A model generated the notes under the pieces. That model had not been told where the DNA came from. It saw nothing but the letters and a program-made list of their open reading frames with translations, and made no database searches. A program made the position numbers and the translations under genes. Below are positions 1-64,000 of a DNA stretch of 64,000 bases, one piece after another. Origin of the DNA: Mermis nigrescens (taxonomy: Eukaryota > Nematoda > Enoplea > Mermithida > Mermithidae); the NCBI GenBank assembly GCA_036768485.1, contig JAVLUZ010000844.1:62001-126000 (forward strand). Direction: 5' to 3'. Every line of letters starts with the position of its first letter. Within the stretch, counting starts at the first letter, position 1.

Positions 1-599
1 TATTTGTGTTTTTGTTTTAAGGGATATCAAGAAGTGAAGAGTGACTTCGACGATTTTTAACGACTATTTCATTTTCAAATTTGTTCGCTCATGAACGTTT
101 TATCTACTGTGCATTGGCATTTTCGCTCAATAAAGTAGCATATGTAAGTGCGGTGCACATACCCACTCATCAAAGTGTGTTGTTACTTTCCCGTCAGCTC
201 GTTTTGGTGTTCGGATGAGATATTTATAGCTTTTGCGCCTTTTTTGCGCTTTAACCCGTAGAGGTGACGTTTCATCTCTGGAATATATAGCGCAATTTTC
301 TAGGTAATTGAGAACCGGTTCGGTTCGCCCAAACAACCAACCACTGCGCAGTGGCGGGTCTGGTGTAAAGAATATTAATCGTAACATCGTACTGCTTGGA
401 TTATAAGGGTGTAAAACAACCAAAAATGAAGTTAGATCTCCGGCCTTTCTTGTCGCTCGCTTGTACCGGGAACTAGAAACAAAATAATTTTGGAGAAAAT
501 AAAAATCCTTAAAGAGTGAAATAATTAGAATATCATGGGTGCCTAACGTACGTAAAATAGTGTCTAATCCAAAATGCAGGTTTGACGTGAAATACATTT

Positions 600-1010
600 A
601 CACGCATTCAAGTTTTATTGTAACACGAGAAAAGAAAAGAAAACGATTGTTTAAACCCTATGGCATGTGGCCCAAACTAATGTCTGTATATCAACCTAAG
701 TAAGCGGGAGTGATGACGATCTAAGCGGGAGTACAACTACTAGCACCCACGTTAATCTAAGTCCAAGCCTAGGAAAAAAAGATAAATTTGAAAAAATCAA
801 TAACTGTTGCGACTATACTTTGTGCAGGCGCACAGAGCAGGGTTTTAATGCTTGTGAAAAGAAATAAGTAACTTGCTGTCAGCCAGTAATAGTAGTACAT
901 GGGTCAGTCAGATACCGCGGGTAAACCTCCAAACCTACATTTGTGTGTGCTCAATGCCTATCACCTCTTTGATCTCAGGTGTAAAAATTAGGGCATTCAT
1001 TTGTGTAACG
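600..1010. other. No recognisable feature
   Basis: AT-rich unique sequence. No open frame, repeat structure or RNA-like pattern was recognised. Confidence 0.5.
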
Positions 1011-1520
1011 GGGGCGCCGCCTCCCACCATTACATGAGCAAAATTTTACCCGCACCGGTTTCCCGGATCTTCCGCTCTGATTCGCGTGTGTAGTACTAAT
1101 TGACTACTCGGGCTCTTGCTCACAACTGCGCAAAGTATTGAATAATATTGAGAAACAATGAAACATCAACGTCACGGCTTAAACTTCAAAGTAGGCATTT
1201 CTAGCCATGTAGTAGCACTCCTGCTACACTCCTCCCCCTCTAGGAGTAAGCGTAAGCGCAGACAACTCCAGAGAACAAACTCTGGGACCTCCAATATGTA
1301 ATGGGGCGCCGCCTCCCACCGTTACGTGAGCAAAATTTTACCCGCACCAGTTTCCTGGATCTTCCGCTCTGATTCGCGTGTGTAGTACTAATTGACTACT
1401 CGGGCTCTTGCTCACAACTGCGCAAAGTATTGAATAATATTGAGAGACAATGAAACATCAACGTCACGGGTTAAACTTCAAAGTAGGCATTTCTAGCCGT
1501 GTAGTAGCACTCCTGCTACA
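1011..1520. repeat. Direct duplication of a 218-bp segment
   Basis: The segment at 1011-1228 is repeated almost unchanged at 1303-1520, an offset of 292 bases. Both copies start GGGGCGCCGCC and end shortly after GTAGTAGCACTCCTGCTACA, which itself contains an inverted repeat (GTAGTAGCA / TGCTAC). The 74 bases between the copies are unrelated. This looks like a local tandem duplication. The second copy runs directly into the (TA)n tract. Confidence 0.8.
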
Positions 1521-1549
1521 TTTGGCTGCTTTATGTACATCACTTTATT

Positions 1550-1708
<159 letters not shown>

Positions 1709-1799
1709 ATATTATATATTATATATTATATATTAATATATAATAATACATAATAATTAATATATAATAATTACTTTACTTTATATATTACATCACTCT

Positions 1800-1950
1800 T
1801 TATATACATCTTTATCTTTATCTTTATCTGTTTGGTTCCTTTATCTTGCAAATTATCTTTATCCTTATCTTTCTTAATTTTTTATCTTTGTCTTTATCTT
1901 TATCTTCTAGATTTTAAAATTTCAACTTTATCTTTATCTTTTATCTTGCG
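1800..1950. repeat. TTTATC-rich simple repeat
   Basis: An imperfect array of CTTTAT/TTTATC hexamers, broken by short unique pieces. It continues the low-complexity block that begins with the TA tract. Confidence 0.75.
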
Positions 1951-1954
1951 GAAA

Positions 1955-2740
1955 ATCCTTATGTTTTACAACACTAATGCTCACACACAAAAATCATGAA
2001 TAAGGTTTCGTATAGGCGTGACCTTGCATTACATTGTAAATGTCCCAGCTGAAACGAGACTGTTTTATTTGAAAGACGTCGATTATTGTAGACTCGTGTG
2101 CAATAAAGATATATGTACAAAAAGGGTATTTTCCGAAACAAGTCTGTTTCATTTAACTGAGGTTTTTGAAAAAATCTAAAGCGACTACAAAAGTGCTTTA
2201 AACTAATACCGTAAATTTGATATTCTACTGTATGTCAAGTCACTTAAAGACATATGACGGTTTTAAGCCGTATTGCTGCATCAAAAGTTTAAACTGCTTT
2301 TGTAGCCTAATTTTTTTGGAAAAATTTAAAAGAAAACCACAAAGGTAAATGAAACAGACAAGCGCTACACTTATGCAGATTTTGCAGTGCTGTGTAGGGC
2401 ACTGCGCAACACTAAACAGCATGCAGTGGGTTTAGGGAAACGCTGATTCAGGATAATGGAAGCTGTGGTGAGACAGGGGTGACCCTGAATGGGGTCAATC
2501 CAGATATGCAAAAAAAACTAAAATATTTTAGGAACCAGCGGACCGATTGAATTGAAAAATTCGGGCATGGAACGTACATATATGTACTAGCCACACGCGT
2601 CTCTAGGATGAATAACTCTAGATTGGTACTTTTGAGAAGGGGTGACCCTGAAAAAACTAAAAATCAAAATGTTTTACGAAAACAGTGTTTGTACCAGTGA
2701 ACCGAAATTCTGGATTTAGAATGAATATTTTCTAATCATG
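1955..2740. other. No recognisable feature
   Basis: Unique AT-rich DNA with only short chance frames. No terminal repeats or coding signal seen. Confidence 0.5.
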
Positions 2741-2746
2741 CGGTAG

Positions 2747-2880
2747 GTAGAGACTCAAGTAGAAAATTCTGGGAGGGGGTGCAAGATTTTTCAAAGTTTA
2801 AAAAATGGCCTTAAAAATTGTGATTTGGTGAAAAAACACAATTTTCGGAGATTTCCTTCGGGAATCTCACCATGTAAAAA
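2747..2880 (-). repeat. Degenerate fragment of the CACACCTGGGC hAT-like MITE family
   Basis: It contains AAAATTCTGGGAGGGGGTGC, GCAAGATTTTTCAAAG and AAAATGGCCTTAAAAA, in the same order as the right half of the intact family members (for example 13395-13664). The left half and the termini are missing or unrecognisable. Confidence 0.6.
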
Positions 2881-2915
2881 TTACATCCATGGTCTACACT
2901 GCGATTTGATTTATA

Positions 2916-3260
2916 TTGCGTGTTTTTACCCGCAGCATCGGCCGGAGCATTGGCCTCCCGCAGCGTCGCTTTATAGACAGACGACGTACTGATTGCGTGG
3001 TTGATGCCCTCCAGATCGTTAAACGTCGATTCATGGGCCGACCTTCGCCATCAGCCTTTCAGAACCGACGACAACGACGCAATTACGGACGATTCAATAT
3101 TGGAAGCAGCGGCAACGACAACGGGCAACCCCGACGATTTGTGAACGTCCAACAAATCGTCATTGACAGCAACGTTGCCATGTCGCTGAAGTCAAAAGCG
3201 GTCAATGAATCGGCGATTGGTACGCTGACGCAAATTGTTGGACGGGAATTCTGTTATTAG
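2916..3260 (+). CDS. Hypothetical ORF, arginine-rich, unrecognised
   Basis: A 114-residue open frame in a locally GC-richer island, unlike the surrounding AT-rich DNA. The product is basic, with many Arg and a central NRRQRRNYGR stretch, then a Gly/Asn/Asp segment. I recognise no domain. The stretch before it has no clear promoter, and it could equally be an exon, a transposon gene fragment or chance. The base composition is the only real argument for coding. The stop is TAG at 3258-3260. Confidence 0.2.
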   Translation: MRVFTRSIGRSIGLPQRRFIDRRRTDCVVDALQIVKRRFMGRPSPSAFQNRRQRRNYGRFNIGSSGNDNGQPRRFVNVQQIVIDSNVAMSLKSKAVNESAIGTLTQIVGREFCY

Positions 3261-4885
3261 CGATAAAATCATTTTATGAGCGATGGTGGGAGCGTTAGTG
3301 TTACCGTTTTTGCTAAAAAGGACTGCTATAAATATAGCTTAATCGAAAAATTGGCAAAACTCAAGAATATGGTACTTTTTGAAAAGGAGTAAAACGAATA
3401 CGGAATGCCAAAATTTTTATGGCAAACTGTTAGAACATGATAAATTAAAGCGTGGAAAAACATTTGGTGAAAATCTGAGCCATACTTGCAAAGTTGCAGG
3501 CAACTCCCGATTAGAGTGTTGGTTGGGATGATTAACCCGCTGGATCCAAGGACTCACCCTTTTGTCAGAAATGAATAATACGGGCTGAAATTACGGCAGA
3601 AAGCATAGCAATGAAGGGGAAAAAAGAAAAAAAGGCGCGGAAAGCTATTTGAAATTCTAAAAAAAATTTAAATAATTTTCATATTTTTTGCAATTTTTCT
3701 TCGGTTTCACTCGATAAGATATACGAAAATCTTAGTTTTCGCTTCTATTATACTTATGCTTAGGCTTATTATATTTGAAAAGGTGTTTTAAGCTGCTTTG
3801 GTCAAGGTCGCTCCCGTTCAGGTCGATTTATAGATGCTTAGGTCGATGTATAGATGCGTAGGTCGACGTAAATTGGGTATCTACATGTGATTCTGCATTC
3901 AGCTGTTTGAATCTTCTAATACATAGGTCGAGAAGATGCTGGCTTAGGCCTCGAAGAGGCTAATTGACGTAACCCATAGCTTTTGTAATATTGATCATAG
4001 ACAAATGAAATTTTTTTCCGCGCTTCTTTCAACATGTTCTAAGTACTGAGCGAAAAAATCCGCTTTTCTGAACTTTTTTCTTAGTATTCTGAAAGTACCA
4101 TATTCTCGAGTTATTCCTGAAGAAATATTTACTTTTAAAATCTTAAATATGAATTAAAATCGATACGATACGTGCTGTAGTACGCTATATGCGTAGTTAT
4201 CCGAATGATTTTGGGGTGAAAAACAAAAGTCATGGGTTTTAATGAAGATCTAAGGATCGATTTTGTTATTGTAAAAACTATGTGATTTTTTGTTCAAAGA
4301 ATGCTAGCATCGACATAACATTTATTGGGTATGAATCTAATTTTTCGATATTTTGTCCAGCAGTTATCGTTATAATCAATCAGTAACGTGCAAAGTCGTG
4401 CAAAAAATGAAATAGATCAATAAAATGCTGTATGACCTCAACTTTTTTATGTTAATATTTGTTTCATTAATTTCCAACTTTTTAATTTTTTTCCTGTTAT
4501 CTTTTTCTACAAACGCTGTGAGCTTTACATAGCTCTAGTTGGAGAATTAAAATCTTTGTTTCTGAAAAATTTGGTAGAAAAATGAAATTATAATTTTTCA
4601 ATGAAAATAAATAAAATTATCACTTATTTTTCGTATTCAATACAGATTTTTCTGTCGCACTAAGACTTTCCGAAACTGTCTTTATTCAATCAACTTAATT
4701 GCAAATGGTGAGTGTGTCGGCTCTTAATTTAGCTCGAATTGTCTTTTACTCGATATCTAATTTATTACAGAAGCGAAGTTTAGTAAGCTTTTGTAACTAA
4801 TTTTCGGTAGTCGATTATTTTTAGGCGTTCTTTTTGGTGAGACATCGATTTTTGATTTGTTTTCATGTTTCATCGTCGTTTAAAA
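3261..4885. other. No recognisable feature
   Basis: Unique AT-rich DNA. A short repeated phrase (AGGTCGATGTATAGATGC-like) occurs around 3800-3870, but there is no gene or mobile-element signature. Confidence 0.5.
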
Positions 4886-4929
4886 TTTGAAAAAAAGTTT
4901 CAAAATTATTGTTTCTGAAAAATTTTTGA

Positions 4930-7440
4930 AAAATTTAATGCAAAACATCATTCTCGTCAGAATTTACTTACTTTTGAGTCCCCGTGCAAAACTAATTCTT
5001 TTTGATATTCAACTTTTGAGTCCACGAGCAAAACTACTTCATTTTGATTAATTTTGATATTGAGGCACAAAATCAATTTTTCGGATCTCCTCTTTTAACA
5101 TTTTAGCGTTCTGAAAAACTAATGCAAAAAAATCATTCGCATCAGAATTTACTTACTTTTGAGTCCACGAGCAAAACTAATTCATTTTGATATTGAGCCA
5201 CAAGATCAATTTTTCGGAAAACTTAGAAACAATTTTTTAACAATTTCCTTTTTTACCATTTCAGAGTTCTAAAGAACTGATGCAAAAAATCATTCTCGTC
5301 AGAATTTACTTTCTTTTGAGTCCACGAGCAAAACTAATTCTTTTTGATATTGAGGCACAAGATCAATTTTTTCGGAAAACTCAAAAACAAGTTTTTAACA
5401 ATTTAAAAAAGACTAATGCAAAAAAAATCATTTTTGTCAAAATTTACTTACCTTCGAGTCCACAAACAAAACTAATTCATTCTTATATTGAGCCATAAGA
5501 TCAATTTTTCGGAAAACTGAAGAACAATTTTTAAAAAATTTCCTTTTTCATCATTTCAGAGTTCTAAAAAACAAATACAAAAAATCATTCATGTCAGAAT
5601 TTACATACTTTTCGAGTCCACGAGCAAGACTAATTCATTTGGTATTGAGGCACAAGATCAATTTTTCGGAAAACTCTCAAAAACAATTTTTTAACAATTT
5701 AAAAAAGGCTAATGCAAAAAAAATCTTCTTATCAAAATTTACTTACTTTTGAATTCACGAGCAAAACTAATTCATTTCGATTCATTTTGATATTGAGGCA
5801 CAAAATTAATTTTTTGGAATACTCTCAAAAACAATTTTTTAACAATTTTCTTTTTTTAACATTTTAGCGTTTTGAAAAACTAATGCAAAAAAATCATTCT
5901 TGTTAGAATTCACTTTCTTTCGAGTTCACGAGCAAAACTAATTCTTCTTGATACTGAGCCACAAGATCAATTTCTCGGAAAACTTAAAAACAATTTTTTA
6001 GCAATTTCCACTTTTCGAGTCCATGAGTAAACCTAATTCATTTTGATATTGAGGCACGAGATCAATTTTTCGGAAAACTCTCAAAAACAATTTTTTAACA
6101 ATTTAAATAAGTCTAATGCAAAAAAAATCTTCTCATCAAAATTTACTTACTTTTGAGTTAACGAGCAAAACTAATTCATTTCGATTCATTTTGATATTGA
6201 GGAGGCACAAAACTAATTTTTGGAATATTCTCAAAAAATATTTTTTAACAATTTCCTTTTTTAACAATATAGCTTCTGGAAAACTAATGCAAAAAAATCA
6301 TTCTCGTCAGAATTTACTTACTTTTGAGTCCATGAGCAAAACTCAATTCACTTTGATATAGGCACAAGATCTATTTTTCGGAAAACTCAAAAACAATTTT
6401 TTTAACAATTTAAGAAAGACTAATGCAAAAAAATTCATTCTCGTCAAAATTTACTTACGTTTGGGTCAACAAGCAAAACTAATTCATTTTTTTCATTTTG
6501 ATATTTATCATCAAGATCAATTTTTTGGAAAACTCTCAAAAACAATTTTTTTAACAATTTCCTTTTTTAACAATTCAGCGTTCTGAAAAACTAATGCAAA
6601 AAAAATTATTTTCGGCAGAATTCACTTCGAGTCCACGAGCAAAACTAATTGTTTTTGACATTGAGCCACAAGATCAATTTTTCGGAAAACTGAAAATCAA
6701 TTTTTTAACAATTTCCTTTTTAATATTTCACAGTTCTGAATAACTAATGCAAAAAATCATTCTTGTCAGAATCTACTTACTTTTCCAGTCCAAGAGCAAA
6801 ACTAATTCATTTTGATATATGTAGGCACAAGATCAGTTTTTCGGAAAAATCTCAAAAACAATTTTTTAACATTTCCTTTTTTAGTAATCAGAGTTCTGAA
6901 AGACTTATGCAAAAACCTTATTCTCGTCAAAATTTACTTACTTTTGAGTTCACGAGCAATACTAATTCATTTTGATATAGGCACAAGATCAATTTTTCGG
7001 AAAACTCTCGGACACAATTTTTTAACAATTTCCTTTTTTAACATTTTAGCGTTCTGAAAAACTAATGCAAAAAATCATTCTCGTCAGAATTTACTCACTT
7101 TTGACTTCACGAGCATACCTAATTCTTTTTGATATTGAGCCAAAAGATCAATTCTTCGGAAAACTCAAAAACAATTTTTAAGAATTTCCTTTTTTATCAT
7201 TTTACAGTTCTAAAAAACCAATGCAAAAAATTATGCTTGTCAGAGTTTACTCACTTTTTGAGTGCTCAAGCAAAACCAATTCATTTTGATATAGGCACAA
7301 GATCAATTTTTCAGACAACTCTCCAAAACAATTTTCTAACAATTTCCTATTTAAGTATTCAGAGTTCTTAAACACTAATGCAAAAAAATCATTCGTGTCA
7401 AAATTTACGTGCCTTTGAGTCTACAAGCAAAAGTGATTCA
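4930..7440. repeat. Satellite-like tandem array, about 157-bp unit, about 16 copies
   Basis: The landmark ATGCAAAAAATCATTC (with small variations) recurs at about 4939, 5122, 5281, 5417, 5573, 5711, 5884, 6116, 6287, 6424, 6594, 6747, 6908, 7066, 7220 and 7378. Each unit carries GTCAGAATTTACTTACTTTTGAGTCCACGAG-type sequence, then ATTCATTTTGATATTGAGGC, then ACAATTTTTTAACAATTTCC. Spacing ranges from 136 to 232 bases and clusters near 157. The short frames running through the array are periodic by-products of the repeat. Confidence 0.92.
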
Positions 7441-7499
7441 AAATTAAGCCGAAGAAATAGCGGTGGGAGCTGTCATTTGAGGCCATTCTGAAATACAGC

Positions 7500-7721
7500 T
7501 TGGTGCTGCCAACGGACGTCATTGGCTGCGTTCTCGAACGGCCACATTTTTCCGGCAACAAAGTGCCGGCGCGCAATTGTTGCTTGTGCAACTGCAATGC
7601 GTTTCAATTTAAGCGCAAGCAAGGGTTCCATCGAATCCGGCGGCGGAACTTGCGTTTTAGAGGAACTGGGCTGCTAAAAACTATGATATCTTACTTTGTG
7701 TTCCATGTAAAACGTTCTTAG
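7500..7721 (+). CDS. Hypothetical Cys/Arg-rich ORF, unrecognised
   Basis: A 73-residue frame in a GC-richer island just after the satellite array. It contains a cysteine cluster (NCCLCNCNAF) followed by a basic run (RIRRRNLRFR). No family is recognised. It could be an exon or a remnant of a larger transposon gene. Support is weak and rests on composition only. Confidence 0.15.
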   Translation: MVLPTDVIGCVLERPHFSGNKVPARNCCLCNCNAFQFKRKQGFHRIRRRNLRFRGTGLLKTMISYFVFHVKRS

Positions 7722-7729
7722 TGGGCCTA

Positions 7730-8160
7730 GCGAAAGATCTGCCGAGGGGTACTTTGTAGTTCTGATAGTTTAGTAGCTGGTATTTGCAGTTTGCAGCTGG
7801 GATCTTTGTCCAGTATGTTAAATCGTAGTATATTTCTAACTGGTTTCTGCTACAAGGCATTGACTGGCATATTTTTCGTGAGCTTCATGTACATACATGT
7901 AATTGGAGTGATGCCGGCCCATATTCGGGCTAAATTTCTTTTGCAAATGCTACTGACATTACTGCAATAACTATGAGGGCTTCTTAAAATTAACAACAAA
8001 TCTTGTAAATATATGTATTTTTGTTACTAGAGCTGCACTGTCCAGTTGTTAGTAAACAGTAAATCTAGATTTGTCCGGAAAAAACATAAATCTCCTTTAC
8101 ACAAAGATCGCTGATACTTACCTAACATCAAACGTGTTCTGTATGAATAATTTATTACTG
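7730..8160. other. No recognisable feature
   Basis: Unique sequence between the small ORF and the first R1 repeat copy. No signal seen. Confidence 0.45.
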
Positions 8161-9795
8161 ATCCTGAATTTACGACTAATGTAGATGGATTAAAAGGAAC
8201 TTCAAAATCTATGCTTAATATAAAATTTATGTGGGATGGTTTGGATGGCCCGGTTTAGTAGGGGTTTCCCCCCGATTACCATACAAGCAGAGCATGGATA
8301 TTCTGTAGGGGTTGAAAATTTAAAGTGCTTTTTGGGCCAAAAATTATGAGTACTCACCTTAATTATCGTTTTTAGACTTTTCAGACGATGCTCTATCTTT
8401 CTAGAGGATAAAACATAGAATAATTCGAAAAAAAGGCAGAAATAGTCATAAAAATTGAACGATATATAGATAGGAACATGAGCATACCATGCAAACCTTT
8501 GAAAATTTGTCACTCCTGAGCAAAGACACAGCTAAAAACACTAAGAAAAGCACTTTTTCTGTAAATCTTTGGGAAAGTTTTATAAACTTCCGAAAACGTC
8601 TGAAACATTGACAAATCTGGCTGGGTTGAAAAATGTTCTCCGTGGGGAGAAATTTTTTTGGGGTTGGACATCCCAAAACTCCCTCCAATTACATGTGTGC
8701 TCGCGTCACAAGCAAATATCTTTGAGTTTTTATTTTAAAGTTCACCTAACAGGGATGAACGGTAGCCAGGTGGTGGGCACACACACTCCCCAGCAAGCCC
8801 ATCATGGGGGAGTGTGGCGGATTATTGGCGGGTGCCTACCTGTCCTTTGTTACCATTCTTCCTTTTGTTTTTTAGATTTAATGTTTAGGGAGTCAATAAT
8901 GAAATGCTATATTTAAATTTTTATTTGCTTGTGAATATATCCCTTCTAATCATATTTAATGTGTGATACGTAGAAATTATTGTGTTTTTTCAGCATTTTG
9001 CATTGAATATGCGTGTTTCTTACCGACGATGCAATAAAGTTTCTTTATGCTATTACTCGTGTCTTTTTTTCTCTCGCTAATAGCATGATCCACTTCTTTA
9101 TCTATATATTGACTAAAAAGATGGCTATAAAAGATGGCTCTTTTCTTTTTTTGATTCGATGAACTATGCTCTTGTATGCTGATTTCTTTTCATTCACTCT
9201 GTTCTTCATTGTTATAATGATATATTGATTATTATCGCTTATTGTTTTTGGTAATAGTTCTATCGGTTTTTTGGTTCTGGTGTTTATTTGTTTATTTCTT
9301 ATTGCAGCAGTTTCCTCTAAAATTCTCTTTCTGAATCAAGTTAGGTAATGAAAATTGGATATATGCATGTGACAGAGATTGGGATACCCCACTCAAAATC
9401 GGGCGTTTTACCAACAACCCCCCTCCGATTTTTTGAACAAAACCATGTGTTTTATTATGTAAAACATTGTTTACAATGTTTTAATATAATCTAACATAAT
9501 TATAACATTTTATTGTGTTAGAAATTAACTTTTAATTGCTCATCCTAAAATTACAATTGATTTAGTTAGAAACAATAAAAACGTTCTCGTTTTTAAGATG
9601 CTTAATTCAGAGGAGAAGAAAAACGCATTTTGTATTTTACAGTTCTAAAATGGTAAATTAACAAAAAAAAGAAAAACCTAATTTCTAAAGCTACTTTTTA
9701 TGATATCATGAATCACTTCTTGCATAATATGCTCTACTATGCTAGAAACTGTAAAAAGTTTTACGTTTATGAAATGCTAAATTCAGAAGAAAAAG
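8161..9795. repeat. Dispersed repeat R1, copy 1 (carries the empty site of the outer Polinton)
   Basis: It starts ATCCTGAATTTACGAC and matches 18730-20767 plus 55873-56005 along its length, with scattered substitutions. Shared landmarks include the hairpin CACTCCCC...GGGGGAGTG near 8786-8815 and TTTTATTATGTAAAACATT. The second copy has two insertions that this copy lacks: a 525-bp TTAA element and the 35-kb outer Polinton. The undisturbed sequence AAAATGGTAAATTAAC near 9646-9661 is the pre-insertion site of the latter. No protein-coding signal. The element class is unknown. Confidence 0.85.
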
Positions 9796-9889
9796 ACACC
9801 AAATCGGAGTCATATAGTCAATTTCCAATATATTTTAACACCTCACATCCTTATATGTGTGAAGGTCGATTCTCAGAATTGTCTTGATT

Positions 9890-10058
9890 ACTGCTACACG
9901 GCGCGAAGCGACAAAAATTTCGAAAAATCGTGAATAAAAATAACTATCGTCAAAAATAGACATTATCTTCTATTGCACCCAACTATTTTTTTTGATGACA
10001 GGGGGCGGCCGCCTCTCTCTCTCTCTCCCTCCGCTCCCCTCTAAATCCGCGCTTGTTC
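9890..10058 (+). mobile_element. Truncated 3' end of a CAGTGGCGG-type hAT element
   Basis: It contains the CGGCGCGAAGCG motif typical of this family's interior, then GGGGGCGGCCGCC, a short (CT)n tract and the terminus-like CTAAATCCGCGCTTG. It resembles the right ends at 15780-15826 and 61573-61623. The left terminus is absent. Confidence 0.5.
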
Positions 10059-10089
10059 TGAAGAATTTGTCGGTTCTACGCAGGCACGT

Positions 10090-10240
10090 AGCTGGCCGTT
10101 CTATTTTGGCGGGACCAGCCCAAAAAGGCCAAAAATAGCACAAAATAACCTTTAAAAAGTCCTATTTCTCCGATTTTTCAGAATTTGGAGGGTCCGAACC
10201 TCCCATTCCCGCCCCTCCAGAGATAGTACCTGCTTCTGCG
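10090..10240 (+). mobile_element. Truncated MITE of the CAGGCNNGTAGCTGG family
   Basis: It begins GCAGGCACGTAGCTGGCC and parallels 16660-16825 through GCACAAAATAAC, TCCTATTT and TTTGGAGGGTCC. The right terminal repeat is missing; the match fades around 10240. Confidence 0.6.
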
Positions 10241-10296
10241 CACAAAACTTTGATCCTTCTGAGCATTCTTTGGCTGGTTTTTCGTCAGCAAGGGTG

Positions 10297-10385
10297 TCCC
10301 GTCCATAAGTGGGCAGCAAGAAAATTCTGGGGGTGCAAGATTTTTCAAAGGTCAAAAAATTGCCGAAAGTGTTCTTTATATCCAC
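10297..10385 (-). repeat. Fragment of the CACACCTGGGC hAT-like MITE family
   Basis: GTGGGCAGCAAGAAAATTCTG followed by GGGTGCAAGATTTTTCAAAGG matches one end of the intact members. The remainder of the element is absent. Confidence 0.7.
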
Positions 10386-10389
10386 TTGT

Positions 10390-11515
10390 GCATACATAAC
10401 AACCCGCTTTCGAAATTATTCGTATCTTAAGCTGTTGCTTGAAAACGGGACTGTCAGCAGCACTATTTTACTGATTTCGCCGCGGCTTTTCTATAAAGTA
10501 CAATTGAGAAGGCTAGAAAAAAGTTGAAAGAGAAGAGCTTATATACCTACGTCAACTGCTTTAAGAGGATTCTTAATCGAAGCGATGGAGAAAAAGAGAA
10601 ACTCTGTTCAGTTGTTTGATGAAGTAAGTCTAAAATTCACTATTAGTTCGAAGTGCGAAAAATGCCCGTTTCACCTGCGCTTATTATTCATATTGTTGTT
10701 TATTTTTGAAGAGAAAAGTTTGCTTTCTTACTGCCGCCTAAATCTATTTAAATATATTTATTTAACAATACTGGATAGAAATTAACTATTAAAAAAATAT
10801 AATAATAAATTACGTACCTAAGCACATCGTACAATCTATCTCTAGGCACATCTGTATGTCTTCCTTTGCCTTTTTACATAATTTGTTCTAAAAATCATAC
10901 TTTGTCATGCTGAATACGTATTTCATTTTAGACTAATAGCATGTTTTGTTGAGAAATGTACGATTTATTTTGCGGAATTGTTTTAGATTTTCCTATATTC
11001 GACACTTCTATTTGTTAGAGTTCAACCGAATGAGTGCCTTAGGATTTGAGATACTTGCTTTCAGCCATGCACGGAAGGAAGGGCTAGGGGTCTAGTCTGC
11101 ACCCCTGAGTGGAAAGATGAAGAATTTTCTGGCGAAAATAAGGCGAATTGAAGGCTTAAAATCGATGGAAATGATTTTTTGCAAAACCATTTCATGATTT
11201 GCAGGTTTTGAGGCTATTTTGGTTCAAAACGGCTCTGGCTGACCCCCTAGACGGACCAAGTCTTATTTTTCACATTTAAAGTAATTTTCTTAATTTTTTT
11301 AGAGCTTTTTTAAGAAATTCGGATACCTGTAGAAGAATTATCTTGAAGTGCTCTTGAATGAATTGAGCCTGAATTTTTTATTATTCTAGCAAAATACGAA
11401 GGCAATCTTTTCACTTTTGTTTGGGTCAATGGCTTTGCTCTATATTAAATTTTTTCAAAATTTTGTTCTCCGGTGTGATATCTTGAAGTGTCCGGCATTT
11501 TCACTCGTTTTACCC
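10390..11515. other. No recognisable feature
   Basis: AT-rich unique DNA with chance frames only. No repeats or RNA-like structure recognised. Confidence 0.45.
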
Positions 11516-11870
11516 GTTAATTAATTGATTTATAATTAATTAAATACGTAATTAATTATTAATTAAACTTTGGAAATTATTCTTAGTAATTAATTAAACC
11601 TACAATAAATTAACAAAGTAAATTAAATAATTATGTAAGTAAACTCTAAATTGATTAAACTCTGAGTTATTTAATTTTAATTAATTAACTAATCATAATA
11701 AAATGATTAATAAATTAATTCGAAATTACAATTTTAATTGAAAACATCAAGACAAGTCATTTGATTTTTAATCGATTAATTATTCATTAATTAATTTTTC
11801 AATTAACTCATAATTAATTAACTCTTGATTCATTAACGAAACCCTAAATTAATTTCTTTTTTACTTTTAA
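11516..11870. repeat. TTAATTAA-rich low-complexity block
   Basis: Dense interspersion of TTAATTAA/ATTAATTA words over about 350 bp. A similar short block lies at 17265-17335. No open frames. Confidence 0.8.
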
Positions 11871-12640
11871 GTAATTCATGGTAATAAGATAAAACAATGA
11901 AGTATTCTGAGGTTTCTCATAAAATTTTATCCAGAGGCGTCAAAAACTGCATTTAAAATTAAACTTGTTTAAGAATTCAACTCTGAGGTTCTGTGGGGAG
12001 GTTCGTCCATTCCATCTGCCCATGTCATCGTGCCATACTCGTTCAATCATGTTCTAAATGTGTTCTCCTACATATGTATTGATGCACTCCACTACACTTT
12101 AAGATAAACCCGGACACTTTAAGGTGTGACATCGGTGACGGCGACTGGGTTGTTTAAAGATCTTGGGCTCTGCCCATATTATCAGACATGCGCAATATGT
12201 GAATACAGTATAGGAACCAAAAATTATTTCTTACGTGCGTTTTTGGGCTCAAAACGTACGGATACGCGTTAAAAGATTATATATAGGCGTTTCTAACGAT
12301 TTTGTATCTTTCTAAATGGTAAAAACATAGGAAGTTTCCAAAAAATTTTAGGAAATTCAAATAAATAGAATGAAGTATAGTCGTAAAATGACTGAAATTT
12401 GACACTTTTGAACCGACGGATACGGATCTAAAACCGCGTAAAACGGCTTCGATTCTGTTTGTGGAGGAGGGGTGGAAATAATTTCTGGGGGGGGGGTGAA
12501 ATTTCTCACCCAAGATCATATGTATATGCATATTGCATATCAGTCGTTTAATTGGAGAAAGTTAAAAAAAGGTTTGGCTAAAATAAATTCAGCTAATTTA
12601 GTTTAATAGTAAGATTTATGAGTATATTATCCTTCATGGA
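11871..12640. other. No recognisable feature
   Basis: Unique sequence with a G-run near 12487-12496. No gene, repeat boundary or RNA seen. Confidence 0.45.
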
Positions 12641-12661
12641 AGAGAAGCCGATCAAAGAAAC

Positions 12662-12946
12662 GTGCTTCCAAAAATCTCGAAACCGAAAGCAAAGCCGACG
12701 AAGAAAAGGAATCAAAAGCGTCGCAAACTAAAAGAAGGTGATGATGACTCCTTGCCCGAAGAAGTTCTGGCCAAAATGGCTGAAATAAACGATATTGCGA
12801 ATAATTACGAACTACACACCACTAGAGATGGCGATGATAATGATGGAAACAGGGAAAACAGCGACATAGCCAAGCCTCCGTTTGCAAATCAGTCAGGTTC
12901 GCCCTTACGTGTAAGAGGGGAATGGGGGATCCTCCACCCAAGGTAG
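12662..12946 (+). CDS. Possible Lys-rich exon, unrecognised
   Basis: A 94-residue frame with a basic start (KPKAKPTKKRNQKRRKLKEG), then an acidic stretch. A second frame over the same bases (about 12630-12740) also reads as a Lys/Ser/Glu-rich segment, and an AAG/GTGATGATG boundary near 12740 could be a splice donor. The codon composition is more coding-like than its surroundings. No family is recognised; low complexity could explain both frames. Confidence 0.2.
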   Translation: MLPKISKPKAKPTKKRNQKRRKLKEGDDDSLPEEVLAKMAEINDIANNYELHTTRDGDDNDGNRENSDIAKPPFANQSGSPLRVRGEWGILHPR

Positions 12947-12949
12947 GTC

Positions 12950-13390
12950 GTCCCCCATCCCACTAAATCCAGAAAAGTTTTGACCTCCCATGATTTTTAA
13001 AAAAATCGAATTTTCTGGCCGTTTTCAGGCGTTTTCAGCCGAAATTTAGGACCATAAACTCACCTCCCGAAAAAATGGCCAGTGACATCCACTCGAGATT
13101 TCAAGTCATTGCATGTATGGGTTTCATAGGTGAACAAGGTCAGGCCAAAAGGGAGAGGTGAAATCCTAAAAATCGTTCACGTTTTTTTGCTGTTTTTACG
13201 ATCAAAATGATTAAAATAGTCTATACAACGTTTTTTCATGGTAATATCGTAGTTAAAAGCATTTTAAGTCCATGCACCGGAAAAGTTTTTGACGTTTTCC
13301 TGCTTTTGACCTAAAAAAAGATGCAAAAAACGTCCCATCAGCTCAAAATCGCTGGAAAGTAACTGTCCGGCTGACCCTCATGGGGTTAGT
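12950..13390. other. Non-coding, probably decayed transposon sequence
   Basis: Repeated AAAAATCG/GGCCGTTTT phrases and a C/G-run style like that of the local hAT MITEs suggest decayed transposon DNA, but no termini can be drawn. Confidence 0.35.
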
Positions 13391-13394
13391 ACCC

Positions 13395-13664
13395 CATACG
13401 TAGGCAGCAAGAAATTTCTGGGGGGGGTGCAAGATTTTTTTGAAGGTCAAAAAATGGCCTTAAAAACGATGGTATGGTGATAAAAACACCATTTTTCGAC
13501 GTTTCTCATCAAGCACTATCCATTGGCATCAAAAAATTGCGAAAAAAGCGAAAAAAATTTTCAAAAATTGAATTCTGGGGGGGTATTTTGATTTCTGGGG
13601 GGGGGTATTTTGGTTTCTGGGGGGTGCATACCCCCCCCCAAACTTCCCCCTACGCCCAGGTGTG
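13395..13664 (-). mobile_element. hAT-like MITE (CACACCTGGGC family), copy M1
   Basis: A 270-bp element running CATACGTAGGC...CGCCCAGGTGTG, flanked by the perfect 8-bp duplication TAGTACCC (13387-13394 and 13665-13672). The interior has runs of G and the conserved segment with TTTTTTGATGCCAATGGATAG (reverse strand). It is non-coding; the frames crossing it are artefacts. An 8-bp duplication with CA...TG ends points to a hAT-type transposase supplied in trans. Confidence 0.9.
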
Positions 13665-13787
13665 TAGTACCCTCTTACTCCTCTCTGTGCACGTATGATG
13701 GTATGATGGGTTTGCCGTTTGCACACCTTTATGCTGTAATAAATGGATAGGTACGCTAAAATCATCGGACTTCTAAGCATGTATGCA

Positions 13788-15826
13788 CAGTGGCGGATCT
13801 AGGATTCTTCTAAGGGGGGGGGCGGTATCCCAACTTCCGAAAACAGTCAAAAATAGGTCCAAAAATTTGCCCTTAACGCGCGAAATAGCGTTTTTTTCGG
13901 TGTTTTTTATCGTACACTTTTACTTTGAATCACTTTTGACGCAACATTTTTCCTAAAAATTTTTAAAAATGTTAGACAATTTTGCGCGAAAAAATCATCA
14001 AATTTCTCTGACTTTAACAAAAATCTGGCGCGAAGCGCCGCAAAATTTATGAAATTAAGACGGATAAACGTCTAGAAGCATGATCTACAGCTTGATTTCC
14101 TGTATTTATAGCATTTAATGCGACACATCGAAATGCTTAATTAGAAATATAAGAAAACTATGCAAAAATACCCGTTCCTGCTATTGTTTTGAAACCTACA
14201 TGAACAGAAAATGGCTTTCAGGCAGTGTTTTTTTTTGTACAAGGTCCGTTTTTACATGTACAAAGATCATTGTATATTTTGAGCACAAATTTTTGGTTAC
14301 TATGATACAGTACGGTAGCGACTATAGTGTTGTAAAAACAGAATTGTTGGACCTTAGGTAGTGTATTTTATCTAGAAGCGACTGTTCACTAAGTAAGAGT
14401 TTTGAAAAATGAGCTTGCTAAGCGAGAGTTATAAACAAAGAGAAACTTAAAGTTTAAAATGTTACGCCTTGGTAACAAAAGAAAAGAGCCGATTAGGTTT
14501 TGATGCTTTATTAGGAGAAAAAATGAACGAAAATAGGTAAGTACGTTAATTTGAATGTATAATTTACGAAACGCGAATCATTTACCGTTTAGACATTTGT
14601 CGTTAGCTCGTCTCCATTGTTAACGCTTAAATTTCGCTCCTTAGCTCCGAAAACTGTTCAACTCTTATAACGTCCGATTATTCCGTTCGCTAAGATTTAC
14701 TCGCTCGCTCCGATCCGATCCGACTGCTTCTCATTTCTGATCGCGTTACTAACTCAACTATTTCGCTAACTTCTCTCGTCTTCGATCGGAGCTTTCGTCA
14801 TTTATATTCAACGTTTTACTTACTTTCTTAATTTAGCTTGCCTCGAGGAGCTCATGCCTTGTTAGGGCGTTGACTTTGGCCCTCGTTTTTAATTCGCTTC
14901 TGCAACTTGATATAGTTCTGGCTTTACTCGCTTACGACAAAGACTGTTGACTGCAAAATACGCCAGCCTTTGTACAGTTTTTGATTAAAGTATTTTGACA
15001 GATTACGTGACTGAGTAACATGTTCGCTCACTCGTTGAGGCTAAAACGTTTCGACGAGCTTTTCTAAACTATCTTACGAATACATTTAAAAATTATATGC
15101 GCGCGGAAGATAAAAAGGTTGAATACAGTAAGAAAATGTTTAGCTACTTGGAAAAAGAAAAGCTTTTATAAAAATACATTAATCACTCTTTTGTCACAAA
15201 AACATACCATTAAATTATGAAGAGAATTATAAAAGATTTCAAACTATAAGAAAATGAAAGAGGTGGGATTTTAGTAAATTAAAACAAATTTAAAGGATAT
15301 GATGAAACATTATTGTTGAGAATCGGACGATCACGTGCTATGTATAATGTATTTTAGCTAATTCCTGGTTTTATGAAGGCAAAAATCATTAAGAATCGTC
15401 TTAAAACGGCGCGAAGCGCTGCAAAATTTGACATTTTTCCTTCCGGAATGCGATTTCTGCTATTATAAATATATATATAGGATATATAATTACTCATATC
15501 GACGCCAAAAATTTTTGCGAATTTTATACCTTTTTTGCAGTTTTCGCCTTCCCAGGAATCTTTGTTCATGTACAAAGACGATCCCAAAATGTCTTTTTAC
15601 ATCAGGAAAATTCTTTGCTGAATACAAGAAAAACCGTGCTTCCAGGTCGCCAAGAAAGTAAATAAATGTCATAATAGGTATCAACCGGCGTGAAGAGCTG
15701 GAAGAATTTGAGAAATTATGGTCACTCACGGCCAAAAATCATTGCAAATTGTATATCCATTCTTTATCTCGCCAAATATTTTTGGCCAATAGGGGGCGGC
15801 CCCCGCCTCCCCTTAAATCGCCCCTG
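13788..15826 (+). mobile_element. Non-autonomous hAT element (CAGTGGCGGATCTAGG family)
   Basis: Starts CAGTGGCGGATCTAGG and ends CTTAAATCGCCCCTG. The flanking 8-bp duplication TGTATGCA is perfect (13780-13787, 15827-15834), as expected for hAT. The 2,039-bp interior has several GGCGCGAAGCGCC-type motifs and GTACAAAG phrases but no transposase frame. Pieces of the same family occur at 9890-10058 and about 57540-58010, and a 199-bp relative sits at 61425-61623. Confidence 0.88.
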
Positions 15827-15834
15827 TGTATGCA

Positions 15835-16651
15835 TAATCTGGGGTTGGGCGGGTTTTAGTGGTCGTGTCTACCCCCATTGAAAAAATTGCAAACCACCAA
15901 TAAATTTTTTCACCCCCATCATAATGTGCGATTTTTTAAAAAATTCGCAGAAAATGTAATTTGTAGAGCGTTTATAGCTCTATGCTTGCTCAAAGTGACA
16001 CATCATGAGCATACTCAGTTTTTGACTGCATGCATGTATTTTATGCAACTTATTCGAATTTTTCTAATTTTTTGCTGTTTTTCATGTTTTTACGTTCAAA
16101 CAGATGCTTTGACGCGAATTTACCGTTTTCAGTCGCAGAAAAAGGTACTTTAAAATTGCACACAATCCCAGAAATTTTGTGCTTTGAATGTTTGATTGTT
16201 AATAATTGTTCACAAATCAATCATTTGGCACACTAGCTCATTTCTTACTAGCAGCTTACACATCGTCTCTCTATAAAAAACTACTTTTTTAAAAATAATC
16301 AATACTCAACACTGTTTTTTTTGTGCGAGAACTCAGCGATTTCTTTGTGCGATGAAAAATCGGCCCAATACTTTGTGTACAAACTTAAACAAAGATCGCT
16401 CCAAAAATATTTGTACGAGCCTCAAAATCTTTGTTTAATCAAAAAAAACGTTGATACTCGATATATATTTGTATGGAAAAAATCTCGGAAATACGAAAAG
16501 ATGAATTGGGTTCGGTAATAAGCCTTTTCTGTTAATTTCAGTAGGTAATTTATTGATTTTTTGTCTACCCTACATCTATGTTATAGATAACATAGACAGA
16601 CGTATTGATCCTAAGTGCAAGTTAAGGCCTTTTTATTGTTCAAATTTAGTT
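15835..16651. other. No recognisable feature
   Basis: AT-rich unique DNA with several short frames. None has a recognisable domain or supporting signals. Confidence 0.45.
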
Positions 16652-16659
16652 TCAAGGAC

Positions 16660-16825
16660 CAGGCTTGTAGCTGGCCCTCCTATTTTGGAGGAACCGACAC
16701 TAATTTTAGTGGTCTAAGGCAAAAATTGCACAAAATAACGTGTACAAAATCCTATTTTTCCGGTTTTTCTAAATTTTTGGGGGGTCCGGCCGGACTCCCT
16801 CGTTCCCCCCACAGCTACGTGCCTG
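16660..16825 (+). mobile_element. Short hAT-like MITE (CAGGCNNGTAGCTGG family)
   Basis: A 166-bp element running CAGGCTTGTAGCTGG...CAGCTACGTGCCTG with near-perfect terminal inverted repeats. It is flanked by TCAAGGAC (16652-16659) and GCAAGGAC (16826-16833), an 8-bp duplication with one mismatch. Non-coding. Confidence 0.85.
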
Positions 16826-16833
16826 GCAAGGAC

Positions 16834-17340
16834 TCTAGGTAATTAAGTATATTTAAGAATGTCGGTATGCACTGGCACTAAGGGGGTATCCCGAATTTTG
16901 CCACCCCCTGAAATTTAAGACTTTTATTTCATTTCGAATTTGTGAAAAAATTGTTGCTTTGTTTTTCTAGACCCTTTTTACTGTTTTTGAGCGAAAAAAT
17001 ATTACTTCGGTCGACCCTGGATCAAATTACTTAAAGTTCTTATGTAACGTGTTTGCGTTTTAGTAAGGTATATTTACTTTGGGCATTTTATTAGTCCACA
17101 GTGCAAACGAAACAGTCTCGCCAAGCATCACTTTATTCCAGTTTTTTGATTTTGTTTCTATTTGCTTATTTTCATTAATTTAAATTATTTTAAGCCTTTT
17201 TATACGAAAAAGTTTCATTTGCAAATTATATTTACAGTCATCAATGCAAATAAATTTGTAGATTAATAGCGTTAATTTATGGATTAATTCATTAATCGAT
17301 TAATTAATTAATTGATTACGTAATAAATTACGTCTTTCTA
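16834..17340. other. No recognisable gene; short TTAATTAA block at 17265-17335
   Basis: Unique AT-rich sequence. The only structure is the TTAATTAA-rich run before the ORF at 17366. Confidence 0.45.
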
Positions 17341-17365
17341 TTCAGCCATCGCGTGTCCAAATCAT

Positions 17366-17860
17366 GTGTATATCGGAACAAGTACGCCGTTGCTCTTGGG
17401 CAATAAAAGTCGTCGTCCTTGCTTCGATGACAATTTGTCGCGTGTAGGCGCGTTGGTATTCAATCGTTTTATTGAATCGCCATCAATATTGCAAGGTTCG
17501 ACGGCGAACGTCACCACCGCCGCCGGCGACGTTGCAGCCGTGCGTCCCAGAAGGAGTCGGGCCCCTGACCGCAAGGTGCCGTTGGACCAACTGACGTTTT
17601 TTGCGCGTCACGCGGTCACGTCCAACGGCACCTTGTGGGAGGGGGCTATCCTAACCGGCCGCCTTAAGAGTGAATTGGGTCGGGTCCCATTCAATCAATG
17701 CTGCATCTGTTTTGATCCATTGATCAAGCAAAGGCACCGGCACTTCGCCAAATCCCCAAACTTCAGTGTTTCGCAGCTTAATGTCCACGAAAGCATGAAG
17801 TTGTGTTACAAATGCAGATGGCCAATATTAAACCGGGTTGTGCCTAAAAATCCGCACTGA
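17366..17860 (+). CDS. Hypothetical ORF with paired Cys motifs, unrecognised
   Basis: A 164-residue open frame in GC-rich DNA, preceded by TTCTATTCAG (17338-17347), which resembles a splice acceptor, so it may be a last exon. The C-terminal half has CCICFDP and, about 50 residues later, LCYKCRWP, two CxxC pairs that could bind one zinc ion. I know no family for it. AATAAAG at about 17912-17918 after the TGA could serve as a poly(A) signal. The last 200 bp are repeated in inverted orientation downstream at 17939-18143. It could be a host exon or a transposon gene. Confidence 0.35.
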   Translation: MYIGTSTPLLLGNKSRRPCFDDNLSRVGALVFNRFIESPSILQGSTANVTTAAGDVAAVRPRRSRAPDRKVPLDQLTFFARHAVTSNGTLWEGAILTGRLKSELGRVPFNQCCICFDPLIKQRHRHFAKSPNFSVSQLNVHESMKLCYKCRWPILNRVVPKNPH

Positions 17861-18143
17861 CTAAATTTGCTTAAATTATATTAGCATTTGTCGCCAATTG
17901 CATTAATAGCCAATAAAGTTTTGAGTAATTTTATTCATTGCGGATTTTTAGGGAAAACCTTGTTAGGGGCTAAATGCATTTGTAACACAACTTCATGCTT
18001 CCATGGACGTTAAGCTGCGAAAGACTGAATAGCCGAGGGGTTTCGCAAAGTGCTGATGCCTTTGTTTGATCAATGGATCAAAACAGGTGCAGCACTGATT
18101 GAATGGGACCCGTCCGACCCAATTGACTCTTAAGGCGGTCGGC
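17657..18143. repeat. Large inverted repeat: two roughly 205-bp arms, 76-bp loop
   Basis: Arm 1 (17657-17862) is the 3' end of the 17366 ORF. Arm 2 (17939-18143) is its reverse complement at roughly 85% identity by eye, and includes the stop-codon region and the GCCTAAAAATCCGCA/TGCGGATTTTTAGG pair. The loop contains AATAAAG. A transcript crossing it would form a long imperfect hairpin. Confidence 0.88.
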
Positions 18144-18729
18144 TTATTGCGAAAGCAAAATTTCCTACATCTTCCCCCTAATGCAGTCAGACGTGAACCG
18201 AAGATACAAAATTTTGAGTTGGATACCTTGCTATTTTTAAGGGGGGGTAGAAGGACCTCGCACCTCTTATTATTGTGGGATCTATAAAATCAAAAATCAA
18301 AAAATGTTTCAAGTAAAAAAAATTAAAATAGTACTCAAAAATGCACTTCTTGTAGGGTATCGATTTGCAGAGGTTTTTCAGAATCTGGAGGGTGGGCAAA
18401 GTCGGACCCCTGAGGGTAACGTGTGTTCGTATCGCGTATTTAATTTTAAATAATATTTTATTGTTTTATATATTATTATAATTTTATGTATTTTACTTGT
18501 CTTACCTAGTTGTATCACGTTCCGTTTATTTTATTTATTTTATCACACCGTTTTACCATGTATTTGTCTTTTTACCGAATTTTGTGTATTTTTGAGGAAA
18601 ATATATATCTTATTGTCTTGTCCTGCTTGTAACATTGCATTCGTACATTTAGGTTGTATATCGTCAGTTCGTTATACTGGTACACTACTTCAATCGCTCA
18701 TATTTTTGTTCAGTATTATTTTTTAATAT
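18144..18729. other. No recognisable feature
   Basis: AT-rich DNA between the inverted repeat and R1 copy 2. The phrase GAATCTGGAGGGTGGGC resembles MITE interiors, but no boundaries are visible. Confidence 0.4.
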
Positions 18730-20767
18730 CCTGAATTTACGACTTATGTAGAGGGATTGGAAGGAACTTCGAAATCTATGCTTAATATAAAATCTATGTG
18801 GGATGGTTTGGATAGCCCGGTTTAGTAGGGGGTTTCCCTCGATTATCAGACATGCACAGCATGGGAATTCTGTAGGGGATTTAAAGTGCTTTTATGGGCC
18901 AAAAAATTATGAGTATGCACCTAAAAAATCGTTTTTAGGCGTTTCAGACGATGCTCTATCTTTCAAAAGCATAAGACAAAATAATTCAAGAAAAATTCAA
19001 AAATAGTCATAAAAATTGATCGATTTATAGATAGTAACATGAGCATACCATGCAAACCGTTGAAAATCTGTCACTTTTGAGCAAATACACAGCTAAAAAC
19101 ACTTAGTAAAGCACTTTTTCTGCAAATCTTTGGGAAAGTTTTATAAACTTCCGAAAACGTCTGAAAAATTGACACATTTGGCTGGGGTGAAAAATTTTTT
19201 TAGGGGTGAAATTTTCCTGGGGATGGACATCCCAAAATTCCCGCCAATTACATGTGTGCTCATGTAAAAAGCAAATATATTTAAGTTTCTATTTTGAAGT
19301 TCACATAGCACGGACGAACGATAGCCAGGCGGTGGGCAGACACACTCCCCAGCAAGCCCGTCGTGGGGGAGTGTGGCCGATTATTCGCGGGTGCCTACCT
19401 GTCCTTTGTTACCGTTTTTCCTTTTGTTTTTCAGATTAACCCTCGCCTTTTCCATGAACTAGGACGGCGTCCTAGCCAATCACTTTTTTGTGATTTTTTT
19501 CGTTGTATGTTTTGTATGACTAAAAAAATTTGTCTACCCTCATCTTAGCCCTAGTTACATCATTTAAAATGTTCTCAAGCTAGTATATAAAATTAGCATA
19601 TTTTCATGATTAACATGTAGAAACTTAAATTACAAAAAAAGTTCTAGTCAATGGATAGTATAAGATTGGTGAGCTTCTACTTTTTAATCAGCTACTACAG
19701 TCCTAAAATGATGTTTTAGTCGACAAAAATATATTATTTGTATTTATTTTATGCATGTCCACCTCACGCCCATGCAGCACTTTTTATTTATAACTTCTTA
19801 CAAAGTTGCTTTAGCGAGAAATAAAAAAACATATTCGGAAAGAGCTTTAAAATCGCACAAAATGATACTAATATATGCTATGCTAAGTGAGACTAATAAT
19901 ATTTTAACCTGGCTAGGACGGTGTCCTAGAACGGGAAGCTTTGCCTCACACGGGAACCCGAGGTTTAAATGTTTATTGAGTCAATACTGAAGTGCCCTAT
20001 TTAAATTTTTATTTGCTTGTGAATATATCCCTCTGAATCATATTTAATGTGTGATATGTAAAATTTATTGTTTTTTCATCATTTTGCATTTACATGCGTT
20101 TTTCTTACCGACGATGCAATCAGGTTTCTTTGTGCTATTACTCTTGTCTTTTTGTTTCTTTCTCGCTAATAGCATGTTCCACTTCTTTATCTATATATTG
20201 CCTGAAAAACATAGCTATACTGCTCTCTTCTGATAAAAAATAGCTATTAAGCTGTTTTTCTGATTCGATAAAATATGCTCTTGTACGCTGATTTCTTTTC
20301 ATTACCTCTTTTGTTCTTCATCATAATAATGATATATTGATTATTATCGCTTATAGTTTTTGGTAATAGTTCTAGCGGTTTTGTGGTTTTGGTGTTTATT
20401 TTCTTATTTCTTATTGCTGTAGTTTACTCTAAAATTCTCTTTCTGAGTCAAGTTAGGTATTGAAAATTGGATATATGCATGTGACAGAGATCGGGAGACC
20501 CCACAAAAAATCGGGCATTTTACCAACCCCCTCCTCCGATTTTTTGAACAAAACCATGTGTTTTATTATGTAAAACATTATTTACAATGTTTTAATATAA
20601 TCTAACATAATTATAACATTTAATTATGTTAGAAATTAACTCTTAATTGCTCATCCTAAAATTATAATTGATTTAGTTAGAAACAATAAAAACGTTTACG
20701 TGTTCGAGATGCTAAATTCAGAAAAGAAGAAAAACGTGTTTTGTATTTTACAGTTTCAAAATGGTAA
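18730..20767. repeat. Dispersed repeat R1, copy 2 (5' part; split by the outer Polinton)
   Basis: Matches 8161-9656 from ATCCTGAATTTACGAC onward, including the GGGGGAGTG hairpin. It is interrupted by a 525-bp TTAA element (19440-19964), and at 20768 by the 35-kb outer Polinton, after which the repeat resumes at 55873. Confidence 0.88.
19440..19964. mobile_element. TTAA-flanked non-autonomous element, 525 bp
   Basis: TTAA (19436-19439 and 19965-19968) flanks the insert, and R1 copy 1 has a single TTAA at the equivalent place. The ends CCCTCGCC... and ...CCCGAGGT are imperfect inverted repeats. Near both ends is the palindrome-like CTAGGACGGCGTCCTAG / CTAGGACGGTGTCCTAG. TTAA specificity is the hallmark of piggyBac-type transposases. 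No coding capacity. Confidence 0.78.
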
Positions 20768-21028
20768 AGTAGTAAGGAGGGGGGTCGCGCACATACAATG
20801 TGGGTCCGCTTTATGCTTAACCATGAGAGGCCTTCCTACGTGGGTCAGTCTCGGGGGTCCGCCTTTGGCTAACCCCCCCTTTTCCGCCTGGGAAATTTCT
20901 CTGGGGGCATTTTTGAAGGTGGGACTAGTCACCCAGGATAGGGGAGGAGGCACCCGCCCAGGGCCAGGGGAGGAAAGTGCGGGTGACCGCCTTCGGCTAC
21001 CCCCGCTTATATTTATAGATTTGAAAAA

Positions 21029-21108
21029 AGTCGCCCGAGCTGGCAATCGAACCACCGACCTGCGCCTTTAAAGATTAACCGCTTAACCACTGAGCGATTT
21101 TGCTTGTT
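21029..21108 (-). other. tRNA-like segment in the left TIR
   Basis: On the minus strand it reads AATCGCTCAGTGGTTAAGCGG (A-box-like), then GGTGGTTCGATTGCCAGC (B-box-like). The equivalent right-arm copy has the better B box GGTTCGATTCC. The acceptor stem does not pair convincingly, so this is a tRNA-derived sequence or SINE head rather than a functional tRNA gene. Confidence 0.5.
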
Positions 21109-21170
21109 TGTATAAATGTAAGTATTATTTATAGGGCTATCTGGCAATGTTGACAAACGTGTCTGAACAT

Positions 21171-21188
21171 GTCCGGGCACGCCCGGAC
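21171..21188. repeat. Perfect GC palindrome in the left TIR
   Basis: GTCCGGGC-AC-GCCCGGAC: 8-bp arms with a 2-base spacer, about 403 bp from the terminus. The right TIR has the same structure at 55451-55468, and Polinton C has a related one near 37333-37349. Confidence 0.85.
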
Positions 21189-21209
21189 CTGCTCACACCC
21201 CCTTAAGTC

Positions 21210-21217
21210 TATAAATA
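21210..21217 (+). promoter_or_regulatory. TATAAATA box upstream of the left-arm polymerase
   Basis: AGTCTATAAATATG context, the same word found between Polinton C genes. It lies 198 bp before the polymerase ATG at 21408. Degenerate relatives (CTATGAATAATAAG, CCATAAATAATAAG) follow at about 21285 and 21350. The promoter role is inferred. Confidence 0.5.
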
Positions 21218-23286
21218 TGAAAAATTTTCCTTAAAAACGTCACCCGACTAGAAAGAAATCAAAGTCACCCGACTAGAAATCAAAGTCTATGAATAATAAG
21301 AATTTTCTGTTAAAAATTGTCGCCCGACTAGAAAGAAATCAAAGTCCATAAATAATAAGAATTTTCTGTTAGAAATTGTCTCCCGACTAAAAAGTAATTA
21401 TTTCAAAATGAAATGCAACATAAGTATGACACCAACGCGTAAGCTGCACACATGCATAACTTGCAATAAAACATTTACACGGCCTAATAGATTAAAAGAA
21501 CATGAGGAATCTGCGCATGTAGGTGCTAGGTATTGCTGCGTGCATCGTTTTTTAGGAGCAACTGCCGTTAAGATTCGCACATTTGGTCCCGATGACCGGT
21601 CGCAGAAACAAATGAAATTTTGTCTATCGGTAGGTCTTGGTACCAGATGAAAACTCGTAAAGTAAAACTTTACAAAAATGCTCCTGGGCTTTTATAGCAA
21701 GCATCAAAGTTCCAGGTTTTGAATTTTTGCGAAAAATGTCTGTTTTCGAATAATTCTAAAAACTCCATCAATACTTGCTCGTTTTTCATGAAGTTATAAT
21801 TACTTTATAGCAAAATGGGCATTCTACTTACTGATGGAAGTTATTTTGTAGTAGTCTCCATTTAAACACATGAAATTCAGGCTCATATAAAAAATTTTGT
21901 TGTCCACCTTCAGTCGCATTTTTAGACCTGTTAACGGGTTGTTACAACAACGAGAATGGATTTGATAGATAGAGAAAATCTTACTGATTTTAAAACAGGT
22001 TTCAAATTTTATGCCCGGTTTCCTGTTCTTTTTTATGCTAATTTTTGAATATGTCGAGAATGCATTGTGCGTAAACATTTACCTACTTTGAGGACTGTTC
22101 GTCTCTTATTTTAGCAAAGATGGGCATCTATATTTGTGATGATTCCTTCTGTGAATAAAAACCACACGCTAATATAAAATTTTTTAGAAGATGCGCAGTC
22201 AGTGAGACCGTGTCATAAACTGATAAATAAAGTTATTAATAAACTTGACAGACCCTAGAATAGTTAACCCTCAGTAAAATTCGGCGTTTTGACCAAAATC
22301 TTATCAGAACCTGTTAAACATGTAATGTGAAACATGTATGCAACTACAAATGTTACCTACATATTTCATTTCTTTGAAATACTCTGGAATAACATCAAAA
22401 TCCTGCTCGCTTTATTTTGATTCTTTTACTAATTCTTGTACCTATAGAAAGTATGGAAGCAAACATAGGCAGCAAAAAACATTCTGGGGGTCCGGTCCGG
22501 CGGGCCAAATGAATAAGAAAAGTACCCTAAATTCGATTCTGATGAAGTCTTCCGTGAATTATCAATTTGGGATCCAGATTCCCCACAACTATGTTTTTCT
22601 GGAAGGCATCAAGTCTTCAACTGTCATATGATGTGCGATGCTGAAAAAATAAATCAGAAATTTTTTCTAAATACCCACCCTCGCATCGTATCGTTTAGGA
22701 TGGTTTAAATCGTCTATGGAGCTCATTTCTAGATAATCAAGGTATGACATTTTTAACCTGTCAGATTTCTCTAGAATGTGGCTGCCCATGTTTTATACTT
22801 ATATACAGACATATAATGGCTTAAAAGTTAGAATAGGGGGTCACCGGCCACTTTTTAAGGGAGGGGGGTAGCTGACCTCCGATTTTTGACCAAAAACGGC
22901 CAAAAAACAGCTAAAAACGGCCAAAGAATTCGATTTTTTCCTAAAATCCGGGGACGGAGCAAAAATTATCTGTGCTCTACGGGGATGGAAGGGACAGCCA
23001 ACTTCGGGTAGAAGGATTCCCTTAACCCCCCCCTCCCGTTACATGACATACTGGTAAGTACATACCTATCTATTTAATTTTTTGTCCGTTTTGACGATAT
23101 TTATTGTGGTATAATGTATGCAGGTACGCGTCACTGGCACAACTAATGAAAACTGATTATTTAATTATGTTAACTTGATTCTCTTATCTATTATACTGCC
23201 TATTTCTTGTGTTCATCTTCATTTAAAAATGCTGGTCTTTTTTACAAAGCCTTATGCATAAATACATACATACATAGGTACCTTTT

Positions 23287-23825
23287 ACATGTGGGAGTGG
23301 GGAGTTGGGGTATGCATTCCCTAGAAGTTCGAATACCCCTTCCCCAGAAACCAAAATATGTACCCCCAGAATTCAATTTTTTTAAATGTTTATTCGCTTT
23401 TTTCGAAATTTTTGATCCCAATGGATAGTACAACACATGGGCGTGGGGGGATCTGGGGGGTCTGGACCTTCCCCCCAGAAACCAAAGGACCCCCCCCCAG
23501 AAATCAAAAGACCCCCCCCCCAGAAATCAATTTTTGAAAATTTTTTTCGTTTTTTTCGCAATTTTTTGATGCCAATGGATAGTGCTTGATGAGAAACGTC
23601 GCAAAATGGTGTTTTTATCGCCATATCACCATTTTTAAGGCCATTTTTTGACCTTCAAAAAATCTGGGACCCCCCCAGAATTTTCTTGCTGCCCACGTAT
23701 GGATAGTACTCGATGAAAAACGTTGAAAATGGTGTTCTCATCGCCATGCCACCATGTTTAGGACCATTTTTTGGCCTTTGAAAAATTTTGCACCCCCCTC
23801 CAGAATTTCGGTCTGCCCACCTATG
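23287..23825 (+). mobile_element. hAT-like MITE copy M3, split by M2
   Basis: The left half is 23287-23431 (ACATGTGGGAG... to GGATAGTAC) and the right half is 23710-23825 (TCGATGAAAAACG... to CCACCTATG). Together they make one diverged family member. Its internal GATAGTAC became the target of M2. The outer target duplication is not clear. Confidence 0.7.
23432..23701 (+). mobile_element. hAT-like MITE copy M2, nested in a member of its own family
   Basis: A 270-bp element running AACACATGGGCG...GCCCACGTATG with a perfect 8-bp duplication GATAGTAC (23424-23431, 23702-23709). The duplicated site is the family's own internal GGATAGT word. It is close to the consensus, so more recent than the M3 host copy. 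Confidence 0.85.
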
Positions 23826-26800
23826 GTAGCTACCATTTTTTCATTCAATTACAGTGTTGAAGGAGCAATCACAAAACAGTCATAACAATTGCTAAGTATG
23901 CACGTGAAGTTTTATTACGCAAAACCTTATCACAGTAGGCTGACTAGAACAGCTTTATGCGGCTGCTCGATTAAGCACTGGAAAGAAATTCCCACGCTCA
24001 GGATTTTGCGAAATACTCGTAGACGATAATTCGTGAAAAGTAATTTGCAATCAATACTATATGTACATGTGTAGCCTTTCTTAGTCATGCTTGACTAAAC
24101 CTAGGTCGATCCAAATCCTAGCCAGTTTTTGGTGTTGATCAAAAAATTGGCCCAGCAAAGTTTAGAAATTGGTTTACCCAAATTGTGCGATCAGCTTAAA
24201 CTAAAATACACTAAGTTGCCACACTGAATAAAATTATTATGCACTTCATAACTCAATCTGCATACATATATGATGAGTACGTAGGTACCAAGCCCGTTGT
24301 CCATGACACTTTGAAAAAATTAGCATTGAAAAAGAACCGTGTACCGGGCATAAAATTTGAAACATGTTCTAAAATCAGTAAGATATTCTCTATCTAAAAA
24401 ATCTATTCTCGTTGTTGTAACGACCCGTTTACAGGTCTAAAAATGCGACTGAAGTTGGACAACAAAATTTCTTAAATAAGCCTCAATAGTATGTGTTGAA
24501 ATGGAGACTACTACAAAATAACTTCCATCAAAAAGTAGAACGTTCATTTTTCTATAAAGTAATTTAAATTTCATGAAAAACGAACAAGTATTGACGGAGT
24601 TATTAGAAATATTCGGAAACAGACATTTTTCGCAAAAATTCAAAACACGGAACTTTGATGCTTGCTATAAAAGCCCAGGAGCATTTTTGTAAAGTTTTAC
24701 TTTACAAATTTTCATCTGATGCCAAGGCCTACCGATGGGCAAAATTTCATTTGTTTTTGCGACATGTCATTGGGACCGTCTGTGTACAAATCGTGCGAAT
24801 CTTAAAGGCAGTTGCTCTTAGGCTTCCTAGGAAACTTTGTGCGCATTTTGTGACTAAGCATGCAGAAAAAAGTGCATCTATTGTAATTCATCAGATCTTT
24901 TCTCAGATACTCATATGAAATCATGATTACTAGTAAAAGCTAATCCACGACCCGAATTAGAAAAGGCTGAGCCTGTTCAAACTGCAGTAATGCCTAAGGA
25001 CAGTCTTCTTCCAGAACATTTGTCCGAGTAGCCTGACAATGTTTGGAAGGAAGTCAGGAAGTACTGGAATTTGATACGCACAACCAAAAGCATAAATGAT
25101 GTGCTAGATCACTCTTATAATTATCGTTGGGGAACTGGTGATTATTTAAATATGCTTAGTGATATTTTCAGTAATGAAAAAGAGGCATTCCGTGTGGATG
25201 CAGCATTTGGTTGTATTTTGAAAAATCGCGAAACTGCTTTAAGCAATTATTGGTATGTTTGCCAAAATAATTTCACTCTTCTTGGAAAGCCAGTTCTAAT
25301 CAGAAATAGTGATGATGTAAAAAGTTTAGCAGAAAAGCTTGAGGAAATCGATATTGAGGAAAAATTCAGCCGCCCAGATACTAAATGGGGACTTCAGGCT
25401 ATAACAAATGTAGAATTTTTTGTAACTCCTCAGAAAAATTTTGTTGCTGGATGCACTGATGTTGAACTTCCGATAGGAATAGCGAATCAAAGGCACACAT
25501 TACATATGACACAGGATAATAACTGGAATAAGTTCAAGGACAATCCTTGTTTTTTCCGTTGCTTTGCACAATGTCTTTTAGGAAATTTCGAATCAGATGC
25601 AGTATACAGACTTTTTGTACAGTATTGTCAAAAGAAAAATATTCAGGCTAACACCAAAAATTTTGATGGTGTTCCATATACCGATCTGGAAAAAATAGAA
25701 AAATGGTTTGAAATAGATATTCAGTGTTTTCATATTTATGCTGACAAGCAAACAGCGGTTTGCTGGGAAAATGTGATTAGGAAATATGACAAAATGTTAA
25801 ATTTAGACATTTCACTGACTGCTTCGGATCAAGCCCACTATAGCTATATCATCAATCCTTATCAATATGCAAAGCGATACCTGTGTATCATGTGTAGCAG
25901 ATTATTTAAAAAGGCAGAAAAATTACACAATCACGTGAAACACCATTGTCATCAAGGTGAGACAAAGCACAGATTTCCAGGAGGAGTATTTCAACTAAAG
26001 AGAACTTTTTTGAAGAATTGTCCGATCTTGGCATTCCAATACCGAACCAGTTCTGTCCTTCTTTGGCTGTGTATGACTTTGAGGCACTTTTAATTAAAAA
26101 AGAAACAAAAGGTTCAGATAAATTGCAGTTTATAACACAGCATCAACCCATTTCATTTGCAGTGAGCACAAATATACCAGGATTTGAACCAACGTGCTTT
26201 GTAAATCCAGATCCTGATCAATTAATCATACAGCTACTGCAGCATCTTGAAAAAATTCAACAGGCGCAAAGCGCCCTACTTTTACCATACTTTCAAGATA
26301 TCTTTAAAGCTCTTGATCAAAAGATTCAAAATCAGATAGCCTACATCAAGGAACATGAGAATAGAGATGTAAGGCGCGAAAAAGGTTTCTTGAATCAGCT
26401 TAATAAACTTAGGACCAAATTACATAGGTAGTGTTCTCAATTAACTTGCCTTGGTTTCAACTCAGGCAAATATGACCTAAATTTGATTAAACGCAACTTG
26501 TTTCCAGCACTCATACAGCAAGTGCGAAAGGATCCAGAACATAACAAATGGCCAAAAGCAATTCTAAGAAATAACACAACACTTTGCCTATCTGCAAATC
26601 TTTTCAAATTCTTAGACATCAGTACCTATCTAGTGCCTGGTTTTAGCTTAGATGCATTTATGAAAGCCTATAAAGCGAGCTTAGTTAAAGCTAAATTCCC
26701 GAATGAATATTTAGATTCTTTTCATAAGTTATCCGAATCCAAGTTGCCTCCTCCTGAGGCATTTTACAGCACATTAAAAGAAGAATGCATAAGCATGGAA

Positions 26801-28996
26801 GATTATGAACAATGTCAAATTTACTGGAAACAATATAACATGATAAATTTAAGGGATTACCTCATATTTTACAATCTTAGAGATGTTGTACCTTTCTTAG
26901 AAGCGTGTTTGACCATGGCCCAGCTGTACTGGGACAAATTTAGAATTGATATTTTTAGAGAGGCAATGTCACTTCCAGGCATCACAGAACGCTACCTCTT
27001 TAAAAGTATCCCAGATACTCAATTTGCGCTCTTTGCTTCATACTCTAAAGATTTATACTATGCACTGAAGTCAAGCATGAGACGGGGCCTTTCTATGGTC
27101 ATGACACGCCTAGCAATAAAAGATAAAACATATATCCGCAGCAATCCCAGCAAACCAGTCAAAGCAATAATAGGCCTTGACTTTAACGCCCTGTATCTAT
27201 GGGCACAGTCTATGGACACCCCTGTAGGCTATTTTGACCATTGGGTACCTGAAAAAATGACAAATTTCATAAAATCTCTTCTGCTAAGCCATTATAAATT
27301 GAATATCTGTAATATAAAAGCCAGAGAATAAATTATCCAATACAGCATTCAGGAAATGGAAAAAAAAATCGTGGGTCCTAGATGCTTACCCGTTGATGGA
27401 TTTTGTGCTGAAACAAATACTGTCTATGAATTATATGGCTGCTTCTGGCACGGGCATAGCTGTTTAGCAGGCATACGTAATAAGGAAATTGATCCAGAGG
27501 AAGCCCAAAACTGGATTAAAGAGAAGGAAGCTCACATAAAATCCTTGGGATATGATCTCATTACCATAGTGGAATGCCAATGGCACGAGCTATGTACAGA
27601 ATATCTGAAAACCCAAAATGTCAGACATTTTTATTCAAAGAATTGGGTCAGCACTAAGGAAATGATTCAGGCTATTCTTGATGGATCTGTCTTTGGCTTT
27701 GCCGAAGTAGATATTTCAACTCCTGATCATTTGAAAAATCTTTATGCTGACTTTCCACCAATTATAAAGCATGCTGAAATTAGTAGGGAGGATATTGGGC
27801 CTCTCATGAAAGAGTATGCTGAAAAAATGGATTTACTGAAAAAACCCCGTCAAAATCTGATAAGTGGTTATTTTGGGAATAGTATGATCTTGTCTACAGA
27901 AATGATCAGATTTTTAGTTATTCATGGCCTTGCATTGGACAAAATGCATGAGGTAAAACAGTATGATAGAGCAAGACCATTTGAAAAATTCCGAGACACA
28001 GTAACAAAGCATAGGCAGGAAGGGGATGAAGACCTGGCACTTGCTATGATTGCTGATACATTTAAGCTGCTTGGAAATACAGGTTATGGCAAGACACTAA
28101 CAAATAAGGAGCAACACATAGATGTGTTTTATGCGGACTATAAAAAAGCGGCTGAATGCAGCCTGAGTCCTTATATCAAAAAAATTAAGCACATTACTAA
28201 TAATTGCTATGAAGTTCACATGCGTAAAAAAGAAAGAAATTTAGACTTGCCTATTGTAGTAGGCCTTTCAGTTTATAATTAGGCCAAAATTCGCATGCTT
28301 GAATTCTTCTATGACATATTATTGAAATATTTTGACAAGGCAGATTATCAGTGTATGCAGACTGATACCGATAGCATACACTTGGTACTGTCTGCAGAAA
28401 ATTTATTGGATATAGTAAAGCCAGAAAAAAGGCAGGAGTTCAAAGAAGTATATCCAAACTGGTTTGTGTCATCAAAGGAAACCAAAAGAACTCCAGGGCT
28501 GCTGAAAGAGGAATTTAGAGTAACAGCAATGTGCTGTTTAGTGGATAAAACGTACATTGCTCTAGATGAAGAAACAATTAAAATCAAAGCAAACAGCAAA
28601 GGCTTGATGAAAAATAATAAACAAGCTCAGCTTTGAACAATACAGCAATGTCTTGCAAAATCAGGAACCTCGAGGTCGAAAGAATATTGGCTTCTGCATG
28701 CAACCTGATAACCAAATGTGACGTACATGCAAGAAAAACAGTGCCTCCCATATCTGCACGTTAAAAGAAAGGTTCTTTCTGATGGAATAACGACAGTCCC
28801 GCTAAATATCTAAACTTGAAATAAATTCCAGCTTTTTCTCATGGGCAATGACAAGGCGCCTGATATCCCACTTACCTGGGCACGTGGTCAGGAGAGTTTT
28901 TTAAGTTGCGATTAAAAATTTTAGCTGGAAATGGTCCACCATTGTGCCAACCTCCACGTGGTGTGGATTGGACATCGACAAATGGGTACAAAAGCT

Positions 28997-29225
28997 TGTA
29001 AAATTTGGAAAATTTTTTGTGAAGTTTCGAAATTTTCTTGTAAAGTTTGGATTATTTTCTGTAAAATTTGGAATATTTTTAACACGCTTAAGCATAGTAC
29101 TTTTGTAAAGTTTGGAATATTTTTTGTAAAGTTTGGAATATTTTTTGTAAAGTTTGGAAACTTTTTTGTAAAGTTTGGAAAATTTTTTGTAAAGTTTGGA
29201 ATATTTTCTGTAAAGTTTAAGTGAT
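28997..29225 (+). repeat. 21-bp tandem repeat array, left arm
   Basis: Repeats of TTTTTTGTAAAGTTTGGAATA with slippage, plus one hinge ACGCTTAAGCATAGTAC near 29084-29100. The inverted array at 33988-34575 is its right-arm counterpart. Frames giving FVKFGIFFVKFG are repeat artefacts. Confidence 0.9.
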
Positions 29226-30041
29226 TTAAAAAAATTGATTAGGTGATTTAAATTTTCCTAATGTAGACTGGTCTAGTTTTATTTTACCTTCGAGTCCTAT
29301 TAACCGATCTTTTTGCGAGTGTATGCTTTCTCTATCTTTTAGTCAAAAAGTTTCTGAACCAACACACGGTATGCATATTTTAGATGTCATTTTTGATGCC
29401 CTTTCTATCAAAAACGTTGAAGTCAACCCACCTTTTTCTACTAGTGATCACTCGGTTGTTACTTTTTCTCTTAAATGTTCTATCTTGGAAGAAAAAAGTC
29501 CAGCTAAACTTAATTTTTGCAGAGCAAATTATGATCAGATTGAATTATTTTTGTCCGCAATTTTGTGGCCTGACATTTTTTCGGATTGCGTTACTTGTGA
29601 TGATTTCTACAACAAATTTTTGTCTGTTATAAATCCTTTAATTTCCCAGCATGTTCCAAAAATTGAAGCTAAACCTGCAACTGTGAAAAGATACCCAATG
29701 AACATAAGAAAGCTGGTTGCTAAAAAACTGAGGTTGTGGCATGTTTATAAACAGAGAAAAACGCCTGAATCTAAAGCTGTTTATAATAACTGTGCAAAGT
29801 TATTAAAGGCCGAAATCTATAAATTTCACTCTTCCAAAGAGGATAAACTTATTAAATCTGGAAATTTGAATTCTTTTTATAATTTTGTTAATTCTTGTAT
29901 TAGTGGTGAAAGAACTATTCCAATTTTAACTGATGGCGATCGTGTGATTGCTTCTACTGACAAAGATAAGGCAAACGTTTTTAGCACACTTTTTGCTTCA
30001 GTCTTTAGTGTTCCTACGCAAACGAATTTTGGTCTTATTAA

Positions 30042-31974
30042 CCTTTTAGTGGCCAACGTTCCCAATCGGGAACATATTTTTAAAACTTTGTTGCAAAACA
30101 ACTACTCATTTAATTTAAGTAAGACTTGTTTTGGATGAGAAACAAGATGTTTGCCTATCCTGTGAGAACAATTTTAAAACTTAGTCATGAGTATGTGCTA
30201 TGCTATACTGCCTTAAGTTTGACAAAAATAGCGAAAGTTTTTCATGTTTAGAAATTTGCATATTGTCAATCGACGTACAAAATTTTTGAGCCAAATGTCA
30301 TGCAGTCATGTTTGCAGAGGTTTTCTGATCATTTTGGTATGTAATTCATTTTTATTTAGTTGTTCATCAAAAGTTATGGTTAAATTTATATTGACGTTCC
30401 CGTTTGGGAACGTTGGCTCCTAGGAGTGCAAAAATATTTAATTCCTGGAAAGAGAACAAAATCTATGGGGCAGCATATGTAACCTCGGCTATGCTCTTTA
30501 GTGACCTCTCATGCATTCATTCAATTTTAAAGAGCTCCACAAGCATTCTGTTATGACTCCAATGCACATATTCAAAATATTAAATGCAAGTTTCTGGGAT
30601 TCTTTACTTGATTCTATGTGTTACGATTACACAAAAATTTCGCTCTTGATTTCTAGCAGTTTTCAGGCAAAAATTCAAGTGTTTCTGTAAATAATTTTAG
30701 GTTCTTTTGCAGAAATTACCTGCTCTACCTTACTTTGCTTTATTCTTACTAGAGTTACAGAGCCATGAATCTTTAGAGGCTTAGAGACACATTTTCTTGA
30801 ATTCATGCACAATATCATGTGTTTTTGATCTGTAGAACTTGCACTGTACTTTATTAAACTTTATATCAATACTGATTTCTAACATTTTTTAATAGCTCAG
30901 AAGCATGCTAGCAACATAACTAAACCTTGAGTTTAGGTTTATTGACCTATCGATAACAACTGCAGATAGGTAAATGTCAGAATGAGTAAACATATGATAT
31001 TATGATTTACTTTTATTCACTGTAAAATTTTACTTATTGAAAATTGAATGAAATTGCCAAATTGACTATATTACACCCTGACTTCCTGTTATTTCCCGAA
31101 TCTTGATTCATGGTTTCTAACTATCAGTATACCGAAAATCGTTGATGTAGTGTAAACAGCTCTGAGATCACAGGCATTACTTCAACAACGTAGAAATAAG
31201 AACCAATAAATTTTGAAAAATCCAGAAAGAACGAAAATACAGATTATAGCCACACATGGGCGTGGGGGGTTTGGGGGTATGCACCCCCAGAAGTTGAAAT
31301 ACCACCCAGAAATCAAAATACCCCTCAGAAATAATTTTTTTGCTTTTTTAGCAATTTTTTGATGCCATTGGATAGTGCTTGATGAGAAACGTCGAAAAAT
31401 GGTGTTTTTTCGCCATACAACCACTTTTAAGACCATTTTTTAACCTTTAAAAATTTTTTCTTCCCCTCCAGAAATTTTTTCATTCCCCAGAATTTTGGTG
31501 CTGTCCACCTATGATTATAGCTCAATAATAGTTTTTTTCTCATCTTAGCTAGACATTATTTAATGTTATCTAGAAAGCAAGCAAATCAAACAAAGAACAA
31601 ATATAAAGTTACGGTGTCTATTGAAAGTTTCTTGGTTTTCTGAGGTTTATGGTTCCCATAAGGTTTCAAAAACTCAAAACCACACCCTTGTAGGCTCTCT
31701 GTTTGACAATTAGACAGTTTAGATTACTTGTGTTATCAATGTTTGTAGCAGATCGCTTTAATCTTATATGTTTTGCAAAACATAACAGAACATGAAATTT
31801 GGCAAAAATGTTCCCCAAGAAGCCAACATTCCCAAATGGGAACATATGAACAACATGATAGAGAGGAGAGCTTTTGCTCTGGTTTTTGCACGCAGTCTTA
31901 CATTTTACAGATTTGAAACATATTAAGATTGCATTGCTGTAGCACATCTGCATCATAGAGCAGACTATAAAAGG
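30042..31974. mobile_element. Non-autonomous piggyBac-like element inside the LINE
   Basis: Flanked by TTAA (30038-30041, 31975-31978). The ends are CCTTTTAGTGGCC... and ...GACTATAAAAGG, matching the CCYTTT start of piggyBac-type terminal repeats. Sub-terminal palindromes of the form ACGTTCCCNNNNGGGAAC occur at about 30054-30072, 30393-30416 and 31826-31845. The 1,933-bp interior has no transposase frame but carries MITE M4. Confidence 0.85.
31251..31513 (+). mobile_element. hAT-like MITE copy M4
   Basis: A 263-bp element running CACACATGGGCG...TCCACCTATG with a perfect 8-bp duplication ATTATAGC (31243-31250, 31514-31521). It lies inside the piggyBac-like element. Confidence 0.9.
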
Positions 31975-33733
31975 TTAATGCTTGTGCACAGCCAAAGTTA
32001 TCAAACATTCGTTTTTCTGATGATGTCGTTTTTTCTGCTATACGGAAAATTAAACCATCATTATCGATTGGCCCTGACGGACTTTGCGCATTTTTTGTGA
32101 AAAAACTTGCTTTTGTACTTACCCAGCCCTTCAAAACCCATTGTATTCCTGCACTGTGGCGCACCGCTAATGTTGTTCCTGTGTATAAAAAGGGCGACCG
32201 GAGTGATGCTAAAAATTACAGGCCGACATCGTTATGTTGTATTATGTGTAAGATCATGGAATCTATAATTAACAGTACGATGCAAGCACATTTACGTGAG
32301 AATAATTTGATCTCCTCCGGTCAGTTTGGTTTCCAAAAGGGTAAATCGTGTGAATTGCAATTACTAAAGTGCAAAAATGAATGGACTGAATTAATTGATG
32401 AAAAAAACACTGTTGATGTTATCTACATTGATTTTTCTAAAGCTTTTGACACTGTAGTTCACCGTAAATTAATTTATAAACTGGAAACTTTTGGATTTTC
32501 TGGAGATTTATTGAGTTGGTTAACTTGTTTTTTGAGCGATAGGAACCAAAGGGTTGTTATTAACGGTCAGTTTTCAAGCAAAAATTCTGTCACTAGCGGT
32601 GTTCCTCAGGGCAGTATACTTGGCCCGATTCTTTTTGTTTTATTCATAAATGACATTAGCGACCGCTTAAATAGCAAAGTTTGCCTTTTTGCCGATGACG
32701 TCAAGCTTTATAATTTATCTAGCAATCACACCCAACTTCAAGATGATATCGCTAAACTCGTAGTCTGGTCCAAGGATTGGCAGTTAAAAATTGCTACTGA
32801 AAAATGCTACGCGTTATATCTAGGTTTTGGAAATCCCAAGCATTCTTATAGAATTTCTGACCTGACTGTAGAACAGAGTGTAAATTCTGTAAAGGATTTG
32901 GGTGTTTACGTATCAAGTAAACTTGATTTTAATTTCCACTATAATGATATAACGCGTAGAGCTTATGCTAGGGCTATGCTAATATCGAAATCATTTGCTT
33001 CTAAAAATAAACTAAATATGTCTAGGGCTTTTACTGTTTACGTCAGACCGCTTCTTGAGTATTGTAGCACTGTTTGGAATCCATACCGTAAGACCCATGT
33101 TTCAATGATCGAAAATGTTCAAAGGAAATTTACACGTAAAATTATTGGATTTCGGGGACTTTCTTATGCTGAAAGACTCAGTTCCTTAGAATTGGATAGC
33201 CTGGAGATTCGCAGATTGCGTAGTGATCTGTATATGATGTATCAGATATTGAGTGGTAGATGCGTTTTGCAGCAAGCCGACTTTTTCACTTTTTGTGAAA
33301 ACAACACGCGTGCTCTAAATTCAATGAAATGTGAATGCACTCCTTTTCGGCTTGATGTTCGTGGGTATGATTTATCCAATAGGTGGATTCACGTATGGAA
33401 TTCTCTCCCTGAAGCTGTTGTAAGATCTCCTAGTGTTGCTTCCCTCCGTGAAAAGTTGAAAAAAGTTGATCTAACGGGGTATTTGCCAGGGGGCGTGTTC
33501 TAAGTGCATAATTTATTTAGCCTGCGCGCCTACCTTCGTCTTTTGCACTAATCTTGTATAAATGTACTTTAATTAATAATTTCTTGCTTTTAGAATATGT
33601 GATTTTGTATGATAATTCATGTCGAATGTTTATTTATAATTGTATTTCATTGTATATTAATGTTTCTTTTCTAATTGTGCTCTTTTTTTGTGCGACAAAG
33701 ATAAAATTTTTGTATTGTATTGTATTGTATAGA

Positions 33734-33875
33734 GTTTGGAATAAATTTTACATGCTTAAGCATAGTACTTTTGTAAAGTTTGGAATATTTTTTGTAAAGT
33801 TCGGAATATTTTTTGTAAAGTTTGGAATATTTTTTGTAAAGTTCTGAATATTTTTTGTAAAGTTTGGAAGCTTTT
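33734..33875 (+). repeat. 21-bp tandem repeat array, left-arm remainder after the LINE
   Basis: Continues the array of 28997-29225 on the far side of the LINE, with the 12-bp palindrome ATGCTTAAGCAT at 33752-33763. Confidence 0.88.
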
Positions 33876-33987
33876 TGGAATTTTGCTGACGACAAACATT
33901 TTCACTCCTTCCTTAACGTATCCTAGCCACACTGGACAATGTAAATATATCATAGCAATGCAGTTAATATAAACGATTATTAAAATT

Positions 33988-34575
33988 TTCCAAAAAATTT
34001 TTCAAATTTGACAAAAAAATTTCCAAACTTTACAAAAAATATTCCAAACTTTACAAAAAATATTCCAAAGTTTACAAAAAATATTCCAAACTTTACAAAA
34101 AATATTCCAAACTTTACAAAAAATATTCCAAACTTTACAAAAGTACTATGCTTAAGCATGTAAAATTTATTCCAAAGTTTACAAAAAATATTCCAAACTT
34201 TACAAAAAATTTTCCAAACTTTACAAAAAAGTTTCCAAACTTTACAAAAAATATTCAAACTTTACAAAAAGTATTCCAAACTTTACGAAAAATATTCCAA
34301 AACTTTACAAAAAATATTCCAAACTTTACAAAAGTACTATGCTTAAGCATGTAAAATTTATTCCAAACTTTACAAAAAATATTCCAAACTTTACAAAAAA
34401 TTTTCCAAACTTTACAAAAAAAATTTCCAAACTTTACAAAAAATATTCCAAACTTTACAAAAACTATTCCAAACTTTACAAAAGTACTGTGCTTTAAGCG
34501 TGTAAAAAATATTCCAAATTTTACTGAAAATAATCCAAACTTTACAAGAAAATTTTGAAACTTTAAAAAAAATTT
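33988..34575 (-). repeat. 21-bp tandem repeat array, right arm (inverted)
   Basis: About 27 units of the reverse complement (TATTCCAAACTTTACAAAAAA). ATGCTTAAGCAT hinges at 34148-34159 and 34339-34350, plus a degenerate one near 34490, give a higher-order spacing of about 190 bp. The 110 bp before it (33876-33987) are unique and appear to be the centre of the palindromic outer element. Confidence 0.9.
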
Positions 34576-35935
34576 TCCAAATTTTACAAGCTTTTGTGCC
34601 CATTTGTCGATGTCCGATCCACACCACGAGGACGTTGGCACAATGGTGGATCATTTCTAGCTAAAATTTTCAATCGCAACTTAAAAACTCCTGACCATGT
34701 GCCCAGGTAAGTGGGATATCAGGCGACTTGTCATTGTGCACGAGAAAAAGCTGGAATTTATTTCAAGTTTAGATATTTAGCGGGACTGTTGTTATTCCAT
34801 CAGAAAGAACCTTTCTTTTAACGTACAGATATGGGAGGCCCTGTTTTTCTTGCATGTACGTCCACATTTGGTTATCAGGTTGCATGCAGAAGCCAATATT
34901 CTTTCGACCTCGAGGTTCCTGATTTTGCAAGACATTGCTGTATTGTTCAAAGCTGAGCTTGTTTATTTTTTTCATCAAGCCTTTGCTGCTTTCTTTGATT
35001 TTGTTTGTTTCTTCATCTAGAGCAATATACGTTTTAGCCGCTGAACAGCAGATTGCTGTTCCTCTAAATTCCTCTTTCAGCAGCCCAGGAATTCTGTTGG
35101 TTTCCTTTGATGACACAAACCAGTTTGGAAATACTTTTTTGAACTCCTGCCTTTTTTCTGGCTTTACTATATCCAATAAATTTTCTGCAGACAGTGCCAA
35201 GTAAATGCTATCGGTATCAGTCTGCATACACTGATAATCTGCCTTGTCAAAATATTTCAATAATATGTCATAGAAGAATTCTAGCATGCGAATTTTGGCC
35301 CAATTATAAACTGAAAGGCCTACTACAATAGACAAGTCTAAATTTATTTCCTTTTTACGCATGTGAACTTCATAGCAATTATTAGTAAGGTGCTTAATTT
35401 TTTTGATATAAGGACTCAGGCTGCATTCAGCCGCTTTTTTATAGTACGCATAAAACACATCTATGTGTTGCTCCTTATTTGTTAGTGTCTTGCCATAACC
35501 TGTATTTCCAAGCAGCTTAAATGTATCAGCAATCATAGCAAGTTTTGGGTCTTCATCCCCTTCCTGCCTATGCTTTGTTGCCGTGTCTCGGAATTTTGCA
35601 AACGGTCTTGCTCTATCATACTGTATTAGCTCATGTATTTTGTCCAATGCAAGGCCATGATTACCTAAAAATCTGATCATTTCTGTAGACAAGATCATAC
35701 TATTCCCAAAATAACCACTTATCAGATTTTGACGGGGTTTTTTCAGTAAATCCATTTTTTCAGCATACTCTTTCATGAGAGGCCCAATATCCTCCCTTCT
35801 AATTTCAGCATGCTTTATAATTGGTGGAAAGTCAGCATAAAGACCTTTCAAATGATCAGGAGTTGAAATATCTACTTTTGCAAAGCCAAAGACAGATCCA
35901 TCAAGAATAGCCTGAATCATTTCCTTAGTGCTGAC

Positions 35936-36199
35936 CATACGTGGGCAGCAAGAAAATTCTGGGGGGGTGCAATATTTTTTTGAAGGTCGAAGAATGGCCA
36001 TAAAAATGGTGGTATGGCGATAAAAACACCATTTTCGACGTTTCTCATCAAGCACTATCCATTGGCATCAAAAAATTGCGAAAAAAACGAAAAAATTTTC
36101 TAAAATTGAATTCTGGGGGTATTTTGATTTCTGGGGGTATTTCGGTTTCTGTGGGGTGCATACCCCCCCACCCAAACCCTGCCCCCACACCCAGGTGTG
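35936..36199 (-). mobile_element. hAT-like MITE copy M5 in the right-arm polymerase
   Basis: A 264-bp element running CATACGTGGGC...CCCAGGTGTG with the 8-bp duplication GTGCTGAC (35928-35935, 36200-36207). The left-arm gene at about 27650 shows the uninterrupted codons for this site. Confidence 0.92.
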
Positions 36200-36759
36200 G
36201 TGCTGACCCAATTCTTTGAATAAAAATGTCTGACATTTTGGGTTTTCAGATATTCTGTACGTAGCTCATGCTTTTGGCATTCCCATATGGTAATGAGATT
36301 ACGTCCCAAGGATTTTATGTAAGCTTCCTTCTCTTCAATCCAGTTCTGGGCTTCCTCTGGATCAATTTCCTTATTACGTATGCCTGCTACACAGTTATGC
36401 CCGTGCCAGAAGCAGCCATAGAATTCATAGATAGTATTTGTTTCAGCACAAAATTTATCAACGGGTAAGCATCTAGGACCCACGATTTTTTCTTTCCCAT
36501 CTCCTGAATGCTGTATTGGATAATTTATTCTCTTGCTTTCGTATTCCAGATATTTGATTGATACTGGCTTAGCAGAGAAGATTTTATGAAATTTGTCATT
36601 TTTTTCAGGTACCTAATGGTCAAAATAGCCTACAGGGGTGTCCATAGACTGTGCCCATAGATACAGGGCGTTAAAGTCAAGGCCTATTATTGCTTTGACT
36701 GGTTTGCTGGGATCACTGCGGATATATGTTTTATCTTTTATCGCTAGGCGTGTCATGAC

Positions 36760-37028
36760 CACACCTGGGCGTGGGGGTGGTTTGGGGGTATGCACCCCCC
36801 CAGAAACCGAAATACCCCCCCCCAGAAATCAAGATACCCTCCCCCAGCATTCAATTTTTGAAAATTTTTTTCGTTTTTTTCGCAATTTTTTGATGCCAAT
36901 GGATAGTGCTTGATGAGAAACGTCGAAAAATGGTGTTTTTATCGCCATACCACCATTTTTAAGGCCATTTTTCGATCTTCAAAAAAATCTTGCACCCCCC
37001 CCCAGAATTTTCTTGCTGCCCACGCATG
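36760..37028 (+). mobile_element. hAT-like MITE copy M6 in the right-arm polymerase
   Basis: Runs CACACCTGGGCG...GCCCACGCATG. The flanks share CATGACC (36754-36760, 37025-37031), and the left-arm gene at about 27099 provides the empty site TCATGACACG. The last few bases of the right end are ambiguous because they overlap the duplicated word. Confidence 0.85.
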
Positions 37029-37200
37029 ACCATAGAAAGGCCCCCTCTCATGCTTGACTTCAGTGCATAGTATAAATCTTTAGAGTATGAAGCAAAGAGC
37101 GCAAATTGAGTATCTGGGATACTTTTGAAAAGGTAGCGTTCTGTGATGCCTGGAAGTGACATTGCCTCTCTAAAATTATCAATTCTAAATCTGTCATAGT

Positions 37201-37595
37201 AGTAGTATACCGTGGCCCCCTAGGGTTACAATGTTATAACATATACAATGATGAAGGATAGGAGTATGGCCCGCCCAGGCCCACCCAGGCCTGCCTGGAC
37301 ATGCCCGGGGTAGGTGGTGTTTGCAAGACCTGCCCGGGCGTGCCCGGACCCGTCAGTAGGTCTAAGGGGTCCTGAAAAAGGGGGTTCTACAGTAAAAGCT
37401 GGTTTCTGAACCAGCTTGTTCCGAAACAAAAGGCAATATAAGTTGTGGATGAGGGGTAAAACAGTATTGTTGTATTTTGTGGGTACCAGTGTAAAGGGGG
37501 CCCAAAGGCCTTGGGTACCGGGGGAGGTGTATCCGGAGTGTAAAGTGTTTACACTTTTGTTTTTAGGAAGAAGAGCGGGATGAAGAAAGTTGAGT
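37201..37595 (+). repeat. Left TIR of Polinton C
   Basis: The outer 47 bp match the right end perfectly. The middle GC-rich portion differs between ends, and the inner part matches again (GTGTAAAGTGTTTACAC, then TTTTTAGGAAGAAG). The 12-bp palindrome ATGTTATAACAT is at 37231-37242, and a CCGGGC-GT-GCCCGG palindrome is near 37335-37348. Confidence 0.88.
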
Positions 37596-37693
37596 ACCCG
37601 TTCGCGGTTAGCAGGCTTGACGATGCCAAATGGGCTTAAGCTGTCCGAGTGCAGTCAACCAATAGCTAATCATTTTTTACACTTTTTTCTTTA

Positions 37694-38059
37694 TTACAAC
37701 GTCAAACTTTCATACGAATTTATAATACAATTAATTTCATAATCAACTATCTGTGCATCGCTATGTATCCATTTAGCCTTGTATTCCGGCTTCATTCCTC
37801 CCCAAATATAGTAGAACAGTCCTTCTTCGTAATTTGTCCAGGCTCGCTCTAGCGAAATCGCAAAGTGCCAAAATCCGCGAATTTTTCTTTTTCCAGTCAA
37901 ATTTCTGGCTTGACTGTATAATTCTGCGTCTATTTTCCATTGACCCTTGTGGTGATCGGTGAATCGGTTCCAAAAATATGTGGCTATGCGTACCAAGTCT
38001 TTGTTTTCATAAGTGTGAATGGATCCAAGCTGAGTGCAAAAAACGATAAAGGACTCCAT
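37694..38059 (-). CDS. Small Polinton C protein, FW family member 1 (unknown function)
   Basis: A 121-residue protein that I do not recognise. It has ATYFWNRF (near residue 28), then GFWHFAISLERAW (near residue 63), then YIWGGMKPEYK. The aromatic spacing loosely matches the two other small proteins of this element (38131-38427 and 38975-39304), suggesting a diverged paralogue, but that is a judgement by eye. It is transcribed towards the left terminus. A TATATAAAGGG box lies 56-65 bp upstream of the ATG. Its position at the element edge and opposite strand suggest a separately regulated accessory gene. Confidence 0.6.
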   Translation of the reverse strand: MESFIVFCTQLGSIHTYENKDLVRIATYFWNRFTDHHKGQWKIDAELYSQARNLTGKRKIRGFWHFAISLERAWTNYEEGLFYYIWGGMKPEYKAKWIHSDAQIVDYEINCIINSYESLTL

Positions 38060-38114
38060 AACCGACTGCTCAGTGTAGAAAAATAATGAACAATGATCTC
38101 GTCTCCTGTTTTTT

Positions 38115-38124
38115 CCCTTTATAT
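38115..38124 (-). promoter_or_regulatory. TATATAAAGG box for the leftmost minus-strand gene
   Basis: On the minus strand AAAAGTATATAAAGGG, 56 nt upstream of the ATG at 38059. Nearly the same string (AAAGTATATAAAGGAC) occurs in the terminal region of Polinton D at about 60453-60466. Confidence 0.5.
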
Positions 38125-38130
38125 ACTTTT

Positions 38131-38427
38131 TTACCCTAACAGTATATCGTAAATAATATGATCGTCAATACATTTTTCAAAGAAGTTTTCGTAAAACTCT
38201 TTTGTTTCGTTGCTAAACTCGTGCCATAGGTTGCATAGTGCTTTTAAATCTTCAGTCTCTATGCATCTTTTCAGTTCATTAACGAATACCTCTTTTATGC
38301 GTTTTTCTCTATACGCTTGTCTCATTTTTGGCCAAAAGTACCTCCCTAGTTTTTCTTTGTCTACTCTACCGTACTTGACAAGGTGTAAAGAAATGTGTTT
38401 GTAAATACATTCTCCTTTGGATGCCAT
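38131..38427 (-). CDS. Small Polinton C protein, FW family member 2 (unknown function)
   Basis: A 98-residue protein starting MASKGECIYKHISLHLVKYG, charged and probably helical. It aligns end to end with the 109-residue product at 38975-39304: MASxGE...Y.H..L.LV start, GRYFWPKM versus GAFFWSLM, ELKRCI versus DLKRCI, LWHEF versus LWQGF, and a final ECI...L. The two genes are divergent, with their promoters back to back. No domain known to me. Not broken. Confidence 0.7.
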   Translation of the reverse strand: MASKGECIYKHISLHLVKYGRVDKEKLGRYFWPKMRQAYREKRIKEVFVNELKRCIETEDLKALCNLWHEFSNETKEFYENFFEKCIDDHIIYDILLG

Positions 38428-38464
38428 TTTTTATAATGCGGTTTTTAAATACAATACTCACTGA

Positions 38465-38472
38465 TATTTATA
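38465..38472 (-). promoter_or_regulatory. TATAAATA box, minus strand
   Basis: Reads TATAAATA on the minus strand, with its 5' end 45 nt before the ATG at 38427. It is paired with the opposite-strand box at 38482-38489, making a compact divergent promoter. Confidence 0.6.
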
Positions 38473-38481
38473 AACAAAGTC

Positions 38482-38489
38482 TATAAATA
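38482..38489 (+). promoter_or_regulatory. TATAAATA box, plus strand
   Basis: AGTCTATAAATACT context, with its 5' end 56 nt before the ATG at 38538. Confidence 0.6.
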
Positions 38490-38537
38490 CTAGTAATCTT
38501 GGGTTGATTAAACTTATGTTTTTCTTAAATCAAAAAA

Positions 38538-38923
38538 ATGGAGGAAATTAAGGAACAGCCTATTATGGAAATTAAGGAACAGCCAAAACGTCCTATTATG
38601 GACGTTAAGGAGCAGTTAAAACGTCCTTGTACTGATACGGAAAAAAGCCGTATGGGAGGTCTATCAGGCCACCCATTGAGCTTTTTGGTAGAAATTTAGA
38701 GAGAGCCATGTACCCTCTTATGATTCAGTTATGTTATTTTTGTCAAAAAGCATCTTCGGAGCGAGAATTTTTTGAAACCAATGGCGGCCGTTGGTACGCT
38801 AACATTCAGTTATGCCCCAGATGTTGCGATTTCAACAGGGCAATGCAAGAAGCAGGGCAGAGAGTATTAAAACGCTACTCTGAGCAGCTGGTCGAGGATG
38901 ATAAGAATAAGTCAGCTAACTAA
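38538..38923 (+). CDS. Zinc-ribbon-like small protein, probably frameshifted
   Basis: The first frame (38538-38699) encodes 53 residues with a repeated EIKEQP/DVKEQLKRP motif. The second (38708-38923, 71 residues) has CYFC and, 31 residues on, CPRCC, a CxxC...CxxC arrangement able to bind zinc, followed by a charged helical tail. The promoter box stands only before the first ATG, so the two are probably one gene broken near 38690-38710, or two overlapping small genes. I know no homologue. It lies directly upstream of the FW gene and the integrase. Confidence 0.5.
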
Positions 38924-38928
38924 AAGTC

Positions 38929-38936
38929 TATAAATA
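38929..38936 (+). promoter_or_regulatory. TATAAATA box before FW member 3
   Basis: AGTCTATAAATATG, 5 bases after the previous stop region, with its 5' end 46 nt before the ATG at 38975. Confidence 0.6.
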
Positions 38937-38974
38937 TGACCTCATTTTATTTTTAGCCATTTGCATATTTAACA

Positions 38975-39304
38975 ATGGCGTCTCCAGGCGAACTATCGTA
39001 TCATCACTTCGTTCTAAAGCTAGTCGAAATGGCCAATGCGCGATTCATTCACGTTAGGGATACCCAAAAAATAGGCGCATTCTTTTGGTCATTAATGAGT
39101 CCTGAGTTTAAGGCAGAACGGAAGGAGGCCGAGAAAAAGGACGCCTTCTGGAATTTTGCTCAGGATTTAAAACGCTGCATCCTACAAAAAGATCTTGAGG
39201 AAATGTATGGTCTCTGGCAAGGATTCGATGCAAATGGAAAGAATATGTTCGAGCATTTATATGATAACTGTATTTTGCATTATGTTCGCTGTTGTTTAGT
39301 ATAA
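38975..39304 (+). CDS. Small Polinton C protein, FW family member 3 (unknown function)
   Basis: A 109-residue paralogue of the 38131-38427 product, starting MASPGELSYHHFVLKLVEMA, with GAFFWSLM, FWNFAQDLKRCI and LWQGF. It has no signal peptide or membrane segment. The FW...L+RCI...LW.GF pattern probably forms a helical bundle. The stop codon TAA at 39302-39304 lies inside the next TATAAATA box, so the gene and its neighbour's promoter are fused. An accessory or regulatory role is only a guess. Confidence 0.7.
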   Translation: MASPGELSYHHFVLKLVEMANARFIHVRDTQKIGAFFWSLMSPEFKAERKEAEKKDAFWNFAQDLKRCILQKDLEEMYGLWQGFDANGKNMFEHLYDNCILHYVRCCLV

Positions 39305-39307
39305 ATA
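39300..39307 (+). promoter_or_regulatory. TATAAATA box overlapping the FW stop codon, before the integrase
   Basis: The TAA stop at 39302-39304 is part of the box. Its 5' end lies 39 nt before the integrase ATG at 39339. Confidence 0.65.
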
Positions 39308-39338
39308 TTCGTTATAACTAATAAAATTGAAATAAAAA

Positions 39339-40398
39339 ATGGAAAAAGTGTTAAAGCAAATATATTACGACCCTAAAACGGGGTATAGTAGCGTGGAACA
39401 GCTATATGAGAGGGCTAAAAAAGTAAAACCAAAAATAGAACGGTCCTACGTGAAAGAATGGTTGGAAAAGCAGCCCACCTACACATTACACAAACCCGCC
39501 CTCAAGCGGTATTCTCGAAATAAAGTGTTAGTAAGTAGCATTGATGAGCAATGGCAATGCTGATATTGTAGATTTGCAGTCTTTAAGCAAGTTTAACGAT
39601 AATTTTAAGTATCTCTTGAATTGCATAGACATTTTTTCAAAATACGCATGGTCTGTTCCTCTAAAATCCAAAAGTTCAAAAGATGTTCTGACCGCTTTTC
39701 AAAGCATTTTGCATTCATCAAATCGAAAACCGTACAAGCTGCAAACAGACGCAGGGACCGAATTTACAAACAAGGAGTTCCAGAAATTTCTAAAATCTGA
39801 ATCTATCGATTTTTTCACGACCAGAAGCGAAACAAAAGCTAGCGTAGTTGAACGTTTTAATCGCACGCTTAAAGAACGTATGTGGCGGTACTTCACCAAG
39901 AGCAATTCGTATAAATTTATTGACGTATTACCCGACTTGATGAAAAATTATAATCACTCGAAGCATCGTACGATAGGTACATCGCCAGCTAATGTGACCG
40001 TAAAAAATGAGACGGAAATTTTGAATAGAGCATTTAGGATTGATAAACAGAACGTTGTCTTTAAATTTAATATTGGCGATAAAGTCCGACTGAGTAAAGT
40101 TAAGCGCACTTTTGAAAAAGGATTTTGGCCTAACTGGACAGAGGAGTTTTTCGTAATTAAAGAAAGATATGCTCGAACCCCACCCGTCTATGTTTTAGAA
40201 GACCAAATGGGCGAAAGAGTCGAGGGTATTTTTTATGAGCCTGAACTGCAAAAAATTGAAACAAAAACTGACGATTTGTACGTGATTGAAAAGATTTTGA
40301 AAACGCGTAAGAAAGGCAATAAAACTGATTATCTAGTACGGTGGCGAGGGTACCCAGAAAAGTTTGATTCCTGGGTTTCAGATGTAATAAAGCTATAA
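39339..40398 (+). pseudogene. Polinton integrase (rve fold) with C-terminal chromodomain, one frameshift
   Basis: DDE integrase that inserts the element and makes the 6-bp target duplication. The N-terminal helical region has YYDPKTGYSSVEQLY and EWLEKQPTYTLHKPA, typical of Polinton integrases. Catalytic residues are the first Asp after EQWQ (39562-39564), the second Asp in QTDAGTEF (39748-39750) and Glu in SVVERFNRTLKE (39850-39852). The chromodomain at the C-terminus (about 40276-40395) shows YVIEKILK and YLVRWRGYPEKFDSWV, likely guiding integration to modified histones. A single-base shift near 39555-39561, next to the first Asp, splits the frame into 39339-39563 and 39562-40398. The rest is open, so it may be a recent lesion or a sequencing error. 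The stop TAA lies inside the next promoter box. Confidence 0.93.
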
Positions 40399-40401
40399 AT
40401 A
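40394..40401 (+). promoter_or_regulatory. TATAAATA box overlapping the integrase stop
   Basis: The integrase ends CTA-TAA within GCTATAAATATG. The box is 43 nt before the ATG at 40437, which supports that ATG over the one at 40401, because the latter overlaps the box. Confidence 0.65.
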
Positions 40402-40436
40402 TGTATATGTCACTCATATATTTAGAAGAAAAAAAC

Positions 40437-41192
40437 ATGGATGATTTTTCAACAGGACCAAACGATTTTTATTTTTATTTTGAGTCGACAGACTCTAACG
40501 TCACTAGACACGAAGGCGAGTACGTTTTTTATTTATTAAAACCCCTAAGCTTCCAAAATGAGTGGGAGGTAGCTGTTACGCAAATTATATGTCAATCGCC
40601 TTTCACCCATGAAAATAAAATTTACTACACTAGGGCAGACGAGCCAAAGAGTGGCTTAAATGCTCTGAACTTCCCAAACGATTGGTTTCGTATGGGCTTA
40701 CATGAATTCACAAAAGCGTGGAACAATGCAATACCAGAGCATTCCAAAAATGCTTTTAACTTGGATATAGATAAGGAAGGATATGCGATTTTAAATATAA
40801 ACAAAACGCAAATAAGATTCAGTGATGAGGTTTTAGCTGATGCACTTGGGTTTCAGATTAATAAAAGATATCCAGCAAGTATCCCTAAAGAAATTGTAAA
40901 AATCAGAGGCGAGCATAAAATTAAGATTCCAAGACCAGTTTTTCATTTAGAAACAGACTTTATCGTGCCTATAAGCTACGGGTCTCATAACAGGCAAATA
41001 CTTTGCACGGATGTGTTTTCACCCTTGAGAGGTTTAGTGAATTACAATTATGCTATGCCATCTTATCATCGTATTCTTAAAAGTTATATATCATCTATAA
41101 GTTTGAATATAAAAGATATAAGTAATAATTCTTTCAACATTTACGATCCATTAATTATAAAATTCCATTTTCAACGAGCCAGTATTTTATAA
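40437..41192 (+). CDS. Penton-like minor capsid protein
   Basis: About 251 residues, intact. The beginning MDDFSTGPNDFYFYFESTDS and the segment PLSFQNEWEVAVTQI match the start of Polinton/adintovirus penton-type minor capsid proteins, which form a single jelly roll at the capsid vertices. Further on, LADALGFQI parallels the conserved 'LGF' segment of these proteins, and the C-terminal half is rich in beta-type residues. The start at 40437 is chosen because the promoter box covers the upstream ATG at 40401. It sits between integrase and capsid genes, as in other Polintons. Assignment is from family knowledge and order, without a structural comparison. Confidence 0.8.
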   Translation: MDDFSTGPNDFYFYFESTDSNVTRHEGEYVFYLLKPLSFQNEWEVAVTQIICQSPFTHENKIYYTRADEPKSGLNALNFPNDWFRMGLHEFTKAWNNAIPEHSKNAFNLDIDKEGYAILNINKTQIRFSDEVLADALGFQINKRYPASIPKEIVKIRGEHKIKIPRPVFHLETDFIVPISYGSHNRQILCTDVFSPLRGLVNYNYAMPSYHRILKSYISSISLNIKDISNNSFNIYDPLIIKFHFQRASIL

Positions 41193-41195
41193 GGC

Positions 41196-41203
41196 TATAA
41201 ATA
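41196..41203 (+). promoter_or_regulatory. TATAAATA box before the basic core-like gene
   Basis: GGCTATAAATATG, immediately after the penton stop, with its 5' end 53 nt before the ATG at 41249. Confidence 0.6.
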
Positions 41204-41248
41204 TGAGAATACACATGCGAAATTTTAAATAAAAGTACGCATTCAATC

Positions 41249-41482
41249 ATGTATCAGCCGTTTTCAGTTTTATCAAGCAGAGCGTTGCCTGGCTTTTCAA
41301 CTGAAGCCAGTGTAATAATTGAACCAAAACGTAAAAGAAGACCTGTTCAGGTTGGGACAGGTAAGCGCAAAAAGTCTATAAATAGGAGCCCAAAAGCACG
41401 TAAAAAGAATATAAAAAAATCAACAACAACAAAACTTTCTACAAATTTTGCATTACGCAACTCAAAATATGTCAAAAAATAA
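41249..41482 (+). CDS. Small basic protein, possible virion core/DNA-condensing protein
   Basis: A 77-residue, strongly basic protein: EPKRKRRPVQVGTGKRKK, then a Lys/Ser/Arg tail with no acidic patches. Small basic proteins between penton and hexon genes resemble the adenovirus-type core proteins that bind packaged DNA, which is the inferred role. It overlaps the major capsid start by 14 nt and contains the capsid gene's TATAAATA box. Not broken. The similarity is compositional, so function remains inference. Confidence 0.6.
   Translation: MYQPFSVLSSRALPGFSTEASVIIEPKRKRRPVQVGTGKRKKSINRSPKARKKNIKKSTTTKLSTNFALRNSKYVKK
41377..41384 (+). promoter_or_regulatory. TATAAATA box inside the core-like gene, before the major capsid gene
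   Basis: AGTCTATAAATAGG, 92 nt before the capsid ATG at 41469. It keeps the extended AGTCTATAAATA form although it also codes for protein. Confidence 0.55.
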
Positions 41483-41865
41483 ATCTATTGAATTTGATGT
41501 AATTGGAGAAAACGAGATAGAGTTCTTTCCAATTAATCCGCTCATATCGGGCGAACCTATACAGTTTGATGTGCCTGAAACTTTCACTCAAATGACCGAT
41601 CCAAATTTTTTACTAAAAATTCGAGCCAAAATTATCGAAGCGGACGGCTCAGCTCTGAAAGCTGATGCGCGCGTAGGTCCTGTAAATTTAACTTTACACT
41701 CGCTTTTTAAAGATATTGTGCTTAAGGCGAACGGTACAATAATTAATCAGGCAACTTCAACATATCCATATCGCGCATACATAGAAACAGTATACACGTA
41801 CTCTTCGGCCGCTAAAAAAGGAGCAGTGGGAGTCCCTCAGATGTATTACAAAGATAAGGCAGATA

Positions 41866-41917
41866 AATTTAATAAATATAAATTTAATAAATTTAATAAA
41901 TTTAATAAATTTAAGGA
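41866..41917 (+). repeat. AAATTTAAT minisatellite in the capsid gene
   Basis: About five tandem AATTTAATA-type units encoding a repeated Lys-Phe-Asn tripeptide, 18 bp upstream of the hAT insertion. It is not expected in a capsid protein and probably arose in this copy. Confidence 0.8.
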
Positions 41918-42863
41918 GCTGAGGTAGATATGGCTCAGAGCCCCGCGCGTGGGTGGGTATGCTCGCCCCCGCCCCGCACGCCCGCGCGGCCCGCGTGGGC
42001 TTTTTGCGGGGCGGGTCACACGGCTGGCGGCGCGGGGTGGGGCGGGCTTTATTTTCTAAAAATTTTGGCGGGGCGGAGCGGGGCGGGGCGGGCCTTTCTT
42101 TTTTAAATTTTTGTTGTGCAAAAGGATACGTGCGCGAAATTGATTTCCATGCACAAGGTTTCGCGAAATAGACTATAGTTCTAAGTAATGCTCTGCTGCT
42201 CATCCTTTGAATAAATACTTAATGAAATAGAACACATGGGGGCTGTTAAAATAATACAAATTGAAATAATCCAGCTTTACCATCCATAAGCTTACATATA
42301 TACAGTGTTTCAGAAAAACGAAACCCATATTTGACCTTGTAACTTCCCAACTGCTTGCTCAATTTCAATGCAAATTGTTTTAAACGATAGACAAAAACCT
42401 TCGTAAGAAATTCGCTAAGTTTCGTATCCGTAGCTCATTTTGTTCTTGTGCAACACGCAGTTGTGTGAAAGTCGTTTTTTCATTAAATACAATGCGTATT
42501 TAAAAATAAATCATGTGTTTGCAACGTTGTAGCTTTTAATCGAGTGAACATTTTAGAATATTCAAACGCCTGTTTGTCTAGCTGTTAGCCTGTAAATTTT
42601 CGTACTATTTCGCTACTTGGTTCGAGAGTTATTGAGCTTTCGCCAAATGTCATTCCTTAGGTCATTCACAAGCGCAAGCAACTCGCTGCTTATTTTGTCG
42701 TTGCTGGCTAAATAGCCGAGGGAGTGACCTTAGGCAAAAGCTCAATAGCTCTTGAACCAACAAACAAAATAAAACTAAAATTTAGAGGCAACTAGCTAGA
42801 TAAATGAGCTTTTGATTGAAGCAAACCGTATTCTAAAATGTTCACTCGATCTAAAGCTACAAC

Positions 42864-43140
42864 CACACCTGGGCGTATGGGAGGGGGTTTCGGGGGAGGG
42901 GGTATGCAGCCCCCCCAGAAACCAAAATACCCCCTCCCCCAGAAATCAAAATACCCCCCAGAATTCAATTTTTGAAAAATTTTTTCGTTTCTTTCGCAAT
43001 TTTTTGATGCCAATGGATAGTGCTTGATGAGAAACGTTGAAAAATGGTGTTTTTATCGCCATACCACCATTTTTTAAGGCCATTTTTTTGACCTTCAAAA
43101 AATCTTGCACCCCCCAGAATTTTCTTGCTGCCCACGTATG
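42864..43140 (+). mobile_element. hAT-like MITE copy M7
   Basis: A 277-bp element running CACACCTGGGCG...GCCCACGTATG. The flanks are GCTACAAC (42856-42863) and GCTAACAAC (43141-43149), the same word with one inserted A. Confidence 0.88.
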
Positions 43141-43400
43141 GCTAACAACGTCGCAAACACATTCATTTCTTACGACACATTGTATTTAATAAAAAAACCT
43201 CTTTTACCCAAATGCGCGTTGTACAAGAACAAATGCAGCTGCAAAAACGAAACTTTGCAATATCATTATGAAGGTTTTTATCTATTGATTAAAGCAAGTT
43301 GCATTCGAATTGAGCGATTCGATTCTAACTTACAAGGTCTGATATGGGTTTCGTTTTTTATGAAACACCCGGTATATATAGGTAGGCAGGTACCTACATA

Positions 43401-43698
43401 CACACGCGGGCGTGGGGGTTGGGGGGCATGCACCCCCCAGAAGTTGAAATACCCCCCCCCCAGAAATCAAAATACAACCCCCCCCCAGAAAATTTTTTTT
43501 GCTTTTTCAGCAATTTTTTGATGCCATTGGATAGTGCTTGATGAGAAACGTCGGAAAATGGTGTTTTTTGCCATACGACCACTTTTAAGACCATTTTTTG
43601 ACCTTTAAAAATTTTTTCACACCCCCCCCCCCCCCAGAAATGTTTTCACCCGCCCCCCCCCCCCCCCCCGCCCAGAATTTCGGTGCTGCCCACCTATG
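43401..43698 (+). mobile_element. hAT-like MITE copy M8
   Basis: A 298-bp element running CACACGCGGGCG...GCCCACCTATG with a perfect 8-bp duplication CCTACATA (43393-43400, 43699-43706). It has expanded C-runs near its right end. Confidence 0.9.
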
Positions 43699-45034
43699 CC
43701 TACATATATGTAGGTACACACTACGTCCTTACATAAGGTAGACTATCACCTATAGGATGTGAGTAATGGCGAGCATTGGGATCTGGGTTGTCTTCTGGGA
43801 TCCAGCACAGCCCCAAAATTGATTTTGTCGTGCTAGTTTTGGCGATTTCGCCCCATCAGACCCCCTCAGAATTTGAACAATCAGCAGTGCAAGATTATGC
43901 CTTTTGCAGCATACCTACATACCTAACTACACCTATAACAGTAACATCATTGTTGTTCCAATAAAGTTTATTGCTGTAAGACATTAGCTCTTATTCAATT
44001 TACAAAATTACATCGCACTCAATTACATTGAAGATTTTGTAACCACTCATTGTCCGGTTCTTTATCTTCTTGCATTCTGGCTCCTTTTCGATCAGAAATG
44101 GATACATAGAGTACATGAAGAAATTTTGCGGGGCGGGGCGGGCCTAATTTTATTAACATTACTGGCGGGGCGGAGCGGGTCTAAGGAGCTGCGGGGCGGG
44201 CTTTATTTCTTTCTTGGCGGGGCGGGGCGGGTCAAAAAATTTCGGCCCGTGCAGGGCTCTGATATGGCTGGACGATTGCATTTAGATCTTCTACTGCAAA
44301 ATAAATTGATCATTCCAGGAATCAAGTTTTCGCTCACGTTCTTTCCTTCTTTAACTGAGTTCCATTTATTGTCAGGCACAGCTCTTCGAAAAGAACGATT
44401 ATCAGTCACCAAAATAGTTCTAAAAGTTAGGCGAGTCAATTTGCAAAGTAGTGCTATACATTCAATCGAACGTTCATTGCAACATAAACCAGTAAATTAT
44501 AATGTAAATCATGCTATAGTTCGTACTATGCAATTATTAGTAGGACAAACACATTTAACGAATTTTGTTCTACATAATGGGCAGATTCCGCGTTTAATCA
44601 TTGTGACGCTTGTAGAAACGCTTTCTTTTACTGGTCATTATGCAAATAATCCGTTTTTGTTTAATCTTAAAAAATGCGTTTGGGCTCAAGTTGATGTTAA
44701 TGGGAGACAGTATCCTCCCCTACCGTATAACCCGAATGATTCTATGATCGAAGCGTACCTAAATTTCTGAGAATGGTTAAAAAACTATATGCGGATACGG
44801 ACACAAGCATAACGCTCGACGATTTTCAAGCAAGGGGGTATCAAATACTGCCCTTCAATATGAACCCAGACGAGGGTATTCGGACAAATGGCGTCGTAAC
44901 TTTTACTGCTCAATGGCCCATAAACAGCATCAATGACAGTTGTACGTTGCTTTTTTATTTATTATCCGATAATATTATAAGTATTGATGCTCGTAGGAAC
45001 ATTATTCTTATTATTCTTGATTTTATACCCTAAA

Positions 45035-45579
45035 ATGTATGCAAATCAGTTAAGTTCAACAGTAAATACGGACAAGGCTGCATCACGTTATTTCACGGGA
45101 GTATTTTCATGCGACCAAATATTATCTGAGCGATTTTCGAATACTGAAAAATTCTTTGTTATCGTAAACACGGCTTCGTCGACGCATAAAGGTCAGCATT
45201 GGGTACTGTTTTACAAATCATCAAATTCGGCTAAAATGATATTTTTTGACAGTTTGCTAAAACCCCATTGTACTACAGCAAATGCTTAGAAGACGCAGTA
45301 AATTATTTTTCTAGTTTCACAAAGTATCCAGGTCAGTTCCTATGTGTTGAGCAGAGGTTACAAGGAGAAACAAGCAAAACGTGCGGGTTGTACTGCTTAT
45401 ATTTTTCTCGCAAACTATGTAGACAAAAATCTATAAATAGTATAATGGCTAAATTTTCGAGCAATAAGTCTGACAACGATAAACAGATTTGCGATTGGTT
45501 CAAGAAATATTTTCATACAAAAATACCCATTTGCACTTCAAGTCAAACGTGTATGTGCTATAGAGAATGGAGCAAATAG
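45035..45579 (+). pseudogene. Adenain-type cysteine protease, one frameshift
   Basis: Processes capsid and core proteins during particle maturation in related elements. The start FTGVFSCDQIL is followed by the catalytic His in GQHWVLFYK (45197-45199), the acidic residue in FFDSL (45248-45250), and the nucleophile in KTCGLYCLYFSR (TGC at 45382-45384), the standard order His-Asp/Glu-Cys for the adenovirus protease family. A shift near 45270-45285 separates the His/Asp part from the Cys part. The ATG at 45035 follows the capsid stop by one base. The last 13 nt overlap the ATPase start. Confidence 0.88.
45432..45439 (+). promoter_or_regulatory. TATAAATA-type box inside the protease gene
   Basis: AATCTATAAATAGT, 135 nt before the ATPase ATG at 45567. 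The spacing is longer than for the other boxes, so its role is less certain. Confidence 0.4.
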
Positions 45580-46110
45580 AAGAAGATAGCATAAAGTATC
45601 TTCGATCGCCTGCTAATTTTGTAATTTCAGGAGCAACAGGAAGCGGAAAAACATGTTTTCTACTAAAATTATTGAAAGAATGGCCTTTTAAACCAGAAAG
45701 AAATAAAATTTTATATTTTTTTAATGTATGGCAACCACTTTTCGAAGAATTTTTAAGTACATTTCCGAATATTTCGTTCGTACAAGGACTTCGAATGGAC
45801 GAAATCGAAAGCAAATGGTACGACGAGCCAGGAAAAGTCAACGTTTGCGTTTGCGATGATCTTGCCGACGTTGCGGTCAAAAGCGACGCGTTTGCTAGTC
45901 TTTTTACGGTCTTAGGCCATCACAAAAACATGATAAATTTCTTTATCACTCAGAATCTATTTTTTAGAGGAATTGTTTTAGAAATTTTAAAAAATTTTTA
46001 GCCCTATTTCAACAACCTTACTGATTGATGTATTTTCTGATAAAATCGAAAACAGACTGCGATCTAGTAATTTTTCGGATGAAACACCTATGATTATTTG
46101 GCGAAGCTTA
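45567..46110 (+). pseudogene. FtsK/HerA-type packaging ATPase, first copy, frameshifted near the end
   Basis: Motor ATPase that pumps DNA into capsids. Walker A GATGSGKT is at 45630-45653, Walker B VCVCDDL has its acidic pair at 45854-45859, and the sensor-like FFITQNLF lies near 45945. The frame stops at 45999-46001 after EILKNF because of an extra A in an A/T run (AAAAAATTTTT). The remaining 36 codons (SPxSTTLLIDVF to IxWRSL) lie in the next frame up to the TAA at 46110, inside a TATAAATA box. The duplicated second copy downstream lacks this lesion. Short by this family's standard only because of the shift. Confidence 0.88.
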
Positions 46111-46116
46111 TAAATA
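46109..46116 (+). promoter_or_regulatory. TATAAATA box overlapping the ATPase stop (first unit)
   Basis: GCTTATAAATATG, in which the TAA of the ATPase end is part of the box. It is 36 nt before the ATG at 46145. Confidence 0.6.
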
Positions 46117-46144
46117 TGTAAAAAATGTAAGTTTAAAAAAAATT

Positions 46145-46735
46145 ATGAATTCTAAAGCTCAACGAGAAATTACTGTGTGCGAACCATATTTTTGCTTACT
46201 GGGGGATAAAAATACAAAGAAAAGTTTACGCGACTTATTAATTAATCAAGCACCTCCCGGAATAAGCGGAAAAACATGTTTTCTACTAAAATTATTGAAA
46301 GAATGGCCTTTTAAACCAAAAAGAAATAAAATTTTATATTTTTTTAATGTATGGCAACCACTTTTCGAAGAATTTTTAAGTACATTTCCGAATATTTCGT
46401 TCGTACAAAGACTTCGAATGGACGAAATCGAAAGCGAATGGTACGACGAGCCAGGAAAAGTCAACGTTTGCGTTTGCGATGATCTTGCCGACTTTACATT
46501 CAAAAGCGACGCGTTTGCTAGTCTTTTTACGGTCTTAGGCCATCACAAAAACATGATAAATTTCTTTATCACTCAGAATCTATTTTTTAGAGGAATTGTT
46601 TTAGAAATTTTAAAAATTTTTAGCCCTCTTTCAACAACCTTACTGATTGATGTATTTTCTGATAAAATCGAAAACAGACTGCGATCTAGTAATTTTTCGG
46701 ATGAAACACCTATGATTGTTTGGCGAAGCTTATAA
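46145..46735 (+). CDS. Chimeric ORF: start of the downstream gene fused to the ATPase C-terminal part
   Basis: A 196-residue open frame created by the tandem duplication. The first 36 residues (MNSKAQREITVCEPYFC...) are the beginning of the 46766 gene. From SGKTCFLLKLLKEW on it is the ATPase, open to the proper end MIVWRSL. The phosphate-binding loop reads PPGISGKT, lacking the first glycine of GxxxxGKT, so nucleotide binding is probably impaired. Walker B VCVCDDL is intact. Thus copy 1 has Walker A but a broken end, and copy 2 has the end but a broken Walker A. Confidence 0.85.
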   Translation: MNSKAQREITVCEPYFCLLGDKNTKKSLRDLLINQAPPGISGKTCFLLKLLKEWPFKPKRNKILYFFNVWQPLFEEFLSTFPNISFVQRLRMDEIESEWYDEPGKVNVCVCDDLADFTFKSDAFASLFTVLGHHKNMINFFITQNLFFRGIVLEILKIFSPLSTTLLIDVFSDKIENRLRSSNFSDETPMIVWRSL

Positions 46736-46738
46736 ATA
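46731..46738 (+). promoter_or_regulatory. TATAAATA box overlapping the chimeric ORF stop
   Basis: The duplicated counterpart of 46109-46116, 35 nt before the ATG at 46766. Confidence 0.6.
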
Positions 46739-46765
46739 TGTAAAAAATGTAAGTTTAAAAAAATT

Positions 46766-47257
46766 ATGAATTCTAAAGCTCAACGAGAAATTACTGTGAG
46801 CGAACCATATTTTTGCTTATTGGGGGATAAAAATACGAAGAAAAGTTTACGCGACTTATTAATTAATCAAGCAACCCCGGAATTTTTTTCCGTGTTAACT
46901 CAAGCCGCTCGTCATCTTTTGAACGGCACTTTTTGTGCGGAAAATTCAGCGTTTTGCGAACAGTTTGAAGCCAGTTTGTACTTGCTTGCATTACCAGAAA
47001 CTAACAAAAAAGATAAACAGAAAATTTTAGAAACCGAATCTTTTGAATTTATTTTTCAACTTTACATTTCTCTTAAAAAAGCATTAAAAATGAACGTCCG
47101 TAAAATGTATGTATTTCCGACAGAGTTTCTCGATTCTTTGATGAGAAAAGCTAAAATTACTGACGACCCATTACTCACTGCCCAAGTTGACGTCGAAGAA
47201 TCTAAAGAAAACATTTTGAGCAAAAAAGGCGATCCGGATGTAAAGTTAGCTGAATAG
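46766..47257 (+). CDS. Polinton C conserved-position protein of unknown function
   Basis: 163 residues, intact, starting MNSKAQREITVSEPYFCLLG. It has charged helical segments (ETNKKDKQKILETE, LYISLKKALKMNVRK) and an acidic end. I do not recognise a domain. It stands after the packaging ATPase, where Polintons often carry poorly characterised virion or accessory genes. Its first 36 codons are duplicated upstream in the chimeric ORF. A TATAAATA box precedes it. Confidence 0.7.
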   Translation: MNSKAQREITVSEPYFCLLGDKNTKKSLRDLLINQATPEFFSVLTQAARHLLNGTFCAENSAFCEQFEASLYLLALPETNKKDKQKILETESFEFIFQLYISLKKALKMNVRKMYVFPTEFLDSLMRKAKITDDPLLTAQVDVEESKENILSKKGDPDVKLAE

Positions 47258-47266
47258 ACGAATATT

Positions 47267-47515
47267 ATGCAAAAGCAGGTAGTGCTAGAAGATCAGCGTC
47301 AAAAACAGCATCAAATGGCGCCACAGACTACTAAAAAACGAGGCAGGCCGCCTAAACAAAAACAAAGCTTCTTCGAGTTTGGGTCAGGAGTTCCAAAAAA
47401 ACGAGGCAGACCGCCTTTTAAAAAGAATTTGTTGTTAGAAAATTTCTATGCTTATGAACCCTATGGTATAGACGAACAAACGATGAAAAAGTGCATTGAG
47501 CGTGGTAAAATATGA
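47267..47515 (+). CDS. AT-hook protein
   Basis: 82 residues with two AT-hook motifs, KKRGRPPK and KKRGRPPF, which bind the minor groove of AT-rich DNA. The N-terminus is Gln-rich. It starts 10 bases after the previous stop, with no TATA-like box between, so it may be co-transcribed. It could be a DNA-organising virion or replication accessory protein, or the displaced N-terminus of the polymerase gene that follows. The hook motifs are clear; the role is inferred. Confidence 0.75.
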   Translation: MQKQVVLEDQRQKQHQMAPQTTKKRGRPPKQKQSFFEFGSGVPKKRGRPPFKKNLLLENFYAYEPYGIDEQTMKKCIERGKI

Positions 47516-47548
47516 ATTGTTAACCCGTGAAAATATGTTTTAAATGCA

Positions 47549-48175
<627 letters not shown>

Positions 48176-48288
48176 TATAAAACTACATGAAGCAGGGGCT
48201 TCAGGAGTCCCCTTTTCTTAATTTTTTATAAAAGAGGTAGCCAGATCCTTTTTCATACATATTCACTTATTTTTCATCGCTTTTTCAG

Positions 48289-51894
<3,606 letters not shown>

Positions 51895-52490
51895 TTTTTG
51901 TTCGTCGAGCATTTATTTGCCCCAGAGGGGCATCAGGGTACTTTTTCGTAATTCATGTATTTTTATTTTTTTTGTAATTGTATTTTTTTGTTTACTATTT
52001 ATATCTTTTGTTTATTGCATTTTTCAATATTATCCGCAATAATTGTATTTTTATTTTTTATATTTTTATGTTATAGCGTTTTTTCAGAAATAAAATGAAA
52101 AAAGAAAAAGTGGCTAGCGATGCTTCAGGACGTCCACGTTTGTGCTAGCTGGGATCATGGGTGCACTCTGTGCATTCATGATGCAGACACTGAAGCAACA
52201 GATAGGGGGACTCAGCAAAAATAAAATGGTGGGATACCCTAACCTAGTGTAAAAAGAAAAAATGGTCGGGTCTTACTTTTATACGTCTATCCAAAGAAAA
52301 AAGTGAAAAACGGTTCGGAAACCAGAGATTGAACTTGTAGCCTAGAGCGACGGTTTCCGTGCTCATCAATGCAGGAGGCCATGGACCTAGACTATGAATC
52401 GATAATTTTAGATAAGTGAAATAAAAACGGTCGGGTCTTAGTTCACCACCGAGTGGCTTAAGCCCGCTGCGCCTACAACAAGGCGCCCGA
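51895..52490. other. Polinton C 3' intergenic region
   Basis: AT-rich 3' region after the polymerase stop, with AATAAAATG near 52089 as a possible poly(A) signal, then GC-richer sequence leading to the TIR. No gene recognised. Confidence 0.5.
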
Positions 52491-52986
52491 CCATGCAACA
52501 GGTCTTACCTTTCTTCATCCCATTTTCTTCTTCCTAAAAACAAAAGTGTAAACACTTTACACAAAATTACACTTTACACACCGGTTTTCTGGACCCCCAT
52601 CAGGGACCCCTGGGGGCCTTTGGGCACGTCTGGGCCAGGCCGGTTACCCCACGATTTACACTCTGGTCTTTATAATTGCACTTACACTGGTTTTCTCGGA
52701 CTATGCAGCTTATTTTGCCTCTTTGTTTCGGAACAAGTTGTACCGGAACCAACTGATACTGTAAAAAAATAGATAAAATGCGGAGAAACTCCCCTTTTCA
52801 GGACCCCCTAGCCTTACTAGTGGTCCCCAGGCACTCCTTAGGCTTACGGGCAGGTCCCCTAGTCCCATTTGCGCCCTGGCGCAACCTCGATTTTGGGCCA
52901 GGGCGCAAGATTTTACCCTCTTTGCCTATGTTATAACACTGTATATGTTATAACATTGTAACCCTAGGGGGCCACGGTATACTACT
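52491..52986 (-). repeat. Right TIR of Polinton C
   Basis: Mirror of 37201-37595. It shares the outer 47 bp, ATGTTATAACAT (52945-52956), CTTGTTCCGAAACAAA-type middle sequence and the inner GTGTAAAGTGTTTACAC. It has additional GC-rich sequence (GGCGCAAGATTTTACC) not in the left end, including a second GCCTATGTTATAAC. Confidence 0.88.
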
Positions 52987-55421
52987 CATAGTACAGCTGG
53001 GCCATGGTCAAACACGCTTCAAAGAAAGGTACAACATCTCTAAGATTGTAAAATATGAAGTAATCCATTAAATTTCTCATGTTGTATTGTTTCCAGTAAA
53101 TTTGACATTGTTCATAATCTTCCTTGCTTATGCATTCTTCTTTTAATGCGCTGTAAAATGCCTCAGGAGGAGGCAACTTGGATTCAGATAACTTATGAAA
53201 AAGAATCTAAATATTCATAAGGGAATTTAGCTTTAACTAAGCTCGCTTTAAAGGCTTTCATAAATGCATCTAAGCTAAAACCAGGCGCTACATAGGTACT
53301 GATGTCTAAGAATTTGAAAAGATTTGTAGATAGGCAAAGTGTTGTGCCATTTCTTAGAATTGCTTTTGGCCATTTATTATTTTCTGGATCCTTTCGCACT
53401 TGCTGTATGAGTGCTGGGAACAAGTTGCGTTTAATCAAATTCAGGTCATACTTGCCTGAGTTGAAGCCTAGGCAAGTTAACTGAGAACAGTACCTATGTA
53501 ATTTGGTCCTAAGTTTATTCAAGCTGATTCAGGAACCCTTTTTCGCGCCTTACATCTCTATTTTCATTTTCCTTGATGTAGGCTATCTGATTTTGAATCT
53601 TTTGATCAAGAGCTTTAAAGATATCTTGAAAGTATGGTAAGAGTAGGGCGCTTTGCGCCTGTTGAATTTTTTCAAGATGCTGCAGTAACTGTATGATCAG
53701 TTGATCAGGATCCTCGATTTACGAAGCACGTTGGTTCAAATCCTGGTACATTTGTGTTCACTGCACATGAAATGGGTTGATGCTGTGTTATAAAGTGCAA
53801 TTTATCTGAACCTTTTGTTTCTTTTTTTAATAAAAGTGCCTCAAAATCATATACAGCCAAATAAGGACAGAACTGGTTCGCTATTGGAATGTCAAGATCA
53901 GCCAGTTCTTCAAAAACGGTTTTCTTCAGTTGAAATACTCCACCTGGAAATTTGTGCTTTGTCTCACCTTGATGACAATGATGTTTAGCATGCTCATTTA
54001 ATTTTTCTGCCTTTTTGAATAATCTGCTACACATGATACACAGGTATCGCTTAGCATATTGGTCAAGACTGATGATATAACTATAGTGGGCTTGGTCAGA
54101 AGCAGTCATTGAAATGTCTAAATTTAATAGCTTGTCATATTTCCTAATCACATTTTTCCAACAAACAGCGGTCTGATTGTCAGCATCGATATGAAAACAC
54201 TGAATATCTACTTCAAACCACTTTTCTATTTTTTCCAAATCAGTGTAAGGCACACCATTGAAATTTTCAGTATTAGCCTGAATATTTTTCTTTTGACAAT
54301 ACTGTACAAAAAGTCTGTAAACTGCATCTGATTCGAAATTTTCCATAAAAGACATTGTGCTAAGCAACGGAAAAAACAGAGATTGTCGTTAAACTTATGT
54401 CCATGCTACTATCCTGTGTCATGTGTAATGTGTGCCTTTGATTTGCTATTAGTATCAGGAAGTTCAATATCAGTGCATCCAGCAACAAAATTTTTCTGAG
54501 GAGTTACAAAAAATTCTACATTTGTTATAGCCTGAAGTCCCCATTTTGTATCTGGGCGGCTGAATTTTTCCTCAATATCGATTTCCTGAAGCTTTTCTGC
54601 TAAATTTTTTACATCATCACTGTTTCTGATTAGAACTGGCTTTCCAAGAAGAGTGAAATTATTTTGGCATGCATACCAATAATTGCTTAAACCAGTTTCG
54701 CGATTTTTCAAAATACAACCTAATGCTGCATCCACACGGAATGCCTCTTTTTCATTACTGAAAATATCACTAAGCATATTTAAATAATCGCCAGTTCCCC
54801 AACGATAATTATAAGCGTGATCTAGCACATCATTTATGCTTTTGGTTGTGCGTATCAAATTCCAGTACTTCCTGACTTCCTCCCTAACATTGTCAGGGTA
54901 GTCGAACAAATCTCCTGGAAGAAGACTGTCCTCAGGCATTACTGCAGTTTGAACAGGCTCAACTTTTTCTAATTCGGGTCCTGGATTAGCTCTTACTAGT
55001 AAGCATGATTTCATATGAGTGTCTGAGAAAAGATCTGATGAATTACAATAGATGACACTTTTTTCTACGTGCTTGAGCTCAAAATGCGTACAAAGTTTCC
55101 TAGGAAGCTTAAAAAGTGATGCACATGAAGGGCAACGATACCTAGCACCTATGTGCACAGATTCCTCATGCTCCTTTAATTTGTTAGGCCGTGTATATGT
55201 TTTGTTGCATGTTGTGCATGTGTGCAGCTTACGCGTTGGTGTCATACTTATGTTGGATTTCATTTTGAAATAATTTCTTTCTAGTCGGGCTGACTTTGAT
55301 TTCTTTCTAGTCGGGTGACAATTTTTAACAGAAAATTCTTATTATTTATAGACTTTGATTTCTAGTCGGATGACTTTGATTTCTTTTCTAGTCGGGTGAC
55401 AATTTTAAGGAAAATTTTTCA

Positions 55422-55429
55422 TATTTATA
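55422..55429 (-). promoter_or_regulatory. TATAAATA box upstream of the right-arm polymerase
   Basis: AGTCTATAAATATG on the minus strand, about 166 bp before the ATG at 55263, matching the left-arm box at 21210-21217. Confidence 0.5.
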
Positions 55430-55450
55430 GACTTCAGGGGGTCTGGGCAG

Positions 55451-55468
55451 GTCCGGGCGCGCCCGGAC
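55451..55468. repeat. Perfect GC palindrome in the right TIR
   Basis: GTCCGGGC-GC-GCCCGGAC, 404 bp from the terminus, mirroring 21171-21188. The two spacers differ (AC versus GC) while the arms are conserved. Confidence 0.85.
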
Positions 55469-55534
55469 ATGTTCAGACACGTTTGCCAATATTGCTAGAT
55501 AGCCTTATGAATAGTACTTCGATTCTTACTAACA

Positions 55535-55612
55535 AGCAGAATCGCACAGTGGTTAAGCGGCTAATCTTTAAACGCGCAGGTCGGTGGTTCGATTCCCAGC
55601 TCGGGTGACTTT
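55535..55612 (+). other. tRNA-like segment in the right TIR
   Basis: CACAGTGGTTAAGCGG (A-box-like) and GTGGTTCGATTCCCAGC (B-box-like) at tRNA-like spacing. No convincing acceptor stem; counterpart of 21029-21108. Confidence 0.5.
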
Positions 55613-56839
55613 TTTCAAATCTATAAATATAAGCGGAGGTAGCCGAAGGCGGTCACCCGCACTTTCCTCTCCCTGGCCCTGGGCCCCTGGCCCTGGGCGG
55701 GTGCCTCCTCCCCCAGCCTGGATGACTGGTCCTACCTTCAAAAATTCCCCCGGAGAAATTTCAAAGTGGGAAAAGCGGGGGTAGCCAGAGGCGGACCCAC
55801 GTAGGAAGGCCTCTAATGGTTTAGCATAGAGCGGACCCCCATTTTACGTGCGCGACCCCCCTCCTTACTACTGGTAAATTAACAAAAAAAGAAAACCTAA
55901 TTTCTAAACCTTCACATGAATCACTTCTTGCATAATATGCTCTACTATGCTAGAAACTGTAAAAAGTTTTACGTTTACGAAATGCTAAATTCAGAAGAAA
56001 AAAGAAAAATCTACTTTCTGTTTTACTATTTCGAAATGCCAAGTTCAGAAACAAATAAAAACCTTATTTCTAAAAATACTTTCTATGATATCATGAATTA
56101 CTTCTTGCATAGTACGCTCTGTTATGCTAGAAACTGTAAAAATGTTTACGTTTACTAAATGCTAATTTCAGAAGAAAAAGAAAAATCTACTTTCTATTTT
56201 ATAATTTCAAAACGCCAAATTTAGAAAAAAAGTAAAAATATAGTTCCTATGATACAATTTCAGAATGCTAAATTCAGAAAAAGAAAAACCTAATTTATAA
56301 ACCTACTTTCTATGATATCATGAATACTTCTTGCTTAATATGCTCTATTATGCTAGAAACTGTAAAAACTTACGTTTACGAAATGCTAAATTCAGAAGAA
56401 AAGAAGAAAAATCTACTTTCTATTTCACTGTTTCGATATGCTAAATTTAGAAAAACCTAATATCTAAACCTGTTTTCTATAATATCACGAATTACTTCTA
56501 GCTTAATATGCTCCATTATGCTAGAAATGTAAAAACGTTTACGTTTGCAAAACGCTATATTCAGAAAAAAGTGAAAACATTTTCTATTATACAATTTTGA
56601 AATGCTAAATTTGGAAAAAAGGAAAATCTAATTTCTAATCCTACCTTCTATAATATCATGAATTGCTTCTTGCATAACATGCTCTATTATGCTAGAAACT
56701 GTGAAAACGTTTACAATTACGCAATGCTAAATTCAGAAGAAAAAAGAAAACTCTACGTTCTATTTACAATTTCGAAAAGCCAAACTCAGAAACGGATAAA
56801 AACTGAATTTCTAAACCTGCTTTCAACGATATCATGAAT

Positions 56840-58505
56840 AGAGACCGGATTTTTAGGTGCTGCACCTTTTTATTTTTTTGACCCGCCTTGACAGGAGAAT
56901 GTCAGAAAAGCATAAATACAGTGTTTTTGAAGCATATAGTCAATGATTTGTTGCACCTAATTGCACCTAATTTCGACTTATGTCAATTTTGCACCTAAAA
57001 CTCAATAATTTTAGCTCACAAGTTACACATTTTACGCATGTTTTTCAAATTTAATTTTACAGAATTAGCCAAGGAATTGGAGTCAGATTTAACTGTAGCT
57101 TTTGTTCAATCGGGTGATCCTCTGTTTAAACTTAATTCAGTGCCTATGAGAAATTTTCTTGTAAAAAATATACCAACCGGACAATTTCTGATCAAAGAAC
57201 CCTGCGTAAGAATTATGTTTTGCCAATTTACAATCGAATGATTAAGGAAATTAAACAACTGATAGGCGATAATTTGGTGTATTTTGTTTTGGACGAAACA
57301 ACGGATGCAAAACAGCGTGCTGAACATACTGGTTGGACAATTAAATGGAAAGTAATCGAAGCCGATTTTGCTGCGTGGATTGTTAAACCAACTTTTATTA
57401 GTAGCTGTTTTCACACTCGCCGGAGGTCAAACTCTTAGGGAGGGTAGGGTATAGTAATTTTTGAACTAAAAAGTGGATATAGTAAACTTTTTCTGCAAAA
57501 ATCGGCCTATTTTAAAACAGAATTGATAGACTAATTTTTTCTGATCTAATTCAGTTTTTTTTTGTACAAAGTCCGTTTGTATATGTACAAAGATGAGTCC
57601 TCAAGAGTCTTTGTACATTTTTGTACACACAAATTTTTGGGAACTATAATATGGTACAGTAGCGATTTTAGTGTGGCAAAAACAGAGTTGTTCGACCTTT
57701 GGTAGTGTATTTTAGCTAATTTCTGGGTTTCTGAGGGCAAAAAGCACTAATAATCGTCTCAAAACGGCGCGAAGCGCCAAAAAATTTGAAATTTTTCCTT
57801 TCGAAACGCAATTTCTGACATTAAAAAGATATATAGAAAACACAATTACTCGTTTCGGCGCGAACCGCCGAAAATTTTTGCAAATTTCAAACCTTTTTTG
57901 CAGTTTTTGTCCTCCCAAAAATCTTTTGTACATGTACAAAGACGCTTCGCAAAAGTCTTTGTACAACAGGAAAAATCTTTGCCGAATACAAAAAAACGTG
58001 ATCTAATTTCAACAAATTATTCCCTCCTCACCCGCCCCTCCCACAGGCACGTATTGAGACGTGTCGGCATTTCTGGATGGATCGATCTTGGAAAAAATCC
58101 GCGGAAGTATACAAATAAATTCAGACGTTAAAGCTTTCGTCAGTGAAACGAATACTGATAAAAGATTTAAGACGCTTTTTGCACCCCTCATCTGTGGACG
58201 TCGAGCGATCTTTTTCACCGTAAAAATTAATCTTATCCGATCGCCGCCAAAACCTGACATTTGACAACATCGAAATGTACAATACTATCGCATTTAATAA
58301 GTTTTTGTTCGAGTAAAAGTGTTTTTTGCAAGTGATGGGCCAATAATATACGCATTTAACAAGCATTTGCTTGAGTAAAAGCGCTCTTAGCATGTGGATT
58401 TCCAATAATATTTGCACCTTATTCTGCACCTAATTGATGAATTTTTTTGCAGCTTTTTTCGCACCTTATCTAACTTTTTTGTGCACCTAAAAATCCGGTC
58501 TCTTA
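56840..58505 (+). mobile_element. hAT element with decayed transposase
   Basis: Terminal inverted repeats AGAGACCGGATTTTTAGGTGC-type at both ends (56840-56860, 58483-58505). The flanks TCATGAAT (56832-56839) and TCATGAAA (58506-58513) form an 8-bp duplication with one mismatch. It carries the two transposase pieces listed next, with unrelated repeat sequence between them (57540-58010, resembling the CAGTGGCGG family interior). Confidence 0.82.
57038..58317 (+). pseudogene. hAT-type transposase, CGBP1-like group, fragments
   Basis: The first part (57038-57440) has AFVQSGDPLFKLNSVPMRNFL and, in a shifted frame, YFVLDETTDAKQR, in which the DETTD holds the first catalytic Asp expected in hAT transposases of the CGBP1-like type. 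The C-terminal part (about 58060-58317) includes the hAT dimerisation region with VERSF, then ILSDRRQNLTFDNIEMYN, ending in a TAA. An in-frame TAA lies near 58215, and the whole middle, including the other catalytic residues, is lost. Non-functional. Confidence 0.8.
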
Positions 58506-58789
58506 TCATGAAATACTTCTTGCATAATATGCACTGATATGCTAGAAAGTGCAAAAACGTTTACATTTGCGAAATGCTAAATTCAGAAAGAAAGCGAAAA
58601 CCTATTCTCTATTATACAATTCGAAATGCTAAATTCAGAAAACAAAAAAGACCTAATTTCTTAACCTACTTTCTATGATATCATGAATATCAATTACTTC
58701 TTGCATAATATTTTCTATTATGCTAGAAACTGGAAAAGCATTTACGTTTGCAAAATTTTAAATTCAGAAAAAAACCTACATTCTATCAT

Positions 58790-60342
58790 ACCTGGGGAAT
58801 GGATCCTGGTTCTGTGGGTACAAACACCACTTTTGTTGAGGTTGGTTGATTAGTCGATGAAGAGGTTGTTTGTGAGAAGGTAAGGGCAGGCCCATACCCA
58901 TGATTTTATATAGAGGAGCTTAAAATTTACAATTCAGATATCTCGAGAACCATAAGGAGACGGAGGGAAATAGAGGCAGTTTTGAGCGTATCTCGGCTAG
59001 CTCTATACAACGATTGAGATCATTTTTAAATAATTGTAACTTATTCTTTATTGATACCTTAAACAACAAATTAATTTTTTAATTTATCTGCACAACTAAT
59101 TTCTCATCATTCAATCGACGAATAATTTTTTAGCTTCTGTCTTGTATTTAATTCATGTCCTTTACAAAGGCAAACAATACAGAAACGATGCGACGCTAAG
59201 CGCCGAAAGAAATTTGACATCTTTAACATATCTAGGTCAAATTTGAACGGTTTCGAGCGGGCTTGAAGTCAAAAAATTCACATAAGCAATAAATCTGGCG
59301 CGAAACGCTGGAAAAAATTTCATGATTTATGCGCCATAATTTAACTTTGAGCTGTTTTGAATGGGCTAAAGGGAAAACTATACCTGGTCACTGAATCCGT
59401 TGCTCAGTGCCAGAAAAATTTGACATGCTATCTATGGCCAACTCAAATTCGAGCGATTTTGAACGGTTTAGAAGGCAAAACTATGCATGAGCCGTTTACT
59501 GGCTCAAAAGTACGCTAAAACCTGTTTTAGCGATGTTTTAGACGCACTTTGGAAACTTTCCATTTTTCCTTGTGACAAACAAAAAATTATATTTCGGGAT
59601 GATGATGATCACAAAATCCTTTTGAAAATTCTTCCAGCGAATCTTGGAAGCATGATCGAATATTGCATAGAATATGAACATTTAATGAACACAACACATG
59701 ATATTGTTTGCCCTAAGCTTCCGAGAAAAATAGTAATCATCGTATTCCTTATTATCCAGCAATTTAAAATTGTTATGACCTACTTTGAAAGACATAGAAA
59801 ATCAGATATTGTTAGGCGATTTTGAGAAAGCGAAAAGTGCTGCTAGAAACTTTTTCAGATTAAGGTAGAAATGTCAAAATTTTCCTGCGCTCTGCGCCTT
59901 ATTGACAAATTTTAGTCATAAACCTACATACGTTCATAGAGACCTTGTACAAGAATGATGACCATAATTTACTAATGGCCTTTCCTGCATTTCACCCTTA
60001 TATGGCAACCTCTACTTTGCCCACATAAATCCATCTTTAATTATAAGCTGTTCAAAATGGTTTTGGGAGGAAAGCAAATGATAACTAGAATGAGAGGGAC
60101 GACATGCACCACCTAAAATCTTAGATATTGTTGGACGGAAGCTTCTAGGGGAATCGAATTGTACAGTCTACCACCCAAGAAAATAAGTATATGGACGAAA
60201 CTATAAGACGTCATTTGACGTTTTTTTGTGGTTTAAGCGGAAAAAGTTGGTCGTAGCTCTTCCGTCATTTTCGTAATTAGTACCGGTTCCACCACTGGTG
60301 GGGTAGAGGTGCTCTTAGCAGACATTTCTGCGAATAATCAAA
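58790..60342. other. Mostly featureless; loosely repeated GGCGCGAA/AATTTGA phrases
   Basis: From 59170 to 59500 a roughly 120-bp phrase (GAAATTTGACAT...TCAAATTTGAACGGTTT) repeats imperfectly about three times. A 112-residue frame at 59487-59825 has no recognisable domain and no supporting signals. Confidence 0.4.
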
Positions 60343-60384
60343 AGTAGTAATGGCTGGCAGCCTGGGGGGCAACGCTGTAGGATA

Positions 60385-60404
60385 GCCTATGTTATAACAT
60401 AGGC
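60385..60404. repeat. 20-bp perfect palindrome near the Polinton D terminus
   Basis: GCCTATGTTA followed by its exact complement. The core ATGTTATAACAT is identical to 37231-37242 and 52945-52956 in Polinton C. A hairpin GCTCCCT...AGGGAGC follows at 60421-60445. Confidence 0.85.
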
Positions 60405-60455
60405 AATGACGTAAAAATCTGCTCCCTGAGGTAAGCTGAGGGAGCAACGTTAAAG

Positions 60456-60465
60456 TATATAAAGG
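60456..60465 (+). promoter_or_regulatory. TATATAAAGG box, Polinton D terminal region
   Basis: AAAGTATATAAAGGAC resembles the box of the leftmost Polinton C gene (38115-38124). It is 472 nt upstream of the TBP-like ATG, so a leader, an intron or an unseen small gene would be needed if it drives that gene. Confidence 0.45.
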
Positions 60466-60927
60466 ACGGGAAAGGAGGGGTGTGTAAGGGGAGGGGGCTC
60501 CCACCGCGCCGCCTGTTATAGCATGGTCTATCTTGCAGTGTTGTTCCTCAGGTTGCATGGTCGATCTGGGGTGTGGTGTCAATGAATTTTTCGCCAAAAA
60601 AAATGCTAAAAAAGCATAAAAACTAAATTTCAATCATTTTTCCGATTTCCGTACTTTTCACCTTGAATTCCCCTATTTTTCTATGCCGAGATGCCCCCCG
60701 TGCATGTCTTGTATGTATTATTTACTGTTCGAAGAAAGCACGTACACAACAATACAAATATCACGAATAAATAAATTGTACATATTTAATTATTAGTCCG
60801 TTCGTTATTCAAGCGTCTGATTTTTATCGAATGTTTAAGACATGAAATAAATTATGTAACCCGTGAATTAGATGTTTTAATCTATGTATGAATACTGTTT
60901 AAAGATTGGAAATGTTGTTTTTTTTAA

Positions 60928-61654
60928 ATGGAAATTAGTAATTTAATAGCGACTCTTGATTCTCAGTGTCCTCTGAATCTTCAGGAAGCAGCCGAGAATT
61001 TTCCAGAAATGGTTAAATATAAGCCGGTAAAAGGAAATTTTCCTGGTCTCAGCTTGAAAATCCTAAATCCAAAGCTACAATAATACTTTATCGAAATGGT
61101 AAATTTATATGTACAGGGACTAAGTCGGAAGAGGAGGTTAAACAGGCCTTTAGTGAAATCTTGGCTCTTTGCCATCTCGATTCGGATCTATTGAAAAAAT
61201 TCGTATAAATAATTACGTAGCTACTGGAAACGCTGGATATACCGTCAACTTGCACAGACTCTACGATAAATTGAAACCAAAATGTTTTTATGAACCCGAA
61301 ATTTTTCCTGCTTTAAAATACCGCATGAGTCACCTTTCTGTGAATATTTTCTCCACTGGAAAGTATGTCCTAACAGGTTCGGGCAGGAAATGTGATTTAT
61401 ATCGTTCTGATATAATGATTCGCACAGTGGCGGATCTAGGATTTTCCTAAGGGGGGGGCGGTACCCTAAGGGGGGGGGGCGGAACCCTGACTTGGGCGGA
61501 AAAATTAGCCGTTTTAACCCGAAAATCGCAAAAAATCGCTCAAAATGCTCAATTTTGCACACTATTTTGGGCCAATGGGGGGGGGCGGCCGCCCCCTTCC
61601 CGACCCCCCTAAATCCGCCCCTGGATTTGCAGTATATTAGACTCATGCAAGTAA
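60928..61654 (+). pseudogene. TATA-binding-protein-like gene of Polinton D, interrupted by a MITE
   Basis: TBP recognises TATA boxes through two imperfect repeats forming a saddle. Repeat 1 shows FPGLSLKI and, one frame away, LYRNGKFICTGTKSEE, parallel to the TBP 'IFSSGKMVCTGAKSEE' region. Repeat 2 shows INNYVATGNAGYTVNL, YEPEIFPALKYRM and VNIFSTGKYVLTGSG, parallel to 'YEPELFPGLIYRM' and 'LIFVSGKVVLTGAK'. The start is the ATG at 60928, and the length (about 175 residues without the insert) fits a bare TBP core. Frame changes occur near 61048-61056 and 61170-61197. A 199-bp hAT MITE sits at 61425-61623, after which the frame closes at the TAA 61652-61654. It is too divergent to be the normal animal TBP; viral-type or TRF-like origin is possible. 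Confidence 0.82.
61425..61623 (+). mobile_element. hAT MITE in the TBP-like gene
   Basis: CAGTGGCGGATCTAGG...CCTAAATCCGCCCCTG, 199 bp. The flanks are GATTCGCA (61417-61424) and GATTTGCA (61624-61631), an 8-bp duplication with one mismatch. The short relative of 13788-15826. Counting one duplication copy, the host frame is continuous across it. Confidence 0.9.
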
Positions 61655-62348
61655 AAAAGTTCATTCCAGCCAAAATTACGTCCATAGTTGAAACGTCTTT
61701 CTGTCTTTCGGAAAACTTTTCGCCTTCGGAAATTCACATTAAACTTATTCACCGTTTTCTGATCGTCGAAGCCTGCAGAGTTGACGGTATCAAAGGCGTT
61801 AATTATACAAAATATTCGTTCAAAACCTGTAAAAGATTACGACGAAACGTCGATGGTAGCAAGCTGAAAGCTTTTCTATACAAAAACATGATCCGAATCG
61901 GTGATAGGTGATAGGTGATGTAGCGGTGGTACCTCCTGTGAGACCCAAGCACGCAGGCTACAAGCCCATTGTGCTCCGCGGAATAGATTATCATCTCACC
62001 GAGTTATACCAGCAGTACCTCTTTAAGAGCCCTGCTGGATACCAGCGGTATCACGTAAGTGTCCCGCTGGAAAAATTAGCCAACTGCACGAAGAAAGAAC
62101 CCACAGTGCATGGTTTCGAACCTCGTGCCCGCAACTTGTAGTTAGATCGTTAACCACTAAGCCAAGGAGGCCCCATCCGAATCGGGACTCTGGCAGAAAG
62201 GAGCGATGAAATCGAACTATCTAACGATAAGCGAATGGCTCGGTTTTCTACACCAAAACCGCAACCGCTGGTTGAGACAGAGTATAAAAAGATTCACGAT
62301 ATTGAAAAGATACTGAAAGAATGCGGAATTAGACTACCGCACGATTAA
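61645..62348 (+). pseudogene. Unknown gene overlapping the TBP-like gene, interrupted by a SINE
   Basis: The ATG at 61645 lies 10 nt before the TBP-like stop, a compact virus-like overlap. The product is about 139 residues when the SINE (61902-62174, with one copy of the 11-bp duplication) is set aside, and the frame is continuous on both sides. Visible parts are MQVKKFIPAKITSIVETSF, then FLIVEACRVDGIKG, a Lys/Arg-rich centre (TCKRLRRNVDGSKLK) and an acidic-basic C-terminal helix ending IKxxxI-type IEKILKECGIRLPHD. I know no family. Its position suggests expression together with the TBP-like protein. Confidence 0.6.
61902..62174 (-). mobile_element. tRNA-derived SINE
   Basis: On the minus strand the head reads GGCCTCCTTGGCTTAGTGG (A box) and GAGGTTCGAAACC (B box), the internal pol III promoter of tRNA-derived SINEs. 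The tail end is a short TCACCTA repeat. It is flanked by a perfect 11-bp duplication ATCCGAATCGG (61891-61901, 62175-62185). Confidence 0.9.
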
Positions 62349-62590
62349 TTACACCTTTTTTATGTACTATTTCGTTTTTAATAAATCGAATAGCGTACAA
62401 AACAGTCAGAGCGATAAGCAGACCTAAGCAGCTTAAAATCTCATTAGATACTGTACTCAAATCTTCCTTTTTTGTATCTTAAACATCTACCTTCAATTGC
62501 CATACCATTGAAATTTTCGTCAATTTTCAAACAATTTCTGCAAAAAGTATTAATTTTTATTTTTTTCTATGCTTTTTTTAGGGGCTAGGC
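62349..62590. other. No recognisable feature
   Basis: AT-rich intergenic DNA after the 61645 gene. Confidence 0.4.
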
Positions 62591-62758
62591 ACCATAAGGT
62601 CGAAAATGGCCTTAAAAATGATGGTATGGCGAAAAACACCCATTTTTCAACGAGAACTATCCATTGGCATCAAAAAATTACGAAATAAACAAAAAAATAT
62701 TGAATCCTGGGGGTATTTTGGTTTCTCGGAGGGTGCATACCCTCAACGCCTAGGTGTG
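62591..62758 (-). mobile_element. hAT-like MITE copy M9, truncated
   Basis: Begins within the family interior (AAGGTCGAAAATGGCC) and ends CCTAGGTGTG. The flanks share CTAGGCA, suggesting the usual duplication, but the CATACGTGGGCAGC end is missing. Confidence 0.75.
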
Positions 62759-62899
62759 CTAGGCAGCCAAAACATGACTTAGTATCAGGATGAGTCATCG
62801 TCAAAGCACTATAAGAAATTTCAGTATGTTACGTCATATTTTGCAATTTGCGCGCAATGATTACTCATCACGCAAGTTGTTCCGGAAGGGCTTTCAGAC

Positions 62900-63166
62900 A
62901 CACCTGGGCGTGGGGGGGGTTTGGGGGAGGGGTATGCACCCCCCCAGAAACCAAAATACCCCCCCCCAGAAATCAAAATACCCCCCCCCAAATTCAATTT
63001 TTGAAAATTTTTTCGTTTTTTTCGCAATTTTTTGATGCCAATGGATAGTGCTTGATGAGAAACGTCAAAAAATGGTGTTTTTATCGCCATACCACCATTT
63101 TTAAGGCCATTTTTCGACCTTCAAAAAATCTTGCACCCCCCAGAATTTTCTTGCTGCCCACGTATG
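62900..63166 (+). mobile_element. hAT-like MITE copy M10
   Basis: A 267-bp element running CACACCTGGGCG...GCCCACGTATG. The flanks are CTTTCAGA (62892-62899) and CTTACAGA (63167-63174), an 8-bp duplication with one mismatch. Confidence 0.9.
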
Positions 63167-63231
63167 CTTACAGACCAATCTGACTGTAAATAGGTCAAGC
63201 AGAGCTAGCGAGCTCATTCTTCTCAGTAACT

Positions 63232-63591
63232 ATGGCGGCGCATTTCGAATTTCCGGCTTTCAACAATCTATTGGCGGTGGTCGAGTCGAAAATATGGGTC
63301 AGAAACGAGCGACTGATTGGCGTTATACTACGAAAAATCTTGGAGTATGGCAGAATAGGCGTTCGGAACGCGATTACAGCGCAATTCTGGGCGACTATTG
63401 TCGAAGACGGGTCGTCGCAGGAATTACGAGAGCCGGTCATCAATCGTCAAACACTTCAAAAGCTGGTCGATAGCCGATTATGGGTCGGCGAAGGAAAAAT
63501 CGTTTCGTTTATTTTTCAAGAATTTATCAAGTTATCGAAAGCGGACAGATTAATAACAGAAAGTCATCTATATGAAAAAATAATAAAATAA
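63232..63591 (+). CDS. Hypothetical 119-residue protein in Polinton D
   Basis: An open frame with a good start context (AACTATGGCGGCG) in GC-richer DNA. The product is MAAHFEFPAFNNLLAVVESK... with mixed hydrophobic and charged residues (GVILRKILEYGRIGV, GKIVSFIFQEFIKL), which look helical. No domain is recognised. TTCTTCTCAG just upstream could be a splice acceptor. Directly after the stop is an (AAAT)n tract, as after the AT-hook gene in Polinton C. It may be an accessory gene of the same element. Confidence 0.45.
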   Translation: MAAHFEFPAFNNLLAVVESKIWVRNERLIGVILRKILEYGRIGVRNAITAQFWATIVEDGSSQELREPVINRQTLQKLVDSRLWVGEGKIVSFIFQEFIKLSKADRLITESHLYEKIIK

Positions 63592-63594
63592 ATT

Positions 63595-63598
63595 TAAA

Positions 63599-63656
<58 letters not shown>
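63595..63656. repeat. (AAAT)n microsatellite
   Basis: About 13 AAAT units after the 63232 ORF. A further short AAAT run ends the window (63977-64000). Confidence 0.95.
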
Positions 63657-64000
63657 AAGGTAAATAAATTAGGCATGCTGTTAGTATAAAAGAAACAAAA
63701 AGACGCGAGAAATAGTATATACACAAGTACATAAAAAGCACACAAAATTATATTATGAGAAATTACGGGTTTTACGAGGTGCAAGAGTTCAAGTGAAACG
63801 AGAGAAGTAAGCAGGAGTTATACAGAATAAATACACAAAAAAACGTGAAAAATATAAACAGGCGAGGTCATCAGAGAGGAACTAGGTTGCTACAGTTTCG
63901 TGCCTTTAATCCTCTGACTGTCACTGCAACCTAGCGGCACCAGTCTAGGCGGCTAGACTGCCTCTCATCGTTGAAAAAAATAAATAAATAAATAAATAAT
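63657..64000. other. Non-coding, with two short stem-loops
   Basis: CTAGGTTGC (63885-63893) pairs with GCAACCTAG (63926-63934), and GTCTAG-GCGG-CTAGAC lies at about 63943-63958. No gene seen. Confidence 0.45.

Follow-up and report, generated by a model that had tools for sequence, protein, structure and literature searches.

Polintons (Mavericks) are described as elements that carry a DNA polymerase, an rve integrase, a packaging ATPase and a protease between inverted terminal repeats with AGT-repeat ends (PMC4028283, PMC8097293), and in vertebrate Mavericks the end motif reported most often is AGT twice (PMC8097293). The elements that we describe here are alike in these features and in the 6-bp duplication seen at one of them; however, the genes named in the sections of these papers cited here include no TATA-binding protein (TBP) or other basal transcription factor. 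Within eukaryotic DNA viruses, TBP is reported in 59% of mirusvirus genomes as compared to 0% of Nucleocytoviricota, although mirusviruses are set apart from Polintons by their description, with genomes of up to ~430 kb and another capsid type (sections of PMC10132985 cited here). Sporadic TBPs are also described in endogenous viral elements of putative mirusvirus origin in Cymbomonas (cited section of PMC10675990). Among phage records, we found TBPs in three haloarchaeal virus records alone; the haloarchaeal viruses HRTV-9 and HJTV-2 carry a TBP of similar size, but these proteins are 24–30% identical to P0003 (a relative returned by our searches) and belong to archaeal hosts and a different element type. 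Archaeal and eukaryotic TBPs resemble the Polinton type in having two repeats, in the strand and helix order of a predicted model and in most of the contact positions, whereas the Polinton type forms its own clade, is ~170–185 aa long and starts at or near repeat 1. In the open-licence full-text literature we found no report of a TBP in Polintons, and a report elsewhere is possible. Polintons are known and TBPs are known; their pairing appears to be new.

The window, that is, the whole 64,000-nucleotide stretch of the Mermis nigrescens genome that we analysed, corresponds to positions 62001–126000 of contig C821. A preliminary description of the window had proposed that a Polinton-type element near its right end carries a TBP-like gene, and we found that the gene indeed sits between paired inverted terminal repeats, with a Polinton polymerase in the same element (element C; Table 1).

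Table 1. Features of element C and its TBP gene (positions are those of the window unless a contig position is given)
Feature	Position	Strand	Evidence or remark
Element C, in-window part	60343..64000	+	whole element runs to contig C821:135800, 13,458 bp total; paired terminal repeats
Left terminal inverted repeat of C	60343..60752	+	starts AGTAGTA; holds palindrome 60385-60404
TATATAAAGG inside C terminal repeat	60456..60465	+	common to both C repeats
TBP repeat 1, piece one	60928..61080	+	frame 1; Pfam TBP E 2.3e-6, profile 3-50 of 85
TBP repeat 1, piece two	61023..61205	+	frame 3; Pfam TBP E 2.7e-8, profile 46-80
TBP repeat 2	61157..61447	+	frame 2; Pfam TBP E 2e-15, profile 1-72
199-bp insert cutting TBP 3' end	61425..61623	.	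inverted-repeat ends; flanks GATTCGCA / GATTTGCA, read from sequence
Stop codon at expected TBP end	61652..61654	+	read from sequence
Downstream gene, first part	61645..61911	+	overlaps TBP stop; relatives near TBP genes
Insert in downstream gene	61902..62174	.	ATCCGAATCGG on either side; read from sequence
Downstream gene, last part	62154..62348	+	34% over 59 aa to L010:7075-7248, E 7e-6
119-aa open frame	63232..63591	+	no Pfam match; best PHROG E 0.057
Polinton polymerase in C	contig 132701-133834 and nearby		65.6% over 378 aa to L020 DNA_pol_B_2 protein (Pfam E 1.1e-19)

We found that the region from 60928 to 61654 is a broken TBP gene, with matches to Pfam TBP (PF00352) spread over three frames. 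Both TBP repeats are recognisable, as the preliminary description had claimed; the Pfam search that it proposed as a check gave significant matches in three pieces, and an HMM built from 23 other TBPs recovered the same three pieces (E 7.5e-9, 3.5e-10 and 2e-24) when run on the whole window in all six frames, where there was no further TBP match (next best E 0.33). A single open two-repeat product, in contrast, did not hold up: the frame changes within repeat 1 and again ahead of repeat 2, so that repeat 1 occupies two frames and repeat 2 another one, and a 199-bp insert cuts the 3' end. The flanks of this insert are 8-bp copies with one mismatch, its left part recurs at 13785–13833 (90% over 49 bp), and it resembles a small DNA transposon. 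The described start stands, with the ATG at 60928 lying 585 bp inward of the AGTAGTA at 60343, and so does the gene end at 61654, which agrees with the stop codon in Table 1; judging from the likeness to relatives such as P0003, this codon would be the original end of TBP. The window copy is a dead relic of a Polinton TBP gene.

Element C runs past the window edge. Its left terminal repeat matches an inverted copy at contig position 135800 (L009:9800-9398) with 87% identity over 420 aligned bp, and AGTAGTA stands at both ends of the element, which therefore has the AGT-type inverted terminal repeats by which Polintons are recognised. With up to 3 mismatches allowed, the 20-base terminus at 60343 and the palindrome at 60385–60404 are found at one place each in the window, and neither is present in any of 100 shuffles. 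A 6-bp target duplication is absent at C, where the flanks read ATCAAA and AACACC. TBP lies near the left end of C and the DNA polymerase near the right end, and we found no integrase, ATPase, protease or capsid gene within this decayed element. Extension to the right, which had been suggested as a way to find an integrase, a capsid gene and the matching terminal repeat, thus gave the terminal repeat and a polymerase inside C, but the integrase and capsid gene belong to the next element: at contig position 139541 lies a third copy of the C-type end (78% over 116 bp), and after it come pieces of integrase, an oppositely oriented TBP, ATPase and capsid gene (L010). Between the TBP and the polymerase of C, there are long open frames on the minus strand (L009:751-3001) that by eye look like a retroelement insert.

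Downstream of TBP, we found a second gene, interrupted by an insert, whose relatives by tblastn are in L016 (2e-17), L017 (1.7e-9) and L010 (2.8e-8); it has no Pfam match and its best PHROG match has an E of 0.17. The insert between its two parts may be SINE-like. For the 119-aa open frame that follows, we found no relative among viral contigs.

The window holds two other Polintons, element A (20768–55872) and element B (37201–52986), and B is nested in a polymerase copy of A. AGTAGTA is present at both ends of each; B is flanked on both sides by the 6-bp duplication CATAGT, and the flanks of A share 5 bp, GGTAA. In B, Pfam identified an rve integrase with a chromodomain and an A32-like ATPase. 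B has GTCTATAAA at 38479, 38926 and 41374, yet it is without TBP. The left end of C resembles the right end of B (85% over 40 bp, a score reached by 0/500 shuffles), and the palindrome TGTTATAACA is found at the ends of both B and C. The polymerase region of A is present twice, head to head (24818–29218 as compared to 55112–52990 and 37201–34365, 93–96% alike), and this long inverted repeat gives A the form of a fold-back Polinton. There is also a tandem duplication across the ATPase gene of B (45641–46263 and 46264–46883, 97% alike).

To see how TBP is distributed, we scanned the genome (524 Mb, 860 contigs) and scored 150 of 2552 first-look candidates, so that all locus counts are lower bounds. 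All 150 scored candidates were above the Pfam cut-off. Two of the 150 matches share one place, on contig C73, and look like exons of the host TBP; one of them matches a human-type TBP of the PDB with an E of 5e-54. The other 148 merge into at least 137 loci on at least 79 contigs; at least 112 of these loci keep an open frame of ≥150 aa with a match free of stops, and in at least 8 the match is interrupted by a stop. TFIIB is not amplified (3 matches from 10 candidates). With a curated profile, two TBP repeat stretches each were found in L012, L013, L014, L016, L017, L018 and L020. When we compared coding sequences, dN/dS of the L018 copy was 0.12 against L014 and 0.11 against L015 (74–75% protein identity), and other distant pairs gave 0.22–0.26; values for very close pairs (0.3–0.9) rest on few changes, and pairs that include the frame-shifted L005 and L006 copies gave 0.58–0.67. 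On contig C51, three TBP matches about 8.4 kb apart (G000:C51:3876189, 3884571, 3892956) have the identical two stops in the match, which suggests that a dead piece of a Polinton is repeated there in tandem.

To identify what lies beside these genes, we examined ten loci drawn with a random seed (L029–L038) from the 127 loci that remain besides L011–L020, which had been hand-picked from the 137 for differing frame length. A Polinton integrase, ATPase, capsid, protease, penton or polymerase gene lies within 3.5 kb of TBP in 9/10 random loci as compared to 0/6 control stretches, where no hallmark gene was found at 10 kb either. The six controls come from 20 random positions on three large contigs and are not the first six in order; one skipped position lies ~11 kb from a TBP locus. 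The exception among the random loci, L034 (7 kb), has a cysteine-rich neighbour only. Among the hand-picked loci, L013, L014 and L020 also gave query proteins; of the other seven, L015, L017, L018 and L019 have clear hallmark genes, L011 has an integrase fragment alone, and L012 and L016 (10 kb each) have no hallmark gene at E 1e-4. One 10-kb stretch at L014 contains an rve integrase (1.9e-10) and TBP (2.5e-45), with an A32-type ATPase (9.6e-5) and an adenovirus-type protease (4.5e-4) just under the Pfam cut-off, and L020 combines TBP (2.1e-48) with DNA_pol_B_2 (1.1e-19). The names capsid and penton are given here by length, order, neighbours and likeness to the Polinton gene order; Pfam gave no match for either protein, nor did the PDB for the capsid protein.

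The gene orders recur. Integrase, TBP on the other strand and ATPase follow each other in L014, L015, L029, L031, L032, L035, L038 and the L010 element; penton and TBP are adjacent in L013, L019, L030 and L033; and in L020 and L037 a cysteine-rich gene, TBP and an F-box gene stand in a row with the polymerase beyond. Element C represents a further arrangement (terminus, TBP, downstream gene), which L017 shares with the addition of a small gene between terminus and TBP, and in L016 TBP and the downstream gene are present, but its 10 kb contain neither a terminus nor a hallmark gene. The unbroken paralogues next to Polinton genes that had been named as something to look for are therefore present, and that TBP belongs to Polintons in this genome is near certain.

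To place these proteins among other TBPs, we collected relatives by alignment searches, which led to a set of compact metagenomic TBPs of ~170 aa; a search of IMG/VR with TBP and the neighbouring frames gave no confirmed relative. From the 138 returned relatives (P0002–P0139), a first tree took 63 (14 compact and 49 others), and a 70-row unrooted tree used 61, with P0023 and P0024 omitted as long branches (P0024 grouped with the compact TBPs in the first tree) and with P0029 and two proteins of the own genome trimmed. In the 70-row tree, 7/8 Polinton TBPs tested, including repeat 2 of the window copy, group with 14 compact TBPs (100/96), and this clade is separate from the TBPs of the host, other eukaryotes and archaea. 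Repeat 2 of the window copy is sister to P0002 (100/94), its closest outside relative (a 956-base contig, 57% identity in repeat 2), and the host TBP falls within the eukaryotic TBPs (95/89). The eighth protein, of the L013 type, has a long branch and groups with the eukaryotic TBPs (94/91); it is perhaps a separate second capture. This second type of Polinton TBP adjoins a penton-like gene (L013:4051-4590, L019, L030, L033).

The window TBP is 32% identical to the second repeat of the host TBP over 71 aa, and its identity to another Polinton TBP is 54% over 78 aa. Because of this low identity to the host protein, the closer Polinton relative and the different clade, the window gene is no retrocopy of host TBP; nor does it lie outside a Polinton, the other outcome that the preliminary description had allowed for, since it is inside inverted terminal repeats. 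Archaeal contamination was likewise ruled out, as the sampled copies have Polinton genes around them and some are on contigs as long as 48.8 Mb.

We next consider what the protein might do. Among 15 relatives, the four positions that correspond to the DNA-intercalating Phe of TBP are F in 15, 15, 13 and 15 and otherwise Y. The two Asn are kept in every relative covering them, and the two stirrup Glu in 14/15 (one deletion) and 15/15. In the window copy, the intercalating positions read F, Y, F, F, and both Asn and both Glu are retained. Since the window product is broken, the structure prediction that had been proposed for it was run on P0002, the closest intact relative; the model (mean pLDDT 96.2, pTM 0.85) has the doubled strand and helix order of TBP.

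We then counted TATA boxes upstream of 24 genes of L013, L014 and L020, taken from 37 rows; the rows of the window, L012, L016 and L017 and three L015/L018 rows with starts one codon off were omitted. TATAWA is present within 100 nt upstream in 18/24 genes, as compared to a mean of 6.6 and a largest value of 14 of 24 in 500 shuffles and to 12.4% of randomly placed windows. The longer TATAAAWR is found upstream of 13/24 genes, as compared to 4.7% of same-locus windows and 2.3% of 1188 control windows (six loci). When these stretches are read on the antisense strand, TATAWA is found in 13/24 and TATAAAWR in 4/24. Ten of the 24 genes have TATAAATA upstream, 32–49 nt ahead of the ATG in 8 of those, and five have GTCTATAAA. 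The window TBP itself has no TATAWA within 120 nt upstream.

Taken together, these data suggest that the Polinton TBP is probably a basal factor encoded by the elements for their own TATA promoters. In an active element, the compact two-repeat TBP carried as Polinton cargo would bind TATA boxes ahead of element genes, and perhaps also in the terminal repeat; once bound, it would bend the DNA and recruit host TFIIB and RNA polymerase II, and the element promoters would thereby become independent of host TBP and TFIID. The preliminary description had likewise suggested a dedicated factor for the element's own TATA-type promoters; the kept contact residues and the TATA enrichment speak for it, but element B, without TBP, carries the same kind of box, and such boxes may therefore serve host TBP. 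The boxes on the antisense strand, the lack of TATAWA ahead of the window TBP, the higher dN/dS of very close copies, the loci with no hallmark gene and the absent target duplication at C also count against this reading. A stronger version, which we offer tentatively, is that the elements have a private promoter recognition, in which a TBP lineage of their own, which did not arise from this host and is also found in metagenomes, reads boxes of the TATAAATA type ahead of many element genes and passes the promoter to host TFIIB and RNA polymerase II.

TATA boxes in an element that lacks TBP also raise the idea that elements may not need their own TBP and that the protein instead works against the host, diverting TATA boxes or TFIIB from host TFIID and so damping transcription in the active phase. 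The kept TFIIB-facing and DNA-contact residues would permit such competition, but element genes are far above background in TATA boxes and a general blocker would strike them too, and we consider this role unlikely. Less probable again is that TBP acts chiefly at the terminal repeats, bending DNA for replication, packaging or integration and not for transcription: TATATAAAGG is present in both repeats of C and a palindrome is shared by the B and C ends, but TATATAAAGG is missing from the third terminal-repeat copy (L010), and boxes stand ahead of single genes throughout L013, L014 and L020. That the TBP genes are host-derived copies, or a separate mobile gene, found in or near Polintons by chance is close to refuted. 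Such landings would account for the three loci without a hallmark gene and for the eukaryotic placement of the long-branched L013 type; they are at odds with the Polinton genes beside nearly all random loci, the recurring integrase–TBP–ATPase order, the clade that holds all but one of the tested TBPs and the paired terminal repeats that enclose TBP in C.

A basal factor that these elements carry at well over 100 loci of a single genome, its dN/dS low between two groups of copies, would mean that small integrating elements with capsid genes can select promoters of their own. The origin of virus-borne TBPs in such elements becomes testable. If the clade is truly apart from archaeal and eukaryotic TBPs, it would represent an old virus-side TBP lineage and supply a missing piece in how elements with capsid genes gained their own transcription start machinery. 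For annotators, an intronless extra TBP in an animal assembly or a metagenome may belong to an element and need not be a host paralogue.

Two neighbours recur beside TBP. An F-box gene adjoins it in several elements (L020:5545-6411, Pfam F-box-like 1.1e-11), with a weaker match under the cut-off at L016:5142-5504 and relatives in L011, L012 and L037; its product might aim host proteins at degradation. A small cysteine-rich gene with CxxC pairs adjoins many TBPs (L014:2242-2583, L020:4241-4624, L012:5350-5676); it has no Pfam family above the cut-off in L014 and L020, and its product could be a partner of TBP.
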